Made by a program: the position numbers and the translations under genes. A DNA stretch of 63,719 nucleotides, taken from IMG/VR virus record IMGVR_UViG_3300027969_000100, positions 1 through 63,719 of that record. The stretch is one strand, 5' to 3'. Positions 1 through 63,719 of the stretch are shown in pieces (the stretch's first letter is position 1; each line of letters opens with the position of its first letter). The notes beneath the pieces are model-generated. The model was not told the origin of the DNA. It did no database searches and saw nothing but the letters and a program-made list of their open reading frames with translations. This DNA comes from a virus.

Positions 1-127
1 ACAACAGATACCTTATATATTGGAAATCCCTCTGTTGCTAATACTACTGATATTGAAATTTGGAATCCTAGAGATGGATATTTAAGATTTGCTACCAACA
101 ACACCGAACGAATGCGCATCACTTCGG
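1..127 (+). repeat. 127-bp exact direct repeat, copy 1 (partner 59742-59868)
   Basis: Every base from 1 to 127 matches 59742-59868; base 128 is t while 59869 is g. Both copies are in the same codon frame of a tail-fibre gene. A perfect match of exactly 127 bases that starts at the first base of the window is what a de Bruijn assembler with k=127 leaves at a contig end. It is therefore more likely an assembly overlap than a biological duplication. Confidence 0.95.
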
Positions 128-618
128 TAGGCAATACTCAGCCAGGGGCTGATAATGCCTATTCGCTAGGAGTCAGCGGTACACGATGGTCAGCAGTATG
201 GGCAGCAAATGGCACTATTCAAACATCAGATGTGAGAGAAAAAAAGGATATTATTGATTCAGATTTAGGCTTAGGGTTTATCACCAAATTAAGACCTGTT
301 TCATTCAAGTGGAAGGTGGGTCAAAATGTAGTGACTAGCCAAGTTGTAAAAGATGAGGAAGGCAATTCTATTTTAGATGAAGAAGGTATTGAAAAAACCG
401 AGTCTGTACTAATTCCAAGAAAAGGCAAAAGAACTCATTATGGTTTGATTGCTCAGGAAGTGGAGGAAGTATTGGATGGTAAAGACTTTGGCGGGTTTAT
501 TCACGATGAAGAAACAGATACAAAGGGCTTGAGATATGACCAATTCGTTCCACTTTTGATTAAATCAATACAGGAATTGAATGAGAAAATCGTTATATTA
601 GAGTCTAAACTAAAATGA
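1..618 (+). CDS. Tail fibre, C-terminal part with S74 intramolecular chaperone domain (5' end outside window)
   Basis: The frame is open from base 1, so the gene enters the window from upstream; the ATG at 112 is internal. The end is a peptidase S74 (endosialidase chaperone) domain: the Ser-Asp-x-Arg-x-Lys motif has its Ser codon at 226-228, followed by the conserved block around HYGLIAQEVEEVL and a C-terminal coiled coil. In this family the domain trimerises the fibre and then cuts itself off at that Ser using the Lys five residues on. Bases 1-127 are identical and in frame with the long fibre gene at 55890, so I infer this is the true end of that gene in a circular genome (joined product 1489 residues). 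The domain call is firm; the joining is inference. Confidence 0.9.
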   Translation, partial: TTDTLYIGNPSVANTTDIEIWNPRDGYLRFATNNTERMRITSVGNTQPGADNAYSLGVSGTRWSAVWAANGTIQTSDVREKKDIIDSDLGLGFITKLRPVSFKWKVGQNVVTSQVVKDEEGNSILDEEGIEKTESVLIPRKGKRTHYGLIAQEVEEVLDGKDFGGFIHDEETDTKGLRYDQFVPLLIKSIQELNEKIVILESKLK

Positions 619-619
619 T

Positions 620-1075
620 ATGACAAAGGATTTAGGCATCTATACGATTTATTCTGATGGCAAAGTTTATTCAAACAAGAGTAAAAAGTTTATAAAGCCA
701 CACATTGAAAATGGATATTATAGGATTGGACTATATATTGATAGCAAACCAAAAACCTATAAACTTCATAGATTGATAGGTGAATGCTTTATAGAAAAGC
801 CTGATGGCAAGAATCAAATCAATCATAAGGATTGCAACAAACTCAATAATGATGTATCTAATTTGGAATGGTGCAACAATAGCGAGAATCAATTACACGC
901 TTATAAAAATGGTTTGAATGTCAGCATTCATAAAAAATTAGTCTTGGATTTAGAGACAGGGGTTTATTATGATTCTGCTACTGAATTAGCAAACCTATTA
1001 GGCATGAATAGAGTCACACTAATCGGTAGATTGAACGGAAATCGTCACGAATTAAAAAGGTATAAATACGCATAA
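620..1075 (+). CDS. HNH homing endonuclease
   Basis: The 151-residue protein has a NUMOD4-like N-terminal segment (residues about 1-55) and an HNH_3 core with INHKDCNKLNNDVSNLEWCN around residues 67-86, where His and Asn are the expected metal and catalytic residues. The C-terminal third resembles a NUMOD-type DNA-recognition helix-turn-helix. Such free-standing endonucleases nick DNA and spread their own gene between phage genomes. It starts one base after the tail-fibre stop codon. Sequence just after its stop looks like a leftover of an older fibre C-terminus, suggesting insertion at the end of the fibre gene. Confidence 0.85.
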   Translation: MTKDLGIYTIYSDGKVYSNKSKKFIKPHIENGYYRIGLYIDSKPKTYKLHRLIGECFIEKPDGKNQINHKDCNKLNNDVSNLEWCNNSENQLHAYKNGLNVSIHKKLVLDLETGVYYDSATELANLLGMNRVTLIGRLNGNRHELKRYKYA

Positions 1076-1092
1076 CTTAAAAAACAAATCAA

Positions 1093-1161
1093 ATGAAAAT
1101 CACGCTAACAGAAGACCAAATCAAAATGCTAGAAGCATGGGCCGGGATGTCCTTCATTTAA
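1093..1161 (+). pseudogene. Truncated 22-codon copy of the small gene downstream of the tail fibre
   Basis: The reading frame begins MKITLTEDQIKMLEAWA and then jumps to GMSFI and a stop. The copy at 60401-60541 has the same start but seven extra residues (QELPTKY) at the jump, and continues to 46 residues. The difference is a clean 21-bp deletion plus a stop codon where the longer copy has Gln. I infer a decayed copy; it could still be translated as a peptide. Its function is unknown. Confidence 0.6.
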
Positions 1162-1168
1162 ATATACT

Positions 1169-1405
1169 ATGGGAAATATTAATTCATACTCAACTGACAA
1201 TGCAGTATCCTACAACGACAAGTTGATAGGTACTGATGCTGAGGACAGCAACAAGACTAAGAACTTTACTATCGGAAGTATTCTATCTATGCCTCTACCA
1301 AGTGTGCCTGTCTACGCTAACAATGCAGCGGCTATTGCAGCAGGGCTTGTTGTTGGACGTGTATACAGAATCACAGGGACAGGAAATCTAGGGATAGTGT
1401 TCTAA
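1169..1405 (+). CDS. Small tail-fibre-related protein
   Basis: This 78-residue protein carries a LIGTD...NKTKNF.IG segment (about residues 19-40), which also occurs near the N-terminus of the long tail fibre at 55890 (LLIGTD...NITKNFSIG). It ends with an alanine-rich stretch around YANNAAAIAAGLVVG that I recognise from small Bacteroidota phage structural proteins. I infer a virion attachment or fibre-adaptor role. It could also be a shortened fibre gene kept as a stand-alone module. No enzyme motif is visible. Confidence 0.6.
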   Translation: MGNINSYSTDNAVSYNDKLIGTDAEDSNKTKNFTIGSILSMPLPSVPVYANNAAAIAAGLVVGRVYRITGTGNLGIVF

Positions 1406-1431
1406 ACACCTTCCCAATTAAATTTAATCTA

Positions 1432-1659
1432 ATGGACATAAGAAAGATATCGGTAGGCCCAGATTACAAGGGCAGCTCAATGCATTACATTGTGGGGCAG
1501 AAGGTTCTAGGTGACAGCCATGAGATTCATCTCATCAAGTTTGTCATAGACACAGGATCAATTAGGATTTATATTATAAACGATAAGCAGGAGGTGGTAA
1601 TGTGGAAGGAATTCAACTATACCATGCCTATTGCAATTGAATACAATATAAACTACTAA
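1432..1659 (+). CDS. Conserved hypothetical phage protein, 75 aa
   Basis: A compact beta-rich protein beginning MDIRKISVGPDYKGS. From memory, similar short proteins precede the terminase in related Bacteroidota phages, but no function is known to me. Its stop codon overlaps the next start by one base (TAATG at 1657-1661), so the two are probably co-translated. No membrane segment or signal peptide is visible. Confidence 0.65.
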   Translation: MDIRKISVGPDYKGSSMHYIVGQKVLGDSHEIHLIKFVIDTGSIRIYIINDKQEVVMWKEFNYTMPIAIEYNINY

Positions 1660-2222
1660 TGCAGTCTCCATTTGATTTTATCGTAACACCTGTGAAGGGT
1701 GAGCGGTATAACAACACCAAGGATATTGGTGGCATTGAGTTTATTGTCAACACATCAGAGGAGGATCACAAGTTCTCCAACAGATATGGTGAGGTGATTG
1801 AGGTGCCATACGGATACGATGGTCCTATTCAGGTAGGCGATACACTACTAGTACACCACAATGCCTTCAAGTTCTACAACGATATTAGGGGTAGGCGTAA
1901 GAGCGGTCGGGCATTTTTTAGAGACGATAAGTTCTTCATTGAGCCTGATCAGTTTTTCATGTACCGTAGAAACGGCACGTGGAACACCTATGACAGGTAC
2001 TGCTTTGTGAAGCCAATCCTTGCAATTGATTCGTATATTAAGAAGCCATTCACTCACGAGCCACTAATGGGTGAGATGGTGTACCCTAATGCATACCTTG
2101 TATCTCAAGGCGTGAAAGCTGGGGACATGGTCTGCTTCAAGCCTGACAGTGAGTATGAGTTTGATGTGGATGGAGAGAAGCTGTACAGGATGTATGACCA
2201 CCAGATAACCATCAAGCTATGA
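1659..2222 (+). CDS. Double GroES-like (Cpn10-fold) protein upstream of terminase
   Basis: I read two GroES-like halves in 187 residues. The first (about 5-103) has a barrel start (FDFIVTPV), a mobile-loop-like stretch with GGIEFIV at 24-30, then YGEVIEVP and the VGDTLLVHHNAFKF strand at 59-72. The second (about 114-187) ends with AGDMVCFKPDSEYEF, VDGEKLYRM and a final ITIKL, which follows the GroES C-terminal pattern GD.V.F....EY...GE.Y.I....I. The second half lacks a clear mobile loop. GroES caps GroEL rings through the hydrophobic tripeptide of this loop. The place just before the terminase genes suggests a dedicated folding partner for a virion protein, or a structural use of the fold. 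The fold is inferred from pattern only. Confidence 0.6.
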   Translation: MQSPFDFIVTPVKGERYNNTKDIGGIEFIVNTSEEDHKFSNRYGEVIEVPYGYDGPIQVGDTLLVHHNAFKFYNDIRGRRKSGRAFFRDDKFFIEPDQFFMYRRNGTWNTYDRYCFVKPILAIDSYIKKPFTHEPLMGEMVYPNAYLVSQGVKAGDMVCFKPDSEYEFDVDGEKLYRMYDHQITIKL

Positions 2223-2503
2223 GAGAGATAAAGCTAAAGATAATTGAGGCAGGGCACCAGGCTGTAGAGCAGCTTATTATGGTGGCTAAAGAGGCGATCA
2301 TCAAGCATGACAATGAGGATGAGCTATCTGCTGACAGATTAAAGAATGCCGCAGCTACAAAGAAGTTAGCCATCTTTGATGCGTTTGAGATTCTCAATAG
2401 GATAGAGGCTGAGCGTGAAGCTCTTGAGATGTTGGATAAGGGAGTTAACAGAACAGAAACCAAACAAGGATTTGCAGAGCGAAGGTCTATATCGAATCGT
2501 TAA
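2219..2503 (+). CDS. Putative terminase small subunit or terminase-linked protein
   Basis: The 94-residue helical, charged protein starts in a 4-base overlap with the previous gene (ATGA at 2219) and overlaps the terminase large subunit frame by up to 89 bases. Position immediately before the large subunit is the main argument for a small-terminase role, which would be DNA recognition during packaging. I see no clear helix-turn-helix. Residues 37-60 (about ELSADRLKNAAATKKLAIFD) form a long amphipathic helix. The function is inferred from position. Confidence 0.5.
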   Translation: MREIKLKIIEAGHQAVEQLIMVAKEAIIKHDNEDELSADRLKNAAATKKLAIFDAFEILNRIEAEREALEMLDKGVNRTETKQGFAERRSISNR

Positions 2504-4709
2504 GGACTACGTTCCTCAGAATGCTCTTAGTAAGAAGAACAGCGGAAGGACATGGCTGTACGGTTACAATGAGCAGTACGACATGGTCGTTATATCTAGG
2601 ACCGGAGAGATAGGTGATATCATAAATATCTCAGGGCTATGTATTGCCTTGCCTAAGGCACCTAAAGAATGCTTCTCAAGGAGCAAGAGCGTTAGGGATC
2701 AGTACTGGGAGAGACAGGAGCTACCAAAGGAGCTATCAAAGATACAGTCAATCTTCCACTGGAATGAGATGCCTGCTGAGTTTAAGGACAGCTGGGTAGA
2801 CTACATTGAGGAGGAGTTCAATAGGCGTGAGGATGGCATGTGGTTCATGAATGATGGTGCACCAACGTACATGACAGGATCTCACTACATGTACTTGCAG
2901 TGGTCTAGCATTGACGTAGGGTATGCAGACTATCGTGAAGCCAACAGGATATTCTTTATTTTCTGGGAGGCATGTAAGGCAGACATGAGAGCATTTGGTA
3001 TGATCTATCTAAAGATTAGACGTTCAGGGTTCTCGTTCATGTCATCATCAGAGTGCGTTAACATAGCCACTCTTGCTCGTGACTCTCGTGTTGGTATACT
3101 ATCTAAGACAGGTGCTGATGCTAAGAAGATGTTCACTGACAAGGTGGTACCAATTAATAGCAGGCTACCATTCTTCTTCAGACCTATCATGGATGGTATG
3201 GACAAGCCAAAGACTGAACTTGCGTACCGAGTACCAGCATCTAAGATCACTAAGAAGAACATGGCCACTGTCGGAGACAATGATGTGCTTGGCCTTGATA
3301 CCACAATTGACTGGAAGAACACTGAGGAGAACTCTTACGATGGTGAGAAGCTACTATTCTTGGCACATGATGAGAGTGCTAAGTGGACTAAGCCAAACAA
3401 TATACTCAACAACTGGAGGGTAACCAAGACCTGTCTCAGGGTGGGTAGTAAGATTATAGGCAAGTGCATGATGGGATCTACATCGAATGCATTGAGCAAG
3501 GGTGGAGATAACTACAAGAAGCTATACGAGGACTCAAATGTATTAAACAGGAATGCGAATGGACAGACTAAGAGTGGACTATACTCTCTATTTATACCGA
3601 TGGAGTGGAACATGGAGGGATTCATTGATAGGTACGGTATGCCTGTACTTAGAAAGCCTGCTGCTCCTATTCTGGGTGTTGACAACCAGATGATTCGTAA
3701 CGGGGCTATAGACTACTGGGAGGCTGAGGTGGACTCATTGAAGAATGATGCCGATGCCCTCAACGAGTTCTATCGTCAGTTCCCTCGTACGGAGAGCCAT
3801 GCATTCAGGGACGAGAGTAAGTCATCCATATTTAATTTGACCAAGATCTATCAGCAGATAGACTACAACGACTCCATGATTGAGGGGCAGATGGTTACAC
3901 GTGGTGGGTTTCATTGGAAGGATGGTGAGAAGGACACTAAGGTTATATGGACACCTGACCAGCGTGGCAGGTTCTTAATTAGCTGGGTTCCTCCTACTAA
4001 TATGCAGAACAATGTGATAACCAGGAATGGAATGAAGTACCCTGGGAATGAACACCTTGGTTCGTTTGGCTGTGACCCATACGATATCTCTGCCGTAGTA
4101 GGTGGGAGAGGATCTAATGGTGCATTGCATGGTATGACTAAGTACCACATGGACGATGCTCCTGCCAACCAGTTCTTCTTAGAGTACATTGCTAGACCAC
4201 AGACTGCTGAGATATTCTTTGAGGATGTGCTGATGGCATGTATCTTTTATGGTATGCCAGTGCTTGCTGAGAACAACAAGGCACGTATACTGTACCACTT
4301 TAAGAACAGGGGCTACAGAGCGTTCTCATTGAACAGGCCCGATAGGGTGCTAAATAAGCTCAGTAAGACAGAGCGAGAGCTTGGGGGTATACCTAACTCA
4401 AGTGAAGAAGTTAAGCAGGCCCACGCCTCTGCAATTGAGTCGTACATAGAGAAGTTCGTTGGGTTCGATATGACATCTACTTATAGACCTGCTGATGAGA
4501 TAGGCACCATGCCATTCATTAGAACACTTGAGGACTGGGCTAAGTTTGATATTAATGATAGAACAAAGCATGATGCATCAATCAGTTCGGGGTTAGCTAT
4601 AATGGCAAATCAAAAACATGTATATTTACCAGATAAAAAAGAACCGAAAATTAGTGTTAATTTCGCGAAGTACGCTAACACTGGAAATCAAAGTCAAATT
4701 ATTAGATGA
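2415..4709 (+). CDS. terL: Terminase large subunit
   Basis: A packaging motor of up to 764 residues. A degenerate Walker A (KIRRSGFSF) lies near residue 200, a Walker B-like LLFLAHDES near 312, and the RuvC-like nuclease starts with FGCDPYD near 552. Length and order fit a large terminase that pumps and cuts DNA at the portal. The annotated ATG lies inside the preceding gene, so the start is uncertain; a TTG near 2472 is an alternative. The last 30 codons are noticeably more A/T-rich than the rest and match the style of the endonuclease gene that follows, perhaps a co-conversion tract. Confidence 0.9.
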   Translation: MKLLRCWIRELTEQKPNKDLQSEGLYRIVKDYVPQNALSKKNSGRTWLYGYNEQYDMVVISRTGEIGDIINISGLCIALPKAPKECFSRSKSVRDQYWERQELPKELSKIQSIFHWNEMPAEFKDSWVDYIEEEFNRREDGMWFMNDGAPTYMTGSHYMYLQWSSIDVGYADYREANRIFFIFWEACKADMRAFGMIYLKIRRSGFSFMSSSECVNIATLARDSRVGILSKTGADAKKMFTDKVVPINSRLPFFFRPIMDGMDKPKTELAYRVPASKITKKNMATVGDNDVLGLDTTIDWKNTEENSYDGEKLLFLAHDESAKWTKPNNILNNWRVTKTCLRVGSKIIGKCMMGSTSNALSKGGDNYKKLYEDSNVLNRNANGQTKSGLYSLFIPMEWNMEGFIDRYGMPVLRKPAAPILGVDNQMIRNGAIDYWEAEVDSLKNDADALNEFYRQFPRTESHAFRDESKSSIFNLTKIYQQIDYNDSMIEGQMVTRGGFHWKDGEKDTKVIWTPDQRGRFLISWVPPTNMQNNVITRNGMKYPGNEHLGSFGCDPYDISAVVGGRGSNGALHGMTKYHMDDAPANQFFLEYIARPQTAEIFFEDVLMACIFYGMPVLAENNKARILYHFKNRGYRAFSLNRPDRVLNKLSKTERELGGIPNSSEEVKQAHASAIESYIEKFVGFDMTSTYRPADEIGTMPFIRTLEDWAKFDINDRTKHDASISSGLAIMANQKHVYLPDKKEPKISVNFAKYANTGNQSQIIR

Positions 4710-5372
4710 ATGGCCTGTATCTACAGACACATACGAAAAGATTTAAACGTACCATTTTACGTTGGGATAGGTAAAAACTTGAATCGAGCTTACTCAAAGT
4801 CTCACAGGAATAATCATTGGTTGTCTATAGTTCAGAAGACAGAATACGATGTTCACATTGTTTTTGATGAGATTGATTACGAATTTGCAAAAGAGAAAGA
4901 AAAAGAGTTTATTGATTTGTACAAAAGAAAAGTTGATGGTGGAACTCTTTGCAATATCACTAAGGGTGGAGATGGAGTCCTTGGAATAGTACATAGTGAG
5001 GAAGCCAGAAAAAAAATGGGTGAGCCAAATAAAGGCAAGACTATTTCAGAGTGGCATAGAAAAAGAATATCTGAGTTTCATACAGGAAAAGTAGTTGCTA
5101 AACAGACAAAAGAAAAGATGTCTGAAAAAATGTCTGGAGAAAACAACCACAGATATGGGGTAAATGCTTCTGAAGAAACAAAAAATAAAATGAGTGCTTC
5201 TGCAAGAAAAGGAGAGGATAATCATTCTTCTAAATTAATTGCATCAGACATATTAGAAATAAAAAAAATGAGTTCAGAAGGAATGAGCCAAAGAAAAATA
5301 GCTTTAAAATTTAATGTTACTAAGACTGCTATTTCTCGTATCATAAAAGGAATTACTTGGAAACACGTATAG
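4710..5372 (+). CDS. GIY-YIG homing endonuclease with NUMOD3 repeats and HTH
   Basis: The N-terminus (IYRHIRKDLNVPFYVGIGK, residues 4-22) is a variant GIY-YIG nuclease core. Residues about 95-180 contain NUMOD3-like motifs (SEEARKKMGEPNKGK, TKEKMSEKMSGENN), and the C-terminus (SQRKIALKFNVTKTAISRI) is a helix-turn-helix. This layout is typical of group I-type homing endonucleases that insert into conserved phage genes. It sits directly between terminase and portal with no gap, and its codons are A/T-richer than those of both neighbours, a sign of acquisition. It probably has no role in virion building. Confidence 0.87.
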   Translation: MACIYRHIRKDLNVPFYVGIGKNLNRAYSKSHRNNHWLSIVQKTEYDVHIVFDEIDYEFAKEKEKEFIDLYKRKVDGGTLCNITKGGDGVLGIVHSEEARKKMGEPNKGKTISEWHRKRISEFHTGKVVAKQTKEKMSEKMSGENNHRYGVNASEETKNKMSASARKGEDNHSSKLIASDILEIKKMSSEGMSQRKIALKFNVTKTAISRIIKGITWKHV

Positions 5373-5373
5373 A

Positions 5374-7809
5374 ATGAAAGATGTCGTAGTTAATATATCC
5401 TCAACTGCATTTCCTAGTCAGTTTGTATCTGATGCTGAGAAAGCATCTCCAGAGTATGGACTACAAGTGGGCCAGAGCATACAGTACGAATGGTTCCGCA
5501 AAGATGGCAGCAATTGCAGATACTATAATCAGTGGGCTGAGTTTCATCGCTTGCGTTTGTACGCACGTGGTGAGCAGTCCATTCAGAAATATAAGAATGA
5601 GTTAGCCGTAGATGGTGACTTGTCTTACTTAAATCTAGACTGGACTCCTGTACCTATCCTACCTAAGTTTGTGGATATTGTCGTTAACGGCATGAATGAC
5701 AGACTGTTTAAGGTTAAGGCATACGCACAGGATGCGATGTCTCAGGCAAAGCGTAGTAAGTATCAGGACATGATTGAGAGCCAGATGCTTGCTAAGGATC
5801 TTCTTTCTAAGATACAGCAGGAGACTGGCGTTGACCCATTTGTAACTAACCCAGAGGAGCTGCCTCAGACTGATGAGGAGCTATCACTATACATGCAGCT
5901 TAAGTATAAGCCTGCGATTGAGATAGCTGAAGAGGAGGCTATCAATACAATTTTTGATGAGAACCACTACCAGGATACACGCAAGCGTATTGACTATGAC
6001 CTTGCAGTAATTGGTATAGGTATTGCTAGGCATCAGTTCCTGCTAGGTTCTGGTGTCGATGTGTCCTATGTTGACCCAGCGAATGTTGTGTACAGCTACA
6101 CTGAGGACCCATTCTTTCAAGACTGCTTCTATTGGGGAGAGATAAAGACTCTTCCTATTACAGAGCTTTTAAAGATTGACCCAACTCTTAAAAATGAGCA
6201 GCTAGAAGAAATATCTAAGTACTCTCAGAGCTGGTATGACTACTACAATGTGGCTAGGTTCTATGAGAACAGTATGTTCAGTAGAGACACCTGCACACTA
6301 CTTTACTTCAACTACAAGACCACTAAGAAGATGGTCTACAAGAAGAAGATTCTTGAGGGGGGTGGTACTCGTGTTATAGAGAAGGATGACAAGTTTAATC
6401 CTCCTGTAGAGATGATGGAGGAAGGGAAGTTTGAGAAGTTGGAGAAGACAATTGACGTTTGGTATGATGGTGTAATGGTGATGGGCACTAACTTCTTATT
6501 GAAGTGGGAGATGTCAGAGAACATGGTTAGACCAAAGTCTTCATCTCAGCATGCTATACCAAACTATGTAGCGGTAGCACCACGGATGTACAAGGGTGCC
6601 ATTGAGTCGTTGGTGAGAAGGATGATACCTTTCGCTGACTTGATTCAGTTGACTCACCTGAAGCTACAGCAGGTCATTGCACGTACTGTACCTGATGGGG
6701 TGTTCATTGATGCAGATGGATTGAATGAGGTTGACTTGGGAACAGGAGCGGCTTACAACCCGGAGGATGCGCTAAGACTATACTTCCAGACAGGTAGTGT
6801 TATTGGTCGAAGCTATACTCAGGATGGTGAGTTCAACAATGCACGAGTTCCTATTACACAGCTTACGTCTAACTCAGGTGCTGCTAAGACTCAGATGTTG
6901 ATTGCTAACTACAATCACTATCTAGACATGATTCGTTCTGTTACTGGTCTTAATGAGGCTAGGGATGGATCTAATCCTGACCCTAATGCATTGGTTGGTG
7001 TACAGAAGCTTGCAGCTCTTAACTCAAACACAGCGACTAGACACATCCTTGAGAGTGGTCTATTTATCTATAGGTCTCTTGCTGAGGCACTTACATATCG
7101 TGTTGCTGATATTCTTCAGTACGCTGACTTTAAGGATGACTTCGCTAATAAGATTGGTAAGTACAATGTGTCCATCTTAAATGACATTAAGGATCTGTAC
7201 ATCTATGACTTTGGTATCTTCATTGAGATTTCTCCAGACGAGGAGCAGAGAGCACAGCTAGAGGCCAACGTACAGATGGCATTGTCCAAGGGTGATATTA
7301 ATCTTGAGGATGCTATTGACATCAGAGAACTTAAGAACCTTAAGCTTGCCAACCAGCTACTTAAGATGAAGAGAGTTAAGAAGCAGGAGAGAGAAGAGAA
7401 GATGATGATGCAGAAGCAGGACATGATGGCTCAGCAGCAGATGCAGTCTCAAGAGTTCGCTGCTCAGGCAGCTATGCAACAGCTCCAGTTGGATACCCAA
7501 TCTAAGATGCAGATTAAGCAGGCAGAGGTGGCGTTCGATATTGAGAAGCTAAAGGCAGAGGCAGAGCTTAAGAGAATGTTGATGGCTGAAGAGTTTAATT
7601 ATCAGATGCAGATTGCTGGTGTCAAGGAGACCGCACTTGCTGATAGAGATACAATGAAGGAGGAATCTAAAGCTAAGCGAATCAGTCAGCAGAATTCTGA
7701 GCAGTCTAAGTTGATTAATCAGAGGAAGAATAACTTACCTCCATTAAGCTTTGAGTCTAACGAGGACACACTTGATGGGTTTGATATGGCACAGTTTGAG
7801 CCACGTTAA
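5374..7809 (+). CDS. Portal protein
   Basis: This 811-residue protein lies between terminase and the scaffold-like gene, the usual portal position. Its centre resembles the portal proteins of crAss-like and related podoviruses. The last 170 residues are a long glutamine- and methionine-rich coiled coil (KKQEREEKMMMQKQDMMAQQ region) that would form the barrel or crown. As a ring of twelve it forms the DNA channel of the head. The assignment rests on position, length and remembered similarity; no search was possible. Confidence 0.85.
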   Translation: MKDVVVNISSTAFPSQFVSDAEKASPEYGLQVGQSIQYEWFRKDGSNCRYYNQWAEFHRLRLYARGEQSIQKYKNELAVDGDLSYLNLDWTPVPILPKFVDIVVNGMNDRLFKVKAYAQDAMSQAKRSKYQDMIESQMLAKDLLSKIQQETGVDPFVTNPEELPQTDEELSLYMQLKYKPAIEIAEEEAINTIFDENHYQDTRKRIDYDLAVIGIGIARHQFLLGSGVDVSYVDPANVVYSYTEDPFFQDCFYWGEIKTLPITELLKIDPTLKNEQLEEISKYSQSWYDYYNVARFYENSMFSRDTCTLLYFNYKTTKKMVYKKKILEGGGTRVIEKDDKFNPPVEMMEEGKFEKLEKTIDVWYDGVMVMGTNFLLKWEMSENMVRPKSSSQHAIPNYVAVAPRMYKGAIESLVRRMIPFADLIQLTHLKLQQVIARTVPDGVFIDADGLNEVDLGTGAAYNPEDALRLYFQTGSVIGRSYTQDGEFNNARVPITQLTSNSGAAKTQMLIANYNHYLDMIRSVTGLNEARDGSNPDPNALVGVQKLAALNSNTATRHILESGLFIYRSLAEALTYRVADILQYADFKDDFANKIGKYNVSILNDIKDLYIYDFGIFIEISPDEEQRAQLEANVQMALSKGDINLEDAIDIRELKNLKLANQLLKMKRVKKQEREEKMMMQKQDMMAQQQMQSQEFAAQAAMQQLQLDTQSKMQIKQAEVAFDIEKLKAEAELKRMLMAEEFNYQMQIAGVKETALADRDTMKEESKAKRISQQNSEQSKLINQRKNNLPPLSFESNEDTLDGFDMAQFEPR

Positions 7810-7818
7810 AAAAAAATA

Positions 7819-7826
7819 TATATTTG
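7819..7826 (+). promoter_or_regulatory. Bacteroidota -7 promoter box TATATTTG
   Basis: The box matches the TAnnTTTG consensus of the Bacteroidota housekeeping sigma factor and lies 19 bases before the ATG at 7846 in a 36-base intergenic gap. It would start a short transcript for the scaffold-capsid genes. A clear TTTG at -33 is not visible. Confidence 0.65.
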
Positions 7827-7845
7827 TAACATAAAATCTAATTAA

Positions 7846-8937
7846 ATGGAAATCAAAGTAAGATCACTAGATGGGATTGAGCCAAAGAGTGTACAAGAAG
7901 TAGAGAAAGAGCTCCTTGAAAAACATGAAAGGGAGATTAGCGGTGAAGTACAGTTGGATACTTCTAGTATTGACAATGCAGTTCAAGACAGTGCTCCTCA
8001 AGAGGAGGAGTTATCTGAAGAAAAAGTTCTTTCATATATTGGAAAAAGATACAATAAGCAAATCAATTCATTTGATGAGTTGATGGATCAGAGACAGAGC
8101 AATGAAGAATTGCCTGAGGATGTTGCAGCTTATTTGAATTATAAGAAGGATACTGGTAGAGGCTTTGATGATTTCCTAAAGCTTAGGAAGGACTACGATG
8201 CTATGGACCAGAATCAACTTCTTAAAGAGTACCTTGCAGATACACAGCAGAATCTAGACGATGAGGACATTGAAGTCTTGATGGAGGATTACACCTACGA
8301 TGAGGACCTAGATGATGAGTCAAAGATTAAGCATGTAAAGATTGCAAGAAAGAAAGCTATTGCCGAAGCGAAAAAATACTTCAATTCTCAGAAAGATAAA
8401 TATAAGCTTCCGCTTGAGTCAAGTGGTATGGGCTTATCTCCAGAAGAGAAAGAAGAATTCGAGGCTTATCGTCAGTATACAAAACAGTCAAAGACTGTAG
8501 AGGAGGAAGGTAATCGGAAGCGTAAGTGGTTCGACCAAAAGACAGATGAAGTTTTTAGTAAAGACTTCAAAGGATTTGAGTTCGACATTAACGATAAAAA
8601 GATTTTATTTACTCCGGCATCTGGTTCAGAATTAAAGAGTGCTCAGTCAAGTCCATTAAACTTTGTTAATAAGTTCTTGGATGACAGTGGACTAATTAAG
8701 GATGCAGCTGGATACCACAGGTCTTTGTCTATCGCAATGAATCCTGAGAAGTTTGCCAAGTTCTTTTATGAGCAAGGGCAAGCGGATGCTACCGATGATG
8801 TTTTACGTAAGACCAAAAATATAAATATGTCTGAGCGTAGAGCTCCTGAGGTTGTTAATAAGGGTGGAATGCAGGTGAAGGCGATTGCGCCAGACTCTGG
8901 AAGGGGTCTAAAAATCCGCAGTATTAAAAAAATCTAA
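7846..8937 (+). CDS. Putative head scaffolding or capsid assembly protein
   Basis: A 363-residue, very acidic and helical protein placed between portal and major capsid protein, where scaffolds usually lie. Residues 35-60 are Glu/Asp-rich and about 95-200 look coiled-coil. The C-terminal tail is basic (about GRGLKIRSIKKI), as expected for a scaffold end that binds the inner capsid surface. A protease domain is not visible. The role is inferred from position and composition. Confidence 0.65.
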   Translation: MEIKVRSLDGIEPKSVQEVEKELLEKHEREISGEVQLDTSSIDNAVQDSAPQEEELSEEKVLSYIGKRYNKQINSFDELMDQRQSNEELPEDVAAYLNYKKDTGRGFDDFLKLRKDYDAMDQNQLLKEYLADTQQNLDDEDIEVLMEDYTYDEDLDDESKIKHVKIARKKAIAEAKKYFNSQKDKYKLPLESSGMGLSPEEKEEFEAYRQYTKQSKTVEEEGNRKRKWFDQKTDEVFSKDFKGFEFDINDKKILFTPASGSELKSAQSSPLNFVNKFLDDSGLIKDAAGYHRSLSIAMNPEKFAKFFYEQGQADATDDVLRKTKNINMSERRAPEVVNKGGMQVKAIAPDSGRGLKIRSIKKI

Positions 8938-8956
8938 CAACTAAACACACAAAAAA

Positions 8957-10378
8957 ATGCCAGTATTATCAACCCCTGGGTTCCAGTTGCAGCCAAGTGC
9001 TGAGCAGGTCCCTTTATCAACTAACTACATTACCAACTTTGATTTCTTGAACCAGTATCTACCTGATACTTACGAAAAAGAATTCGAGCGTTATGGTAAT
9101 CGTACCGTAGCTTCCTTCCTAAGAATGGTAGGAGCTGAAATGCCATCCAACTCTGACATGATCAAGTGGGCTGAGCAAGGTCGTTTGCATACTAAGTATG
9201 TGAACTGTGATTCTTCTGCTGCTGCTGGAGCAGACTCTGCAACTATTACTGTTGCTGATGCTAACGTAACCGCTATTGCGATCCGTGCTGGACAGACTGT
9301 ATTTATCTCTGATAATGCTACAGGTCTTTCTAACAAGGGTATCGTAACTACTGTTGATACAGCAAATGATACTTTCGGAGTTGCTTACTACGAAGGTGCT
9401 GGACAAACTTTCTCTGGAACTGCTGTTCTTTCAGTATGGATTTATGGTTCTGAATTTAAGAAAGGAACTGTAGGAATGATCGGATCTTTGGAGGCTGAAG
9501 ATGAGTTCTTCGACAACTCTCCAATCATCATCAAGGACAAGTATGCAGTATCTGGTTCTGACATGGCTCAGATTGGATGGGTAGAAGTAACTACCGAGAA
9601 TGGTGCAACTGGATACCTTTGGTATTTGAAGTCTGAGCACGAGACTCGTCTACGTTTCGAAGACTATCTTGAGACCGCAATGATTGAAGCAGTTCCTGCT
9701 GAGGCGGGTTCTGGTGTAGCTAACGCTTCTTTGAACCCTATCTATGGTAACAAAGGTTCTGAAGGTATCTTCTACGCTGTTAACAATCGTGGTAACGTAT
9801 GGGGTGGTGGTAACCCAACTACTCTATCTGACTTTGATAGCATCATCTCTCGTCTTGATAAGCAGGGATCTATCGAAGAGAACGTAATCTTCTTGAACAG
9901 AGCATTCAGCTTTGACATTGATGATATGTTGGCAGCTCAGAATAGCTACGGTGCAGGTGGTACTTCTTATGGTCTATTTGACAACGATGAGAAGATGGCC
10001 TTGAATCTTGGATTCACTGGATTCCGTAGAGGTTATGACTTCTACAAGTCTGACTGGAAGTACTTGAATGATCCTACCATGCGTGGTGGTTTGCCTACTA
10101 GTGCATCTGCAACTGGTACTGTAACTGGTCTATTGGTACCTGCTGGTTCTACCACTGTGTATGATCAGATCCTTGGTAAGAATGCTAAGAGACCATTCTT
10201 GCACGTTCGTTTCAGAGCTTCTGAGACTGAAGATCGTAGATACAAGACTTGGATTACTGGTTCTGCCGGTGGTGCACAGACTAGCGATCTCGATGCAATG
10301 GAGGTTAACTTCTTGTCTGAGCGTTGTGTATGTACCTTGGGTGCAAACAACTTCGTGTTGTTCAGATACGGAGCCTAA
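8957..10378 (+). CDS. Major capsid protein
   Basis: The 473-residue protein follows the scaffold-like gene and is followed by a strong terminator. The N-terminal region (FDFLNQYLPDTYEKEFERYG, then SFLRMVGAEMPSNSD) matches what I remember of crAss-like major capsid proteins of the HK97 fold. Codon usage is skewed to a few favoured codons, as in highly expressed genes. It has an A-rich leader with no Shine-Dalgarno site. I am confident in the role and less so in the exact lineage. Confidence 0.87.
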   Translation: MPVLSTPGFQLQPSAEQVPLSTNYITNFDFLNQYLPDTYEKEFERYGNRTVASFLRMVGAEMPSNSDMIKWAEQGRLHTKYVNCDSSAAAGADSATITVADANVTAIAIRAGQTVFISDNATGLSNKGIVTTVDTANDTFGVAYYEGAGQTFSGTAVLSVWIYGSEFKKGTVGMIGSLEAEDEFFDNSPIIIKDKYAVSGSDMAQIGWVEVTTENGATGYLWYLKSEHETRLRFEDYLETAMIEAVPAEAGSGVANASLNPIYGNKGSEGIFYAVNNRGNVWGGGNPTTLSDFDSIISRLDKQGSIEENVIFLNRAFSFDIDDMLAAQNSYGAGGTSYGLFDNDEKMALNLGFTGFRRGYDFYKSDWKYLNDPTMRGGLPTSASATGTVTGLLVPAGSTTVYDQILGKNAKRPFLHVRFRASETEDRRYKTWITGSAGGAQTSDLDAMEVNFLSERCVCTLGANNFVLFRYGA

Positions 10379-10391
10379 TTGTAAATAATAT

Positions 10392-10417
10392 GGAGGGGCC
10401 GATTGGCCCTTCCTTTT
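10392..10417 (+). terminator. Intrinsic terminator after the capsid gene
   Basis: GGAGGGGCC pairs with GGCCCTTCC around a GATT loop, including one G-T pair, and TTTTATA follows. It lies 13 bases after the capsid stop and would separate capsid transcripts from the next gene. Confidence 0.75.
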
Positions 10418-10439
10418 ATAACTTTAAATAAACAAAACA

Positions 10440-10943
10440 ATGGCAAAGAAAGTAATGGGACCTGGTCCTAAAAAAGGCATAACTACTTTAGGTGCTGGAA
10501 CAGGAAGTGGGATCACAAAGTATGCTGCTGAAAACGCAAGACAAAAAGCTATTAAAGAGGCAGCAAGAAAGTCTGCGGCTGCTGCAATAAGAACTCCTGC
10601 TCCTAAAAAGGCAGCTCCTAAAAAGCCTGTTGCTCCTGCTTCTGCTCCTAAAAAGGCAGCTGCTCCTGCTCCTGCTCCTGCTCCTGCTGTTGCAGCAAAG
10701 AAGCCTAGTACTATTAACAAAAGAGCACCATTAATGGATGTTCCTGTTGGTAACAAAGGATATAGAATGTCAGTTGATACCACAAACATGGGCAAGCCAG
10801 ATGAAAATACCTATAACTTTATTATAAAAAATCCAGCTGGAAAAGTAACATCAAAGGGGAACCTATCACGTGGTGGTGGCGGGGCTGGTATTGGTAAGGC
10901 TGCGGCTAATCAATTAGTTAAAAAGCTTAAAGCAAAGAAGTAA
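10440..10943 (+). CDS. Lys/Ala/Pro-rich basic protein, possible DNA-binding virion protein
   Basis: Residues about 32-95 of this 167-residue protein are a histone-H1-like run of APKK and PAPAPA repeats. Residues about 97-140 (around KGYRMSVDTTNMG) form a short globular part, and the end is again basic (KLVKKLKAKK-like). It stands alone between two terminators, right after the capsid gene, so it may be strongly expressed late. I infer binding to packaged DNA or the inner capsid. A capsid decoration role is also possible. Confidence 0.6.
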   Translation: MAKKVMGPGPKKGITTLGAGTGSGITKYAAENARQKAIKEAARKSAAAAIRTPAPKKAAPKKPVAPASAPKKAAAPAPAPAPAVAAKKPSTINKRAPLMDVPVGNKGYRMSVDTTNMGKPDENTYNFIIKNPAGKVTSKGNLSRGGGGAGIGKAAANQLVKKLKAKK

Positions 10944-10952
10944 CAATTAACT

Positions 10953-10980
10953 GAGGGGGTCGCTGTGGCTCCCTCTATTT
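10953..10980 (+). terminator. Intrinsic terminator
   Basis: GAGGGG (10953-10958) pairs with TCCCTC (10970-10975) and is followed by tatttta. It isolates the basic protein gene as a single transcription unit. Confidence 0.6.
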
Positions 10981-11001
10981 TAAATCTTTAAATCTAATCA
11001 A

Positions 11002-11751
11002 ATGAAAAAGCAATCAATAAGTTCTGACAAAGTTTACAAACTCAAGGGAGAGTCTGCTCCTTTATCATTCACCCTACCATCAAGAAATACTAGAAGGTAT
11101 CCACTACTTTATTTTGATGAAGAAAATAATGTCAACAGGACATTAAGGTATGCCATCAATCAGAAGTCTCCATTTGAGGATGAGCAAGATGGCAACGCAA
11201 TTGTAGAGCCAATCGTATTTGAGAATGGCTTCCTATCAGTTCCAAGAACTAACCCTGTACTCCAGCAGTTCCTTCACTACCATCCACTTAATGGCATATC
11301 ATTTATTCAGGTTGATTATGAGAAGGATGCAGCCAAGGAAGTAGAGCAGCTTACATCTGAAGTAGATGCGTTGATTGAAGCACGTCAACTTAGCGTTGAT
11401 CAGATGGAGACAATTGCTAGAGTATTGTTCAGTAAAGATCCAAACAAGTTCACAACATCTGAACTTAAGCGTGATATCTTGATTTATGCAAAGAGAGATC
11501 CAAGGGGATTCTTAAATATCCTACGTGATCCAATGTTAAAACTTCAGGCAAATATCCACGTGTTCTTTGAGAACAAGTTACTGGCATTCAGAAATAATAA
11601 CAAAGAAGTGTGGTTTAATACACCTTCTGTAAAGAAAAAGATGCTTACTGTCTCTTATGGTGATGACCCATACTTTGCCGTGGCTCAGTTCCTAAAGACA
11701 GATGATGGCATCGATGCTTTGAAAATGTTAGAAAATAATTTAGATTTGTAA
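11002..11751 (+). CDS. Virion-module protein of unknown function, 249 aa
   Basis: A mixed alpha/beta protein without recognised motif. Residues about 110-185 are helical (EVEQLTSEVDALIEARQLSV region), and the protein ends in a short acidic-hydrophobic tail. It lies between the capsid unit and the connector genes, so a head-associated role is likely but unproven. It has its own terminator. Confidence 0.6.
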   Translation: MKKQSISSDKVYKLKGESAPLSFTLPSRNTRRYPLLYFDEENNVNRTLRYAINQKSPFEDEQDGNAIVEPIVFENGFLSVPRTNPVLQQFLHYHPLNGISFIQVDYEKDAAKEVEQLTSEVDALIEARQLSVDQMETIARVLFSKDPNKFTTSELKRDILIYAKRDPRGFLNILRDPMLKLQANIHVFFENKLLAFRNNNKEVWFNTPSVKKKMLTVSYGDDPYFAVAQFLKTDDGIDALKMLENNLDL

Positions 11752-11785
11752 GACATAGTTTTTTTTTGGGCTTAAGTTTAAAAAT

Positions 11786-11815
11786 GGGGGTGTAATAACA
11801 CCCTCTTTTTTTTTG
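11786..11815 (+). terminator. Strong intrinsic terminator
   Basis: An 8-bp stem around GGGTGT/ACACCC with an AATA loop is followed by nine T. The next promoter box begins three bases later, so one transcription unit ends and another starts within 40 bases. Confidence 0.85.
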
Positions 11816-11817
11816 TT

Positions 11818-11825
11818 TATATTTG
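11818..11825 (+). promoter_or_regulatory. Bacteroidota -7 promoter box TATATTTG
   Basis: The box lies 13 bases before the ATG at 11839 and directly after a terminator. It would drive the connector-tail genes with a very short leader. Confidence 0.7.
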
Positions 11826-11838
11826 TAAAAAGACTAGA

Positions 11839-12582
11839 ATGATCAACTCAGTTCGAAATACCGTATTGGCAATTCTGAACAAGAATAATTACGGCTACAT
11901 CTCCCCATCTGACTTCAACCTGTTTGCCAAGCAGGCTCAGCTAGAAATATTTGAGGAGTACTTCTCTGAGTACAACGATACTATTAACAAAGAGAATGCT
12001 CGTGTTTCAGGTACTGACTACGCAAATGTTAGAAAGGCTTTAGAGGAAGCGATTGAACTATTCGCTATGACATCAACTCTTTCTCAGGTGACTGCGGCTT
12101 CAAACAGATATTATCTGCCATCAGTAACAACGACTGGATTTGATTACTTTATGATCAATAAGATTCTTGTGTATGATGCATCTGGTGCTACTAGAGTATT
12201 CAAGGGTGAGGCAGCTAAGGTAACTCATGGTAAGATTACCATGCTGATTAACTCTAACTTAACTGCTCCAACAGAAACATACCCAGCTTATACTCAGGAA
12301 GGTAGTATACTTACTGTATACCCATCGACCATTAATCTTGCTAACGAGTTAGATGCCAACTACTTCAGATATCCAAAGGACCCTAAGTGGACATTCACTA
12401 CACTAACTAATGGTGAGCCTGTGTTCAATCAGGCCCCTGGTTTAGGATACCAAGACTTTGAGATACCGGTTGAGGATGAAATAAAAGTAATAGCAAAGAT
12501 TCTTCAGTACGCTGGTATGTCTATACGTGAGATTGAGGCAGTACAATTTGGTGGAGCTGAAGAACAAAAACAATCACAATAA
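11839..12582 (+). CDS. Head-tail connector or ring protein
   Basis: The 247-residue protein starts the tail module. An N-terminal helical part (VRNTVLAILNKNNYGYISPSD) is followed by beta-rich segments. In crAss-like and P22-like phages proteins at this place form rings below the portal. A stop and start separated by two bases link it to the next gene. The role is inferred from order and remembered similarity. Confidence 0.6.
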   Translation: MINSVRNTVLAILNKNNYGYISPSDFNLFAKQAQLEIFEEYFSEYNDTINKENARVSGTDYANVRKALEEAIELFAMTSTLSQVTAASNRYYLPSVTTTGFDYFMINKILVYDASGATRVFKGEAAKVTHGKITMLINSNLTAPTETYPAYTQEGSILTVYPSTINLANELDANYFRYPKDPKWTFTTLTNGEPVFNQAPGLGYQDFEIPVEDEIKVIAKILQYAGMSIREIEAVQFGGAEEQKQSQ

Positions 12583-12584
12583 TC

Positions 12585-13508
12585 ATGGCATATATCACTC
12601 AAGAAAAGTACTACGAAAATAGCGGAGTAGCTCCTGTAGATGCAAACTGGGGATCATACCAGTATGTTAGCTTACAGGATATTGTCAATAACTTCTTGTT
12701 GATGTACTCTGGCAACCACTCATTGGTAAATAATGAGGAGCGATATAAGATTTTGTTTCATGCCAAGAGAGCAATACAGGAACTAAACTACGATGCATTC
12801 AAGCAGGTAAAGGTTCTTGAACTCACTGTAAATGATACACTTAAGTATATCCTACCATCTGACTATGTCAACTGGGTTAGAGTAAACCTATACAAGGATG
12901 GGTACCTAAGACCATTAACTGAAAACATCCAAGTCCTTTCTTCATTAGCTTATCTTCAGGATAACACCGGTAAGATATTGTTTGACCAACAAGGTAATGC
13001 ATTGTCTCCTGAGTTTTCTGAGATTGACTTACAGAGATTGAAAGGTATCAAGAGAAGTATTTACTTGAATCCTCAGAGCCCATATGATGGTCAAGAAGGG
13101 TGGAACGTGGGGGGCAACTGGTACTTTGACTACGGTATTGGAGCCAGATATGGATTAAATACTGAGACTGCTAACTTCAACCCTACATTTAATATTGATG
13201 CCAAGAGTGGTGTGATTAACTTCAACTCAGACATGTATGGCGAATCAGTAATATTGGAGTACATATCTGATGGGCTTGAGAATGGGAATGATGCAAGTGT
13301 TAGTGTAAATAAATTGTTTGAAAAATTTATTTATGCGTACATTACGTATGAAATATTAAATTCTAAGCTTGGTGTACAGGAGTACATTGTGAACCGTGCA
13401 AGAAAAGAGAAGACTGCTCTTCTGAGAAATTCTAAAATAAGATTGAGTAACATTCACCCAGGTAGACTATTGATGAATCTACGTGGCATGGACAAGTGGT
13501 TGAAATAA
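12585..13508 (+). CDS. Tail tube or ring protein (podovirus-type adaptor)
   Basis: A 307-residue protein with an N-terminal helical part containing FHAKRAIQELNYDAFK, which I associate with podovirus adaptor proteins, then a beta-rich middle. It lies between the connector and the long stabilisation protein, the usual order in crAss-like and related short-tailed phages. It probably forms a ring between portal and tail hub. The name is a best guess. Confidence 0.6.
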   Translation: MAYITQEKYYENSGVAPVDANWGSYQYVSLQDIVNNFLLMYSGNHSLVNNEERYKILFHAKRAIQELNYDAFKQVKVLELTVNDTLKYILPSDYVNWVRVNLYKDGYLRPLTENIQVLSSLAYLQDNTGKILFDQQGNALSPEFSEIDLQRLKGIKRSIYLNPQSPYDGQEGWNVGGNWYFDYGIGARYGLNTETANFNPTFNIDAKSGVINFNSDMYGESVILEYISDGLENGNDASVSVNKLFEKFIYAYITYEILNSKLGVQEYIVNRARKEKTALLRNSKIRLSNIHPGRLLMNLRGMDKWLK

Positions 13509-13509
13509 T

Positions 13510-16500
13510 ATGACTAATATCACAAGAAACTTCATAGCTGGGAGAATGAATAAAGTCGTTGATGAACGACTAATTCCTGATGGAGAGTATATCGATGCGC
13601 TTAATGTTCGCATGGGGTCTACTGAAAACTCTGAGATTGGTGTCATTGAAAATACTAAGGGCAACAGCAAGTTAACTACGATTAAGTATGTTAATGGAAC
13701 AGCACTAAGTTCTTCGGCTAGATGTATAGGTACTATAGCGGACAACACCAATGAGACTATCTACTGGTTTATCCATGACTCCAACTTTCCAGTAGGTGCT
13801 ACAGGTAAGCTTGATATGATTGTGTCATTCAACGTGTACAACAACATATTGACATACCATTTGATTAGTATCAACGATGGGAGTGGTAGTAAGACTACGC
13901 TAAACTTTAACCCTGAGTATCTAATTACAGGTGTCAACATTATTGATAACTTAATATTCTTCACTGATGACTATAACCCACCAAGGGTAATAAACAGACT
14001 GAAGAACTACACTGATCCTGTTGGAAACATAGACCAGTTTAGTGCTGAATCTATTCTTGTGATTAAGAAGCCACCGGTACAGTCACCTAGTGTTACATTA
14101 ATAAATACGGGTGATCAGAGTAATTTCCTAGAGAGTAGGTATATATGCTTTGCGTATCGATACGAGTATGAGGATGGAGAGTACAGTGCCACATCTCAGT
14201 GGTCTGCTCCTGCGTTTCAACCTAAGCAGTTTAGCTTTAGCATTAACAGCTACCTAAATGATGGGATGCAGAATCAATTTAATGGTGCTAGGGTAACTTA
14301 CAATACAGGTGGTCCACTTGTAGTTGGTATTGACTTATTGTTTAAGGATACCAATAGCAATGTGATTAAGGTTATTGAGAAGCTTAATAAGGCTGACCTT
14401 GGATTCACTAATAATGAAAACCGTACATACACATTTACGAACAGTAAGATATTTACCGTTCTCCCTGAAAGTGAGCTGCTTAGATTGTACGACAACGTAC
14501 CATTGCTGGCTAAGGCTCAGACTATCATGGGCAACAGACTCATGTATGGCAACTATGTTGAGGGATATGACATGGTGGATACTAATGGTAACACTGTAAA
14601 GCTTGAGTACTCTACTCAGTTAATATCTGATGAGCTTGACAACTCTGAGATAACAGATTCTCTTACCTCAGGAATATATAATTTTGGCGGTGCTCAGACG
14701 ATTCCAGGGGCAGTGGTATTACTAGACCTTTCACCATTTGAACTCGTTGCAGGGGCCTCTATTACGCTTGATATAACCTTTGATCATCAGGGGTTCTCAG
14801 GCAATACTCCTTTTCCTACAGAGACTACTAATAATGTGTCTCTTAACTTTTCATTTGTACTTCCTAGGTCTTACACATCCGTATATGAACTAGCAAGTAG
14901 TGTTGAGTTTCAAGATGCTATAGGAACTATTTCTAATGTTACTACTGTAGCAAACTCTTGTAATGGGACAACATTCACAGACCAGTTTAACTGCTCATTA
15001 CCACAGAACTTAAATGCTTTGATTAAATACCAGAGTGGTATTGGATCTGCTGGTCAGGGTCTAGGAATTATCACATCACCTGGAAGTCCATACATAGGCA
15101 TACAATTGCTTACAATGAGGTATGTCAATAATACGACTACCCCAACAATAAATGTATACGAGTACTATGAGTTTACTAATATTAATGCGTTCTATCAGAA
15201 GATAAATTCTTCAAGAAGCTTGCATAGCAATAGAGGATATGAGATTGGTATCGTATACATGGATGACTTCAACAGATCAACAACTGCTTTAGTTAGTCCA
15301 AACAATACTGTTCACGTACCATGCTCAGCATCTGATACAAAGAACTCAATACAGGTTACTATACCTGCAACTCAGAGACCACCATATTGGGCAACACGAT
15401 ATAAGTTTGTAATCAAGCCTGATGAGGAGAACTACGATACAATATATAGCACAATATTCTTCAATGACCCACTAACCAATAATGTGTTCTTCTTGCTTGA
15501 GGGTGAGAATGCCAGAAAGGTTCAGCAGGGAGACAGACTAATTGTAAAGGCTGATACTAATGGGCCTACACAGAATTGTGTGTACACTACTGTGCTTGAG
15601 AAAGAGTCTCAGGTAGAAGGATTCATTGAGATACCAAGTGATTTAGATCCAAGCGTAAATATCCCAGTCCCGGCTGGTGTATACATAAAGATTAATCCAA
15701 ATAACTTCGCTGTAGTTAAAGAACAGGATGACATTATAGCACCAGGTACTATTCAGGTAGATGAGAATAATGGAGGGGATTACCCAAGACTAATTTATCC
15801 AATGAACTCTAAGAGGGTAGCTGGATATGATCCTGCTCATCCTGCATGGGTATATGAGGACTATACTGTACCTGCTGGTAGTAGGATAAAGATAAGCCTT
15901 AAATTCCAAAGACTTGGTGTAGGTAAGGGTAATGGTGATTGCGAGAGGAGAATATATACTCTAGAGAAGACCATGATTGCATCTGCTGACTATAACAATA
16001 TGGTCGATTGGTTTAATGGAGACAATGTTCAAGTAGTTCTAGACCAAGGCGTTCAGGATGTAGGAGGGGATGGATGTGAAATTCAGAATGACTACATATC
16101 TACAGTCTATAATTATACTACAGGGTCAGCAACAGCTGCTATTTCTGCTCCTGCAACATGTACTAATAAGTATCGATTCGCTAGAAACACAGTTACTAAT
16201 GAGTTGTCACTTGTTATATCTGGCACCGTTCGTTGTAATGGTACACTTTATAGGAATGATAGAAGGTCTACTGTTATTGCTACGTTCGAGGTGTTCCGTG
16301 CTGACTCAACTATTATATTTGAGACTGAGCCATCTGATGCATCGCCTGATATATTCTTTGAGAATGACTTGTCTCTTCCAATTGTAAATGGATACCACAC
16401 TGGTAATGTCCAGAATCAGACAATATCAGCATCAGCAATTATTGACACGCTGTTCTTTAACTGCTTCTGTTTTGGTAACGGAGCAGAGAGCTATAAGATA

Positions 16501-17931
16501 CTTGACTCAATTATTGGAAGGACACTTACATTAGGTACTAGAGTAACTGCTGTATCTGATCAGGACTATAGAATGGTTAGGAGATTTGCAGACATGACCT
16601 ATAGTGGTGTGTATAACTTTGAGAGCAATGTTAATAAGCTCAATGAGTTTAACCTTGGTCTACTTAACTACAAGTACCTTGAGGTGTCATTTGGACCTAT
16701 CTATGTTTTAGATGGCCGTGAGACAGATGTGCTTGTACTACAGGAGGATAAGATATCCTATGTGCTTGCTAATAAGAATTTGATTTCTGACTCAGCAGGT
16801 GGTGGTGCTATCTCATCAGTGCCAGAGATACTTGGTACTCAGATAGCTAGGACAGAAGAGTTTGGTATTAGCTTCCACCCAGAGAGTTATGTTCAATGGG
16901 GATACGATAGATTCTTTACAGATGTAAAGCGTGGTGCAGTACTTCAGTTAAGAGGCAATGACCTTGCTGTAATATCTGAGATGGGTATGAGGACTTGGTT
17001 TAGAGATGACTTCATCGAGTCATTCAATACTCAAAAGCTAGGTGGGTATGATCCGTATCTAAATGAATACGTTCTAACTAGTAATTCTCAGGACCTTCCT
17101 AGACCAGTCGAATGCTTATCATGTGGTGTTGCTCAGACATTTACTATACCTACAGGGAATTCACAAAATTATTGTGTTGACTTAGGTCAGGCAGTTGGAC
17201 TTACAACATTGACTTATACTGTACCTGCTGGGTCTACTGCATCTTTTACTGTATCAGTAACTTATAATAATGTTACTCAGACATCTGGTGTTGTAACTAC
17301 ATCAGGATCATTGCAGTTTAATAAGAGCTCTAACTCCGTTAACGTAAGTACGGTTACGATAACTGCATCCAATCCTTTAGAGATAACGGTAAGGCATAGC
17401 TGTCCTGTTCAGCAGACTCTAACTATTGTTAATGTGACTCTTACTAGTGTGGTTGATGCAGGTAAGTTTATCCACAATCAGTACCGATATACTGCTGGAT
17501 CTTTTGTATCGCCATTGCAATCTACTCTTGTTACATTTGCTACAGGAAGCGCAAGTCCTATAGTATCTCAATACAATACAATTGTAGGGGCTGAAGGGAC
17601 ATCAGGCATACCAACGACAGGATCAAACTTACAAATCATATCGAATAAGATTGACTTTGATACATTTGATTTTGTGTTAGGACAGGATAAGTTTAGATAT
17701 CTTCGTAGCAATACACTATACGCAAACAATCCTGCTAACATTGCATCATTGATTGCTGCATCTACGGTGGTTAGTCCAATAACTGGCAGTGCTGGACTCT
17801 TCTCAGGATCTTTCGTTGTTCCTAGTGTCGGACAATATCTTTATTTAATTTGGGATTACAGAAACTCAGCACCTGTAACCCTGTGCTACTCTAATTCAAA
17901 TACTCAAGACGCATGCTGCGGCTGCGCATAA
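13510..17931 (+). CDS. P22 gp10-like tail stabilisation protein
   Basis: A 1473-residue, beta-rich protein. The N-terminal block ITRNFIAGRMNKVVDERLI and then PDGEYIDALNVRMGS is, from memory, the signature of the stabilisation protein of crAss-like phages, which plugs the portal-tail channel. The middle holds Ig-like or adhesin-like beta repeats, and the C-terminus is cysteine-rich (ACCGCA). It is the longest virion tail gene apart from the fibre and the giant internal protein. Confidence 0.75.
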   Translation: MTNITRNFIAGRMNKVVDERLIPDGEYIDALNVRMGSTENSEIGVIENTKGNSKLTTIKYVNGTALSSSARCIGTIADNTNETIYWFIHDSNFPVGATGKLDMIVSFNVYNNILTYHLISINDGSGSKTTLNFNPEYLITGVNIIDNLIFFTDDYNPPRVINRLKNYTDPVGNIDQFSAESILVIKKPPVQSPSVTLINTGDQSNFLESRYICFAYRYEYEDGEYSATSQWSAPAFQPKQFSFSINSYLNDGMQNQFNGARVTYNTGGPLVVGIDLLFKDTNSNVIKVIEKLNKADLGFTNNENRTYTFTNSKIFTVLPESELLRLYDNVPLLAKAQTIMGNRLMYGNYVEGYDMVDTNGNTVKLEYSTQLISDELDNSEITDSLTSGIYNFGGAQTIPGAVVLLDLSPFELVAGASITLDITFDHQGFSGNTPFPTETTNNVSLNFSFVLPRSYTSVYELASSVEFQDAIGTISNVTTVANSCNGTTFTDQFNCSLPQNLNALIKYQSGIGSAGQGLGIITSPGSPYIGIQLLTMRYVNNTTTPTINVYEYYEFTNINAFYQKINSSRSLHSNRGYEIGIVYMDDFNRSTTALVSPNNTVHVPCSASDTKNSIQVTIPATQRPPYWATRYKFVIKPDEENYDTIYSTIFFNDPLTNNVFFLLEGENARKVQQGDRLIVKADTNGPTQNCVYTTVLEKESQVEGFIEIPSDLDPSVNIPVPAGVYIKINPNNFAVVKEQDDIIAPGTIQVDENNGGDYPRLIYPMNSKRVAGYDPAHPAWVYEDYTVPAGSRIKISLKFQRLGVGKGNGDCERRIYTLEKTMIASADYNNMVDWFNGDNVQVVLDQGVQDVGGDGCEIQNDYISTVYNYTTGSATAAISAPATCTNKYRFARNTVTNELSLVISGTVRCNGTLYRNDRRSTVIATFEVFRADSTIIFETEPSDASPDIFFENDLSLPIVNGYHTGNVQNQTISASAIIDTLFFNCFCFGNGAESYKILDSIIGRTLTLGTRVTAVSDQDYRMVRRFADMTYSGVYNFESNVNKLNEFNLGLLNYKYLEVSFGPIYVLDGRETDVLVLQEDKISYVLANKNLISDSAGGGAISSVPEILGTQIARTEEFGISFHPESYVQWGYDRFFTDVKRGAVLQLRGNDLAVISEMGMRTWFRDDFIESFNTQKLGGYDPYLNEYVLTSNSQDLPRPVECLSCGVAQTFTIPTGNSQNYCVDLGQAVGLTTLTYTVPAGSTASFTVSVTYNNVTQTSGVVTTSGSLQFNKSSNSVNVSTVTITASNPLEITVRHSCPVQQTLTIVNVTLTSVVDAGKFIHNQYRYTAGSFVSPLQSTLVTFATGSASPIVSQYNTIVGAEGTSGIPTTGSNLQIISNKIDFDTFDFVLGQDKFRYLRSNTLYANNPANIASLIAASTVVSPITGSAGLFSGSFVVPSVGQYLYLIWDYRNSAPVTLCYSNSNTQDACCGCA

Positions 17932-17941
17932 ACAAGTTAAT

Positions 17942-18856
17942 ATGGCAACATCAGGAACATTTTATTTAGACGCCCCATCACTTAGTACCGCTACGGTGGT
18001 ATACTCAAATGCTGCGTTGACTACAGTGGCTGCCAATGGTTTCTATGCTGATGGATCTATTGTTAGACAGCAGGTTTCTGGAGTACTATTACCTCAGCAA
18101 ACTTGTCCTGCGTGTGCAGTACCTTGTGGAGGTACAATAAGTGCTAGTGGAAATCAAGGAATATATTATCTTGATACAGATTTGGGGACAAATCTTGGTG
18201 CTGTTATTATTAGGTTTGATCCATTTAGTATACCTGATGGTATATTAGCTGTATACAATAGCATAACTTACAATGGTTTATCATCACCATTATATGGTTG
18301 GAGACAAGGTACTGCTGGTCTTGCTACGTACATTGGAGCTACTGGACAAGATTGTGGTATAGTTGCAGGATCACCCTATACTTTAGATGAATATGAGTAC
18401 AATGGAAGCATTTTTGCTCCTTTAGGTACAACTACTATCGTTTCAGTAGCAGCAGGTCAACTACAGTTTACAGTAGGAGGACCTGGTAATAGTGTAATGG
18501 TGATACCAAAGACAGCAGCAAGTCCTTCTGTATTGAATATTAGTTTCATTGGACCATGTTCAGGAACTGCTTTTAATATTTCAGTTGCATGTCCAGCTGC
18601 GCTACCATCGTTTGCATCTAGTACTGTTAATGCAAGTAGTGTATTGGCTTGTGCTGATGCTATTGATCAGACATACTATGTTGCGTATGTAACTGGAGCT
18701 TCAGGAGTCCTGGGATTATATGACTTGGTATTCAGTGATGCTAATGGCCAGTCTAAACTAGGAGCAGGTTACTACAAGACTACAGCAGCTGGGGCAAACA
18801 ATTGGTATCAAGTGGATGCCAATGGCGTAATTATTGCATTTGGAACTTGTCCTTAA
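17942..18856 (+). CDS. Cysteine-containing tail appendage protein
   Basis: A 304-residue beta-rich protein with a C-x2-C-x3-C cluster (CPACAVPC, about residues 56-63) and a terminal GTCP. It begins with a repeat-like strand pattern (FYLDAPSLSTATVVYSNAAL) that I recognise from appendages of Bacteroidota phages. It follows the stabilisation protein, which also ends in a Cys cluster, so the two may share disulfide- or metal-linked contacts. Function inferred. Confidence 0.55.
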   Translation: MATSGTFYLDAPSLSTATVVYSNAALTTVAANGFYADGSIVRQQVSGVLLPQQTCPACAVPCGGTISASGNQGIYYLDTDLGTNLGAVIIRFDPFSIPDGILAVYNSITYNGLSSPLYGWRQGTAGLATYIGATGQDCGIVAGSPYTLDEYEYNGSIFAPLGTTTIVSVAAGQLQFTVGGPGNSVMVIPKTAASPSVLNISFIGPCSGTAFNISVACPAALPSFASSTVNASSVLACADAIDQTYYVAYVTGASGVLGLYDLVFSDANGQSKLGAGYYKTTAAGANNWYQVDANGVIIAFGTCP

Positions 18857-18861
18857 TAACT

Positions 18862-19668
18862 ATGGCAAACTATACACTATCATATAGTGAATCTGCACAG
18901 GGGTGGCCTTCGTTCTACTCCTTCATTCCTGACTACATGCTTGGGATGAACAACTACTTCTACACATTCAAGGGAGGGAACTTGTATCGTCACAATGTTA
19001 ATGAGACCAGGAACAACTTCTATGGTACTCAGTACACATCTAGACTTCAAAGCGTATTCAATGTATCTCCTCTTGAAAATAAGATATTCAAGACTCTTAA
19101 TTTAGAGGGGAATCAAAGCTGGGCCACACTAATGGAGACAGACATTCAGACCTCTGGTTTCATTGAGGCTGCTTGGTATGAGAAGAAGGAGGCATCATGG
19201 TTTGCATTTGTACGGAACGCAGGTACGGTGCCAGCACAGCCATCTGAGTATGCACTTAGATCAGTGAATGGCATTGGATTAAGTCAGAACGTAACTGGTG
19301 CTGCGGCAGCATTGAATGTATCGTTCCCTATTAGTCCAGATCTAACAGAGATTGGAAGCATAGTAAGTGTAGGGGACTACTTATACTACAGCTTGCCAGC
19401 ATCATATTCAACACCAATATTGTGTGGCCAGATTACTAGCATTGTGGTGGACTATCCCACTGGTGCCAATAGAATAGTTGTGAATGCATCAATAGCTGGG
19501 GGTGGCATCCCTCCAATAACTACCCCTTTCTTTATGTATATTAAGGGGTCGGTAGCGGAGTCTCACGGAGTACTAGGACATTATTGTATATTTACACTAG
19601 AGAATAACAGCACTACTAAGGTTGAGCTATTTGCAGTTGAGTCTGAAGTAATGAAAAGTTATCCTTAA
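18862..19668 (+). CDS. Tail protein, conserved in crAss-like phages
   Basis: I place the start at ATG 18862 (MANYTLSYSESAQGW). The frame is open further upstream, but those 20 residues overlap the preceding gene and look non-coding. The 268-residue product contains an aromatic-rich N-terminal region (GWPSFYSFIPDYMLGMNNYF) and beta strands. Its position next to the appendage protein suggests a tail fibre or tail hub part. I do not know its exact role. Confidence 0.6.
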   Translation: MANYTLSYSESAQGWPSFYSFIPDYMLGMNNYFYTFKGGNLYRHNVNETRNNFYGTQYTSRLQSVFNVSPLENKIFKTLNLEGNQSWATLMETDIQTSGFIEAAWYEKKEASWFAFVRNAGTVPAQPSEYALRSVNGIGLSQNVTGAAAALNVSFPISPDLTEIGSIVSVGDYLYYSLPASYSTPILCGQITSIVVDYPTGANRIVVNASIAGGGIPPITTPFFMYIKGSVAESHGVLGHYCIFTLENNSTTKVELFAVESEVMKSYP

Positions 19669-19672
19669 ATTT

Positions 19673-20083
19673 ATGGGAATCTTAGTAAGACAACTAAATA
19701 CAAGCGACTACGATGACATCCTTGTCAAGTGGTGGAATGACTGGGGACTGGATGCACCGGCTAGAGATTTCTTACCTGATGATGCTACTAGCGGACTGAT
19801 TGTATTTGATGGGGATGAGCCAGTATGTGCTGGATTCATTTATACCATGAACGCAAAGGTTACCTGGGTTGAGTGGATAATATCTAGCAGGACCTATAGA
19901 AAGAAGCCAGCAAGGAAAGAGTGTTTGGATTTATTGATTTATACTCTTACTCAGGTTTGTAAAATTAAAGGGGCGAAGTATGTGTTCTCAAATAATAACA
20001 ACAAGCATTTAATTGAGGTCTTTACTAATAGTGGGTACATCAAGGGATGTACAAATTCAACAGAGTTAATAAAAATATTGTGA
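19673..20083 (+). CDS. GNAT-like acetyltransferase in the virion module
   Basis: The 136-residue protein shows a GNAT-type layout: an N-terminal strand-helix (ILVRQLNTSDYDDILVKWW), a central beta region (EPVCAGFIYT...VTWVEWIIS) and a C-terminal helix and strand. A clear acetyl-CoA Q/RxxGxG/A loop is not seen, so activity is uncertain. Similar small proteins lie at this position in crAss-like phages as I remember them. It could modify a virion or host protein. Confidence 0.55.
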   Translation: MGILVRQLNTSDYDDILVKWWNDWGLDAPARDFLPDDATSGLIVFDGDEPVCAGFIYTMNAKVTWVEWIISSRTYRKKPARKECLDLLIYTLTQVCKIKGAKYVFSNNNNKHLIEVFTNSGYIKGCTNSTELIKIL

Positions 20084-20084
20084 T

Positions 20085-20993
20085 ATGGGACTAGAAACAG
20101 CAGCCATAATTGGTATATCAACAGCAATAGCAAGTGCAGGAGCATCTGCTGGACAGGCTGTTAGCGCAGGACAAGCAGCTAGAAATGCAAGAAATAATTC
20201 AGAGATTGCTTTTGATAAAGCTATGAAAGAATTGAGCGCAAATCAAATGGCTAAAATTGGACTTCCAATGGATGTCATTGATCGTCAGCGTGATGCGATT
20301 ACATCATCAGCGGCACAAATTACTCGGCAAGCTGCTGAAGGTGAAGGCCGTGGTGTAGCTGCAACAGCAGGTCGTGTTCAGATGGCTGCACAAGAAGGGC
20401 AAAGAGATATAGCATCAGACATAGGTCAGCAATTAATGGGTCTTGAAACAGCAACCGCTCAAGAGGAGGCAAGATTAAGTGCGGCTAGAGCAAACCTAAA
20501 TTTGGCTGAGGCAGAAGGTGCTCAGGCAGCAGCTGCTCAGGCTGGAGCTCAACAAGATGCAGCTATTAAAGGAGTATTTACAGGACTACAATCAGCAGGC
20601 CAGCAATATCTAGAGGGTAGTGAGCTATATAAAAAGAATGAGGGAACTAAGGAGCTTGGAAATTTGAAGAAAGAATATGAAGCTGCTGTCAAGGACAACA
20701 AGGTTGGTAAAAGATTTCGAGATGCTCAGGGAAATATACTTCCATTTGAAGATATACTACCAAGAATACAGGCTCCTAATGTTGATTTATCTGGAGTGCA
20801 AAGTTTGAAAGGTACACAGATTACTGATTACTTTGTAAGTAAGCCATCAGTTACAAAATCTTTATTAGGAATGTCTTTCGAAGATGACAATTTGTTTCAA
20901 CCATCTGTAACTACAAGTGCTAATAAATTTATGCCTTCTGTTTCTGGAGTTAACCCTTCATTAAAGTTTAATACAAAAACTCTTGGATTTTAA
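20085..20993 (+). CDS. Internal virion (ejection) protein
   Basis: A 302-residue Ala/Gln-rich helical protein with a glycine/alanine-rich hydrophobic N-terminus (IIGISTAIASAGASAGQAV, residues 8-26) and a long heptad-like middle. This resembles T7 gp14-type ejected proteins, which insert into the host envelope to make a DNA channel. It is the first of three consecutive genes of probable internal proteins. Confidence 0.6.
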   Translation: MGLETAAIIGISTAIASAGASAGQAVSAGQAARNARNNSEIAFDKAMKELSANQMAKIGLPMDVIDRQRDAITSSAAQITRQAAEGEGRGVAATAGRVQMAAQEGQRDIASDIGQQLMGLETATAQEEARLSAARANLNLAEAEGAQAAAAQAGAQQDAAIKGVFTGLQSAGQQYLEGSELYKKNEGTKELGNLKKEYEAAVKDNKVGKRFRDAQGNILPFEDILPRIQAPNVDLSGVQSLKGTQITDYFVSKPSVTKSLLGMSFEDDNLFQPSVTTSANKFMPSVSGVNPSLKFNTKTLGF

Positions 20994-20996
20994 TAT

Positions 20997-22442
20997 ATGG
21001 CAAGCTACTACAAATTTGCTGAGAGAGATGCTGACAGTTTTGTAAACTGGGCAGAGATTGGTAAGGGACTTACCGACATGCTTCAGGAACAGGTTAAAAT
21101 CCGTGAGGATAAGAGAACTGCTATAGACCAGGCTACTAGAGAGAATCTAAAGAAGGTGGCAGAGTCACCTACTGGAGACCACACTAGTCTTAATACTTGG
21201 ACCCTTGAGTATGCAGACAATGCAAGACAGGCTATCTTATTGCAGGATAGATTACTTAAGTCAGGTGCACTGAAGTTGAAGGACTATACTGTCATGAGAC
21301 AGAACCTTAACGATGGTACTGATGAGTTGTTTAGCGTTATTAAGAACTACCAAAATGCGTTCAAAGAGAAGAGAGATAGGATGATAAGCAATGATCCTGC
21401 TAATAAGTCTCAAGCTTTTGAGATGGACTTGATGGCATACTCTGAAATGTTTGGGGACTTCTCTAAGTCAAAGGCTATCATTGACCCTAATAACTTTATG
21501 GTTAATGTTGGTATCATGGAGCCAGACCCTGCGAATCAGGGGGTGATGAAAGTTGGGAAGCAGATTGCTCCTTCTGGATTCCTAAAGAAGATTCAGAATA
21601 CCAAGGTAGATTATTTCGATTCTTCTGCTGCTGCTGAGGCTGCAAGTAAAAGCTTTGGTGGATTTACTGAATCTACTATTCAAGATTTGAACAGGCTACA
21701 AGGTAAGGTGGTAACAATTGAGGATGTAAGGAGAAGACCTGGATATGAGGAGGCTATTAATGAAGAGCTTAATTCATTCTTCTCTAATCCATTTAACATG
21801 ACATCAATTCTTACTAATGATTTAGTTAAGGATAAGAATGGAAATGCATACGTGTCAAATATATCTGGTAAGAAGGGGAACGTAATTGAGTACGTGTATG
21901 ATCCTCAGTCAAACTACTATAAGCCAAAACTAACAGCAGAGCAAGAGCAAGCTGCTAGAGATTACATGAGACGTAAGATTGAGCAGAGACTTGATATAAA
22001 ACTTAAGGAAGATCCGTTCAATAAGCCACAACCACAAGTAGTAAAGGGTGAAGAACCAACTAGTGGGCCTCCTATTAATGTTCAGGATACATATTTATCA
22101 AGGGTTAAACAACAAACAGGATTGAGTGAAGATACTTTTTCAACTCAAAGATTAGATACTAAAAATAAACTTCAATCAATTCTTGCTAAAATTCCTAATG
22201 GTACTCAACTATCTATTGAACTAGATCCAAATTCAAGTGGGGGAATTAATCTTAAGGATGGAGAGAATGTAATTAAATCATTTAATCTCTATGAAACTAA
22301 TCCAGAAATTAGGAAAGGATATTTGAATGAATTTACAGAAATCATTTCTAACTTAGCTGGAACAGATGGTATGATTGATTACCTTTCAAGGACAGGAGGA
22401 ACACAACAATCAGGTGGATCAACTGGAGGAAGTTCTAGATAA
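20997..22442 (+). CDS. Putative internal virion protein, 481 aa
   Basis: A largely helical, charged protein with a low-complexity Ser/Gly/Gln tail (TGGTQQSGGSTGGSSR, last 16 residues). It lies between the gp14-like protein and the giant protein, with gaps of 3 and 9 bases, and is probably packaged and ejected with them. No catalytic motif is visible. Confidence 0.55.
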   Translation: MASYYKFAERDADSFVNWAEIGKGLTDMLQEQVKIREDKRTAIDQATRENLKKVAESPTGDHTSLNTWTLEYADNARQAILLQDRLLKSGALKLKDYTVMRQNLNDGTDELFSVIKNYQNAFKEKRDRMISNDPANKSQAFEMDLMAYSEMFGDFSKSKAIIDPNNFMVNVGIMEPDPANQGVMKVGKQIAPSGFLKKIQNTKVDYFDSSAAAEAASKSFGGFTESTIQDLNRLQGKVVTIEDVRRRPGYEEAINEELNSFFSNPFNMTSILTNDLVKDKNGNAYVSNISGKKGNVIEYVYDPQSNYYKPKLTAEQEQAARDYMRRKIEQRLDIKLKEDPFNKPQPQVVKGEEPTSGPPINVQDTYLSRVKQQTGLSEDTFSTQRLDTKNKLQSILAKIPNGTQLSIELDPNSSGGINLKDGENVIKSFNLYETNPEIRKGYLNEFTEIISNLAGTDGMIDYLSRTGGTQQSGGSTGGSSR

Positions 22443-22451
22443 TAAAAAAAA

Positions 22452-25400
22452 ATGGAAGAACAACTATTAAAAGATTACGTAGCAACATACTTAAATCCTA
22501 AGTATAATGGTGATTGGGATTTAGTTAATTCAAAGTTCCCTGAGTTATCTGGACTTGACAAGCAATTGTTAAAAGACTATGTAGCAACGTATACAAATCC
22601 AAAGTATAATGGAGATTGGGATGTGGTAAACTCAAAATTCCCAGAGTTATTTCCAGCAGGTAAGTCTGGTGCAGAAAGTCCTATGGCTATTCAGACTGCA
22701 CAAGAACAGCCAGTAAAAAAAAAAGATACGGCATCACCATTTGTGGATGGTGGTTCGGAGCTTACAAGATTTGATCCTGCAAGTGGGCAGGTTGTACAGG
22801 AGACTCCTGCGTTCACTCAGCCTAAGCCTGAAGTAAAGATACCTGAGCAGAAGCTACCTGCACGTACTGAGTTTCAGTTCCAGCCAGGAAAGCCTTTGCC
22901 TGAGCAGAAGACAGCACCACTTCCAAAGTTTGTTGAGGAGCAGTTATCTGCTGTTAAACCAGAGCTTATAGGAAAGACTGAAGAGAATGTTGTTCCACAA
23001 CTTAAGTATCAGTTTGGTCCACTAGGATTTAAGTTCGAGCAGACTAGAGCTGGAGATTACATGATGGCTACATCTCCATCGGGAGAGTCTATTTATATTT
23101 CTTTAGACGTTGTAGATAACAAGGATAGGGAGACAGAAGCCAATAAGCTAAACGCATTTTTAAGAAAGGGTGCCACCACTGTAAAGAACTTATCTACTTT
23201 ACAGAAGCAGTACACAGATGCCAACAAGAAGATTGTGTCTCAGAAGGAACTTGATGAGTCTCTGGCAAGCATCAATGCAGAGGAAACCAAAATCATGGCA
23301 AGGAATGCTGAGTTTGTTAAGGCACAGAATAAACTAGAGGCAGAGAAAGCACAACTAGAAAGTGTTCCTGTACAGCAAAGAAACAATCCAGCTTACATTG
23401 CTAGAGTAAATGACTTTATTGAAAGAGCTGACCAGTTCAGTGGTGAGTTCCAGACATTCGCAAAAGATGCTGAAGACTTATCAAAGAGAGGACAGCAATT
23501 AAATAAGTCTATAGGTAAGTATACTGAGATGAAGGCTGAGCAAGGCACATGGTATGGTGCTGCTTTAAATGCCTTTGCCAATAAGTCTTATTATGAAATG
23601 GCTAAAGGTTTATCCGGTGTAGCTGTTGACTTTATAGGTGAGGTGATTTCAGCTACTGGATTACCAATAATGAGTCCAGAAAACTATGAGAAAACATTCA
23701 TCGAGCAAGCCAAGAAAGAAGGAATAAATGTTACTGAAGGTGAGGACTTTATATCATTGGCTAATAAGCTTGACCCTGAAACTCTTGCTAAGATAGAGAA
23801 TAGAGTTATAGATGCAGGGAAGAAAAGTGTAAAGGGAGAAGTTGTAGGTGGTTTAGATAAGGCTTCTAAGATGATTATGGAATCGTCAGGGGTTTCTCCT
23901 GAGTACTATAGATCAATTGAAGAAACATTTGTTGGAGGTGCCTTACTCGGTGCGTTGACATCTATACCAGCTATGGCAGGTGGCCCAGTAACACGAACAA
24001 TATTAATGGGATCTCAAGTACTCTCAGGACTAGATACTGAGATGGCTAACAATCCTGAGTTCGCAGATATATCAGAAAATGAAAAGCTATTAGTTAAGGC
24101 TCCAATTGCAGTAGCTGTTGGTGTACTAGAAAGCCTTGGTCTAAGTAACTTATTAAAGCAGAAGGGCTTCTTAAATGGCATAGTGCTTAAGGCACTTGGT
24201 AAGGTAGGGACAGGTGCAAGCTATAAGACATTTGGTGAGGTAATTAAGAATGAGGTAGAGAGTGCTGTAGACAGAGGAGCATTGACTCTAGGTGCTGGCT
24301 TCCTAGCTGAAGCTGAAACAGGAGCACTACAGGAAGTAGCTGACATAGGTATTAAAGAAATCTATAACATGGCTAAGGAGAAGGAGATGTTTGATACTCC
24401 TGATTCTGTAGTTAAGTTTATAGAACAGGTAGGCAAGGCTGGTTTACAGGAAGGTATTGGTGCAGGTGTACTTAGTGTACCCGGATCTGTATCTGCTGCC
24501 TATACTGGCAAGGGATTCTTAGGCATGGATGATGCTCAGTTTGCTATGTTTGAAAAGATGGCAAATGACTCGAACATTCAGAAGGGATTTGTTGCTAGGC
24601 TCAAGTCCAGAATTAATAACGGTGAGATTACTGCTGCTGAAGGCAAGGACATACTTAATAATTACAGAAATTCTGTAGGCTTATTCAACTCATTGCCTGA
24701 GAACCTTGACATGCAAGGGAAGAAGGAGGCAATGAACTTGCTTAAGGAGAAGCGTGACTTGGAACGTCAGATTGATGGCAAGGATCAGGCATTAACTACT
24801 CCTCAGCGTAATAGAGTAAACGAAATAAATCAACAACTTACTAAACTATCAGAAGATGCCATTCAAGAGCAAGCAGCAGGTCAAGTACCTGTACAGCCAG
24901 GAGCCACAGTTAGCCAAGAAGTGGCGCAAGGAGAACCCCAAGCAGAACCTCAAGGCGTTGCCGAAGAAGGTCAAGTCCAAGAAGTAGCACCTGTATCTCC
25001 AGCTGTATCTCCAGCTATATCTCCTATTCAAGAAGCAACTCCACAAGTAGACTTTACTGAAGCTGAAGTAAATGCGCTTTCAGATTTATTAGATAAGAGC
25101 GAGTCTGAAGGTAAGAATCTTCCTGAGGTATTCCAGCTAGAGACTACCACAGATAATGAAGGAAAGAAGCAGGTACTTGTAGAGTCAGCTACTAAGCTAA
25201 TGGAGACTGTTAGTGATGACTTATCATCTACTTCAAAGCCTACTAATGCTCCAACTATGGAGACAACCCCAATAGTTATAACTGAGAATACAGAACTTAC
25301 CAATAAGGTATCAAGATTCCCACTTGTTGATCTCATAAAGAAGAAGATAAATCTTGTTATGGCTGATCAATTAAAGGTAGGGGATGGGTTTATGGGGGGT

Positions 25401-28400
25401 CCATTGTTCCCACTTATTGATGGGATTTTTGGTAAGGCAGCATGGGCATCTATAAATCTAGATGCTGCTAGAAAAATTGTAAGGGGTGCTATAAATGGTG
25501 ACTATAGTGTGGTGTTTAATATGAATCCAACTGCTGTTGATTCAAACACTGCATTTATGGATACCTTTATTAAGAAATTAAATGAGGCTGGCATAAAAGA
25601 AAATGTGCTTGTTGAATTAAAATCTTATGTGAAGGACAAGAAGTTCGGAAAGAAGACAGATCAGATAAGAAAGATTGCTGAGACATCAAATACAATTGAT
25701 GAGTTCTCTGAAAAATTATCTGAACTAGATGTCGATACCATATCTGATTTCGTAAAGAAAATTATTCCTTCAAAGAGTGTGGTTGCAGAGACCGCAATCG
25801 GAAAGATTCTACAGGCTCAGAACATTACTCAAGAAGATATTAGAGGTGAGATATCAGAGCAGCTTGCTAAGGACTTGCCTATGGGGGCAATGACTATGGT
25901 CCTTAAGATCACAGATGCAAATGGTAATCCTGTTACTGAAAAGAATATTGACGATGCGATTATAACTCCTGAGCAGCAGAAGGCTGAAGGAATCCCATCA
26001 CATAGGAATTATCCTTTCTATGTTAGAGGTACAGCCCTTGGTATACTAGATAGCACAGTTCCTTTTTGGAATATGTCAAAGGCTGCAATGAGTACTATCA
26101 ATGCAAAGGTAGCCAAGGTAATAAGAAACAATGAGGGTAAGGCATACAGTGCTTCACAGGCTCGTGCTGCTGCTATGAGGTCCGCTTCAATGAAGGCTTC
26201 TAAAGCATTCACTACTCAGGCTCCTACTAAATCTACTTATCAACAATTTATAGAGAGGTTGTCAAAGGCAATACCTTCTGTTGAGGTAGTGACATCTCAA
26301 AAACAATTCGATGATCTTCTTACAAACTTGAATGCTAAGTCCTTGGCTACAAAGAACCAGAAGATTTATGGAGCAGTTCTAGATGGTAAGCTATATCTTA
26401 ATCCATCTCTTGAGAATTTTAACACACCTATCCACGAGTTCGCTCACGTTTGGACCAATACTATTAAGGAACTATCCCCTGAGATTTATCAAAAGGGTAT
26501 AGAACTTATTAAAGGATCTGACTATGTTTCTCAGATAGAAGCAAGTAAAGACTACAAGCGTATTACTGATAAGATGAAAAAGGATGGTGCAACTGATCAA
26601 GAGATAAGCGATTATATTCTTGAGGAGGCACTGGCTACAGCTATTGGAGATAAGGGTGAGTCATTTGCTACAGCTGCTCAGCAGAGAAACTTTAAGAACT
26701 GGCTTAATGATTTATTTGCATTCATTAAAAAGCTTACCGGTATATCAAAGTTAACTCCAGAGCAGATACAGAATATAAGCTTGGATGATTTCTTGAATAG
26801 TGTTGTAGTTGACCTATTGTCTGAGAACAAGTTATTTAAAAATGCAGAGGTAAATAATCTGAGCAATCAGCTACAGCTCATGGCGAAGCCTGACTTGAAG
26901 GCAGATGATATTGTAAAGATTGGACTTGCTAATGGGTTTTCTGTTCCAGCTATAAAGGAGCTGCTAAGCAGAAGAGGATTCACTGAGCAGGCTATCAATG
27001 AAGCATTGGGCAAGCAGACACCTGCCGCTAAGAAGGTTGAGGTAACTGAGGAGTTTGCTCCAGGGTATGACCGAATGATTGGTCAGCTTGAGGGTGTGGT
27101 TGAGAAGTCACTGAAGCGTGGTACCACTCAGGCTAAAGCAATGGAGAATGCCATCAACTATCTCCAGGGTACTAAGGTATACGAGAACGCTACTGATGTA
27201 CAGCGTGAGACTATGGTCCGTGATGTGAACAAGCGATTCAAGAAGCGTGAGAAGCGTGCTCCTAGTGCTAAGAAAGTATTGGGACAGAAGAAAGATGTTG
27301 TAACAATCACCGTTGATTTAGCTAAGGAGAGAGATAGAATAATTAAGGAACAGATAAAGCAAGCTAAGGAAGTTACTGGTGACCTTAACGAGAAGAGAGC
27401 AGCATTGGCTAATTCAATACGTTTGTTTGAAGATGGAGGAGTTATAACGACTGCTCAAACTAAGACCATAGTAAATAGAATTAGTAAGGTCAATCTAAAT
27501 AATCCTATCATGGTTGATAGGTTGCTTGCATACATTGAGAAGGTATTCGACAATGCCAACTATGCAGCTGACATGACTGAGCTAAGAAAGCTACAACGTC
27601 AGGCAAGAACCAAGAAGCATACATCAATGAAGGACTTTGTTGATAGGTTTACTTTTATTAATCCAGAGCTTATCCCACTTGATAGACTACAAGACTACAA
27701 GGAAGCACTTGACTTCTTGAATAATAGAACTCCTTCTTATGCTAGGATGAATGAAATGCTTCCTGAGATTGAATCTTACGAATTATCTGAAAAGTTTGAT
27801 TCTGTTAAGACTATAGATGACATTAAAGAAAAATACAAAGGAATAAGATTAAACAAAGTAGAAAGTGTTGAAGAATACGTTGCACTTATAAAGGATATAA
27901 ACTCAATAAAGAGAAAGTTATATCAGTTACTTGAGAATGAAGTAATCAGTCAACAGGAATATGATATTCAGGTTACTATTATTGGTGAAGACCAATTAAA
28001 AGTAGAAAATAATTATGCAGTACAAATTACTAAAATAAAGAAGGACTTAATCGCTGAGATAAATAAGCAGCGACCAAAGACTAACCCTGAATTTACTAAG
28101 GAAGAAAATGATTTAATCAAAGAATACCTAGAGCTTAACGATGCTGACCTTGAGAGTCTATCTCCTGAGGACCTGTTTGTACTAAATGATTTGCTTGAGA
28201 ACGTAAGCAATGGAGAGATTGACTACTATAGATTTAAGAACGTAGTGTCAAAGGCAGCCAATAACAAGGCTGGTGTTGAGGTTGGTAAGCAGTTAAAAAC
28301 GTCTAAGTTAAGTCTTGGGTCAGCAGAATTGAGAAAGAAAATGGCTCAGTTTGAAAGCTCATTCTGGGAGGGGCTTCTTGGTTTAGGTAGAGCTACATCA

Positions 28401-30800
28401 GGTCCACTACAGAAGTTTATTATCTCTCCTTTTAACAGAGCAATTGGATCATACGAAAAGTTTTTAAGAGATGGATACAATGATTTCTTAAAGCTTAAGA
28501 AGAAGTATAAGATTGATGACTCTAAGTTGTTTAAAAGCACCAAGCAAATGCAAAAGATAGGTATGCTAACCACATACCTTCAAGAGTACATGGCTCAGTT
28601 TGACCCTAAGAACAAAGGCATTAAGGATATTGGTAAACGTGATTGGTTCAAGGAAATCTTAGCTACCGAAACCATGAGAGATGACTACTCACCTGAAGAG
28701 CTTAAGATTATTGAAGAGATTCATGAGAGTCTACCTAAAGATAAGGATGGTAATGTAGATCCTAAGGCGGTATACGATAGCTACATAGCTAACGATGGTA
28801 AGTTCTTTACCAAGAATGAGAAGGGATTCTTTGATGCAGTAATGGAGTGGAAGAAGAATAACTCAACATCAAAGCAGAAGGCAGCTAATGAGATGAGTGG
28901 TAATGCATTCAAGGAGATTCCTTTCCATATGCTTAGATCAAGATACTCTGGACAAACTTCACAAATTACTCCATCAACATCTGGTGATAATGGTATGATC
29001 CGAATCAAGGCTGGTACCGGTAAGGAGAGAGCAAGCGAAGCAGTAGGTGCAATCAATACAAACTTTGAGAAGCTATTCATCAAAGGACTTGAGCAAACTG
29101 GTAGAGATTACTTCTTGTCTAAGACACTGAAGGATATCAACAACGTGTTGGCATCTGCTAAAAAAGAACTTAATGGAGATAAGGACCCTCTAGTTAAGGC
29201 TATATCTTATACGCTATCTGATGCATTGGCTTACGAGTTCAGTGATACAGCTAGTCAGAACATATTGAAGAGATTGGTTCAGGCAAGAGCTGCCATGACA
29301 TTGTTCGATCCTATCAGAGCAGGAGTTGAATTTACATCTACTCTACTATCCTTTGGTCTAAGAGCCAGAACATTATCTGGATACAAGAATTTATTCGGTA
29401 GTCAGGGAGAGATGAGAAATCTACTTGAGTTCACGGATAGCCCATTAAGACTACGTCAGAATATCAACAATGCAATTGATATCAATGATGGAAGGATTGA
29501 ACCACAGGGTATGCTTATGAAGTGGACTAGCTTCCTATCTGGTCTACCAGAAAGAACGATGATGGTTACATCATGGATGCCAACATTCACTAGTGAGTTT
29601 CAGAATATCACAAAGGAGAAGTTCGACATGAAGAAGTTTAATGATAGCGAAGCATACAGAGAGAAGTATGGTAAGGCAATCAAAGAAGCTTCTGCTGTGG
29701 CTGATGCTCAGACTGAGAAGATTGTTGGTCCAACTACAAAGGCAGGACAGAGAAGAGACATTGTAATTTTCCCTGGTAAAACTGTTGGTAGAGACACGGT
29801 GTCTGGCCAGATCCTTGGCTTCTTTAGTAACTATCCTTATCGAGAAGTAACTGAATTTGTAAATGGATTTAAGGAAGCAGGTGAGGTATTAAAGAAGGCT
29901 GATACAGTAGAAGCAATCAGTCAGTTGCAAAAGCCACTGGGTATTGCATTGAACGTAGCTGCTTATGGATTCTTGTCATCAGTAGTATACGCCTCCAGAT
30001 TAATTCTTCTTGGAGACGATGATGAAGAGGAGAGAGGCAACAAGTTACTTGAGGAGTTGATGACTGCTAAAGGATTCATTGAGGAGACAGCGGCAAATGC
30101 AGCAGCATTAGCGGCAAGTAAGTACGCAGGTGGAGGTAGAGCTATTCTACAAGTACTAGGTACACTTGGGATTATGATGACTGACAATGAGGAAACAAAG
30201 GCTACAATTAAAAAGATGCTAAAGGGAAGTGTGTATGTAGATCCATTACCAACTCAGAAGTTAACTGGATATGGTACCGCTGACAAAGTAAATACAGCAA
30301 TACTAAAATACATCCCTCAGTTTGTGGTTCTTAGTAATGTAATTATAGATGGCTTAGGTGGATTGAATGAAATCAAAGCTATATACGACAAGGTAGAAAG
30401 CAAAGGAGTGAATGCACTAACAGAAGATGAGGAGCTAAGAGTACTAGCATTGAGCGTTATGTTTACTGCAACTCAATTGTACTTAAACTATAAGGGATCA
30501 TCGTTGCCATCTTATAACACCTTGAAGGCAGGAATGAAAACAGTAAAGGAGGAAGCAGGAGTTGCTGATATATCTGCTGGAAAAGTACCTGCTAAAAAGA
30601 AATCATCTAGTGGTGGTGGAGGCAGCAGAGCCAAGACAATGAACAAGACTGACCTGAAGAAATATAACCGTGAGTTATATGATCAGATGTATGGTAAGGG
30701 ATCTGCTACTTATGAGATAGAGCAGGAGATAAAAGCCTTCGAGAAGGAACAACGAGAGTTTAAAAAGGATATCAAGGATAGAGTTTTTGGTGGGGACTAA
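22452..30800 (+). CDS. Giant internal virion protein with HEFAH metalloprotease motif (2782 aa)
   Basis: The protein opens with two near-identical 34-residue repeats (5-38 and 39-72, core NPKYNGDWD..NSKFPEL). Hydrophobic glycine/alanine segments lie near residues 495-520 and 2495-2515. A zinc-protease-like HEFAH stands at 1328-1332, with a candidate third ligand in EEALA near 1391. The remainder is helical and Lys/Glu-rich. The C-terminal third resembles the large polyvalent proteins of phages and mobile elements. I find no DxDGD motif, so it is not the giant virion RNA polymerase of crAss-like phages. I infer ejection into the host at infection, perhaps with a proteolytic step. Confidence 0.7.
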   Translation: MEEQLLKDYVATYLNPKYNGDWDLVNSKFPELSGLDKQLLKDYVATYTNPKYNGDWDVVNSKFPELFPAGKSGAESPMAIQTAQEQPVKKKDTASPFVDGGSELTRFDPASGQVVQETPAFTQPKPEVKIPEQKLPARTEFQFQPGKPLPEQKTAPLPKFVEEQLSAVKPELIGKTEENVVPQLKYQFGPLGFKFEQTRAGDYMMATSPSGESIYISLDVVDNKDRETEANKLNAFLRKGATTVKNLSTLQKQYTDANKKIVSQKELDESLASINAEETKIMARNAEFVKAQNKLEAEKAQLESVPVQQRNNPAYIARVNDFIERADQFSGEFQTFAKDAEDLSKRGQQLNKSIGKYTEMKAEQGTWYGAALNAFANKSYYEMAKGLSGVAVDFIGEVISATGLPIMSPENYEKTFIEQAKKEGINVTEGEDFISLANKLDPETLAKIENRVIDAGKKSVKGEVVGGLDKASKMIMESSGVSPEYYRSIEETFVGGALLGALTSIPAMAGGPVTRTILMGSQVLSGLDTEMANNPEFADISENEKLLVKAPIAVAVGVLESLGLSNLLKQKGFLNGIVLKALGKVGTGASYKTFGEVIKNEVESAVDRGALTLGAGFLAEAETGALQEVADIGIKEIYNMAKEKEMFDTPDSVVKFIEQVGKAGLQEGIGAGVLSVPGSVSAAYTGKGFLGMDDAQFAMFEKMANDSNIQKGFVARLKSRINNGEITAAEGKDILNNYRNSVGLFNSLPENLDMQGKKEAMNLLKEKRDLERQIDGKDQALTTPQRNRVNEINQQLTKLSEDAIQEQAAGQVPVQPGATVSQEVAQGEPQAEPQGVAEEGQVQEVAPVSPAVSPAISPIQEATPQVDFTEAEVNALSDLLDKSESEGKNLPEVFQLETTTDNEGKKQVLVESATKLMETVSDDLSSTSKPTNAPTMETTPIVITENTELTNKVSRFPLVDLIKKKINLVMADQLKVGDGFMGGPLFPLIDGIFGKAAWASINLDAARKIVRGAINGDYSVVFNMNPTAVDSNTAFMDTFIKKLNEAGIKENVLVELKSYVKDKKFGKKTDQIRKIAETSNTIDEFSEKLSELDVDTISDFVKKIIPSKSVVAETAIGKILQAQNITQEDIRGEISEQLAKDLPMGAMTMVLKITDANGNPVTEKNIDDAIITPEQQKAEGIPSHRNYPFYVRGTALGILDSTVPFWNMSKAAMSTINAKVAKVIRNNEGKAYSASQARAAAMRSASMKASKAFTTQAPTKSTYQQFIERLSKAIPSVEVVTSQKQFDDLLTNLNAKSLATKNQKIYGAVLDGKLYLNPSLENFNTPIHEFAHVWTNTIKELSPEIYQKGIELIKGSDYVSQIEASKDYKRITDKMKKDGATDQEISDYILEEALATAIGDKGESFATAAQQRNFKNWLNDLFAFIKKLTGISKLTPEQIQNISLDDFLNSVVVDLLSENKLFKNAEVNNLSNQLQLMAKPDLKADDIVKIGLANGFSVPAIKELLSRRGFTEQAINEALGKQTPAAKKVEVTEEFAPGYDRMIGQLEGVVEKSLKRGTTQAKAMENAINYLQGTKVYENATDVQRETMVRDVNKRFKKREKRAPSAKKVLGQKKDVVTITVDLAKERDRIIKEQIKQAKEVTGDLNEKRAALANSIRLFEDGGVITTAQTKTIVNRISKVNLNNPIMVDRLLAYIEKVFDNANYAADMTELRKLQRQARTKKHTSMKDFVDRFTFINPELIPLDRLQDYKEALDFLNNRTPSYARMNEMLPEIESYELSEKFDSVKTIDDIKEKYKGIRLNKVESVEEYVALIKDINSIKRKLYQLLENEVISQQEYDIQVTIIGEDQLKVENNYAVQITKIKKDLIAEINKQRPKTNPEFTKEENDLIKEYLELNDADLESLSPEDLFVLNDLLENVSNGEIDYYRFKNVVSKAANNKAGVEVGKQLKTSKLSLGSAELRKKMAQFESSFWEGLLGLGRATSGPLQKFIISPFNRAIGSYEKFLRDGYNDFLKLKKKYKIDDSKLFKSTKQMQKIGMLTTYLQEYMAQFDPKNKGIKDIGKRDWFKEILATETMRDDYSPEELKIIEEIHESLPKDKDGNVDPKAVYDSYIANDGKFFTKNEKGFFDAVMEWKKNNSTSKQKAANEMSGNAFKEIPFHMLRSRYSGQTSQITPSTSGDNGMIRIKAGTGKERASEAVGAINTNFEKLFIKGLEQTGRDYFLSKTLKDINNVLASAKKELNGDKDPLVKAISYTLSDALAYEFSDTASQNILKRLVQARAAMTLFDPIRAGVEFTSTLLSFGLRARTLSGYKNLFGSQGEMRNLLEFTDSPLRLRQNINNAIDINDGRIEPQGMLMKWTSFLSGLPERTMMVTSWMPTFTSEFQNITKEKFDMKKFNDSEAYREKYGKAIKEASAVADAQTEKIVGPTTKAGQRRDIVIFPGKTVGRDTVSGQILGFFSNYPYREVTEFVNGFKEAGEVLKKADTVEAISQLQKPLGIALNVAAYGFLSSVVYASRLILLGDDDEEERGNKLLEELMTAKGFIEETAANAAALAASKYAGGGRAILQVLGTLGIMMTDNEETKATIKKMLKGSVYVDPLPTQKLTGYGTADKVNTAILKYIPQFVVLSNVIIDGLGGLNEIKAIYDKVESKGVNALTEDEELRVLALSVMFTATQLYLNYKGSSLPSYNTLKAGMKTVKEEAGVADISAGKVPAKKKSSSGGGGSRAKTMNKTDLKKYNRELYDQMYGKGSATYEIEQEIKAFEKEQREFKKDIKDRVFGGD

Positions 30801-30812
30801 AAGTCTTCCCCA
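30791..30812. terminator. Possible bidirectional terminator between converging blocks
   Basis: TGGGGACT and AGTCTTCCCCA can form an imperfect hairpin with a bulge, spanning the stop codons of the plus-strand giant gene and the last minus-strand gene, whose ends overlap by four bases. T-runs are weak, so this is tentative. Confidence 0.35.
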
Positions 30813-30994
30813 TATTCTATGGTCTTGATGATATCTCTCAGGTCTTTTATCAAGGACTTCACCTCATCCTTAACGGATACGTACTCCCTGTCCACGAGCT
30901 TCTCGTAGATGGTGCTGATGCTATCATGGAAGCCTTCTGTAGTGAAGGCTATCCTTGAAGCTCTGTCTCTTTCTTGTTGGAGTGTTCCATCCAT
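30797..30994 (-). CDS. Small hypothetical protein, 65 aa
   Basis: The last gene of the minus-strand block. It is charged and helical (KDEVKSLIKDLRDIIKTIEYG). It overlaps the end of the DnaA-like gene by 46 bases and the giant gene on the other strand by four. I do not recognise it. Confidence 0.5.
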   Translation of the reverse strand: MDGTLQQERDRASRIAFTTEGFHDSISTIYEKLVDREYVSVKDEVKSLIKDLRDIIKTIEYGEDF

Positions 30995-31434
30995 TCTTTC
31001 TCAGTTATAAAATTGTAAATAGGTCTCATTCTTTCTTTGAGTAATCTAATCTCCTGCTTAAGTGCCTCATTCTCTTGCACTAATCTACCAACAATATTGT
31101 ATGAATCAACGGGTTCATCCCTAAATTTATTCATAACCACCATCTCCTTGCACTTCAGATATAAACTTCTAAATTTTGAATCCAGTTCAACAAGGTCATT
31201 GAATCTTTTAAGGTAGTACTCAGCAGCGTATCTGCTCTTCTTTAAGTTGTATGCTATGCTCTCAACGTGCATGCCTGTGTCCTTTAGTAGTGAGGAGAAT
31301 ATCATTCTGGCTTCCACCTCACCACGGTACCTTGTGGTGGATAGGATACGTTCTCCTGTTACTAGCTCAACGATGTTCCGTAGCCCATCAATCTTATTTC
31401 TCTCTTCCGTAAAAGAGCTCTGCTTTGATTCCAT
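30949..31434 (-). CDS. DnaA domain IV-like DNA-binding protein with C-terminal coiled coil
   Basis: Residues about 24-95 (VTGERILSTTRYRGEVEARM, then SSLLKDTGMHVESIAYNLKK and SRYAAEYYLKRF) follow the helix pattern of the DnaA C-terminal duplex-DNA-binding domain, although the usual DHTTV is replaced by KSRYAAEY. Residues 115-145 are a coiled coil (ENEALKQEIRLLKERM). There is no AAA+ ATPase domain in 161 residues. I infer origin or operator binding. It is one of two such proteins in this block. Confidence 0.6.
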   Translation of the reverse strand: MESKQSSFTEERNKIDGLRNIVELVTGERILSTTRYRGEVEARMIFSSLLKDTGMHVESIAYNLKKSRYAAEYYLKRFNDLVELDSKFRSLYLKCKEMVVMNKFRDEPVDSYNIVGRLVQENEALKQEIRLLKERMRPIYNFITEKEWMEHSNKKETELQG

Positions 31435-31648
31435 GTTTCTGTAGTTCTTTGATTCTATATTCCTGTAGTTTACTTGGCTTTCCTGTCGCTCGCTTCACCT
31501 CGTAGAACTCAACGTCAGAGTCCTTAGGTATAGCTATAAGGTCAGGGATACCGTTCTTGTTGGTCTTAATCAACTTGATTACATAGTACCCCTGATCCTC
31601 CAGGTCCTTCATTAACTTAGTCTGTACCTGCTGCTCTGTCATTGACAT
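31394..31648 (-). CDS. VRR-NUC domain nuclease
   Basis: The whole 84-residue protein is a minimal VRR-NUC fold: EQQVQTKLMKDLEDQGYYVIK, then the catalytic GIPDLIAI and EFYEVKRA (the PD...ExK pattern), and a final Gln/Tyr helix (SKLQEYRIKEL). Such stand-alone nucleases cut branched DNA and are common in phages, where they may resolve Holliday or replication intermediates. It overlaps its neighbours on both sides. Confidence 0.85.
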   Translation of the reverse strand: MSMTEQQVQTKLMKDLEDQGYYVIKLIKTNKNGIPDLIAIPKDSDVEFYEVKRATGKPSKLQEYRIKELQKHGIKAELFYGREK

Positions 31649-31824
31649 ACTTCATTGTCAAATTCTAATTCATATTCATAAAAATATGGACAGGCCCACC
31701 TAGGATTATCACACTTAAGCTTTACCATTGTTGATTTGTAAGATCCAACTTGTAATACTGTAGCCATCCCTGAACGCTTTGTTTTTACTCTATCTCCAAC
31801 TTTCAATTTATCAAATGGTGTCAT
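31639..31824 (-). CDS. Small beta-rich hypothetical protein, 61 aa
   Basis: A short protein with a KVGDRVKTKRSGMATVLQVG segment resembling an SH3- or KOW-like barrel. It contains two internal Cys and an aromatic CPYFYEYELEF patch. It overlaps both neighbours by four to ten bases in the same operon. Function unknown. Confidence 0.55.
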   Translation of the reverse strand: MTPFDKLKVGDRVKTKRSGMATVLQVGSYKSTMVKLKCDNPRWACPYFYEYELEFDNEVCQ

Positions 31825-32012
31825 TTCACTATCTCTTTAAGTTGACTCCAAATAGCTTCGCTTAAATCTCCCCAATACATTTCGCACTTGCCATCTTTGA
31901 TGGGTGGGTCAATGAAATAATATTGATAGTCATCAGGCTTAGCTGTGAATCGGTAGCAGCTTTCTTTGTAGGGACAATTTGTCCCCGGGCACATTGTTAT
32001 GTCAGGGCTCAT
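31821..32012 (-). CDS. Cys-rich small protein, 63 aa
   Basis: The N-terminus CPGTNCPYKESCYRF (residues 8-22) plus a later Cys gives four Cys that could bind zinc or an iron-sulfur centre. Proteins with this start recur, as I remember, in Bacteroidota phages without a known role. It overlaps the next gene by four bases. Confidence 0.6.
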   Translation of the reverse strand: MSPDITMCPGTNCPYKESCYRFTAKPDDYQYYFIDPPIKDGKCEMYWGDLSEAIWSQLKEIVK

Positions 32013-32215
32013 AGGTTTTCTAGTTCTTGTTTAACTTCTTTCCAATAATAATTCATTGTCCCAAAATCATATTTATTAATATTTTTTATTGAATGTAATA
32101 CTTCATCTACTGCTATCAATGCACATTCTTTTCTAACTTCTCTAAATCCAAATTGAAATTTCTCATTTTTAAGATAGCGATTAACTAACTCTTCTGCTTT
32201 TTCTTTAGGTGTCAT
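32009..32215 (-). CDS. Small hypothetical protein starting MTPKEKAEELV, 68 aa
   Basis: I choose ATG 32215 rather than the far upstream start, because the upstream part only shadows the neighbouring gene and the MTPKEKAEELVNRYL start is common in Bacteroidota phage proteins. It contains a Cys-Ala-Leu-Ile-Ala-Val-Asp helix. It overlaps the preceding gene by 11 bases. Function unknown. Confidence 0.6.
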   Translation of the reverse strand: MTPKEKAEELVNRYLKNEKFQFGFREVRKECALIAVDEVLHSIKNINKYDFGTMNYYWKEVKQELENL

Positions 32216-32417
32216 CTCCGTAGGTATCTTTGTAGTACTGTTCCCCTGATTTCCCATTGTCTGGATACCCATCTGAGTAGCCTTCTTCATAACTATCTTT
32301 AATCTGCTCCTTCTCCATTTCTTTGGCTTTATTGCATTCCTCTCGATAAGCCTTTGGTATTTCAGGATAATCTTCTGCAATTTTCTTAATCAACCAATCT
32401 ACTGCTGTCTGTTTCAT
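32205..32417 (-). CDS. Small acidic protein starting MKQTAVDWLI, 70 aa
   Basis: A helical N-terminus is followed by an acidic Gly/Tyr/Asp-rich tail (EEGYSDGYPDNGKSGEQYY). From memory this is a frequent protein of Bacteroidota phages with no known function. It starts in an ATGA overlap with the upstream 50-codon gene. Confidence 0.65.
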   Translation of the reverse strand: MKQTAVDWLIKKIAEDYPEIPKAYREECNKAKEMEKEQIKDSYEEGYSDGYPDNGKSGEQYYKDTYGDDT

Positions 32418-32566
32418 AGCTTATCAATTAAATTGTTTAAGTTCTCATCTGATGGGAAGTTATCCTTGTCAGTACTCCAATACTCTAGGTACCTGTCCCT
32501 GTGTACAGCGTACCACCTCTGTGTGTATTCATTCCAATGAAATACGTAGTTCCAAATCTTTTCCAT
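32414..32566 (-). CDS. Tryptophan-rich 50-aa protein
   Basis: Reading down from ATG 32566 gives MEKIWNYVFHWNEYTQRWYA followed by a charged tail and TGA at 32414, which overlaps the next ATG. Five Trp and six Tyr in 50 residues and the ATGA coupling support a real gene. The role is unknown. Confidence 0.6.
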   Translation of the reverse strand: MEKIWNYVFHWNEYTQRWYAVHRDRYLEYWSTDKDNFPSDENLNNLIDKL

Positions 32567-32580
32567 ATTGTTTTTATTTG

Positions 32581-32594
32581 TGGCATATATGCCA
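32581..32594. repeat. 14-bp perfect palindrome TGGCATATATGCCA
   Basis: The palindrome lies between the tRNA-like element and the 50-codon gene, 15 bases upstream of that gene's ATG. It could be an operator for a dimeric regulator or a small hairpin. No second copy was noticed. Confidence 0.5.
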
Positions 32595-32604
32595 TAATTA
32601 AAAT

Positions 32605-32708
32605 AGTCAGGGCAGGTTATAATCCTGCACGCACATCTAAGGGTATCTCAATGTGCCATCACTTTTGACAAGCAGCTCCGATGTGTGTCTCTATTCCACC
32701 ACCTGACT
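32605..32708 (-). ncRNA. tRNA-like element (possible degenerate tRNA-Leu)
   Basis: Read on the minus strand, the ends AGTCAGG and CCTGACT pair as a 7-bp acceptor stem. Directly inside the 3' arm, GCAGG/CCTGC forms a 5-bp T-stem with a 7-base loop ATTATAA. After the 5' arm comes TGGTGGAATAGAGACACA, which closely matches a Leu-type D-arm. GCACAT/ATGTGC can form a long variable arm. The T-loop lacks TTC, the anticodon arm has an over-long loop (CATC/GATG around about 19 bases) and no CCA is encoded, so I cannot name an anticodon. It may be a decayed tRNA or a tRNA mimic. It begins two bases inside the end of the helicase gene. Confidence 0.4.
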
Positions 32709-34074
32709 ATGTATTCTTAAAGTGATTAACTGTGTAGTCCTTCTTCTTTATCACAGCCTTGTACACGTCATGCTCAATGCCTCCCTTACTGAAGACCCAG
32801 TACACATGGTTGAACGAACGATCTTTTGTTGTCATCCTATCCCTGCTCTGCCAGTAGCTCGTAGCACTGAAGTCAATGTTGTAGTACACCAAGTACTTGG
32901 CATGCCTAAGACTGATCCCCTCCCTGCCACTAACTATCTGGAGTGCAATGCTCTTGTCCGTGCTCTCAAATATACTAAGATCAGTTGTTAGTTCATCATT
33001 AAACACTGACTGTAAGGCAGATAACTCTTCCTTAAATTTATAGAAGATGCCTATCTTACTTCCTTGAAATTTTTGTTTAATGAACTCAGCCTTGCTGGTG
33101 TCCAGCACCATGCTGTTGCCACTCTCAAACTTAATCGTCCCACTGCATAGCTGGTGTACCTTCATCATCAACTTCACTGCCGTGTCAGCCAGTATCACCT
33201 CAGTCTTACCCTCAATCACCAAGTCTTTCTTTAGTCTCTTGATAAGCTGCATGGTAGACTCCTTCATCTCCACCTCTAAGATCTCCTCAGTAACTGATGA
33301 CACGAACCCTGCCTCCTTCTGTGAGAAGTTTATCATGTGTGGCTTCATCTTCTCAATGATGCTGTCCAACCCATCGCTGTAGTCATTGATGAATAGACCG
33401 TTGATGTTCTTCTGCTTTACCTTGACATACTTGTCGCAAAATTTGTAGAAGTTTACGAACTCTCGGAAGGGATTGTTAGGTATCGCATACACCTGATGGT
33501 ACATCTGTGAGTAACTCTCAGGTGTTGGTGTACCAGACATGAGTATCACCTTAGGCTTATACTTAGAGATGGCGTGTCGCATCATTACAGCCCGATTGCT
33601 GGGCTTTGGGAACGCACCTATACTATGTGCCTCATCAATGACTATTAGGTCAAATTTGAAGCTATCTACCACGTTGTGGAGGCTCTCATAGTTGATCACC
33701 TTTATATGGTAGCTAGGCTTAAGCAAATCGTAGTCCTTCTCGATGCTGCCGATGGCCTTCTTCTTGGTCACGAACAGCACTGACTTAGCTCCGCACTGAC
33801 TTGCTATGCCTAGGCTAGTCAAGGTCTTGCCTGTACGAACCTCCATAGCTAGGTACACGAAGCCATGTGTCTCAATGGCTCGTGCTCCCTGCGATATTAT
33901 ATCCCTCTGGTATGGTCTAAACTGCATGCTATATGTCCCGTAATAAGATAGACTGTTCTTTATTTTAGTTACTACATCTGGATCAACGAACTTACTCTTT
34001 GATACTACATCGTAAAGTGTACCGCAGTATCGTAGCATCTGCTCATCCGAGTACCCAGGTACCCTATCAATCAT
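32707..34074 (-). CDS. SNF2/SF2-type DNA helicase
   Basis: A 455-residue helicase. Motif Q/I is RPYQRD (53-58) with Walker A RTGKT at 80-84, motif II is DEAH at 147-150, motif III is SGTPTP near 180, and the C-terminal RecA lobe has SGREGISLRHA and the arginine-finger motif QSRDRM. This is the layout of compact phage SNF2-like helicases that remodel DNA or aid replication and recombination. It overlaps the primase-helicase gene by eight bases. Confidence 0.88.
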   Translation of the reverse strand: MIDRVPGYSDEQMLRYCGTLYDVVSKSKFVDPDVVTKIKNSLSYYGTYSMQFRPYQRDIISQGARAIETHGFVYLAMEVRTGKTLTSLGIASQCGAKSVLFVTKKKAIGSIEKDYDLLKPSYHIKVINYESLHNVVDSFKFDLIVIDEAHSIGAFPKPSNRAVMMRHAISKYKPKVILMSGTPTPESYSQMYHQVYAIPNNPFREFVNFYKFCDKYVKVKQKNINGLFINDYSDGLDSIIEKMKPHMINFSQKEAGFVSSVTEEILEVEMKESTMQLIKRLKKDLVIEGKTEVILADTAVKLMMKVHQLCSGTIKFESGNSMVLDTSKAEFIKQKFQGSKIGIFYKFKEELSALQSVFNDELTTDLSIFESTDKSIALQIVSGREGISLRHAKYLVYYNIDFSATSYWQSRDRMTTKDRSFNHVYWVFSKGGIEHDVYKAVIKKKDYTVNHFKNT

Positions 34075-36457
34075 TCGAATGAATTATTATCCACCTGCCC
34101 ATCATGTCACGCCCCTCCTCAGGTGCAACGCCATACTTGAATAGGCCATATGCAACCAACCACTTGTAGAACTTGGTCCTGCTGATGGTCATCTTAGACT
34201 TTGGTCCGTAGTCAGGGTACTCGTTCACGAAGTCATTGTACAAATCGTTCTTGTATAGCCTCACCTCTACCTCAAGCGTGTTGTTCTTAGGCTGACCCTC
34301 CACCAGACCACACCACTCGATGAAGTCATGAGAGGTCTCAGCAGATAGCTGTCTAATCTTTAGGTTCACAAAATTACTCTTCACTATCCCTGTATGCAGG
34401 TAGTTGGATAGGCAACCAATCATGTAGTTGTCAAACTCACACCAGTCATCATCGTTCCAGTCCCCGAACATCAGCTTACCAAACTCATCCAAGGGAGTGA
34501 ATGACTTGGAGTAGTACTGGTGTAGCTCCAGCTCAGACTTACGTCTAGCAAAGCTGTTGCCCGATCCCTTGATGGCATAGTTAGTAGTGATGGCAATCTT
34601 TGGTGACTTACTGAATGGTATCTTAATTGCATCCTTGTTCTTCTTCTCTAGCGTGAGACCCTCGGTCACCACGCTAAACAAACGCTCAAATTCAAAGTAC
34701 TTCTTCACATCATCGAACACTAGGATTTGTGTATCAGCAGACACAAGTTGGTAGGCGAAGCTACGCTCGAATGTGAATGACTTGCCATCAATCGTTACCA
34801 CCTTCTTCATCTTTGCTAGTGCGTTCATGAACAGACCCTTGCCTGTGCCACCCTCAGGGTTGTCGCTAATCACCTCATCGTTAAGGATTACTGCCGGACA
34901 GAAGCTTAGGTTCTTGTAGCCATGCATCAGGAACCCTATGTTACTCTCCATCGCCTGTACCCTACCATCATCACCCCCACAGATGTTTCGTATGAACTTC
35001 TTGTAGCTGCATGCATCTGTCACATCGCACATGATGAAGTTGCGGTCAATCACGTGATCGTTCCACACGTATCCACCCAAGTCAAGGTAGTCAATAGCCT
35101 TCACCCCAGTCTTGCTAACCTGCACAGCACAGTTCTTGTAGTACAGGTAAGAGGTGTCCTTGGTATCCTCAATGAATAAGATGTCTATGGTTGATAGCAT
35201 GGACAGGAACTCCTCCTTGAAGAACCTAGTGTTGTCAGCGAAGTAGTTGTATACCCCAATGTCATCCAGCTCTTGCAGATGGGTCAGCACGTAGTCCTTC
35301 ATCTCCTTCTCAGAGGTGTGGTCAATCAGGTTATCGGTGACCTTGACAAACACGTAATTCTTACCACCCTCAGGGCAGAACTTATAGAACCCGTGATCCT
35401 CAAGGAACTGCTTGAATAGAATGTGTACTATTCGAATGACTCCCTTCTCGCTCTTTTCCCAGAATGTTTTCTTTGCGTTCTCCTCCTCCACCTTGGTCAA
35501 GACTGCTTCAATAGTATCCGTATCCAGTTGAGAGTCCTGTAGCTGAATACGTATTTCTTTTTTTGATACACCCCTTCTTAGCTTGGCCTTGATGGAGTTT
35601 ACCTGCTCCTCATCCTCGTAGTACTTGGTGCCAAAGTTGGCCGTGTGCCGATAGGCTGAGTCAATTGCCGCACCTATCTCACTTACAGGGAAGTCCTCAG
35701 TAGCGTACTGGCTCAGCATACGTGATGCAAGACTCTTGTTTATTCCGAAGTCATTGAACGCCATCGCTAGGATGTACACGTTATGGTTACGCTGTCCCTC
35801 AACCATTGGGTACTTCTTCATCCACCACTTCACCAAGATGTCAACCACCTTGTTCTCATCAGTGATGGGTATGGTTAGCTTGTCCTTGATCTTACTCACC
35901 TCCGTGTACTCAAGATCCTCTATGGTGTTCCAGACAGATGAATTCTCGTTCACATAAATCAATGCATCATATGACTCGTAGCATACACGTGATATGTTCT
36001 TACTAGTCTTGTCAAAGTAGGGGCTATTGAAGTGCTTCTCTAGGCTGTTGAAGTAGTTGATGTGGTTGTCTTGGTCTGCTGGTATCTTTACCAGTACCTT
36101 TAGGCCATTGCCAGAGGGAGAGATGAATACGGAGTACACATACTTGTTCTTGGACAGCCTCTCCTTGTCATCGGTTAAGTCCTTAGTCTTTTGGTAGCCA
36201 TCAAAGTCTAGGCAAATCAAACCTGAGTGCTGAATAAGAGATGCATCTGTTCTCTTGTTGAATATACCGCTGAAGCATATGGCAGGCAGTAACTTCTTCA
36301 AGTCATTCCTCTCCTGCTTATTCTTCTCTGCTCTGATTCTTTTTACCAGATCTTTTGATGACCCCGATCTAATTCTTTCAAGGATTAAACCCACATTCCT
36401 GTGGAATGGAGTATCCGTGTCCTTGATGCTTGAGAATATCGTTACTTGATATGTCAT
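34067..36457 (-). CDS. Primase-helicase (VirE_N/BT4734-type primase with SF3-like ATPase)
   Basis: The 796-residue protein begins with a VirE_N/BT4734-like primase-related region (GLICLDFDG near residues 79-87 and ISPSGNGLKVLVK near 112-124). A PriCT-like helical segment (RNHNVYILAMAFNDFGINKS) follows. The helicase part has Walker A GGTGKG near 536, Walker B ILVFDD near 578 and a TTNYAI sensor. The C-terminus looks like a winged helix. It would prime and unwind at the phage origin. No DNA polymerase is present in the window, so the host enzyme is probably recruited. Confidence 0.85.
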   Translation of the reverse strand: MTYQVTIFSSIKDTDTPFHRNVGLILERIRSGSSKDLVKRIRAEKNKQERNDLKKLLPAICFSGIFNKRTDASLIQHSGLICLDFDGYQKTKDLTDDKERLSKNKYVYSVFISPSGNGLKVLVKIPADQDNHINYFNSLEKHFNSPYFDKTSKNISRVCYESYDALIYVNENSSVWNTIEDLEYTEVSKIKDKLTIPITDENKVVDILVKWWMKKYPMVEGQRNHNVYILAMAFNDFGINKSLASRMLSQYATEDFPVSEIGAAIDSAYRHTANFGTKYYEDEEQVNSIKAKLRRGVSKKEIRIQLQDSQLDTDTIEAVLTKVEEENAKKTFWEKSEKGVIRIVHILFKQFLEDHGFYKFCPEGGKNYVFVKVTDNLIDHTSEKEMKDYVLTHLQELDDIGVYNYFADNTRFFKEEFLSMLSTIDILFIEDTKDTSYLYYKNCAVQVSKTGVKAIDYLDLGGYVWNDHVIDRNFIMCDVTDACSYKKFIRNICGGDDGRVQAMESNIGFLMHGYKNLSFCPAVILNDEVISDNPEGGTGKGLFMNALAKMKKVVTIDGKSFTFERSFAYQLVSADTQILVFDDVKKYFEFERLFSVVTEGLTLEKKNKDAIKIPFSKSPKIAITTNYAIKGSGNSFARRKSELELHQYYSKSFTPLDEFGKLMFGDWNDDDWCEFDNYMIGCLSNYLHTGIVKSNFVNLKIRQLSAETSHDFIEWCGLVEGQPKNNTLEVEVRLYKNDLYNDFVNEYPDYGPKSKMTISRTKFYKWLVAYGLFKYGVAPEEGRDMMGRWIIIHSND

Positions 36458-36490
36458 AAATGTATAATGAATGTCGTTTATTTGTCAGGT

Positions 36491-36595
36491 TAACTTACTG
36501 ATACTTAGATGTATGTCGATTATGTTAATTTAAACCCCGTTTACTAGTCAAAGAAACAATAAGTAAACAAGTAGTATATATATATATATAGGGAA
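36491..36595. promoter_or_regulatory. Duplicated two-part intergenic element, copy A
   Basis: TGTCGATTATGTTAATTT at 36514-36531 is followed 43 bases later by a (TA)8 run and GGGAA (36575-36595). Upstream lies TTAACTTACTGATAC. The same two parts with the same spacing recur at 46477-46582. The element sits in the gene-free 200 bp upstream of the minus-strand primase-helicase gene. It may be an operator or a replication site. Confidence 0.65.
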
Positions 36596-36625
36596 AAATA
36601 AAAACGACATAGTCTGGAGAAAAAA

Positions 36626-36656
36626 AAGAGGGGGACTTTTACCCCCTCCCTTCTTA
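36626..36656 (-). terminator. Strong intrinsic terminator on the minus strand
   Basis: Read on the minus strand, GAGGGGG pairs with CCCCCTC around a 7-base loop and is followed by a run of T. It lies right after the stop of the SSB-like gene and separates it from the primase-helicase unit. Confidence 0.8.
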
Positions 36657-36923
36657 TCAGAAAGGCATCTGGTTGGTTGGCTCATCTACCTTATTGTCAT
36701 CACCTGGGTTGTAGATGTTCACTACTAGGTGGTGGGAAGGTTTGTTTGGAACCTGATCCTTATTCTTTACGATATTTAGGTTGACCCACTCAAGGTTTTT
36801 TTCATTGAGGTAGGCTAAAAGATTTTGCAAGTCCCTCTTGCTTTGGCTTACTGTTGTAAGCGGTCCGTACTTAGTCTGAATAACTCTAGAACTTCCTCCG
36901 TAAATTTTGTCTTTCTTTTCCAT
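36657..36923 (-). CDS. SSB-like small protein with acidic PF tail
   Basis: The 88-residue protein has a basic-aromatic core (KIYGGSSRVIQTKYG) and ends in an acidic tail finishing with NQMPF, reminiscent of the SSB C-terminal peptide that recruits replication partners. I see no full OB-fold. It lies at the end of the recombination/replication operon before a strong terminator, which suggests high expression as expected for an SSB. The function is inferred. Confidence 0.5.
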   Translation of the reverse strand: MEKKDKIYGGSSRVIQTKYGPLTTVSQSKRDLQNLLAYLNEKNLEWVNLNIVKNKDQVPNKPSHHLVVNIYNPGDDNKVDEPTNQMPF

Positions 36924-36936
36924 TTGATTGTTTCGT

Positions 36937-37110
36937 TTATACTCGTTTGAAATTTTGTAATAATGATGTTACAAATTGTCCATTTCTTTCTAGAATAATT
37001 ATCGCATAAGTAAATGTGTGATCAGTAAAGAAACTCACAACTTGTCCTCTATCTGTAGACATCCATGCATCACCGGGACGGGCATGTATAAATTCAATTG
37101 GTATTTCCAT
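36937..37110 (-). CDS. Small hypothetical protein, 57 aa
   Basis: Reading from ATG 37110 gives MEIPIEFIHARPGDAWMSTD and continues to TAA at 36937. It starts four bases after the stop of the nuclease gene and fills a gap that would otherwise be empty. No recognisable family. Confidence 0.55.
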   Translation of the reverse strand: MEIPIEFIHARPGDAWMSTDRGQVVSFFTDHTFTYAIIILERNGQFVTSLLQNFKRV

Positions 37111-37114
37111 TTGA

Positions 37115-37846
37115 TTAAAGTGTTTCGTTTATAAAGTAATTGTCAATGTCATCTGTTGGATTCGGTCCGAAGTACCTGTAGTACACCTCCATCGCTCGCT
37201 CTACCTTGGCCTCGCCACCGCTTACGAACTCTTCGGATGGTCTGAACAGACCAAGCTGCTCAGATTCCTTGTCAATAACGTAAAAGTATAGCGGTTTTCC
37301 AAATAATTTCTGGTAAATGTAGCACTGAGAGTCGTAGTTGTAGCTTTTTGCAGACCATCTGAACTTGTTTATGTCTGATGTGGTCTTCAAATCTATAATC
37401 GAATCGGCAGTTACGATGTCAGCCTTCGCCTTCCATTGCAGTCCCTTGATATCACCAATGATTGGCTCCTCGTATAGGTTGCCCTCCCTGTAGATGTCAT
37501 TGTAGAACTGGAAGTTTGACTTCATCACACCAGCAAGTCGCACAATTTCCTCGTACTCCTTGGTCAACATGGCGAACCCAAGGTTGTTGTCAGCACAGAA
37601 GGTCTTGTACTCCTTTGTATTCCGTGTACTAACGTCCACCTGTGGCACGATTACAGCCTTCTCAGGCTCAAGAATTAGCTGATGGAATAGTCTACCCTCA
37701 TGGAAGTGTTTAGAATCTCCAGATGGCACTCTAAATAGCTTAGGATTGGTAAGCAATGCATAGATGTCTGAGTTGGATAGGTAGTACTTACCCTTCCCAT
37801 TGTAATACTCATCATCATTCCTTAGTTCTTCAATAATTTGATTCAT
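37115..37846 (-). CDS. PD-(D/E)XK exonuclease (RecE/Cas4-like)
   Basis: The 243-residue protein shows a nuclease core with GLQWKAKADIVTADSIIDLKT (about residues 134-154), where the Asp of KAD and the D-L-K of IDLKT match the catalytic PD-(D/E)XK residues. A C-terminal helix with YNYDSQCYIYQKL resembles the Q-x3-Y motif of RecE and Cas4 exonucleases. It would resect DNA ends. With the annealing protein at 38611-39231 it makes a RecET-like recombination pair, with a methyltransferase gene between them. Confidence 0.75.
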   Translation of the reverse strand: MNQIIEELRNDDEYYNGKGKYYLSNSDIYALLTNPKLFRVPSGDSKHFHEGRLFHQLILEPEKAVIVPQVDVSTRNTKEYKTFCADNNLGFAMLTKEYEEIVRLAGVMKSNFQFYNDIYREGNLYEEPIIGDIKGLQWKAKADIVTADSIIDLKTTSDINKFRWSAKSYNYDSQCYIYQKLFGKPLYFYVIDKESEQLGLFRPSEEFVSGGEAKVERAMEVYYRYFGPNPTDDIDNYFINETL

Positions 37847-38627
37847 ATTGTTCGATTGATTTAAATATTTGATACACTACCTGGGGTACTATGGCATTTC
37901 CTCCTGCCATTATTGATTCTTTTCTCCATTTAGGAAAGGTAATAGAGTCCAGTCTACCGGAAAGCCCATCATCTCCATGACAAAGTGAGGGGACAGATGG
38001 CTGCATTTTGAAGTCTGTTCTATGTAGTTTATTGCGTCCTTTAAATTGTTGTTCATTGGATTGTGTCCTTTTCTTGGAGCATTGCCTCTCCTTCCTGCCT
38101 TCATGTCCATAGCGCAAGGAGTAGGAAGCATTAAATGCAATAAACCAAATTCTCTGCCTGACATGGGAAGCATTAACGCTTGCAGCTGGAAGTAAAAACG
38201 GTGTGACTTCGTAGCCTTCAGCTTCCAAATCAGATTGCACTTCGTCGAATACCAACCCTCCATTCCAATTAACAAGCCCACGAACATTCTCGCCCACGAT
38301 GTAGGTCGGCTGAATTTCTCGAATTGCTCGACACATTTCTGGCCAGAGGTGGCGGTCATCATCCTTGCCGAGTCGCTTTCCTGCTGATGAGTAGGGCTGA
38401 CATGGGAATCCCCCTGTGATGATGTCAATTTCTCCTCTGTAAATAGAGAAGTCTGTCTTGGTGATGTCATTGTGTGATATTGAATTAGGCCAATAATATT
38501 TTAAGACTCTCTGTCCGAATGGATTCCATTCGCAATGGAACACGTTATCCCATCCCATCCAATCGGAGGCCAAATCAAAGCCCCCGATTCCACTGAATAA
38601 TGATCCGTGCCTAAGCATTAAACTCAT
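37830..38627 (-). CDS. dcm: DNA cytosine-5 methyltransferase
   Basis: A 265-residue C5 methyltransferase: motif I LFSGIGGFDLA (10-20), motif IV GFPCQPYS with the catalytic Cys (73-80), motif VI GENVRG (112-117), motif VIII-like HVRQRIWF and motif X GNAIVPQV near the end. The target-recognition region is short for the family. It would methylate phage DNA against host restriction. It overlaps both neighbours by 17 bases. A 186-codon second frame (37910-38470) lies wholly inside it and looks genuine. Confidence 0.9.
   Translation of the reverse strand: MSLMLRHGSLFSGIGGFDLASDWMGWDNVFHCEWNPFGQRVLKYYWPNSISHNDITKTDFSIYRGEIDIITGGFPCQPYSSAGKRLGKDDDRHLWPEMCRAIREIQPTYIVGENVRGLVNWNGGLVFDEVQSDLEAEGYEVTPFLLPAASVNASHVRQRIWFIAFNASYSLRYGHEGRKERQCSKKRTQSNEQQFKGRNKLHRTDFKMQPSVPSLCHGDDGLSGRLDSITFPKWRKESIMAGGNAIVPQVVYQIFKSIEQYESNY
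37910..38470 (-). CDS. Nested overlapping reading frame inside the methyltransferase gene (186 aa)
   Basis: The frame starts at ATG 38470 within codon 53 of the methyltransferase and stops before that gene ends. The product starts MTSPRQTSLFTEEKL and has WYSTKCNLIWKLKATKS, LMLPTPCAMDMK and a C-terminal LSPHFVMEMMGFPVDWT. I remember such proteins, with the same start and ending, from many Bacteroidota phages and metagenomes, again overlapping a methyltransferase. That makes a chance frame unlikely. The DWT-type C-terminus resembles a methyltransferase-associated module, perhaps a specificity partner. Whether it is translated is unknown. Confidence 0.55.
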   Translation of the reverse strand: MTSPRQTSLFTEEKLTSSQGDSHVSPTHQQESDSARMMTATSGQKCVEQFEKFSRPTSWARMFVGLLIGMEGWYSTKCNLIWKLKATKSHRFYFQLQALMLPMSGREFGLLHLMLPTPCAMDMKAGRRGNAPRKGHNPMNNNLKDAINYIEQTSKCSHLSPHFVMEMMGFPVDWTLLPFLNGEKNQ

Positions 38628-39231
38628 CAGCTATTTCTTTCTTCAGTGTTACAGATATGTCATACTGGGTGGTCAACTGCTTGCCAATGAATGCAAGACC
38701 CTTACTCTTGTTGTCCTTTACATACTTTAGAACCTTAATCCAATCATCGCTTCCTTTCACTAATGTAACCAGTGCCTTAGGCAAGCTCTGCTCCACTGCC
38801 TTTGGCTCACTCTCTGGTAAATCCTCACCGGCATAGATGTAAATCCCCAATCCAAACATCGCTAGGTTCTTAACCAAGCAACGCATCAAGGTCTTGTTGA
38901 TGTCAAACGTAGTCGCTGCATCCACCTGCTTGTCTCCGTACTTGGTAGCATAGGAGTACGCCTTCTTCTTCATGCTCTTGTTCTTCCCATCCATGACAGG
39001 CAACCACATCTCTAGGGTCTGACCCTCGATAGTCACCTCGCTATGGCACATGAATCCAAGGTCATCATCGTACTCCGTAGGTAGGATCTTATACGATGCA
39101 TCTGGGCACTCCTTCTTAGTCACAGACCATGCCCAGGCCCAGGATAGGTAGGTTAGGTTGTCCTTCTTCTCAACATGTTCGTTCACATTGATGGCTGATA
39201 GCCTGTCGAATACTGATTTTTCTGATTTCAT
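38611..39231 (-). CDS. Single-strand annealing protein (DUF1071/ERF-like)
   Basis: The 206-residue protein has the DUF1071 signature: YLSWAWAWSVTKKECP (about 28-43), MWLPVMDGKNKSM near 74-86 and ATTFDINKTLMRCLVKNLAM near 105-124. This family belongs with phage annealing recombinases of the Rad52/ERF superfamily and pairs complementary single strands. With the PD-(D/E)XK exonuclease at 37115 it forms a plausible recombination system. It overlaps the upstream DnaA-like gene by four bases. Confidence 0.8.
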   Translation of the reverse strand: MKSEKSVFDRLSAINVNEHVEKKDNLTYLSWAWAWSVTKKECPDASYKILPTEYDDDLGFMCHSEVTIEGQTLEMWLPVMDGKNKSMKKKAYSYATKYGDKQVDAATTFDINKTLMRCLVKNLAMFGLGIYIYAGEDLPESEPKAVEQSLPKALVTLVKGSDDWIKVLKYVKDNKSKGLAFIGKQLTTQYDISVTLKKEIADEFNA

Positions 39232-39518
39232 TTCTCTAGATTTTTAATTAGTTGTTTGTAGTCTGTGTCTGCCTGTACTTTACTCTCGATTGATTTGATC
39301 CCGTGGATAATGGATGAGTGACCTATCACGTACCCATTCATGTCCATGTACCTCTGGATGTAGCTGACAGGTATCTTACGATTGGAACACAGGTAGTAGA
39401 GCATGTGTCTTGCATCTACCACCTCCATCTTTTTATTCTTTGAGAATATCCAGTCCCTAGGGATGGAGTAACGCTTGATGATGTTGTCTAAATAGTTATT
39501 AAAGATTTCAACTTTCAT
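39228..39518 (-). CDS. DnaA domain IV-like DNA-binding protein
   Basis: The 96-residue protein is close to a bare DnaA C-terminal domain: VDARHMLYYLCSNRKIPVSY (34-53) followed by the signature helix VIGHSSIIHGIKSIES (64-79), matching the DnaA pattern DHTTV.HA. AAA+ ATPase and oligomerisation domains are absent. It may bind DnaA-box-like repeats at the gene-free region near 45.9 kb, either to recruit host DnaA or to compete with it. Confidence 0.75.
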   Translation of the reverse strand: MKVEIFNNYLDNIIKRYSIPRDWIFSKNKKMEVVDARHMLYYLCSNRKIPVSYIQRYMDMNGYVIGHSSIIHGIKSIESKVQADTDYKQLIKNLEK

Positions 39519-39678
39519 AATTGTGTACGATTAAAATGTATACTAGGAACAACACTAAGGATGCCCCCGTACTGATTGCATCGATTAGGATTCCCCTTCG
39601 ATCATTTTTGTATAGTAGCTTGTTGACTACCGCACTGGCTAGTATAACTGCCAACCCGACTATAAGATTAACCATCAT
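39508..39678 (-). CDS. Small two-helix membrane protein, 56 aa
   Basis: Reading from ATG 39678 gives MMVNLIVGLAVILASAVVNK, a short basic loop (LLYKNDRRG), a second hydrophobic stretch (TGASLVLFLVYILIV) and a stop at 39508. The ATGA overlap with the upstream gene supports translation. It could be an early membrane effector. Function unknown. Confidence 0.6.
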   Translation of the reverse strand: MMVNLIVGLAVILASAVVNKLLYKNDRRGILIDAISTGASLVLFLVYILIVHNYES

Positions 39679-39938
39679 AGCTTATTAAAAATAGTTTCTG
39701 CTATAGCTTCCAGTAGTTCTCCTGTAGGTGCAATGTCAATAGTCTTGCCCTGTTCCTCATCCCATGTGCATAGCTGATGAGTACCTAAAATATTTACAAC
39801 TGTCTCGCTGTCACCAACATAGTCCCAGTTTGATTCCTCTCCATGACTAGCTACCTCGTAGCTACCCACCCAGAAGTAGTCCTTGTCATCAATGCTGAAC
39901 TCAATCTCCTCATTGATAAACACCTCGCTTTCATTCAT
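39675..39938 (-). CDS. Acidic small protein, 87 aa
   Basis: A strongly acidic protein (NEEIEFSIDDKDYFW at the start) with Trp/Tyr-rich beta strands. Small acidic phage proteins often mimic DNA or block host enzymes, but nothing here proves that. It ends in an ATGA overlap with the two-helix membrane gene. Confidence 0.55.
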   Translation of the reverse strand: MNESEVFINEEIEFSIDDKDYFWVGSYEVASHGEESNWDYVGDSETVVNILGTHQLCTWDEEQGKTIDIAPTGELLEAIAETIFNKL

Positions 39939-39988
39939 AGTAGATTTGATTTAAATTTGATACAATATAAGACAATAAATAAACAATG

Positions 39989-40135
39989 TCAATCTTTCTT
40001 AGCAGAAACTTTGCTTCTGTTCAACCAGTAATGCTCGTTGCAGATCCTATCAATAGCCTCCCACTTCGTGGTGCATACCAACCTTGCATACAGGTTGCCA
40101 TAGTAGTACACATTAAACACTTGCTTCGCTTCCAT
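39989..40135 (-). CDS. Small hypothetical protein, 48 aa
   Basis: ATG 40135 opens MEAKQVFNVYYYGNLYARLV and the frame ends at 39989. The first 23 bases overlap the end of the upstream gene. A basic-aromatic mix without known family. Confidence 0.5.
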   Translation of the reverse strand: MEAKQVFNVYYYGNLYARLVCTTKWEAIDRICNEHYWLNRSKVSAKKD

Positions 40136-40283
40136 ACTTCACCTCCCTAGGGCATGGATAAGTTTTAAATAAGTTCTCAATCGCCTTGATAAACTCTTCC
40201 TTGCTCTTCTCATCCAGATAAAGCAGTCTGTCATTCATTGCATGTACTAGTTCGTACATCTGTAGTCTTCCTTCCAATGTCAT
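40113..40283 (-). CDS. Small hypothetical protein, 56 aa
   Basis: Starts in an ATGA overlap with the upstream 134-residue gene and reads MTLEGRLQMYELVHAMNDRL, then a Lys/Glu helix. The coupling supports a real gene. No family recognised. Confidence 0.55.
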   Translation of the reverse strand: MTLEGRLQMYELVHAMNDRLLYLDEKSKEEFIKAIENLFKTYPCPREVKYGSEASV

Positions 40284-40684
40284 TTTAGTTTTTCGTTTAT
40301 AAATTCAATAATAGTGTCAACCCAGTCCCCATCCCATTCCCTACTCTCGTAGGTGTTACAGAACTCGTTGGTCAAGTCAATACCTAGGTCGTATAGTCCG
40401 CAAATACCTTCGGCATCGATGATGTCAAGCAGTCTTATCGGCATGGTGTCGTTAGTAATGAGTGCATGAATTGTGCATACAACTTCATGGTGGGTCTCTG
40501 CCCACTCCCTGAAGCCATGCTTTAGTATGCCTTTTGACTTATTGTATGCTAACTGATTGAGGACACTTGATACAAGTAATACTTCTTGCTTACTTACATT
40601 GTCTGCATTGTACATGGCATCCATTACCGCTTGGTAGGTGTGGTCAAGATCCAAGTACTTAGGTATATTTACTTCGATTTTCAT
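40280..40684 (-). CDS. Hypothetical protein, 134 aa
   Basis: A mainly helical, mildly acidic protein with a central KHGFREWAETHHEVVCTIHA segment. It overlaps neighbours by four bases at both ends. I do not recognise a domain. A metal site formed by the His residues is conceivable. Confidence 0.55.
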   Translation of the reverse strand: MKIEVNIPKYLDLDHTYQAVMDAMYNADNVSKQEVLLVSSVLNQLAYNKSKGILKHGFREWAETHHEVVCTIHALITNDTMPIRLLDIIDAEGICGLYDLGIDLTNEFCNTYESREWDGDWVDTIIEFINEKLK

Positions 40685-40902
40685 AGTTGAATTGTTAAGG
40701 TGTCACTTAAATTTGATAAGACAATCTTACTAGGATATGCATCCTCCAATGCATGGATGTAGTCCTCGATAAAGTACTTCATCTCATCATGTTGATTCGC
40801 CATAGGCTCTGTCACCTTTCTGATTTGTTCCTCTTTTAGGTTGGTGTATAGTGTACACTGGTCACCATCCCATGTTCCTACTTTTAATTTGAATACATTC
40901 AT
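40681..40902 (-). CDS. Small protein, paralogue of the gene at 42160-42384
   Basis: The 73-residue protein shares a layout with the 74-residue product of 42160-42384: an N-terminal strand, then TNLKEEQIRKVTEPMAN versus TDLNEIQIKKVIEPIVN, and then an xALxDAYP motif. This suggests a local duplication. Function unknown. Confidence 0.55.
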   Translation of the reverse strand: MNVFKLKVGTWDGDQCTLYTNLKEEQIRKVTEPMANQHDEMKYFIEDYIHALEDAYPSKIVLSNLSDTLTIQL

Positions 40903-41507
40903 ATTGCGTGTGTGTTTAAAATTTCAAAACATAAATCGTGTGGAATCTTACTCCTCTCGTATGCATTCTTTAACCCCTGTGTACCGGTAACGCTACCTCT
41001 AGGTGCTGATACATGGCATGTGTTCCCATTGCTACACATCTTTCTTGTAATCCATACATTACTATTAGTCCAGATATCTGTAGGCTTCATCCTACTATCA
41101 CCATACTGGCAGTAGGTGACTGTCTTCCTATCAAACTCCTCCATGATAGGCATCTTTCTCAGCATCCCCCTTGGGTTCTCAATAAAGAAATACTTAGGAT
41201 CAAAGTGCTTGATGATTTCAATTGTCTTCTCTACTAACTGAATACCAAACCTAGCACCATCAGTCTTGGGAGTCTTATCATGATTCCAATTCCTACCAAT
41301 GGATGCAACAGAAAATGCTGTGCATGGTGGTGATGCCCAAATAATATCTGGCTTGAAAGGGACTTTGTTTACATCAAAGTCTAGTATGCTCACCGCATAG
41401 TCAATCCCATCAAAGGGGACTAGGTAGGAGGAGTACACCTCCATACCTAATGCCTCTGCTACCTTGCCAATAGACCTACTACCAGCGAATAATTCTAGTA
41501 CCTTCAT
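40899..41507 (-). CDS. Second C5-type DNA methyltransferase
   Basis: I place the start at ATG 41507 (MKVLELFAGSRSIGK), one base after the upstream stop. The longer frame upstream only overlaps the previous gene. The 202-residue protein has motif I LELFAGSRSIG, motif IV ASPPCTAFSVAS with the catalytic Cys, and motif VI FIENPRGML. It is small and lacks an evident target-recognition domain or motif X. It may be a C5 enzyme with unusual specificity or an inactive relative. Together with 37830-38627 it gives the phage two methyltransferases. Confidence 0.8.
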   Translation of the reverse strand: MKVLELFAGSRSIGKVAEALGMEVYSSYLVPFDGIDYAVSILDFDVNKVPFKPDIIWASPPCTAFSVASIGRNWNHDKTPKTDGARFGIQLVEKTIEIIKHFDPKYFFIENPRGMLRKMPIMEEFDRKTVTYCQYGDSRMKPTDIWTNSNVWITRKMCSNGNTCHVSAPRGSVTGTQGLKNAYERSKIPHDLCFEILNTHAI

Positions 41508-41508
41508 C

Positions 41509-41751
41509 TTAGTTGTCTGATAGGTCTGTGAATTGGGTAAAGTTATCTGCAATTTGAAGCAGATGATTGGTTGCTAGTAGCAGTAGTATGTTGTAGTCTA
41601 CACACTTGTGCATCATCTCGCTTACTTTACTCACCTTATCCATGTCCCCACTAGATAGTAGGGTTAGGATCGTAGCCAATTGGGCAGCATACTTGTGTTG
41701 CTCCACTCCTAGTGACTCCACTAGGGAGTTTGCTTCGTGATTGAATTTCAT
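41509..41751 (-). CDS. Hypothetical protein, 80 aa
   Basis: I choose ATG 41751 (MKFNHEANSLVESLGVEQHK) because it forms the ATGA overlap seen throughout this block. Helical, with an LLLLATNHLLQIA stretch near the end. No known function. Confidence 0.55.
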   Translation of the reverse strand: MKFNHEANSLVESLGVEQHKYAAQLATILTLLSSGDMDKVSKVSEMMHKCVDYNILLLLATNHLLQIADNFTQFTDLSDN

Positions 41752-41954
41752 TTGCATTTTCTTTTCCATTCTGCTACAATTTTAGTTGCTTCGTATAACG
41801 CATCTGCACATTCACCCATGCCCATGTCCTCGTTGGACATTATCCATTGGTAGATATCCTCCACCAACATCTGCTCTTGCTCCTCACGGATCTCCTTGAG
41901 TCTTTTGATTTCGCTCCTGAGAAAGTCATTCTCTAATCCTTCAATTGTCTTCAT
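41748..41954 (-). CDS. Hypothetical coiled-coil protein, 68 aa
   Basis: I choose ATG 41954 (MKTIEGLENDFLRSEIKRLK), which overlaps the upstream stop as ATGA. A charged coiled coil is followed by a Met/Asp-rich segment (YQWIMSNEDMGMGECAD). Function unknown. Confidence 0.55.
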   Translation of the reverse strand: MKTIEGLENDFLRSEIKRLKEIREEQEQMLVEDIYQWIMSNEDMGMGECADALYEATKIVAEWKRKCK

Positions 41955-42163
41955 TTTTTTTCTAAGTTTAAGTCTTGTGCTATTAAATAAATTGATTCCG
42001 AAATCTGCTCCATAGTCCACGCATTTGTTAACGCCATCTCAAGTATTTTGTAGGCATCCGTGTCGCTACATTCCCAAGATGAAGTTACATCATCTATGTG
42101 CCATAGGTTGCCAGTAAAGAACCCTTGCTCTGCCAAGAATTTTCTTGCGTCATCTGTAGTCAT
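41951..42163 (-). CDS. Hypothetical protein, 70 aa
   Basis: A short helical protein (MTTDDARKFLAEQGFFTGNL start) coupled by four-base overlaps on both sides. No recognised motif. Confidence 0.5.
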   Translation of the reverse strand: MTTDDARKFLAEQGFFTGNLWHIDDVTSSWECSDTDAYKILEMALTNAWTMEQISESIYLIAQDLNLEKK

Positions 42164-42384
42164 ATGCTTATTAGTTTAGGTGTTGTGTATGAATAGAATT
42201 GGTTATCTGGATAGGCATCCAATAGGGCATCGATAAGTGTATCGTTGGTATACTCCTCACCAAACTCACGCTCCCGATTAACTATAGGCTCAATCACTTT
42301 CTTGATTTGAATCTCATTCAAGTCTGTGAGGATCACAAAGTTCTCCTCATCGTAGGCAGTTGTGTTAATTTCAAAGGCTTTCAT
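42160..42384 (-). CDS. Small protein, paralogue of the gene at 40681-40902
   Basis: The 74-residue protein shares the ILTDLNEIQIKKVIEPIVN core and an ALLDAYPDN motif with its paralogue 1.3 kb downstream in the same operon. It overlaps the Api92-like gene by 14 bases. Function unknown. Confidence 0.55.
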   Translation of the reverse strand: MKAFEINTTAYDEENFVILTDLNEIQIKKVIEPIVNREREFGEEYTNDTLIDALLDAYPDNQFYSYTTPKLISI

Positions 42385-42931
42385 TGTATATTTTAGTTAG
42401 TTCTTTCTTGTCATAAGTAGGTAAGTAGTCATAATCTTCTAGGAATTCCTCGACAGATTGTCCATCCTCAATTGCAGACTCAACATACCATTGAATTTCC
42501 ATCCAGAAATAGTCCACATCAAAATGATATAGTCCCTCCATGTATCCATAATCCTCCTCTGTGTATGTGCCATCTGAGTTGATGTATGTCTTGCCACAGA
42601 AATCCATACTAGACTCGTAGTAATGCATCTCTACTTCTACCCCATACTTCTTAGCTAGGTTAACACCAAACTCAATTGGTGGTGACCATGCAGTGTTGGG
42701 AGTTAGCAACAAGCCACCATCAAATTCTTGTGGCTCACATTCGTAGTAAGATACATCCCACTTTGTACCAAAGTATTCTAGATTAGTATTGTACCAATCC
42801 TCTGCATCTGGTACATCAATTAAAGTTTTGAATAAGTTATTCTCTTGCTTATTCTCAATGGACTCCAAAGCTTGTACAATCTTTGTAACATCTCCGGAAA
42901 TTGTGATTTCATTTGAACACCAGTTAGGCAT
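42371..42931 (-). CDS. DUF1281/Api92-like ferredoxin-fold protein
   Basis: The 186-residue protein starts MPNWCSNEITISGDV, the hallmark of the Api92-like/DUF1281 family. This family occurs on plasmids and phages and has a ferredoxin-like fold. The middle contains the usual aromatic-acidic stretch (WDVSYYECEPQEFDGG) and TPNTAWSPPIEFG. The family has no established function. Confidence 0.75.
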   Translation of the reverse strand: MPNWCSNEITISGDVTKIVQALESIENKQENNLFKTLIDVPDAEDWYNTNLEYFGTKWDVSYYECEPQEFDGGLLLTPNTAWSPPIEFGVNLAKKYGVEVEMHYYESSMDFCGKTYINSDGTYTEEDYGYMEGLYHFDVDYFWMEIQWYVESAIEDGQSVEEFLEDYDYLPTYDKKELTKIYNESL

Positions 42932-42935
42932 AGCT

Positions 42936-43109
42936 TTATTTGTTTAATTGATTGATAAACATTCCTGTGATTCTATCTTGTAGACTTAATTCATCTACAT
43001 GGTCTTCATCTAAGTAGGATTGCAATGCATCTTTCATTTTAATCCTCTCACTTTCATTACTAGTATACCAATCGATGAAATTCTCAATAATCATTTGTTT
43101 AATTTCCAT
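42936..43109 (-). CDS. Small hypothetical protein, 57 aa
   Basis: ATG 43109 opens MEIKQMIIENFIDWYTSNES and continues as a helical acidic protein to TAA at 42936. It fits exactly between its neighbours with short gaps. No known family. Confidence 0.55.
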   Translation of the reverse strand: MEIKQMIIENFIDWYTSNESERIKMKDALQSYLDEDHVDELSLQDRITGMFINQLNK

Positions 43110-43113
43110 GTTA

Positions 43114-43395
43114 TTAATGTGTCATTGCGTATATATAATCCTCATTATTTCTTAATGCATTTCTACATTCATTTTGTAAATCTGAATCCAGAATTTGAAT
43201 ACCTCTGAATGTACCTAGTCTACCACCATATGTTGATATACTTATCAAATTTTTATTTTCTTTAGCATACTCCTGCACATCATCTGTTTGATCCTTGAAT
43301 ACATCGTATGCTCGAATCACTCCAACTTGCCCGTACCTATCTACACTACACTCTCTGTAGTACTCCACTAATTTTTCCCTGATTAAATTTTCCAT
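43114..43395 (-). CDS. Hypothetical protein, 93 aa
   Basis: A mixed alpha/beta protein with STYGGRLGTFRGIQI in the middle, lying two bases after the preceding gene. No family recognised. Confidence 0.5.
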   Translation of the reverse strand: MENLIREKLVEYYRECSVDRYGQVGVIRAYDVFKDQTDDVQEYAKENKNLISISTYGGRLGTFRGIQILDSDLQNECRNALRNNEDYIYAMTH

Positions 43396-43397
43396 GA

Positions 43398-43598
43398 TTA
43401 AATGAATCTTATAATTACTTGTCTGTGTATGTCATCAATATTATGGTCATGCTCAAATCTTTTTAGAGACCATATCAATCCATGTGATTCTGCAATATCC
43501 ATGAACTCCGCATCTGATAGTTCAAAGTCTACCAATCTTTGATGTTCAAGTCCATCTAGAATCAAGTCTAGATTAACTCCATATACTTTTGTTTCCAT
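43398..43598 (-). CDS. Hypothetical protein, 66 aa
   Basis: A short acidic protein (VDFELSDAEFMDIAESHGLI) ending in basic strands. Position in the operon is the only support beyond an open frame. Confidence 0.5.
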   Translation of the reverse strand: METKVYGVNLDLILDGLEHQRLVDFELSDAEFMDIAESHGLIWSLKRFEHDHNIDDIHRQVIIRFI

Positions 43599-43602
43599 AG
43601 TC

Positions 43603-43752
43603 TTAAATTATTTTAGTTCCAATTACTTTTACTCTATCTTGATTCTTGTCCATCCATGACAGCCAATTGTCCATGTGTTTATCATCTTTGAACTCCCTGG
43701 TTTGTGCGAAGGATCTGCCATAGATCCCTCGCATGTAGATTACTGCTTTCAT
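43603..43752 (-). CDS. Small hypothetical protein, 49 aa
   Basis: ATG 43752 overlaps the upstream stop as ATGA and opens MKAVIYMRGIYGRSFAQTRE; TAA lies at 43603. It contains two Trp in DNWLSWMDK. Function unknown. Confidence 0.55.
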   Translation of the reverse strand: MKAVIYMRGIYGRSFAQTREFKDDKHMDNWLSWMDKNQDRVKVIGTKII

Positions 43753-44495
43753 ATTTCTTCAATGCTTCTGATTACAAATCCACTAGTATCTTTACTAGCT
43801 TGTCCCTTAGCTTTCAATGCCACAATACTATTCGGCATATCCAGAAATCTTAGGTCTGTTTCATCGCCATCGATGACATTCACTTCTCTATTGTTATACA
43901 CTATCTTACCCATCTTTACCAATTGTTCGTGTAACTCCTTAGAGAATACCATTGCGACATTCTTACCCTCGTTTAATACATTCCGAGAGTACTCAATATT
44001 TAACTTGGTCTCTGCCCTAGAGAATGTCAAGTAGTAGTTACCAATGTTATTGGTCAATACTCTACGAGGATTCTTTGTATAGTCATAAAATTGCACATTT
44101 GGAAACGCCTCGAAGATGTTTGAATAGTATCTATCCTCTAATTCTACCTTGATGTTCTCGAATGGTAGGTCTGATGTACCATTCAGTCGGATCACCAGAG
44201 AATTGCCATACTTTTTTTGCAGTTTTACAATCTCTTTGTAGATGTTGACCATGAACTCCTTTCGATTCTCTAAGAATTCCAATGTCTTGTTAATCCTTGC
44301 CGATTGGACATTTGTCATCGCTCCTCTGCCGGCAGTATACAAACAAACTTCTATACATCCATCTGTTGCATCTCCGCAGAGATTCACCTTGCCATTCCCT
44401 TGTTTATGAGGAGCTAGGTACATGATTCCCGTAAAGTAACCTAGCTTTTGTCCCTTACTAGTTTTTGCATCTGCATTTACTGATAGTAGTCCCAT
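43749..44495 (-). CDS. DUF7227-like phage protein
   Basis: I set the start at ATG 44495 (MGLLSVNADAKTSKGQK) because the 59 residues before it look like non-coding Arg/Thr-rich sequence. The 248-residue protein has the features I remember for this phage family: YFTGIMYLAPH, Cys residues in LCGDATDGCIEVCLYTAGRG, then RLNGTSDLPFE, FYDYTKNP and LTFSRAET. The four clustered Cys suggest a metal site, perhaps an iron-sulfur cluster of radical-SAM type, but this is inference. Confidence 0.65.
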   Translation of the reverse strand: MGLLSVNADAKTSKGQKLGYFTGIMYLAPHKQGNGKVNLCGDATDGCIEVCLYTAGRGAMTNVQSARINKTLEFLENRKEFMVNIYKEIVKLQKKYGNSLVIRLNGTSDLPFENIKVELEDRYYSNIFEAFPNVQFYDYTKNPRRVLTNNIGNYYLTFSRAETKLNIEYSRNVLNEGKNVAMVFSKELHEQLVKMGKIVYNNREVNVIDGDETDLRFLDMPNSIVALKAKGQASKDTSGFVIRSIEEI

Positions 44496-44517
44496 AGTTT
44501 TTTTTTTTGGTTTAAGA

Positions 44518-44730
44518 TTATATATTATTTTGTGAGCAAAAGTTATCATAGTATGCGTCCTCGTTTGCTTTGATGTGAGCGAATGTCTGGTTTGCTTCCT
44601 TCCTATCCTTGTATGCTTTCGATGATTCGCAGTATGCTTTGCCATCGTAGTAGATGGTCTCACCTTTGCCAATTACCTTGCCTGTCTCGGCACAAGTACT
44701 TTTGAATCTTGATGTGATAAATCTTCCCAT
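44518..44730 (-). CDS. Small phage protein with Cys pair, 70 aa
   Basis: Start ATG 44730 (MGRFITSRFKSTCAETGKVI). The CAETGKVIGKGETIYYDGKAYC spacing suggests a small zinc-binding or treble-clef-like fold, and similar short proteins are frequent in phages. Function unknown. Confidence 0.6.
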   Translation of the reverse strand: MGRFITSRFKSTCAETGKVIGKGETIYYDGKAYCESSKAYKDRKEANQTFAHIKANEDAYYDNFCSQNNI

Positions 44731-44734
44731 AGTT

Positions 44735-44824
44735 TTATAGTAGTTTAAGTCCAAGCATATATCCAAGTATAAATATTGGTAGCAATGCCACAATTGTGTA
44801 GATGATTAATCCTAGCGTTCTCAT
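44735..44824 (-). CDS. Single-helix membrane peptide, 29 aa
   Basis: ATG 44824 reads MRTLGLIIYTIVALLPIFIL and stops at 44735; nearly the whole peptide is one membrane helix. It lies one base from the next membrane peptide gene. Very short, so moderate support only. Confidence 0.4.
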   Translation of the reverse strand: MRTLGLIIYTIVALLPIFILGYMLGLKLL

Positions 44825-44825
44825 T

Positions 44826-44945
44826 TTAATAGGTGTTTGATATGTAGAATGATTTCTCCAATTGGATTCCATACATGATGCCGAGTACGATAATTACTGC
44901 CATAATCCCTATGGCAAGTAGTGTTCCTTTTGTGTTGTCTTTCAT
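44826..44945 (-). CDS. Single-helix membrane peptide, 39 aa
   Basis: ATG 44945 overlaps the upstream stop as ATGA. The peptide starts MKDNTKGTLLAIGIMAVIIV and ends in a polar tail, as expected for a small inner-membrane protein. The coupling supports a real gene. Confidence 0.5.
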   Translation of the reverse strand: MKDNTKGTLLAIGIMAVIIVLGIMYGIQLEKSFYISNTY

Positions 44946-45103
44946 CCTTTTATTAGTTCAATTGCAAATTCATATGCTTCCTCCCATGTCAATGGATTCC
45001 ATCCATTACCTTCAGCATCCTCATCTGAGTACTCTCCGTTAGGATCATTACGGCATAGCCATTTAATTAATTCTTCTCTGGTGTATTTTTCGAAATCTTC
45101 CAT
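44942..45103 (-). CDS. Small acidic protein, 53 aa
   Basis: ATG 45103 opens MEDFEKYTREELIKWLCRND and ends with TGA overlapping the next ATG. It contains an acidic Gly-rich loop (EYSDEDAEGNGW). No known family. Confidence 0.55.
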   Translation of the reverse strand: MEDFEKYTREELIKWLCRNDPNGEYSDEDAEGNGWNPLTWEEAYEFAIELIKG

Positions 45104-45138
45104 TATTTTGATAGGTTTTGATTTGGTTTATGGTTAAG

Positions 45139-45156
45139 ACCAATCCGTAGATTGGT
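45139..45156 (-). other. Stable hairpin with UACG (UNCG-type) loop
   Basis: On the minus strand ACCAATC and GATTGGT pair perfectly around TACG, closed by C-G, a classic cUACGg tetraloop. No long T-run follows, so it looks like an mRNA-stability or processing hairpin in the gap between two minus-strand genes rather than a terminator. Confidence 0.6.
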
Positions 45157-45179
45157 TTCGACTATTTAAGTCTCGTCAG

Positions 45180-45392
45180 TTAACCTATAACTAAATTTTT
45201 GTTTATGCCATCGGCATCTGTAGACTCGATTTCGGCTGCTATGTCTAGCCATTTTTGAGCATCCTCTTTTAAAGATTCTACCATATACCAGTAGTCTCTT
45301 TCTTTTGCTACTTCGGCTTTTGCTTTGTAGTGCTTGTAAAGTGCGAAGGCTTCGAATCTTGTGATTTCAACGATGTTTGCTTGAGTTGTCAT
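45180..45392 (-). CDS. Hypothetical helical protein, 70 aa
   Basis: A helical charged protein (FEAFALYKHYKAKAEVAKER), one of the first two genes of the minus block and thus probably expressed very early. Function unknown; a host-takeover role is possible. Confidence 0.5.
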   Translation of the reverse strand: MTTQANIVEITRFEAFALYKHYKAKAEVAKERDYWYMVESLKEDAQKWLDIAAEIESTDADGINKNLVIG

Positions 45393-45404
45393 TTGTTTTT
45401 TGGT

Positions 45405-45659
45405 TTATGAATAAATAATCTTTTCAATATTAGTAACTTCTCTTTTGGGCAAGTAGTAACATGCATCCAAGTATTGGTCAAATACATTCTCACATTTTCT
45501 ATCCAATTGAATGCCTTTTTTCTCCTCATCATTGTCATATGCTCTGTCTCTCTCACTACTTAATGCATTGTACTTCTCAAGGTATTTTACTGCCTTGTTT
45601 ACCATCCTCTGATTTTTCTTTGTGATTGCTACTATCATTTCTCTTTTTGTTTTGGTCAT
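45405..45659 (-). CDS. Hypothetical basic helical protein, 84 aa
   Basis: The first gene of the minus-strand block, next to the candidate origin. It starts MTKTKREMIVAITKKNQRMV and is highly basic at the N-terminus, then acidic. It could bind nucleic acid. No family recognised. Confidence 0.5.
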   Translation of the reverse strand: MTKTKREMIVAITKKNQRMVNKAVKYLEKYNALSSERDRAYDNDEEKKGIQLDRKCENVFDQYLDACYYLPKREVTNIEKIIYS

Positions 45660-45889
45660 AGATATCCACCTCAGCCCTTATGGCTGTTTTTGGCGTTGTG
45701 CTTATTGCATGTACAAAGGATGTTCTTTTCTAGTTCATATCCTAATACTCGTTCAATTTATTTTCAATATTTATTAAACTTTTATGTAAGTGATTGATAA
45801 TCAGCGAGATTAATTTTGTTATTGGTGTTATATATTATTTATCCTTAGAATCTATGGGACTTGGGTAAAGCAAAGTATCCTCTTATCCC

Positions 45890-45911
45890 TTGTGGATATC
45901 TTGTGGATATC
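45890..45911 (+). repeat. Two tandem 11-bp DnaA-box-like repeats (TTGTGGATATC)
   Basis: The two copies are perfect and adjacent, giving one helical turn spacing. Each contains TGTGGATAT, one base away from the inverse DnaA box TGTGGATAA. A related TTATCCC precedes them at 45883. Confidence 0.7.
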
Positions 45912-45947
45912 TTTTGTTGACTACGAGTCAAGTTTATCTGGAAGAAA

Positions 45948-45971
45948 GGTAGCTAGGTAGGTAGCTAGGTA
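45948..45971 (+). repeat. Two tandem 12-bp repeats (GGTAGCTAGGTA)
   Basis: Two perfect adjacent copies, followed by the partial match GCAAGCTAGGGC. They lie 37 bases from the DnaA-box-like repeats and may be iterons for a phage initiator. Confidence 0.7.
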
Positions 45972-46166
45972 GGGATGCAAGCTAGGGCATAGGAGTTCGT
46001 ATATCCTAGGCACTACTACTTGCAGTGAGCAGATAGGAAAAGCCAAAAAATCCATGGCAAGCCGATTGACTGCCTACCCCCCATGCCGAAAAAAAAATCG
46101 TTTCCGCTTTGGGCCGGCTGTCGTAATTTGGTGGTATTACCCAAACAGTCCTATCATCTAAAGTAT

Positions 46167-46174
46167 TATATTTG
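46167..46174 (+). promoter_or_regulatory. Bacteroidota -7 promoter box TATATTTG
   Basis: It lies 21 bases before ATG 46196 at the right edge of the gene-free region and would drive the small gene there. Because the box overlaps the TTG at 46172, that upstream start cannot be used. Confidence 0.65.
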
Positions 46175-46195
46175 TGCATGATTGATGGACTAACA

Positions 46196-46375
46196 ATGAA
46201 GAACGGTCGTTTGATAAATGATCGTCCTAACAGCGTAACAGGAATTCAAAAGGCTATCGATATTAAGAGAACCTTGAAGAAAGCAGAGAAGCTTGAGATG
46301 TATTCTGAAGCTGTGTCACTAGGTATTCAGAGAGCAGGCAATGACGATAACATCAGAGGGATGTTCTTGAAGTAG
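46196..46375 (+). CDS. Small basic protein next to the origin region, 59 aa
   Basis: I choose ATG 46196 (MKNGRLINDRPNSVTGIQKA) as the first start safely downstream of the promoter box; ATG 46178 would leave almost no leader. The product is basic and helical and could bind DNA. It is a single-gene unit between a promoter and a terminator on the divergent side of the origin region, a common place for early regulators. No family recognised. Confidence 0.5.
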   Translation: MKNGRLINDRPNSVTGIQKAIDIKRTLKKAEKLEMYSEAVSLGIQRAGNDDNIRGMFLK

Positions 46376-46395
46376 TAGCTTTTTGAGTTTATTTG

Positions 46396-46425
46396 AGAGA
46401 GGGATTTTATGGTCCCTCTTTTTTT
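46396..46425 (+). terminator. Intrinsic terminator
   Basis: AGAGGGA (46398-46404) pairs with TCCCTCT (46413-46419) around TTTTATGG and is followed by seven T. It closes the single-gene unit. Confidence 0.8.
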
Positions 46426-46476
46426 GTACCCAACATTCCAGATAAACTGTCATGGACTGTACGAAATTATGTCGTG

Positions 46477-46582
46477 TAACTAACTGATATCTAGAGTCCT
46501 GTCGATTATGTTAATTTTTAAAATGAATTGTAGTGAGAAAAATATAAAAGAGAGAGATTAATATATATATATATATAGGGAA
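46477..46582. promoter_or_regulatory. Duplicated two-part intergenic element, copy B
   Basis: TAACTAACTGATAT leads into TGTCGATTATGTTAATTT at 46500-46517, and about 43 bases later a (TA)8 run followed by GGGAA ends at 46582. The distance from TGTCG to GGG is 78 bases here and 77 in copy A (36491-36595). The two copies have the same orientation although their surroundings differ. Confidence 0.65.
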
Positions 46583-46621
46583 GAAGAAGTTTGTCATTCA
46601 ATTCGATATTCCATTTTTCAT

Positions 46622-46629
46622 TATCTTTG
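46622..46629 (+). promoter_or_regulatory. Bacteroidota -7 promoter box TATCTTTG
   Basis: Fits TAnnTTTG and lies 26 bases before ATG 46656, with an A-rich leader (aaacaaacaaaaaa) between. Confidence 0.6.
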
Positions 46630-46655
46630 TCTGAACAAACTAAACAAACAAAAAA

Positions 46656-46946
46656 ATGGAGAAGTTTTTAAGTATCCCAGTAACGAACGAGCAGAGACAA
46701 TTGGTTTCTGCTACAGGTATTGTGTTGATTGAGCAAGAGTCAACAACAGCTGTACATATTCACTACAAGTCAAGCACAGGAACTGATGTTGTGACAATTA
46801 CCCATGCGGCAGCTCCAGCAGGTAGCGAAGTTATGCGTGATGCTATTCAAGACGCTGTTGTCAGAGCATTGGGTACATCATGGACGTATGTAGCATTTGA
46901 GGTTCAAAACCTACCGTTTGCTGTATCAGGTATTACAATTGCTTAA
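46656..46946 (+). CDS. Conserved Bacteroidota phage protein, 96 aa
   Basis: The beta-rich protein starts MEKFLSIPVTNEQRQLVSAT, a start I remember from short proteins of Bacteroidota phages. It has its own promoter box, A-rich leader and strong terminator, which suggests an abundant product, perhaps a head decoration or another structural protein. No catalytic motif is visible. Confidence 0.6.
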   Translation: MEKFLSIPVTNEQRQLVSATGIVLIEQESTTAVHIHYKSSTGTDVVTITHAAAPAGSEVMRDAIQDAVVRALGTSWTYVAFEVQNLPFAVSGITIA

Positions 46947-46966
46947 TATTCCTGAGCTTATTGAAA

Positions 46967-46997
46967 TGGCCATTCTTCGGGATGGCTTTTTTTTTTG
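46967..46997 (+). terminator. Strong intrinsic terminator (TTCG loop)
   Basis: GCCATTC and GGATGGC pair around a TTCG tetraloop, followed by a run of ten T. Confidence 0.9.
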
Positions 46998-47011
46998 TAA
47001 AAATTATTTTA

Positions 47012-47019
47012 TAGATTTG
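47012..47019 (+). promoter_or_regulatory. Bacteroidota -7 promoter box TAGATTTG
   Basis: Fits TAnnTTTG and lies 16 bases before the groEL ATG, just downstream of a terminator. It would start a short-leader groEL transcript. Confidence 0.6.
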
Positions 47020-47035
47020 GTAAAATTTAATTCAA

Positions 47036-48637
47036 ATGGAACCTAAAGATTTATTTTTAGCCCAGGAGGGCAGACTAAAGTTAATTTCTGGCATCAAGAA
47101 GATTGCCGGAGCGGTCAAGAGTACGTTGGGGCCATATGGCAACACGGTACTAATTGAGAGTCCTAATCACACGCATGGTATTACTGTAACTAAAGATGGG
47201 GTGACTGTCGCTAAGGCTGTTGACCTACTTGACCCTGTGGAGAACCTTGCGGTTAAGATGATGAAGGAGGCGGCTGATAGAACGGCTACTGCTGCTGGTG
47301 ATGGCACTACTACTGCCATAGTGTTGACAGAGGGGTTGGTACTTGGATGGTTGGAGCATATTGGCACTGAGCAGTTAAATAATACTGAGGTGCTACGCAA
47401 CATATCTGAGCTGAGCACTAAGGTGATTGAGGGGTTGAAGAAGAAGAGTAAGAAGGTCACTAACTCAATGCTGCTTGACGTGGCAACTATCTCTGCGAAC
47501 AATGACAGTCACATAGGTCGAATCATTGCTGATGTGTACAAGGAGGTGGGGAAGAATGGCATAGTAACGGTGGAGCGAAGCCAGACTGCTGACACATATG
47601 CTGAGACCACTAGGGGGTTAAAGATTGACAGGGGGTACACAAGCCCACTGTTCATCAACGATCAGAGTAGGGACGAGTGCGTATTTGAGGATGTACTGGT
47701 GCTGGTGGCTGACATTGAGATAAGTAATGTCTTGCAGATTGAGAACGTGTTGAAGCCAATCATACAGGAGGGGAAGAAGCTACTGATCGTATCTCCATGC
47801 CACGTGAACGTGGTGAATACCTTGGCGGCAAACGTGATGAAGAGTAACCTAAAGATGTGCGTGGTTCAACCACCGAGCTTCGGGTACCGACAGCATGAGC
47901 TGATGCAGGACCTGGCGGTGAGTGTTGGGGCCACATACTTCAGTGAGAAGACCGGGGATGACCTGAGTCAGATCACTATTGCTGACCTAGGGCATGCAGC
48001 CAGAGTGGTGGTTGGCAAGGACAAGACCATAATCCTCAAGTCAGACCTCAAGCTCGACACTGCAAAGGTCGAGGAGCGAGTGGCACAGCTATGGCAGGCA
48101 CATAAGATTGCTAAGAAGAAGGTTGACAAGGACCACCTGTTGGAGCGAATCGCCTCCCTTACGGGAGGGATAGGTGTGATATACGTAGGTGGGCAGACTG
48201 ACCTAGAGCAGAAGGAGCTGTACGACCGTGTTGACGATGCGGTGTGTGCGGTACGATCCGCTCTGGAGGAGGGCATACTACCAGGTGCAGGCAAGGCACT
48301 GCTTGACGAGAGTGCTGTGATCAGAAGAGACCTATTATTTAACTTAAGCAAGGAGTACAATGCTGCTGTTGAGATACTATCCAATGCGATGATGGCACCA
48401 TTCCAGCAGATCCTAGCTAACGCTGGCCTCAAGCCAAGTGACGTATACAAGGAGGCGATGCCTGTTGGGCACGGGTACAACCTAAAGACGGGGCAGATGG
48501 GTGACCTAGTACAGATGGGTGTGATTGACCCACTAAAGGTGACACGCAGTGCGTTACAGAACGCTGTGAGTGTAGCGACAACTATATTGAGTACTAACGC
48601 CATCATAACTATGGCACGATCATACGAGACTAGATAA
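47036..48637 (+). CDS. groEL: Chaperonin GroEL
   Basis: A near-full-length GroEL of 533 residues. Equatorial-domain ATP site: STLGPYGN at 29-36, TKDGVTVAKA at 52-61 and GDGTTT at 88-93. The catalytic Asp pair lies in RVDDAVCAVRSALEEGI (D400/D401) and GAG follows. The apical domain is present. The GGM-rich C-terminal tail of bacterial GroEL is missing. Key ATPase residues are kept, so it should fold proteins in a ring, perhaps phage virion proteins. A phage GroES gene lies 2.7 kb downstream rather than adjacent. The divergence from bacterial GroEL (for example SPNHTHGITV) argues against recent host contamination. Confidence 0.95.
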   Translation: MEPKDLFLAQEGRLKLISGIKKIAGAVKSTLGPYGNTVLIESPNHTHGITVTKDGVTVAKAVDLLDPVENLAVKMMKEAADRTATAAGDGTTTAIVLTEGLVLGWLEHIGTEQLNNTEVLRNISELSTKVIEGLKKKSKKVTNSMLLDVATISANNDSHIGRIIADVYKEVGKNGIVTVERSQTADTYAETTRGLKIDRGYTSPLFINDQSRDECVFEDVLVLVADIEISNVLQIENVLKPIIQEGKKLLIVSPCHVNVVNTLAANVMKSNLKMCVVQPPSFGYRQHELMQDLAVSVGATYFSEKTGDDLSQITIADLGHAARVVVGKDKTIILKSDLKLDTAKVEERVAQLWQAHKIAKKKVDKDHLLERIASLTGGIGVIYVGGQTDLEQKELYDRVDDAVCAVRSALEEGILPGAGKALLDESAVIRRDLLFNLSKEYNAAVEILSNAMMAPFQQILANAGLKPSDVYKEAMPVGHGYNLKTGQMGDLVQMGVIDPLKVTRSALQNAVSVATTILSTNAIITMARSYETR

Positions 48638-48640
48638 GAT

Positions 48641-48874
48641 ATGGAGACAATACTAAACCCATTTGGGCACGGTCAGGTGACAAAAGTCGTTGACGAGAAC
48701 CGTAAGAGTTGGGTAGAATACCTAACTACATCAAAAGTGTTTGATGAGAATGAGTACTACGTGCTGTTCGAGGATGGCCTGCTGGTGAAGAAGGGTCGGT
48801 CTAAGTTCGGTACAAGCCAATACATCAGAGGAGAGCGGTTCAAAAAATTCATAGGGCACTATGAGACTGCTTAA
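48641..48874 (+). CDS. Small hypothetical protein after groEL, 77 aa
   Basis: It starts three bases after groEL and is probably co-transcribed. The beta-rich protein has a basic end (KKGRSKFGTSQYIRGERFKK). No family recognised; a chaperonin cofactor is conceivable only from position. Confidence 0.55.
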   Translation: METILNPFGHGQVTKVVDENRKSWVEYLTTSKVFDENEYYVLFEDGLLVKKGRSKFGTSQYIRGERFKKFIGHYETA

Positions 48875-48956
48875 GAGCTGGGCGATAACCGTGGGTCTAG
48901 CGATAGTGTTCGCATTGCTAGTGATATGGTGGTATGAGACTAGTAAAATAAATTAA
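48861..48956 (+). CDS. Single-helix membrane peptide, 31 aa
   Basis: ATG 48861 overlaps the previous gene by 14 bases and reads MRLLKSWAITVGLAIVFALL, then VIWWYETSKIN. One membrane helix with a basic N-terminus. Confidence 0.45.
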   Translation: MRLLKSWAITVGLAIVFALLVIWWYETSKIN

Positions 48957-48957
48957 G

Positions 48958-49218
48958 ATGGAGGCACCATTTGCAATTAAGGTAGGCGAGGTACTAGAGA
49001 AAATTGAGCGTATGCTCATTGAGAAGAACCGCAAGTACGGCAACTCAGCACTAGAGCCGATTGGTGTGTTCTCTCAGTTGTCCGCAAAAGAAGGACTACT
49101 GATCCGAATCGATGACAAGCTTAAGCGAATCAAGAACGGCAGCCTTGAGAAGGACGATGAGGACGTGGTGAACGACTTGATTGGGTACCTAGTGCTGTTA
49201 AAAATTCATGCAAAATGA
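48958..49218 (+). CDS. DUF1599/MazG-like nucleotide-modification-associated protein
   Basis: The 86-residue protein has the family pattern: KNRKYGNSALEP (24-35), then a helix with LLIRIDDKLKRIKN (about 48-61) and EDVVNDLIGYLVLL near the end. Such proteins are related to MazG-type pyrophosphatases and to nucleotide modification gene sets. It may adjust nucleotide pools. No base-modification pathway is seen in this window. Confidence 0.65.
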   Translation: MEAPFAIKVGEVLEKIERMLIEKNRKYGNSALEPIGVFSQLSAKEGLLIRIDDKLKRIKNGSLEKDDEDVVNDLIGYLVLLKIHAK

Positions 49219-49490
49219 GTGAGATATCATTCATTGTGGTTTACATTATGCGTAAATGTAGTAGATATACTACTATATTACGGCACTCTTTGCCATAAGC
49301 TGCCAAATGTCGACAAAATGGAGACATTTGGAGACTAATGTTGTCGATTTTTGGGACGAATATTTGTAAAATTGTGACAACCAATTCGGATAATTTCCGA
49401 ATTGTACAATAAAAAATGACCCAAGAGCAGATCCTACGGTATGCTACTTGGGTACTTATAGGTTTACATATTGGGAACTTTTGTTAACCT
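49219..49490. other. Intergenic region with three inverted repeats
   Basis: CCAAATGTC/GACATTTGG (49303-49331, 11-base spacer), CAATTCGG/CCGAATTG (49382-49404, 7-base loop) and ACCCAAG/CTTGGGT (49419-49453) occur within 150 bases. The motif TGTCGA appears at 49308 and 49344 and is shared with the duplicated elements at 36.5 and 46.5 kb. The region lies between a plus gene and a converging minus gene, so termination, regulation or an untranslated RNA are all possible. Confidence 0.5.
49416..49487 (+). CDS. Possible 23-aa hydrophobic peptide
   Basis: ATG 49416 after an A-run gives MTQEQILRYATWVLIGLHIG and ends NFC. One membrane-like helix. It coincides with an inverted repeat and is too short to be sure. 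Confidence 0.25.
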   Translation: MTQEQILRYATWVLIGLHIGNFC

Positions 49491-50027
49491 TTAGAATAAC
49501 TTTTTGCTTATACCTATCTGGTGAATATTCTGTAGTGGCTGGTACTGGTACTCAAACATGTACTTGTTGTCCAAGTAGGCAACTTTTGCGCCTGGTTGTA
49601 GCAGAGAGTTGACCGATGCGCCTAGATATAATCCTTTGCTCTTCTTTATAATTGTCTTAGTCTCTGTGTTCGTAACCGTATTGGTTACCACAGGGATTTT
49701 AAAATCGTTTGTAACGCTCATTTTAAGTACCTCTCCGAGGACTTCTCCACTAACGTAGGTGTTACCATACTCGAAAGGAGTCGTGGTGCTGAACAAGCTT
49801 ATAGTAGGCTTATATTCTTCTAGAACTGTATCCCTAACAAACTGTGATTTTATCCACATTTTCGGCACATAAACTGTGTCCTTGACCTCGATAATCAAAG
49901 TGTCCGTATTTGTCACGCTTTCAAATTTATAAACCGTTTCTTCTTCAGGCTTTGGCATTATAATAAATGCTAAAATTATTCCTGCTATAAAAGAAATGAT
50001 TGATGTAAGTATTCTCTTGTCTTCCAT
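49491..50027 (-). CDS. Membrane-anchored envelope protein, spanin candidate
   Basis: The 178-residue protein has an N-terminal membrane anchor (ILTSIISFIAGIILAFIIM, 6-24), a proline/threonine-rich extension and a beta-rich end (KGLYLGASVNSLLQ...QIGISKKLF) that finishes in Phe, as outer-membrane strands do. An inner-membrane anchor linked to an outer-membrane-like end would suit a spanin that fuses the membranes at lysis. Similar proteins occur in Bacteroidota phages (DUF6808-like, from memory). Function inferred. Confidence 0.5.
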   Translation of the reverse strand: MEDKRILTSIISFIAGIILAFIIMPKPEEETVYKFESVTNTDTLIIEVKDTVYVPKMWIKSQFVRDTVLEEYKPTISLFSTTTPFEYGNTYVSGEVLGEVLKMSVTNDFKIPVVTNTVTNTETKTIIKKSKGLYLGASVNSLLQPGAKVAYLDNKYMFEYQYQPLQNIHQIGISKKLF

Positions 50028-50248
50028 TATTGTTCGATGTATAAATTGTCTTGCTCTAATATTTTTCTTAACTCTTCACGGCACCATTTATAAGCTTGGT
50101 AAGTCTCATCAGATAATTCTTTGTACTTCATTTCAGAACGAAGCAATTGGTCAAAGTCCCAGATGGCACTTTTGTAATTATGGCCATTTATGGCTGCCTG
50201 GAAGTCTTTGTTATCTTCAGGCAAATCAAATTCTAGTACTGCTTTCAT
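50027..50248 (-). CDS. Conserved phage protein, 73 aa
   Basis: It begins MKAVLEFDLPEDNKDFQAAI and contains AIWDFDQLLRSEMKY. Proteins with this start and length are widespread in phages and have no known role. It overlaps its neighbours by one and four bases. Confidence 0.65.
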   Translation of the reverse strand: MKAVLEFDLPEDNKDFQAAINGHNYKSAIWDFDQLLRSEMKYKELSDETYQAYKWCREELRKILEQDNLYIEQ

Positions 50249-51126
50249 AGGGGAAATTTACAACTGTCTACTAATAACTCATAATTTCTTACTTCTTTCC
50301 TGTGTGTCTCCTTACCAGATAGGGTAAGTATCCTTCCACCAGTAGGTTTTATAGGGGCTCCTCGCTCAACATGCCAGCCAAAGGCTCCATCTTGGTACTC
50401 TTCCTTATAACTTCCTGTTATAGCTAGGTGAATCTGCTTGTGAACTATCTCATGTACATGCTTGCCAGGGTTAAACTGGATAGTATCACGTACATCGTTA
50501 CGACTAGAGTTCTCATGTATGTGTCCCATGATAAATATGTCCATGTTCTCGTACATCTCTAGGGCTCTTGTCAAGTTTATAGCTCCCTTTGTAACTATTC
50601 CACCCCCACCAGAACCATGGAAGTACTTCAAATTTTTTGACATGTAGGTATTGCTACCTAGATGATGCTTAATGACTAGCCATCCCCCGTATCCACCAGT
50701 ATAAACCTCTGTCTTGTTGGTATAGTTGAGCAAGTCAACGAATCTTTGTAGAGGATCAGTCTCTAGATTCTTAATGATTGCAGTCTCGTGATTGCCATAT
50801 CCAATAACTGTGAGCAGATGTGCGTAAGGAGACCAATAATCTACTGCGTCTTCAATAACAGCGTCTATATAATTTGCTTTATTGTGCTCAGGAAGAATAT
50901 CCTTCTTGTTTCTTCTTGGATCATACTTTCCCTGCATCAAGCAGAAGAAATCACCATTGATTAAGATTGGGATATTGTGTTTTTTGCAGTACTCCAGGTG
51001 ATCTTTTAGTTGATCTCTATCACACTTTGGGTTGTCCCAGTGGATGTCCGATAGTAAAGCTATTTTTGTCTCTGATTTTTCTAGATCAATGACGTGAACA
51101 TTCCTGCTAACCTTTCTTAGATTCAT
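50245..51126 (-). CDS. Calcineurin-like metallophosphoesterase
   Basis: The 293-residue protein has the metal-binding motifs in order: LLSDIHWDN (about 25-33), INGDFF (56-61), GYGNHE (about 109-114), and MGHIHE near 196-201. Such enzymes hydrolyse phosphodiesters or phosphomonoesters and may act in DNA repair or nucleotide signalling. It is the promoter-proximal gene of a three-gene minus operon with the spanin candidate. Confidence 0.85.
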   Translation of the reverse strand: MNLRKVSRNVHVIDLEKSETKIALLSDIHWDNPKCDRDQLKDHLEYCKKHNIPILINGDFFCLMQGKYDPRRNKKDILPEHNKANYIDAVIEDAVDYWSPYAHLLTVIGYGNHETAIIKNLETDPLQRFVDLLNYTNKTEVYTGGYGGWLVIKHHLGSNTYMSKNLKYFHGSGGGGIVTKGAINLTRALEMYENMDIFIMGHIHENSSRNDVRDTIQFNPGKHVHEIVHKQIHLAITGSYKEEYQDGAFGWHVERGAPIKPTGGRILTLSGKETHRKEVRNYELLVDSCKFPL

Positions 51127-51212
51127 CAGAAGCTTATTTGTTGTCCATAAAGTTACTATTATTTTTTATTTTTCAAATTCGTTTATTATATTGGCAACAC
51201 AAAAATAATATT

Positions 51213-51317
51213 ATGGCACTAAACGAAAGGGATTATCGGAACTTCATAGATGGGCTTCTGATAGGGGTTGTATTCGGTGTAGTTGTTTCTAGTATTTTGT
51301 TTCTGGTCTTTACATAA
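51213..51317 (+). CDS. Single-helix membrane protein, 34 aa
   Basis: ATG 51213 opens MALNERDYRNFIDGLLIGVV and continues as a membrane helix to TAA at 51317. It lies just upstream of the groES promoter. Support is the start context and fit in the gap. Confidence 0.45.
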   Translation: MALNERDYRNFIDGLLIGVVFGVVVSSILFLVFT

Positions 51318-51318
51318 C

Positions 51319-51326
51319 TATATTTG
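51319..51326 (+). promoter_or_regulatory. Bacteroidota -7 box TATATTTG directly before groES
   Basis: Only four bases separate the box from the groES ATG at 51331, so the transcript would start at or within a few bases of the ATG and be almost leaderless. Confidence 0.6.
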
Positions 51327-51330
51327 TAGT

Positions 51331-51588
51331 ATGAAAGCTATAGGAAAAAATATTGTAATCAAATCAATTGACGAGGAAGTAAAGACTTCTTCAGGATTAG
51401 TCCTATCTGGTGAGGACACCAACCAATTACGCTACAAGCGTGGAGTAGTAATCAACTCAGGGACAGAGGTAAGTTCAATCAAGCCAGGAGACAACGTGTA
51501 CTACGACAAGGCGAACAGCTATGTGATGATCATCAATGATGAGCACTGCGTAATTATTCAGGAACGTGACGTAGTTCTTGTCCTGTGA
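51331..51588 (+). CDS. groES: Co-chaperonin GroES
   Basis: The 85-residue protein follows the GroES pattern: AIGKNIVIKSIDEE, then a mobile loop with KTSSGLVLSGEDTNQLRYKR (residues about 18-37, holding the GroEL-contacting GLVL), RGVVINSG, IKPGDNVYYDKANSY and a final VIIQERDVVLVL. It is about 12 residues shorter than bacterial GroES, mainly in the roof region. I choose ATG 51331; the frame upstream runs through the promoter. It should cap the phage or host GroEL. Its end overlaps the converging regulator gene by 35 bases. Confidence 0.88.
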   Translation: MKAIGKNIVIKSIDEEVKTSSGLVLSGEDTNQLRYKRGVVINSGTEVSSIKPGDNVYYDKANSYVMIINDEHCVIIQERDVVLVL

Positions 51589-52030
51589 GTCTATTCTCCT
51601 TTAGTTCCTGATTCATAGTAATAATCATGTTCCTGTAGACTTTGTCCGAGAACCTTACGTTCTTCTTGAACATTGGGTTGTTGCACATTGTCTCAGGAAT
51701 CTCTTCCCCCTCTAACTTTTTGTAGATTGAGTTAATCATTCTCTTTGCTTTATAGGATAGTGAGTACAATGCCTTAGATCTCATGGCAGGTCTGCCCTTC
51801 TGTCTGCTAGAAAACAATTCAATCCATCCTTCTTTTATTAATCTGTAGAACCTTTCCCTGTTCCAGCTAAATATTTTTTCGTATTCTTTGAAGGTGGTGA
51901 TATTGAAGTACCGTTCTGAGTAGAGGTACAGCAGCATGTCTAGATCTGCTTGACTTAGATTGTGCCTTACCTTGAAGTATTCACGGATTACTTTCCAGAA
52001 TTTAAGGTAGTCTCTTTTATTTGATTTCAT
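51554..52030 (-). CDS. Winged-helix transcription regulator candidate
   Basis: Start ATG 52030 (MKSNKRDYLKFWKVIREYFK). The 158-residue protein has a MarR-like winged-helix pattern (LSQADLDMLLYLYSERYF, then FSWNRERFYRLIKEGWIELF and a basic wing RQKGRPAMRSKALY). Similar proteins recur in crAss-like and related phages as I remember. It is transcribed away from the small-basic-protein operon from overlapping divergent promoters, so it may regulate that operon and itself. Confidence 0.65.
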   Translation of the reverse strand: MKSNKRDYLKFWKVIREYFKVRHNLSQADLDMLLYLYSERYFNITTFKEYEKIFSWNRERFYRLIKEGWIELFSSRQKGRPAMRSKALYSLSYKAKRMINSIYKKLEGEEIPETMCNNPMFKKNVRFSDKVYRNMIITMNQELKENRLTGQELRHVPE

Positions 52031-52039
52031 TTTTATTAT

Positions 52040-52059
52040 TACATTTGTAAACAAAGGTA
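52040..52059. promoter_or_regulatory. Two divergent -7 boxes (TACATTTG plus, TACCTTTG minus)
   Basis: TACATTTG at 52040-52047 faces the plus-strand small-protein genes, and the complement of CAAAGGTA at 52052-52059 (TACCTTTG) faces the regulator gene. The polymerases would compete for the same 20 bases, which makes this a natural switch. Confidence 0.55.
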
Positions 52060-52080
52060 CCACATTTAAACAACAAGAAC

Positions 52081-52140
52081 ATGCAACCTTGCACTCAAAA
52101 AGTTAAATCCGCAACCTCTTACAAACCAAAGAAAAAATGA
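52081..52140 (+). CDS. Possible 19-aa basic leader peptide
   Basis: MQPCTQKVKSATSYKPKKK ends in an ATGA overlap with the next gene. It may serve mainly to couple translation. Confidence 0.35.
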   Translation: MQPCTQKVKSATSYKPKKK

Positions 52141-52277
52141 AGGGAGATCAAATGATGGCCATGGGTATGCCCAAAGCCGCAGTTCTAAAAGGAGCCGTTA
52201 AAGGCGCAGCTAAAGGCGCAAAGAAGGCAGTAGTTAAGAAAGCCGTTAAAAAAGCAATGGCTAAAAAGAAGTATTAA
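52137..52277 (+). CDS. Histone-like Lys/Ala-rich peptide, 46 aa
   Basis: The product has repeated GAVKGAAKGAKKAVVKKAVK units, like histone H1 tails and phage DNA-condensing peptides. It overlaps the next gene by one base. It probably binds nucleic acid. Confidence 0.6.
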   Translation: MKGDQMMAMGMPKAAVLKGAVKGAAKGAKKAVVKKAVKKAMAKKKY

Positions 52278-52567
52278 TGGCTGAGAAGTCTACAATGAAA
52301 TGTAACCGTGTCGTTGCTTCTGACAGACCCGGCAAGAAGAGAATGGTAAAGGCTTGTGCTAATGGACAAGAGAAGCTAATTCACTTTGGTGCCGAGGGTT
52401 ATGGTCATAACTATTCAGCAGCGGCACGGTCTTCATTTAAGGCTCGTCACAAATGCGATAGTGCTACAGATAAATTATCTGCTAAGTACTGGGCATGTAA
52501 GAACTTATGGGCAGGTCCTGGAGGATCTACCAAATCATCACCTAAGAGTAAGAGAGGGAAGTACTAA
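52277..52567 (+). CDS. Small basic Cys-containing protein similar to giant-virus and phage proteins, 96 aa
   Basis: The sequence KCNRVVASDRPGKKRMVKAC, then NGQEKLIHFGAEGYGHNYS and ARHKCDSATDKLSAKYWACK is a pattern I remember from short proteins in large eukaryotic DNA viruses and Bacteroidota phages. The four Cys and basic charge suggest a zinc-supported nucleic-acid binder, perhaps in the virion. Function unproven. Confidence 0.65.
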   Translation: MAEKSTMKCNRVVASDRPGKKRMVKACANGQEKLIHFGAEGYGHNYSAAARSSFKARHKCDSATDKLSAKYWACKNLWAGPGGSTKSSPKSKRGKY

Positions 52568-52752
52568 TGAAACAAGTAATTAAGAAGGCGGCTAAGTTTG
52601 AATCTAAAAAATCTTTAGATGGTCCTATGAAATTTCTTAAAGGCAATGTAGGCAAAACTACAAAAGGATTCCCTGATACAAGTGGAGATGGGAAAATTAC
52701 TAAGAAAGACATATTGATTGCTAAGGGAGTTCTTACTAAGAAGAAAAAATAA
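52567..52752 (+). CDS. Small basic protein with an EF-hand-like calcium loop, 61 aa
   Basis: Residues 37-48 read DTSGDGKITKKD, a full EF-hand or dockerin-like loop with acidic or polar ligands at positions 1, 3, 5 and 12, Gly at 6 and Ile at 8. The rest is Lys-rich. A single EF-hand could pair in a dimer and bind calcium in the virion. It overlaps the preceding gene by one base. Confidence 0.6.
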   Translation: MKQVIKKAAKFESKKSLDGPMKFLKGNVGKTTKGFPDTSGDGKITKKDILIAKGVLTKKKK

Positions 52753-52753
52753 G

Positions 52754-53092
52754 ATGCCAAAGGACTCTTGCTACAAAAAGGTAAAGGCATCGTATGATGT
52801 GTTCCCTTCTGCTAGGGCATCCCAGGCTATTGCTAAGTGTCGTAAGGCATCTGGTTCAGTTCGAAAAACTGAATCAGGTACATCACTGAAAAGATGGGAG
52901 AAAGAGAAGTGGCAGGATACCAAGAGTGGTAAAGCGTGTGGTGCTGGTGGACGTAATGAGTACTGCCGACCAACATTGAGAGTATCAGAAAAAACACCAA
53001 AGACTAAGAGTGAAATAAGTCCAGCAAAACTTTCCGCTAAAAAATTAGAGAAGGCTAGAGTTGGTATGGGTAAAAGAATTTCCAAAGTTTAA
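52754..53092 (+). CDS. DUF5872-like small basic protein, 112 aa
   Basis: Start ATG 52754 (MPKDSCYKKVKASYDVFPSA). This opening and RASQAIAKCRKASGS match the DUF5872 family, which I remember from giant viruses and phages. It also contains LKRWEKEKWQDTKSGKACGA and GRNEYCRPTLR. Basic and Cys-containing; a virion DNA-associated role is inferred. Confidence 0.65.
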   Translation: MPKDSCYKKVKASYDVFPSARASQAIAKCRKASGSVRKTESGTSLKRWEKEKWQDTKSGKACGAGGRNEYCRPTLRVSEKTPKTKSEISPAKLSAKKLEKARVGMGKRISKV

Positions 53093-53093
53093 C

Positions 53094-53101
53094 TATATTT
53101 G
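53094..53101 (+). promoter_or_regulatory. Bacteroidota -7 promoter box TATATTTG
   Basis: Lies 24 bases before ATG 53126, just after the stop of the preceding gene, with an A-rich leader. Confidence 0.7.
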
Positions 53102-53125
53102 TTCATCATTAAAAAATCAAATCAA

Positions 53126-53527
53126 ATGGCACAGAAAGTAACAAAGACAAACGCTGAATTGCTAGAGCTAGTTAGAGCGTTAAACGTAACACCTACTGAG
53201 AAAGGTAGTAAGGCGGAGGCTAAGCTTAAGAAGATTGTAGACAAGATTAAGCCTCTATTTGAGCAGTACAATGAGAAGAGAGAAGACATTCGTCTAGACC
53301 ATGCTCATACTGAATCGAATGGTGTACTAGAGTTGAATGAGAAGGGTGAATACAAGTTCACCAAGGAAGGAATCAAGGCTATGTCCAAGGACATGAAGGC
53401 ATTACTTGATGAATCATTTGAGTTCTATCAGTTTACTTTCTCAAGTGAAGGTATTGAGGACTTTAAGTTCTTAGCAGGATGGGTTGAAAGTATTGAAGCC
53501 GAGCAATCTGCTGAAGAAGTTGAATAA
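53126..53527 (+). CDS. Hypothetical helical protein, 133 aa
   Basis: I choose ATG 53126 (MAQKVTKTNAELLELVRALN) because the upstream ATG lies in the promoter. A charged, helical protein with an acidic C-terminus. No family recognised; it starts a run of late small genes. Confidence 0.6.
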   Translation: MAQKVTKTNAELLELVRALNVTPTEKGSKAEAKLKKIVDKIKPLFEQYNEKREDIRLDHAHTESNGVLELNEKGEYKFTKEGIKAMSKDMKALLDESFEFYQFTFSSEGIEDFKFLAGWVESIEAEQSAEEVE

Positions 53528-53597
53528 ATTATTCATCTAAATCATAAAGAGCGGCATCAGTCTTAGTTGGTTGGTGCCATTCTTTCTTATAAAGACT

Positions 53598-53756
53598 ATG
53601 AAAAGCAAAGGACTAGGAGATACTATTGAAAAAGTAACTACAGCTACTGGAATTAAGAAGGTAGTTGAAACTGTTGCTAAGGCCGCAGGAAAAGATTGTG
53701 GCTGTGAAAAAAGAAAAGATGCACTAAACCGTGCATTCCCATATAAAGAAGATTAA
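53598..53756 (+). CDS. Small phage protein with Cys pair, 52 aa
   Basis: Start ATG 53598 (MKSKGLGDTIEKVTTATGIK). The ending KDCGCEKRKDALNRAFPYK is one I remember from many Bacteroidota phages. A basic amphipathic helix plus a CGC motif; function unknown. Confidence 0.6.
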   Translation: MKSKGLGDTIEKVTTATGIKKVVETVAKAAGKDCGCEKRKDALNRAFPYKED

Positions 53757-53767
53757 TTAATAAGATC

Positions 53768-54025
53768 ATGGCATATCAGAAATTACAACAATCAAGAGCG
53801 GCAGTAGTAACGAAGAGCGATACTGTTGACATTCCAAATCCAGGAAATGGAGAGGTAACAGGATGTATATTGTACGTAGGTACCGGAGGAATCCTTCGGG
53901 TGCTAACAGCAGGGGGAGATGACATTACATTCCAGAATGTACCAAATGCATTTGTTACTAGCTTTCAAGTAGTTAGAGTATTCAACACTACTACAACAGC
54001 CACCAACATTGTAGCTCTCTGGTAA
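53768..54025 (+). CDS. Small virion protein (spike-base or decoration-like), 85 aa
   Basis: The beta-rich sequence with GCILYVGTGGILRVLTAGGD and VPNAFVTSFQVVRVFNTTTT resembles small spike-base or decoration proteins of phages (the GCxLYVGxGG and TNIxALW pattern). Its stop is directly followed by the ATG of the next gene. Probably structural. Confidence 0.6.
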   Translation: MAYQKLQQSRAAVVTKSDTVDIPNPGNGEVTGCILYVGTGGILRVLTAGGDDITFQNVPNAFVTSFQVVRVFNTTTTATNIVALW

Positions 54026-54310
54026 ATGAATACTCACGAGAATAGTAGGCTTGATTATATGGCAGCTGAATTGGATGCGTTAAAGAATGACGTGGCTGAA
54101 GTGAAAGCTATCGTAAAGGATATGCACACTTTGCTCTCAGGTAATCCCATTGACAAGGACTCTAATGGAATGATTGGAGACTTAAGGACAATGAAGAAAG
54201 AAGTTTACGAATTGAAGTCTGAATTAAAGAAATACAAGAATTATTTTTATGCACTTGTCACACTTGTTGGGTTGGGGGCATTAAAAGTTATTGTTGAAAT
54301 ATTAAAGTAG
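54026..54310 (+). CDS. Coiled-coil membrane protein, XhlA-like lysis candidate
   Basis: The 94-residue protein has an N-terminal coiled coil (RLDYMAAELDALKNDVAEVK, then MKKEVYELKSELKKYK) and one C-terminal membrane helix (YFYALVTLVGLGALKVIVEI, 73-92). This is the layout of hemolysin XhlA-type proteins that work with holins. It begins the lysis cassette. Confidence 0.6.
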   Translation: MNTHENSRLDYMAAELDALKNDVAEVKAIVKDMHTLLSGNPIDKDSNGMIGDLRTMKKEVYELKSELKKYKNYFYALVTLVGLGALKVIVEILK

Positions 54311-54311
54311 A

Positions 54312-54434
54312 ATGGCAAAGGCAGTCGCAAGTGTAAGGAAAATTAGCTTTGGTAAAAAGAGAACAGGTGTAGCTAAAAAGTCATACGGTAAGTATAATGA
54401 GAAGCCTAAAAAATATCGAGGACAAGGTAGATGA
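54312..54434 (+). CDS. Small basic protein, 40 aa
   Basis: MAKAVASVRKISFGKKRTGV followed by KKSYGKYNEKPKKYRGQGR. The YG...KPKKYRGQGR ending recurs in phage genomes as I remember. ATGA overlap with the holin candidate supports translation. Confidence 0.6.
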   Translation: MAKAVASVRKISFGKKRTGVAKKSYGKYNEKPKKYRGQGR

Positions 54435-54655
54435 AAAAATTATTTGATTGGTTAAAAGGCTTCTTGTCTGAAAATGGAGAAGCATCTTCTAAAAGATTTG
54501 TTGGAGTATTTGCTGCAATAGCTTTGTGCTATACGCTTTATGCCAACCATGATTCGGCTAACGAACCATCAGAAGCTTTAGTTTATTCGGTTGCTGCTTT
54601 ATCTGCTGCTGCTTTAGGTATTACGGCAGCTGAGAAGATATTCAAGAAGGAATGA
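54431..54655 (+). CDS. Holin candidate, 74 aa
   Basis: Two hydrophobic segments (RFVGVFAAIALCYTLYA, 22-38, and ALVYSVAALSAAALGITAA, 49-67), a charged C-terminus and a small size fit a holin. It precedes the PAS protein and the M15 peptidase. Its stop overlaps the next start (ATGA). Confidence 0.65.
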   Translation: MKKLFDWLKGFLSENGEASSKRFVGVFAAIALCYTLYANHDSANEPSEALVYSVAALSAAALGITAAEKIFKKE

Positions 54656-55404
54656 AGAACTTAAGCAAGGAGGAACTACTAAGTCGAATGGAGGCAATTA
54701 ATCGTAGCAATGCGATTATTTACTTTGACTTAAATGGTTTTATCCTTGGAGTAAACGCTATCTTCTTAGAGGCTATGGGCTTTGCTGAAGATGAGCATGA
54801 TAAGCTGATTGGAAAGCACCATTCGATTTTTGTCAGCTACGAATATTCTAAGTCTGAAGACTATACAAAATTCTGGGAAATGCTTCGGGCTGGAAAATTT
54901 TACGAAGGTGAATTTGAAAGAAGAAAGATAGATGGTAGACCTATTTATTTGCAGGCTACATACAATCCTATCTTTGACGAAAGCGGTACTATCACTAAGA
55001 TAATGAAGATAGCTACCGACATTAGCCAAACTATTGTAAGTAAAAATAAGATTGGCGAACTATCTAAAAGTTTGCAGGCTGAGTTAGAAAACTCAAATAA
55101 GTTAAGGGCAGCAATTGAGATTGAAAAGGATGCAGCTGTTAATGACTTAGATGCTACCATTAAGAAAAGTCAAAACGAGCTCATTAAAGTAATTGTAAAG
55201 TCTGCCTTGTTCGTAATTATGAGTGTTGGATTTATTACAACGATAATGTACTCGTTTGCTATTCTATCGGATAAGGATACGCAAATCATTGGATCTACTT
55301 GGTCAAATATGTTTTCGGTTTTATTGACGAATGCCTTCTCTATTGTCGGCACAATCATGGGAATTAAGTACGCAACTTCAGAAGATAAAAAAAATAAGGA
55401 ATGA
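54652..55404 (+). CDS. PAS-domain membrane protein in the lysis cassette
   Basis: Residues about 10-130 form a PAS domain of the chemoreceptor type: AIIYFDLNGFILGVNAIFLE, GKHHSIFVSYEYSKSEDYTK, FWEMLRAGKFYEGEFERR and NPIFDESGTITKIMKIATDI. Residues 135-175 are a coiled coil. Two membrane helices follow (178-204 and 219-240), with a short charged tail. No kinase, methyl-accepting or other output domain exists. It lies between the holin candidate and the peptidase with four-base overlaps on both sides, so it may tune lysis. Which signal or cofactor it binds is unknown. Confidence 0.8.
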   Translation: MKNLSKEELLSRMEAINRSNAIIYFDLNGFILGVNAIFLEAMGFAEDEHDKLIGKHHSIFVSYEYSKSEDYTKFWEMLRAGKFYEGEFERRKIDGRPIYLQATYNPIFDESGTITKIMKIATDISQTIVSKNKIGELSKSLQAELENSNKLRAAIEIEKDAAVNDLDATIKKSQNELIKVIVKSALFVIMSVGFITTIMYSFAILSDKDTQIIGSTWSNMFSVLLTNAFSIVGTIMGIKYATSEDKKNKE

Positions 55405-55862
55405 AAATTAGCACTCACCTAAGTATTGCCGAGATTACTAGAAGTGATTCTGCAAAACGTCACGGAATTGACAACACTCCTACTGCCGAGCATTTGGAGA
55501 ACTTTAAGTTACTAGCTGAGAAAGTATTCGAGCCCATTCGTGAACACTTCGGAGTTCCTATTTTTATTAGCTCTGGGTACAGAAGCAAGGCTCTCAATGA
55601 TTTCATTAAGGGGAGTTTATCCAGTCAGCATTGCAAGGGCGAAGCGATTGATATCGATATGGATGGGGGGAATGGAGAGGTAACTAATAGAATGGTATTT
55701 GATTTCATAAAAAATAAGTTAGACTTTGATCAGTTGATTTGGGAGTTTGGAACTGACTTTAACCCGGATTGGGTACACGTATCATACACTAAAGGCAAGA
55801 ACAGAAAGCAAAAGTTAAAAGCTGTGCGTACGAATGGTAAGACTTCTTACCTTAATCTTTAG
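55401..55862 (+). CDS. Peptidase M15 endolysin (VanY/D-Ala-D-Ala carboxypeptidase-like)
   Basis: The 153-residue protein has the zinc motif SSQHCKGEAIDID (H77, D84) and WVHVSY with H126, plus SSGYRSKALN. This is the M15_3 layout used by endolysins that cut peptide cross-links in peptidoglycan. It has no signal peptide, so it would need the holin. A GGTAAG/CTTACC hairpin lies at the end of the gene. Confidence 0.87.
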   Translation: MKISTHLSIAEITRSDSAKRHGIDNTPTAEHLENFKLLAEKVFEPIREHFGVPIFISSGYRSKALNDFIKGSLSSQHCKGEAIDIDMDGGNGEVTNRMVFDFIKNKLDFDQLIWEFGTDFNPDWVHVSYTKGKNRKQKLKAVRTNGKTSYLNL

Positions 55863-55870
55863 TATATTTG
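55863..55870 (+). promoter_or_regulatory. Bacteroidota -7 promoter box TATATTTG
   Basis: Lies 19 bases before the tail-fibre ATG at 55890 and overlaps the end of the preceding gene's stop region. Confidence 0.7.
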
Positions 55871-55889
55871 TTCAATTACTTAATAGCAA

Positions 55890-58800
55890 ATGGCAAAGAT
55901 AAGTACATACCCCATTCTTTCTACCCCTACCCTCAATGACCTGCTCATAGGTACAGATGTAGAAAACCTAAATATCACCAAAAACTTTTCTATTGGAGAT
56001 ATCGCCAGCTTTATTGTTGGCGGTAGTTATGTTCCATACGTTGGTGCAACTGGCAACGTAAACTTAGGGGCTTTTAATATCACCTCCTCTTCATTTATTG
56101 TTGGTGGAGGATTAGCCACTCAGTTTTTAAAGGCTAATGGTACGCTTGACTCAACAGTCTATCAGCCTGCTGGCAACTATATCACTCAGCTTTCAGGAGA
56201 GGCAACTGCTTCAGGGCCAGGTAATGCAACTGTTACACTTAGCAATTCCGCTGTAATAAATAAAGTATTAACAGGTCTTACTATTACAGGTAATGCAATT
56301 GTTGCAACTGACAGCATACTTACTGCATTTGGTAAAGTACAAAATCAAATCAATACGCTTGTTGGCGGTGTTCAGTACAAAGGTACGTGGAACGCAGCGA
56401 CTAATGTACCAGCTTTAGTAAGCTCTGTAGGTATTTCAGGTAACTATTATGTAGTAAGTGTAGCAGGCAATACAAATCTTAATGGGATTACCGATTGGAA
56501 TCTTGGTGATTGGGCCATCTTTAACGGTTCAGCTTGGGAGAAGGTTGATAATACTGATGCGGTCATAAGTGTCAATGGTCAGGTTGGGGCTGTTGTGCTT
56601 ACAACAACTAATATTAGTGAGGGCACTAATCTGTACTTTACTAATTCACGTGCTAGGACTGCAATAAATTTAACAACCACTGGTAACAGTGGAGCAGCTA
56701 CGTATAACAACACAAATGGGTTCTTTAATATCCCTGAGTATACTTTATCAGGTCTTGGCGGAGTTCCTTTAACAAGACAGCTAACTATTAATGGTACAGC
56801 ATTTGACTTATCAGCAAATAGAAGTTGGAGTGTGGGTACAGTTACGTCAATTGCCACAACTGGACCGCTTACAGGGGGTACAATTACTGGTTCTGGCACA
56901 ATTGGAATTACGCAGGCAGGAGCAAGCTCAGATGGATACTTGTCTAGTACTGACTGGAATACATTCAACAATAAGCAGAACGCATTAACTAATCCTATAA
57001 CAGGGACTGGTACGATTTTTACTTTGCCCATGTGGGGTGGTGCTACATCTTTGATCGATAGCCCACTATCCTATGGCTCAAATAACTTTAATTTTCAATA
57101 TAATAGCGCAACCGGTGGTACGGTAACTTTTACGAATAGTGGATTGACTGCTTACGCATACACTATACAGATGAACAACTTCGGTTCTCCGAGGTCAACT
57201 GTTCATAGCTATACTGATGGGGTTGTCATTCAATCTATAGCCGGCACTCAGGTATCTAGACTATTTGCTAATGGAAACTTGATTCTAGGAACAGGGACTG
57301 CTGACAATGGACACAAGCTTGAGATAATTGGGAGCCTGTATGTAAATACAATTACCAATGCAACCGTTGATACTGACAGATTTATTGTAAGTGATGGAGG
57401 GGTTATTAAGTATAGGACAGGCACTGAATTACGCTCAGATATTGGCGCAGGCATAGGTTCTGTTACAAGTGTAGGACTTAGTATGCCTTCAGCATTTAGT
57501 GTCGCTAACAGTCCTATAACAGGCGCAGGAACTATTGCTGTAACAGGCGCAGGTAGTGCCTCTCAGTATGTTAGAGGAGATGGCACATTGGCTGACTTTC
57601 CTACAAATACAGGAGGAGGCTCATCAGTTAGTTACTACCTAAACGGATCTGTTAGTCAGGGGACTATTGGTGGTGTTGCTTACAGAGAGCTAAGCAAGAT
57701 TCCTATTTTTGGAGCAGGCACAGATATAAGTATTGCTGCTGATGGGTACATTGCTTCTTTTATTACTGATGCTGGTGACCCTGCGTTGCTTAATATCCCA
57801 GCTGGAAACTGGAACTTTGAAACTTATTTTAGTGCTTCAAGTGGTGGAGGCACCCCTTCATTTTATGTGGAGCTGTACAGATATGATGGAGCTATATTTA
57901 CTCTTATTGCATCAAGCGTTGGTACTCCTGAGTTAATTTCTTTTGGAACAAATATACAGCCATACTTTTCTACTCTTGCTGTTCCTCAAACTGCTTTAGC
58001 ATTAACAGATAGACTTGCTATTCGATACTATGTTATTCATGATGGCCGTACAATTACTCTTCATACAGAAGATAATCACTTGTGTCAAGTTGTTACTACG
58101 TTCTCTAATGGATTAACGGCATTGAATGGATTGACCGCACAGGTTCAATACTTTCAGGTAGGTACTTCAGGAACGGACTTTGCTATCTCAAGTGCAACTA
58201 ATATTCATACCTTCAATATCCCTACTGCTTCAGCTACAAATCGAGGGGCTTTGAGTAGTGCTGATTGGACAACTTTTAACAATAAACAGAATGCTTTAAC
58301 AAACCCAATCACGGGCACAGGTGTATCAGGACAAGTAGCTTATTGGAATGGGACTAATTCGCAAACGGGAAGCAATAACCTATTTTGGGATAATACAAAT
58401 ATAAAACTTGGAATAGGTACAAACACACCTGAAGGAACAGGTTTGACAGTTGCAGGTGGAGGGGTTTTAATTAGCCTTGATTCGGGTGCTGCTAGAAAAG
58501 TATTAGAACTTTATGCTACAAGTACGGGGGCAAAAGTATCTTCTACTTATGTCGGTGCTTCATCTTATGGTAGTTTAGAATTATTAACTTCAAATGTGCC
58601 AAGGCTTACAATAGCGGACACGGGCGGTGTAACTTTGACAGGTGCTTTGAACGGGACTAGTGCTAGTTTTAGTGGATTGCTAACTGCAATCCCAACAGCA
58701 ACAACTTTGGTAAGAGCAGCTACTTTTGGCAATACTTCAACAAATGCTTTATCTGCTGCATCTATTGGTTTTAATTTAGGTGGTGGTGATTTTGGTGCAA

Positions 58801-60404
58801 TAGAGGTAGGTTACAATAGCAATAGTCCATATATGGATTTAAAAGTAGGTGCTTCATTGACTCAATCATTAAGACTAGCCTCCACAGGCGCAGCTACCTT
58901 TTCAAGCAGCGTGAACCTAGGAACAAATGCAAATGGAGCGGATACGGCTTTACTAAATATCAAGCAGGCAGGGACATCCTACAATAATGGTATCTACATA
59001 GAAAGAGGCGGTGAGAGAAACGGCTACCATATGTATATCGGTGGTGCATTGGATTCGCTTACTTTTAGAAGGAACTACTTTGGCACTCAATCTGATGTAA
59101 TGTCCTTAACTAGAGACGGCAACGTAGGCATCGGCACGGCTAGTCCAGATGTGACAGGTTTTGGGTGGAGAACATTAACTATAAAAGGAGGCAATAATTC
59201 AGGTGATGCAGGTGTTTTAGAATTACAAAGCCCCACAACAACAGGTGCAGCTAATCTTGGTATAATTGCATTTTTAGATGGTTCAAATAGAAATGCTCAA
59301 ATAGCAGGACAAAGAGATGGAGCTACTAATAGTGGTGCATTAAGTTTTACAACTTGGAATGCAGGAACAGGCAGCGAACGAATGCGCATCACTTCCGCAG
59401 GAAACATAGGCATCGGCACGACTAGTCCTCAAGCAAAACTTGAAGTAAAACAAACTGCTAGTGAAATACCTTTTATAATTGATTCAAGTAGTGATTCAAA
59501 TGCAGCCTATACACTATACCAAGTTAATGGAAGCGGAGGTTGGGAAACGGGAATGTCTAATGCAGCGGATGGTTATAAATACCTTTTTTCCTATGGTGCT
59601 TTTGGAACTGCAAACTCAAAGGTAGCAATCACAAACACAGGCAACGTAGGCATCGGCACGGCTAGTCCTTCGGGTTCTTATTCTTTAACATTAGCAGGGA
59701 ATGCTAGTTCAACTACAGGAGGAATAAATTTAAGACAAAATACAACAGATACCTTATATATTGGAAATCCCTCTGTTGCTAATACTACTGATATTGAAAT
59801 TTGGAATCCTAGAGATGGATATTTAAGATTTGCTACCAACAACACCGAACGAATGCGCATCACTTCGGGGGGGGATGTTGTTACATTTGGAGCATTTAGG
59901 GCTTACAATACTTTTTTTGGTATTAGTAATTCAACAGGTTCAACACCTTATGGATTTTTTGGTAGAAGAGGATCAGCTACAGGTAGTGGTAATGACATGA
60001 CAATATTTGCCGAATCAGGTCTTGGAATTTATACTTATACAAATGGTGGTGTTTCACCAGCAGGACCTTTTGTAGCATCAGGAGGAACTTCTTGGACAAA
60101 TGGTTCATCAGATATTAGAAAGAAAAAGAATTTTGAAACAACTCAGGGATTGGCTGAAATTTTACAAATTGAACCTATCAAATATCATTTTAATGAAGAT
60201 GAAGATGATTCTAAAAAAAGGTTAGGATTTAAAGCACAAAATTTATTAGATATAATCCCTGAGATGGTATCTGAAACAGGTGAATTAGCTGAAGATGGAA
60301 CTAGCTATTTAACTATAACCCCTGATTATATTTTGCCTATATTAGTCAAAGCAATACAAGAACTTAAAACAGAAATAGATTCACTTAAAAACCAAATCAA
60401 ATGA
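55890..60404 (+). CDS. Long tail fibre with C-terminal S74 chaperone domain
   Basis: The annotated product has 1504 residues. The N-terminus (LLIGTDVENLNITKNFSIGD) is the adaptor-like segment shared with the gene at 1169. Two copies of SSxDWxTFNNKQNALTNPI lie near residues 350 and 788, and three GNxGIGTxSP repeats near 1078, 1170 and 1252. The S74 domain starts near 1407 with SSDIRKKK (Ser and Lys as in the self-cleaving family) and ends in a coiled coil. Residues after about 1326 (59869 on) probably belong to another phage, because of the 127-bp overlap; the alternative C-terminus is at 1-618. Confidence 0.85.
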   Translation: MAKISTYPILSTPTLNDLLIGTDVENLNITKNFSIGDIASFIVGGSYVPYVGATGNVNLGAFNITSSSFIVGGGLATQFLKANGTLDSTVYQPAGNYITQLSGEATASGPGNATVTLSNSAVINKVLTGLTITGNAIVATDSILTAFGKVQNQINTLVGGVQYKGTWNAATNVPALVSSVGISGNYYVVSVAGNTNLNGITDWNLGDWAIFNGSAWEKVDNTDAVISVNGQVGAVVLTTTNISEGTNLYFTNSRARTAINLTTTGNSGAATYNNTNGFFNIPEYTLSGLGGVPLTRQLTINGTAFDLSANRSWSVGTVTSIATTGPLTGGTITGSGTIGITQAGASSDGYLSSTDWNTFNNKQNALTNPITGTGTIFTLPMWGGATSLIDSPLSYGSNNFNFQYNSATGGTVTFTNSGLTAYAYTIQMNNFGSPRSTVHSYTDGVVIQSIAGTQVSRLFANGNLILGTGTADNGHKLEIIGSLYVNTITNATVDTDRFIVSDGGVIKYRTGTELRSDIGAGIGSVTSVGLSMPSAFSVANSPITGAGTIAVTGAGSASQYVRGDGTLADFPTNTGGGSSVSYYLNGSVSQGTIGGVAYRELSKIPIFGAGTDISIAADGYIASFITDAGDPALLNIPAGNWNFETYFSASSGGGTPSFYVELYRYDGAIFTLIASSVGTPELISFGTNIQPYFSTLAVPQTALALTDRLAIRYYVIHDGRTITLHTEDNHLCQVVTTFSNGLTALNGLTAQVQYFQVGTSGTDFAISSATNIHTFNIPTASATNRGALSSADWTTFNNKQNALTNPITGTGVSGQVAYWNGTNSQTGSNNLFWDNTNIKLGIGTNTPEGTGLTVAGGGVLISLDSGAARKVLELYATSTGAKVSSTYVGASSYGSLELLTSNVPRLTIADTGGVTLTGALNGTSASFSGLLTAIPTATTLVRAATFGNTSTNALSAASIGFNLGGGDFGAIEVGYNSNSPYMDLKVGASLTQSLRLASTGAATFSSSVNLGTNANGADTALLNIKQAGTSYNNGIYIERGGERNGYHMYIGGALDSLTFRRNYFGTQSDVMSLTRDGNVGIGTASPDVTGFGWRTLTIKGGNNSGDAGVLELQSPTTTGAANLGIIAFLDGSNRNAQIAGQRDGATNSGALSFTTWNAGTGSERMRITSAGNIGIGTTSPQAKLEVKQTASEIPFIIDSSSDSNAAYTLYQVNGSGGWETGMSNAADGYKYLFSYGAFGTANSKVAITNTGNVGIGTASPSGSYSLTLAGNASSTTGGINLRQNTTDTLYIGNPSVANTTDIEIWNPRDGYLRFATNNTERMRITSGGDVVTFGAFRAYNTFFGISNSTGSTPYGFFGRRGSATGSGNDMTIFAESGLGIYTYTNGGVSPAGPFVASGGTSWTNGSSDIRKKKNFETTQGLAEILQIEPIKYHFNEDEDDSKKRLGFKAQNLLDIIPEMVSETGELAEDGTSYLTITPDYILPILVKAIQELKTEIDSLKNQIK
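59118..59668 (+). repeat. 29-bp exact direct repeats inside the tail-fibre gene
   Basis: GGCAACGTAGGCATCGGCAC plus nine more bases is identical at 59118-59146 and 59640-59668, with a diverged third copy near 59400. They encode the GNVGIGTASP repeat and offer sites for recombination between fibre genes. Confidence 0.8.
59742..59868 (+). repeat. 127-bp exact direct repeat, copy 2 (partner 1-127)
   Basis: See copy 1. The match begins exactly at window base 1 and ends at the first differing base, 59869. Confidence 0.95.
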
Positions 60405-60541
60405 AAATTACCCTAACAGAAGACCAAATCAAAATGCTTGAAGCATGGGCACAAGAACTGCCTACCAAGTACGGGATGTCCTTTATCCAATTCCTAGCCC
60501 AACAGGTTCAGGAGCAGAACCCGAAGGAAGAAACAGAATAA
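60401..60541 (+). CDS. Small protein downstream of the tail fibre, 46 aa (intact copy)
   Basis: ATG 60401 overlaps the fibre stop as ATGA. The product starts MKITLTEDQIKMLEAWAQEL and ends acidic. It is the complete version of the broken copy at 1093-1161. The tight coupling suggests a fibre-associated peptide. Confidence 0.65.
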   Translation: MKITLTEDQIKMLEAWAQELPTKYGMSFIQFLAQQVQEQNPKEETE

Positions 60542-60845
60542 CAAATGGGGAATCAAATCGATTCCCCTAACCTTTAAAATACCTAATCAGATCATACTTG
60601 ACGCAGATGTCAAACCTTTAAAGAAACAATTAAAGGAGGCAACGCTTGAACTCCAAGCAGCTAGGCAAAAGTTTGGGGATCTAAGTACGGAAGCCGTTGA
60701 AGCAGCAAAGAAAGTAGCAGGGATCAAGGATAGCATACAAGATGCAAATGAACAGGCTCAGCTATTCGATCCGGGTAAGCGATTCCAAGCGTTAACAAGC
60801 GCAGCAAGTTTAGCAGCCGGGGCAGTTGGTGCAGTTCAGGGAGCA

Positions 60846-62651
60846 ATGGGTTTATTCGGTGCTGAATCTGAAGATGTCCAGAAAGCCCTTTTGAAGGTAC
60901 AGTCTGCGATGGCTTTATCGCAGGGTTTATCACAGCTTGCGGATCTAGGAAAGGTCACAGATCAGCTAAAATCATCCTTTAAGGGATTGATAGGAACTAC
61001 TGCGCAGAAGACAGCAGCTACTACAGCAGATACGGCAGCAACAGGAGCAAATGCAGTAGCCAATACAGCACAGGCAGCAGCTACAAATGCATCTTCCCTA
61101 GCAAGTAAGGCAGCAGCAATATCTATGAAAGTTCTTAGAGGGGCTTTGATTTCTCTGGGTATTCCTGCTTTGGTACTTGGATTAATTTCTTTGGTGCAAA
61201 ACTTTGGTGCTATCAAAGATGCGGTCTTAAATTTATTGCCCGGTCTAAAAGGATTTTCGGATACGATCGGTAATTTAGTACAAGGGGTTACGGATTTCTT
61301 CGGAGTCACTAGCAAAGCAAACAGGGAACTTGAGGCACTAGGGAAGACCAATCAAAAGATAAACGAAGAAACAGGAAATCGGATCAAAATATTATCTGCA
61401 CAAGGCGGTAAGGAAAGCGAGATCTATCAGCTTAGAGTTAAGCAGATAGAAAGCGAATTGAATCTACTTGAACAAACTAATAAAGCAAAAGGTAAACTTT
61501 CTGAGGAAGAACTAAAAAGACAAAAGGAACTTCAGACGGAAAGAACAGTAGAAGCATATACCTATTTAAAAAATAGACAAGATCAGGAAAAAGCAGCAGC
61601 GGAAAAGCAGGCAGCAGAGGCGAAGTCCAGAGCAGAAAAGGCAAAGGCTGAACAGGATAGAATTAATGAAGAAAAACTAGCAGCAGAAAAGAAACTTGCT
61701 GAGGAACAAAAAGAACTGCAAGAAAAAACGGCAGCGGAAGATAAGGAATTCCAAAAGCGAATAAATGAGATTCTGCTTGAATCAAGGCTTGCAGCGATCA
61801 AAGATGAAAACGATAGAGTTCGGGCAGAATTAATTGCACAACAGGAACAGGAACTTGCAGATCTAGCAGAAGATACCAAGCTTAGGGCAGATCAAAAACT
61901 AGCCATTCAAAAGCAGCTTGAGATTCGAAACAAAGAAGAACTAGATGCGCTTGAATTGACATTTGCGGAAGCAGATGCCATCAAAAAACTTGATGAACTA
62001 GATGCCCAAATGAAAGAGGCAGATGATAATTTGAATTTAGAAAGAAGTCTGCTAGATGAAAAGGATGCCCTACTTAAAGAATACTATGATAAAAATTTAA
62101 TTTCAGATATTGAATACACGCAAGGAATAAAAGAAAATTCAGATGCAAGAATAGCCATAGATAAGGCAGAATACGATTTAAAAATATCTCAGGCACAGGC
62201 TGCATCTCAATTACTTGGATCACTTTCTGAATTGGCAGGAAAAAGAACGGCAGCAGGAAAGGCACTAGGAATAGCTGAAGCAATTATCAATACTTCTGTG
62301 GGTGTTACTCAGGCATTAAAGCAGGAATCTGTTTTGCCTTCCCCTTTTGATGTAGTAGCGAAGGTAGCAAATATTGCTACTATTTTGGCATCAGGCTTAA
62401 AAGCGGTTAAAGCAATTACGGCAGTCAATGTTCCCGGTGGCGGAGGCGGTGGAGGAGGCGCAGCTTTCCCATCTATTTCAGCATCAGCACCAAGCGGAGG
62501 TAGTCAAGTCCCTACAATTGGATCTAGCCCGGTTACTGCCTTGGGAACTATGATGCAGAATCAGACTCCAATCAAAGCGTATGTGGTAGAAAGTGAAGTG
62601 ACAGGAACGCAAAAGCGAGTAGCGGATATTGAACGAAGGGCAGGATTTTAA
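60846..62651 (+). CDS. Tail tape-measure-like protein (start uncertain, coding extends upstream)
   Basis: From the first ATG the protein has 601 residues, but the same frame stays open from 60498 and reads convincingly as protein (DADVKPLKKQLKEATLELQA) from about 60600. No ATG, GTG or TTG exists in that stretch, so the true start is hidden. The protein has an alanine-rich region, a hydrophobic segment (ALISLGIPALVLGLISLV), a long Lys/Glu/Ala coiled coil and a Gly-rich tail ending PIKAYVVESEVTGTQKRVAD. This is typical of tape-measure proteins of long-tailed Bacteroidota phages and prophages. It does not fit the short-tailed module earlier in the window. Confidence 0.7.
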   Translation: MGLFGAESEDVQKALLKVQSAMALSQGLSQLADLGKVTDQLKSSFKGLIGTTAQKTAATTADTAATGANAVANTAQAAATNASSLASKAAAISMKVLRGALISLGIPALVLGLISLVQNFGAIKDAVLNLLPGLKGFSDTIGNLVQGVTDFFGVTSKANRELEALGKTNQKINEETGNRIKILSAQGGKESEIYQLRVKQIESELNLLEQTNKAKGKLSEEELKRQKELQTERTVEAYTYLKNRQDQEKAAAEKQAAEAKSRAEKAKAEQDRINEEKLAAEKKLAEEQKELQEKTAAEDKEFQKRINEILLESRLAAIKDENDRVRAELIAQQEQELADLAEDTKLRADQKLAIQKQLEIRNKEELDALELTFAEADAIKKLDELDAQMKEADDNLNLERSLLDEKDALLKEYYDKNLISDIEYTQGIKENSDARIAIDKAEYDLKISQAQAASQLLGSLSELAGKRTAAGKALGIAEAIINTSVGVTQALKQESVLPSPFDVVAKVANIATILASGLKAVKAITAVNVPGGGGGGGGAAFPSISASAPSGGSQVPTIGSSPVTALGTMMQNQTPIKAYVVESEVTGTQKRVADIERRAGF

Positions 62652-62662
62652 TACTTAGAGAT

Positions 62663-63719
62663 ATGGATAAATTACCACTATATAAAATGTTTATCGCTGA
62701 CGATATCGATGGCGAAGAAGAAGTAGATTTTGTAGCCTTGGTAGAAAGCCCGGCAATACAGAGAAACTTTTTAGCCTTTGGAGATCAATTTGTAGAACCA
62801 ACACAGGGCGAAAGCAAAAATGACTTTATGCCTAGATGCATCGAGTATGTAATTAATGAGGGTAAGGAATCAGAACAGGCGGTAGCTATCTGCTCAAGTT
62901 TATGGGAGCAGCACTTTGCAGGTACAAAAATATCATTTGATTATGATGATACTCTAAGCACTCAAAGAGGTAAAGAATTAGCTATCCAAAAAATTGATGC
63001 AGGTGAAATTGTATACATAATTTCTGCAAGATCTCAGAAAGAGAATTTGATTCCTGTAGCCAATGAACTAGGAATACCTTTGGATCGTGTTTATGCTGTA
63101 GGTAGTAATTCCGCTAAAATTGATAAGATCAAAGAACTAGGAATATCCAAGCATTACGATAATAATGCAGAAGTGATTTCTAAACTTGGAAGCATAGGTG
63201 AAAAATTTCTTGAAGTAAAGATCTTATGCAAAGAATGTGGCCATTCATGGGACTATCAAGAAGGCGGTGAAGATCCGTATACCTGTCACATGTGCGGGGG
63301 TAAAGAGAAATTTGAAAGCTATAATGACTACCCACAAAGCGCAAAGGATAATGCAGAAAAAGGCATCCGTTTAAATGAGGCGATTGGTAATCGATGCGCT
63401 ACTCAGGTGGGCAAGGTTCGAGCGCAGCAGATCATGAATGGTGAGAACCTATCAATGAATACGATAAAAAGAACCTATTCCTATTTGAGCAGGGCTGCTG
63501 AATATTACAATCCAGATGACACAGAAGCCTGCGGGACTATCAGCTATCTTCTATGGGGTGGTGAGCCTATGCTTAGATGGGCAGAAAGCAAAATGAATCA
63601 AGAAGAATTTAGTGCGCATCTATCCTTCGCAGTTCAGGATGAAGATCAAAGAATTGTATCCGGGCCGTTAATGATCGCAGATCTACCGATCTACAGAAGG
63701 GACGAAGATGGGGAATACT
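62663..63719 (+). CDS. HAD-like / zinc ribbon / XkdF-type prohead protease fusion (3' end outside window)
   Basis: The frame is open from ATG 62663 to the window end (352 codons). Residues 1-40 resemble the start of XkdF-like head proteins (FVALVESPAIQRNFLAF). At 91-98 FDYDDTLS is HAD motif I, with YIISAR and later KHYDNNAEVI as further HAD-like parts. C189, C192, C208 and C211 make a zinc ribbon. The part from about 220 (YNDYPQSAKDNA, NRCATQVGKVRAQQI, ACGTISYLLWGG) is a domain I remember from prophage head-maturation proteins. The XkdF-type protease segment follows (SFAVQDEDQRIVSGPLMIAD). It supports a long-tailed phage origin for the right end. Confidence 0.7.
   Translation, partial: MDKLPLYKMFIADDIDGEEEVDFVALVESPAIQRNFLAFGDQFVEPTQGESKNDFMPRCIEYVINEGKESEQAVAICSSLWEQHFAGTKISFDYDDTLSTQRGKELAIQKIDAGEIVYIISARSQKENLIPVANELGIPLDRVYAVGSNSAKIDKIKELGISKHYDNNAEVISKLGSIGEKFLEVKILCKECGHSWDYQEGGEDPYTCHMCGGKEKFESYNDYPQSAKDNAEKGIRLNEAIGNRCATQVGKVRAQQIMNGENLSMNTIKRTYSYLSRAAEYYNPDDTEACGTISYLLWGGEPMLRWAESKMNQEEFSAHLSFAVQDEDQRIVSGPLMIADLPIYRRDEDGEY

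Follow-up and report, generated by a model that had tools for sequence, protein, structure and literature searches.

The DNA analyzed here (the window; 63,719 nucleotides, the whole of the IMG/VR record) contains tail fibre sequence close to both of its ends, a block of podovirus head and packaging genes behind the first of these, and genes with siphophage affinity behind the second (Table 1). A scan of the window for direct repeats recovered an exact 127 bp repeat that is maximal, given that its first copy opens the record and that the two copies are followed by T and G, respectively. Apart from it, direct repeats of 25 bp or longer in the window are limited to lengths of 29 bp and 26 bp, with none reaching 30 bp, and the chance that an exact 127-mer recurs within 64 kb is negligible. 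Both copies are in the same reading frame of a tail fibre ORF, and joining position 59868 to position 128 yields a stop-free fibre ORF of 1489 amino acids that ends in an S74 domain, along with a circle of 59,741 bp. These features had been described in a sequence-only reading of this DNA, namely the identity of the two stretches within one fibre frame and the joined fibre of 1489 residues with its own S74 domain, and they were reproduced here by the repeat scan, the ORF frames, the computed open frame and the Pfam S74 match. The second copy is not located at the other end of the contig, being followed by 3851 bp that appear to derive from another phage, and IMG/VR gives no end repeats for the record.

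Table 1. Features of the window relevant to the repeat and to the predicted junction; all coordinates are those of the window.
Feature	Coordinates	Strand	Evidence
Shared 127-mer, first copy, inside the fibre gene	1..127	+	Exact match to 59742-59868; 127-bp terminal overlaps in relatives
Predicted authentic podovirus fibre C-terminus, S74 domain	128..618	+	Pfam S74; joined to TerL in L260 (100% identity from 382 on)
HNH endonuclease gene behind the fibre	620..1075	+	PHROG 59, Pfam HNH_3; likewise placed after comparable fibre ends in L249 and L250
Broken copy of the siphophage 46-aa ORF	1093..1161	+	68 bp, 94% to 60383-60450; stop after 22 codons
75-aa ORF, GroES-like gene, TerL and portal (podovirus block, located after the fibre in relatives)	1432..7809	+	Profiles; synteny in relatives
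M15 peptidase, adjacent to the fibre on its upstream side	55401..55862	+	Pfam M15_3; same order in relatives
Podovirus fibre gene up to the predicted join	55890..59868	+	55890-57440 podovirus-type, 58213 onward siphophage-like
Shared 127-mer, second copy; predicted real end of the podovirus circle	59742..59868	+	Exact repeat; overlaps in relatives
Predicted foreign fibre C-terminus, another S74 domain (siphophage branch)	59869..60404	+	Pfam S74; loci of relatives
Intact 46-aa ORF, siphophage-type	60401..60541	+	89-100% identity to copies that follow the fibre in tape-measure siphophages
Siphophage tape-measure gene (predicted foreign)	60846..62651	+	PHROG 1538, E 5.5e-8; related genes on contigs of ~32 kb or less
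Siphophage head-region gene, cut by the contig end (predicted foreign)	62663..63718	+	tblastn matches; gene order in relatives

The stretch 128-59868 encodes TerL, a P22-like portal and structural proteins that are homologous to, and collinear with, those of podoviruses similar to MW202828.1, and it already holds a full podovirus gene set. The TerL (2415-4709) shares 75% amino acid identity with that of MW202828.1, the complete circular genome of Podoviridae sp. isolate ctfjg026 from Manatee Spring (60,850 bp), and 45% with those of the Flavobacterium elemo phages. The podovirus, which is uncultured, is related to MW202828.1 and the elemo phages and is a new phage within a known group; from the names and annotation of these relatives, 128-59868 probably represents a phage of the short-tailed type. 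The order fibre, 75-aa ORF, GroES-like gene, TerL, portal is continuous in MW202828.1 and in four other relatives from IMG/VR (G010, G011, G012 and G017), and a gene for an M15 peptidase precedes the fibre in these genomes, with the exception of G011 which yielded no M15 match. Furthermore, another record (L260) is 100% identical to positions 382-10615 of the window and ties the fibre end to TerL. Because the order from fibre to portal is unbroken in the relatives, the circle of 59,741 bp that had been proposed from the sequence alone appears to be right.

Two additional features of the podovirus were observed. The 187-aa GroES-like protein and the phage's own GroEL are encoded far apart (1659-2222 and 47036-48637), and both are kept across relatives. 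A 220-aa ORF located between TerL and portal (4710-5372) is present only in some relatives and, judged by eye, resembles a GIY-YIG-type homing endonuclease.

The length of the repeat recurs at contig ends. Among the records of 14 relatives, each compared in full, terminal overlaps of exactly 127 bp were detected in four, including two podovirus records (G012, 64,818 bp, and G017, 63,609 bp) and two siphophage records (G007, 32,056 bp, and G009, 31,561 bp, with circle sizes of 31,929 bp and 31,434 bp, respectively); apart from this overlap, direct repeats of at least 40 bp are absent from all four. In the siphophage record G005, the first 126 bases recur 147 bases before the record end and are followed by differences of a few bases, a small-scale version of the inset repeat in the window. 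The authors of CheckV describe terminal repeats of length k as left by assemblers when a circle is opened (PMC8116208). Together, the overlaps in relatives of both phage types and this description support the earlier suggestion that 127 is a k-mer length, predicted to be the largest one used by the assembler.

The right end of the window (59869-63719) has different affinities. Its fibre end (59869-60404) also closes in an S74 domain, giving a fibre of 1504 amino acids. The tape-measure gene that had been noticed there from the sequence encodes a 601-aa protein, and its PHROG match bears out that assignment; the closest relatives of this protein (79-86% amino acid identity) are found on records of at most 32 kb. 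The tape-measure and head-region genes show 83-90% amino acid identity to siphophages, in which the fibre, the 46-aa ORF, the tape measure and the head-region gene follow one another in the order seen at the right end of the window. In most of the close siphophage loci, the 46-aa ORF and the tape measure are separated by 323-327 bp, vs approximately 308 bp in the window, as calculated from coordinates. The last gene had been taken for an XkdF-type gene, an assignment that was not sustained: at a loose threshold, no Pfam model scored above the cut-off for 62663-63718, and the weak tblastn matches included a prohead protease, a gene for head morphogenesis and genes annotated as major capsid protein. 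This head-region protein also contains an extra segment of about 130 amino acids (62908-63319), absent from most relatives, in which a HAD-like motif and a zinc-ribbon-like CxxC stretch are found. In tetranucleotide composition, 60405-63719 falls at the margin of the podovirus range and near siphophage regions; this likeness, which the type of protein encoded may cause, is weakly consistent with a siphophage origin. A megablast search of 55001-63719 against the phage collection returned no match, and a search for the siphophage host, in which the tape measure was compared with bacterial genomes, produced 75 pattern matches and 0 relatives.

The markers of the two phage types do not occur together. 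Among the 282 loci with any marker match, some of which are overlapping pieces of one contig and so might be counted twice, 86 contained podovirus markers and 154 contained the tape measure or the adjoining gene of 60846-63719, with no locus containing both. The most coherent interpretation, in which we have very high confidence on the strength of sequence comparison, is that the record is an assembly chimera of a complete podovirus circle (128-59868; 59,741 bp) and a part of a siphophage of approximately 32 kb (59869-63719), the latter presumably from the same sample. Because none of the loci combines the two marker sets and the right end is collinear with the ~32-kb siphophages, the genes after position 59868, as had been suspected, should not be assigned to the podovirus.

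Such a chimera could have arisen if the podovirus and the siphophage have in common a fibre stretch at least as long as the largest k-mer of the assembler, that is, at least 127 bp. The vertex of this k-mer in the assembly graph would have two exits, namely the podovirus continuation, which is the contig start, and the siphophage. The path would have taken the podovirus exit first, circled once and returned to the vertex, to leave via the siphophage exit given that the podovirus exit was already used, so that the k-mer would open the contig and recur 59.7 kb later, at 59742. We infer this choice of path within the assembler.

The right end had previously been described as an alternative branch, a description that holds in so far as this DNA appears foreign; it does not seem to be the podovirus's own allele and instead points to a different phage that has a related fibre module. 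An allele, that is, a strain of the same podovirus that differs in its fibre tip and has additional genes, might be suggested by the S74 domain with which the fibre closes at either exit and by the small ORF that comes next in each case, the two copies of which match over 68 bp at 94%. However, the small ORF at the right end is followed by the siphophage-like tape-measure and head-region genes, and in none of the 86 podovirus loci does such a right end lead into podovirus genes, which makes this reading highly improbable. Equally hard to credit is a true linear genome or genome fragment with a real internal repeat, in other words a podovirus-siphophage hybrid. The record as it stands has this form, and IMG/VR lists no end repeats for it; against this, the length of the repeat equals k, the full podovirus gene set lies within 128-59868, and hybrids are absent among the relatives. 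Both of these readings were dismissed on synteny, as was a genuine terminal repeat belonging to a packaged linear genome.

Less remote is a variant of the same chimera in which the circle is real and the crossing lies earlier in the fibre (approximately 57441-59741), so that the fibre middle shown in the record would belong to the siphophage. Over its initial 1.5 kb, the fibre is strongly matched by 12 podovirus loci and by none of the siphophage loci, and from about 58213 onward the best matches are siphophage fibres, reaching about 90% in places (58213-58913, 90% identity to L239; 58300-58624, 90% to L021; 59118-59395, 91% to L213), a level at which podovirus loci have no match there. Nevertheless, the podovirus end itself (128-618) is more similar to siphophage fibres (79-83% nucleotide identity) than to podovirus fibres (72-73%), and a broken siphophage ORF lies behind the HNH gene, so that a siphophage-like fibre would be natural in this phage; we therefore consider the earlier crossing unlikely, albeit worth keeping in mind. 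For these same reasons, the podovirus appears to have really taken up siphophage-type fibre sequence. The simplest reading is that the switch occurs at the 127-mer; because 58213-59741 is also siphophage-like, it need not sit exactly at 59868 and may lie earlier in the fibre. A search for another contig that includes the fibre sequence immediately before the 127-mer, which was aimed at fixing the switch point, produced distant or partial matches only.

The 46-aa ORF (beginning MKITLTEDQ) is located directly behind the fibre in most loci of tape-measure siphophages (L009-L027) and is intact in one podovirus (L137). One might speculate that it is a putative fibre-linked chaperone or adaptor.

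The fibre is not the only region common to the two phage types. A block at 48641-51126, with ORFs of 77, 86 and 178 amino acids and a calcineurin-like phosphoesterase, as well as the M15 peptidase gene, is common to the ~32-kb siphophages (54-88% amino acid identity) and is found only in some podoviruses (G010, G011); the M15 gene itself is closer to siphophages (88%) than to podoviruses (52-83%). Such similarities point to repeated exchange between the two types. The sharing of fibre modules, the M15 gene and this block by unrelated phages is ordinary mosaicism. Tentatively, and with somewhat less than even confidence, the 127-mer could be a recent natural recombination tract between an unrelated podovirus and siphophage with similar hosts, which would exchange fibre tips and a lysis block, with the HNH endonuclease perhaps helping to move the tip; if so, the misassembly would mark ongoing exchange within one sample.

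The finding is an assembly artefact plus modular fibre exchange, with no new biological system, and the misassembly fell at the fibre because unrelated phages have fibre modules in common. Left uncorrected, the record is listed as linear, falsely suggests a podovirus-siphophage hybrid and endows a podovirus with two fibre tips and a gene for a tape measure. The corrected record is a complete 59.7-kb genome, the use of which is in curation. There is a more general blind spot, in that tests confined to contig ends overlook a k-mer overlap located within a contig.

In comparison with known phages, MW202828.1 and the window have the same gene order from the M15 peptidase to the portal; in MW202828.1, the fibre is shorter, GroES is also present as a separate gene adjoining GroEL, and the right-end genes are wholly absent. 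Elemovirus (Flavobacterium phages vB_FspP_elemo, ~60 kb) resembles the window in size, in the presence of GroEL and GroES-like genes and in the podovirus structural block, although it is distant and has some genes on other strands. The uncultured ~32-kb siphophages from IMG/VR (G005, G006, G007 and G009) have a fibre with an S74 end, the 46-aa ORF, the tape measure and the head-region gene, as does the right end, and have none of the structural genes of the podovirus at 2415-30800. The repeat in the window is similar to the terminal repeats described for CheckV (PMC8116208) in that it is exactly k long and is found at the contig start and at the point of closure; unlike those, its second copy lies 3.85 kb inside the contig end, so that end-based tests miss it.

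Follow-up and report, generated by a model that had tools for sequence, protein, structure and literature searches.

Replication origins are, to our knowledge, unknown for almost all environmental phages. Where does DNA replication start in the present phage, and which protein is likely to start it? The window, i.e. the whole stretch of DNA analysed here, is a phage record of 63,719 bases with terminase, portal, GroEL and GroES genes. Its nearest named relative is the uncultured Podoviridae sp. ctfjg026 (MW202828, circular, 60,850 bp), which has a largely common gene set and a primase 76% identical. More distant named relatives are the Flavobacterium Elemovirus phages. These have GroEL, GroES, portal, terminase and the N-terminal half of the primase in common with the window, whereas the helicase half is unmatched and a separate gene is annotated as replication initiation protein.

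The phage combines one GroEL (47036-48637) with two GroES-like proteins (1659-2222 and 51283-51588), and a PAS-domain protein with, by eye, apparent membrane segments is encoded at 54652-55404. Bases 1-50 are repeated at 59741, within a large tail-fibre-like ORF (55890-60404), as a partial second copy of the ORF end.

The divergent intergenic region

A candidate origin with tandem DnaA-box-like repeats had been proposed in a preliminary description for a gene-free divergent region at 45660-46166. The region is indeed free of ORFs of 60 or more amino acids between 45659 (- strand) and 46172 (+ strand), and its described sequence features are all present:

45890-45900 and 45901-45911, + strand: two perfect copies of the 11-bp tandem repeat TTGTGGATATC
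45947-45970, + strand: two copies of the 12-bp tandem repeat AGGTAGCTAGGT
near 45742: A/T-rich stretch, the 7th least stable 60-bp window in 63.7 kb
45787-45799, - strand: IHF-type site, within the conserved block on the left side of the region

At 45660-45669 there is a third copy, inverted and only half present (GTGGATATCT). The window has four perfect tandems with a period of 10-13 (45889, 45947, 10660, 24991). In 100 order-1 Markov simulations their mean number is 0.12, so that both tandems of the region exceed chance. A search for structured RNA in 45660-46171 gave no Rfam match at gathering score, and only weak ones of E 0.08 and 0.36.

The detrended cumulative GC-skew minimum likewise falls inside the region, at 45785 (43505 in MW202828), and not elsewhere as a mislocated origin would predict. 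It is weak evidence, since it coincides with the switch of the gene strand. Coding-strand skew is positive across all codon positions in all five gene groups, with third-position values from +0.26 to -0.03. As a means of choosing between 45.8 and 46.5 kb GC skew fails, the minimum being at the strand switch and the third-position values mixed.

Two scans of viral contigs yielded 110 loci, some of which share a contig. An alignment of the intergenic region of the window with ten of these loci reveals a hypervariable, low-complexity tract at about 45885-46040, flanked by conserved blocks. Conservation of the tandem was counted in the 13 contigs in which both flanking blocks were found (the region of L056 is cut, and L034 is the contig of L015). 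TGTGGATATC occurs twice in only three of them, namely the window, L003 and L013, and the others carry different low-complexity sequence; the 11-bp tandem is therefore not a functional part common to the lineage. The 12-bp tandem is replaced by other short-word sequence in most relatives. The tract borders a leftward stretch that cannot be aligned between relatives, and its counterpart in L035/L036 is GC-rich with many short palindromes. A palindrome, TTGACTACGAGTCAA, lies at 45917-45931; TTGAC-N(3-5)-RGTCAA matches in 8 of the 13 orthologous contigs, and the palindrome may be an operator.

Could the TTGTGGATATC tandem nevertheless be an origin of the oriC type, bound by host DnaA or by the DnaA-domain-IV proteins of the phage? 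Its copies stand 11 bp apart and read ATATCCACA, a single mismatch from the DnaA box, and the skew minimum, the IHF-type site at 45787-45799 and AT-rich DNA accompany them. An exact DnaA box (TTATNCACA) is, however, absent from 45660-46166, and exact sites in the whole window are confined to 16616, 17468 and 49850. With no exact box in the cluster, a tandem kept in 3/13 orthologous regions, a skew minimum that is that of the strand switch and a far better conserved element 0.3 kb away, a DnaA-box origin is very unlikely, and the tandem was rejected in this role for its poor conservation. The preliminary description thus had the right, origin-like neighbourhood and the wrong element.

A paired repeat element

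When positions 45600-46700 are searched against the record itself, a second sequence is found at 36491-36601, 71% identical over 111 bp to a segment 0.3 kb to the right of the region above. A profile built from 29 copies (nhmmer) detects this element of about 130 bp exactly twice in the window, both times on the + strand and 10 kb apart. The two copies are called A and B:

46448-46597, + strand: element A, a candidate origin flanked by the p67 gene and p96/groEL (nhmmer 46469-46597, 87.7 bits)
46500-46513, + strand: core repeat pair of A, TGTCGATTATGTTA, with further direct repeats at 46448 and 46469
46477-46489, - strand: IHF-type site of A
46515-46580: AT-rich stretch of A, candidate unwinding element, ending in (TA)n GGG
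36451-36610, + strand: element B, candidate origin (nhmmer 36487-36610, 80.6 bits)
36513-36526, + strand: core repeat pair of B, ATGTCGATTATGTT, with further direct repeats at 36451, 36471 and 36483
36491-36503, - strand: IHF-type site of B
36527-36595: AT-rich stretch of B, ending in (TA)n GGGAA
36605-36610, - strand: far-end inverted repeat of B, CGACAT

Relatives show the same order of parts, i.e. direct repeats ATGTCGATTTT, an IHF-type site TAACTnnYTGATW, the core repeat pair ATGTCGATWATGTCGATTTT, AT-rich DNA of some 60-70 bp with TA, CTA or TAG runs, and CGACAT inverted repeats. TGTCR is present on average 3.7-3.8 times per copy (34 genomes), and YGACA is found in the far half of 23/34 A copies and 24/34 B copies. 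Many relatives have more repeats, and less degenerate ones, than the window itself; the counterpart of the inverted repeat in element A (46590-46597), for example, reads TTTGTCAT and is degenerate. TAACTnnYTGATW is the reverse of WATCARNNNNTTR, which we take to be the IHF consensus. The motif occurs in 27/34 A and 27/34 B copies as against 0.9% of random 85-bp windows, and in the aligned copies the positions fixed by the consensus are invariant and the open positions variable.

A possible third copy at 49.3 kb (ATGTCGACA ... TTGTCGATTTTT) was discarded, as its repeat set is not conserved in relatives. Positions 49303-49331 form a hairpin, the middle segment of which is flipped, with the opposite orientation in L005/L058 and L007/L057.

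Repeat geometry and duplex stability

Distances between neighbouring TGTCR repeats follow the helical repeat of DNA. The best period of 188 spacings from 34 genomes is 10.4 bp (R 0.84; 0.83 with 26 representatives). When the analysis is confined to the 83 long spacings, R is 0.85 at 10.5 bp; the jittered null reaches at most 0.33. The IHF-type site starts 23-24 bp before the core in 27 cases and 34 bp before it in four; for the inverted repeat, the distance from the core start is 87-93 bp in 26 of 31 cases and 98-107 bp in the other five. The geometry is that expected of a protein array along one face of the DNA, as judged from the spacings.

Computed nearest-neighbour energies place the least stable distinct 60-bp window of the entire record in element A (start 46517) and the third least stable in element B (start 36544). 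In-phase direct repeats and an adjoining AT-rich stretch of low computed stability, both hallmarks of iteron-type origins, are accordingly found in the elements; a primase-helicase gene adjoins element B, and its product would be the presumptive initiator.

Distribution and gene context

A 19-bp DNA pattern taken from the core, free of any gene information, recovered at least 120 stretches in viral contigs. The element profile was found in 115 of these, with 118 matches. Among the matches listed, 57 of the 118 lie 5-58 bp before the start of a primase-helicase match, and for another 57 a groEL match starts 53-664 bp further on. All 114 placed elements among the matches listed share the orientation seen in the window (four are unplaced). 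The two adjoining genes of the window are

34067-36457, - strand: primase-helicase (Pfam PF08800 and PF19263; structure model and fold matches)
47036-48637, + strand: phage GroEL (phrog_5725, PF00118), preceded by element A in relatives

Element B is oriented opposite to the primase-helicase gene and overlaps its start codon. Also MW202828 possesses two elements adjoining its primase and groEL genes; unlike the proposal made here, the annotation of that record has no origin at either of them. A 96-aa protein without Pfam match is encoded at 46656-46946, and a relative of it is encoded in 325 viral stretches.

In a set of 47 records (15 picked for a DnaA-like protein, 13 for a 96-aa protein, 17 for the pattern and two named), covariance-model matches to the element number two or more in 35, one in eight and none in four; the sampling favours element carriers, so that these counts are not frequencies. 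The two best matches are on the same strand in 33 of the 35 records, the exceptions being G021 and G041, the latter with a reversed and reduced B match. The helicase half of the primase is present in 43 of the 47 records, 41 with an element and two (G017, G024) without. Among the four records lacking this half, a 36-kb fragment (G026) has an element, two have no match and the Elemovirus record W02 has a weak one (E 0.0076) inside its groES gene. Elemovirus is thus without a credible element, just as it is without the helicase half. TGTCG occurs 2.33 times per 260 bp on the element strand ahead of 67 primase genes, the background being 0.23; 7 of the 67 have none.

The pattern occurs at 48 places in 257 Gb of genomes, which by a rough estimate is mostly near chance. 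Only L249/L254 and L280 among them scored well, and the idea of prophage or chromosomal copies was rejected. L249/L254 (JAAGZR010000166.1) is a short contig binned as Aliivibrio with both elements, adjoining groEL and primase-helicase, and is likely a misbinned phage contig. Searches of the open-access literature found nothing on these origins.

A cos or recombination site can likewise have direct copies, a conserved spacing and an IHF-type site, and the two copies of the present element share all three properties. They might hence serve packaging, partition or recombination instead of the start of replication. The terminase gene (2415-4709), however, is not near either element, 114 of the 118 matches among those listed adjoin primase-helicase or groEL, and a scan of the proteins from part of the ORFs showed no integrase. 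Of all the readings considered, this is the least probable, and by a wide measure improbable.

Regulation is the chief competitor, since both copies lie in operon leaders and regulation could explain them. Elements A and B would then be operators or promoter regions of a single phage regulator that turns on the primase-helicase and groEL operons jointly, with no function as origins. Each element immediately precedes an operon, and the position of repeats over a start codon fits autoregulation. Among the phage proteins there are also small candidates for DNA binding, viz. the product of 51554-52063 (phrog_17028, with a winged-helix look by eye) and the DnaA-IV-like proteins. A terminator-like hairpin upstream of element B points the same way, as a primase promoter is then expected in or near B. 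Against operators speaks the polarity of the element, which is opposite toward the two genes in 114/114 placed matches among those listed. Moreover, a separate TAnnTTTG box, presumably the -7 motif of Bacteroidota, follows the A core start by 83-202 bp in 26/34 genomes, so that A need not be a core promoter. The extreme instability computed for the AT-rich stretch of element A, the lowest stability anywhere in the window, the restriction of the element to only two places and its layout as such likewise count against operators. A start site for a phage-encoded RNA polymerase at (TA)nGGGAA was considered as well. Such a purely regulatory function is unlikely, though it deserves far more weight than packaging; origin and operator roles can also coexist in the same elements.

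Concerted change of the two copies

In several diverged genomes the repeat is altered as a set, e.g. to TGTTGA or TGTTAA in L028, L022, L019 and L032, and in L028 the inverted copies are altered too. TGTCGA is changed in both A and B of L028, L022 and G018. Across 26 representatives, the likeness of A and B at the repeat columns is 10.46 as opposed to 9.45 under permutation (sd 0.18, P 5e-5). The covariation extends beyond the repeats and includes the 20 bp directly after the core: control segments give P 4e-4 at 0-20 bp after the core, 0.02 at 20-40 bp and 0.49 at 40-60 bp, weakening with distance, and P 0.05 for the IHF segment. A wider core window, which picks wrong cores in a few genomes, results in control values of P 5e-5, 0.003 and 0.11, and a narrower one in a stronger repeat signal. 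From these alignments, the A and B copies within a genome change together, and this is clearest at the repeats. The simplest reason for such a pattern is a single trans-acting protein that reads both copies, and exchange between the copies may also be behind it.

The primase-helicase as candidate initiator

The structure model of the primase-helicase has a mean pLDDT of 71, with the helicase core (residues 555-647) under 50. In the model, the N-terminus (residues 1-183) is PrimPol-like (6zp9, Z 8.3), and the helicase part (residues 330-696) matches the SaPI5 Rep 7ola (Z 10.6, rmsd 4.5, 266 aligned) as well as ASFV PrimPol and poxvirus D5/E5. On this modelled fold the protein is a primase fused to an SF3/D5-type helicase. 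By sequence, no credible relative was found in a PDB search. The C-terminal 122 residues, modelled alone, form a predicted winged helix (pLDDT 81.5). Its fold matches are weak and many; 1ka8, the domain with which P4 binds its origin, is one of them (Z 5.1 with an rmsd of 3.3 over 73 aligned residues; E 1.2 in Foldseek) and ties with many other winged helices.

The alpha protein of satellite phage P4 is, as we understand it, a primase-helicase with a winged-helix origin-binding domain that acts at ori1 and crr. These two separated sites, which we take to carry the same repeats, resemble the present proposal; the match of the C-terminal domain to 1ka8 is weak at Z 5.1. The SaPI Rep helicases offer a second parallel. 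According to excerpts of one account, their C-terminal domain recognises iterons and they are described as self-loading (PMC7581432). Like them, the window protein joins a primase to a helicase, whose modelled fold matches 7ola (Z 10.6), yet the PDB search returned no sequence match to SaPI5 Rep. The layout differs too: the known SaPI origin is located downstream of rep in the same excerpts (PMC7581432), whereas the window has two elements, one of them overlapping the primase-helicase start.

The primase-helicase and two DnaA-domain-IV-like proteins had also been named in the preliminary description, as encoded by the block neighbouring the divergent region. All three are real, but they are encoded 6-15 kb away. 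The two DnaA-like proteins are

39228-39518, - strand: stand-alone DnaA-domain-IV-like protein, 96 aa (Pfam PF08299, PDB DnaA chains)
30949-31434, - strand: second, weaker DnaA-domain-IV-like protein, 161 aa (family-level PF08299 matches)

The first matches PF08299 with E 1e-6 and its best PDB DnaA chain with E 1.6e-6; at 29.2 bits the window member is under the PF08299 cut-off of 31.5 bits, and 28 of 28 members of its family match at E up to 0.1. For the second, 8 of 16 family members match PF08299 and the window member does not. Two records, G018 and G021, possess the primase-helicase and two element matches (the second of G021 weak) with no DnaA-like match, which weakens the case for a DnaA-IV protein as obligate partner of the elements.

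Proposed mode of replication

Taken on sequence patterns and structure models, elements A and B are probably two iteron-type origins, arranged like those of Bacillus phage SPP1, with the phage's own primase-helicase as their most likely initiator. The C-terminal winged helix of this protein would bind the in-phase TGTCGA repeats at A and B, and a host protein of the IHF/HU family would bend the DNA at the fixed site between the repeats. The AT-rich (TA)n stretch would then melt, and the SF3 helicase would load itself before priming. As element B is situated at the start codon, the primase-helicase may limit its own synthesis.

For the later steps SPP1 serves as an analogue. Excerpts of two accounts describe its origins oriL and oriR as about 12-13 kb apart and composed of direct repeats and an AT-rich unwinding element, with one origin within the initiator gene, and report that phage recombination proteins follow (PMC6316719, PMC3485210). 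In the window, the recombination genes are situated between elements A and B:

37115-37846, - strand: exonuclease VIII-like protein (phrog_412, E 1.6e-29)
38611-39231, - strand: Sak-type single-strand annealing protein (PF06378, E 7e-46)

Two DNA methyltransferase genes (37830-38627 and 40899-41552) lie in the same block. By analogy with SPP1, theta replication might begin at one copy of the element, and the other copy might be active late or act as a fork block, after which the annealing protein and the exonuclease of the phage could drive concatemer synthesis. The likeness is one of layout only, namely two similarly laid-out sites with repeats and AT-rich DNA, a paired arrangement that recurs in 35 of the 47 records, each having at least two element matches. 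The initiator of SPP1 is G38P, which works with a loader and a helicase of the DnaB type; in the window phage, in contrast, a fused primase-SF3 helicase adjoins, and the other copy precedes groEL.

A wider picture can be offered tentatively, and we regard it as possible rather than probable. A large and mostly uncultured lineage of Bacteroidota podophages might replicate from two matched origins, one tied to the initiator gene and one to groEL, by means of a self-loading PrimPol-SF3 helicase and an IHF-like bending protein of the host. The DnaA-domain-IV proteins might be side players in it, occupying host DnaA boxes or tuning the origin switch.

The sequence alone has led to a precise candidate pair of origins, common to many viral contigs, with a named candidate for the initiator and a constrained layout. 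If true, the proposal would provide a self-contained replicon for Bacteroidota phages, and it would add another case of the two-origin plan of SPP1, run by a different initiator.
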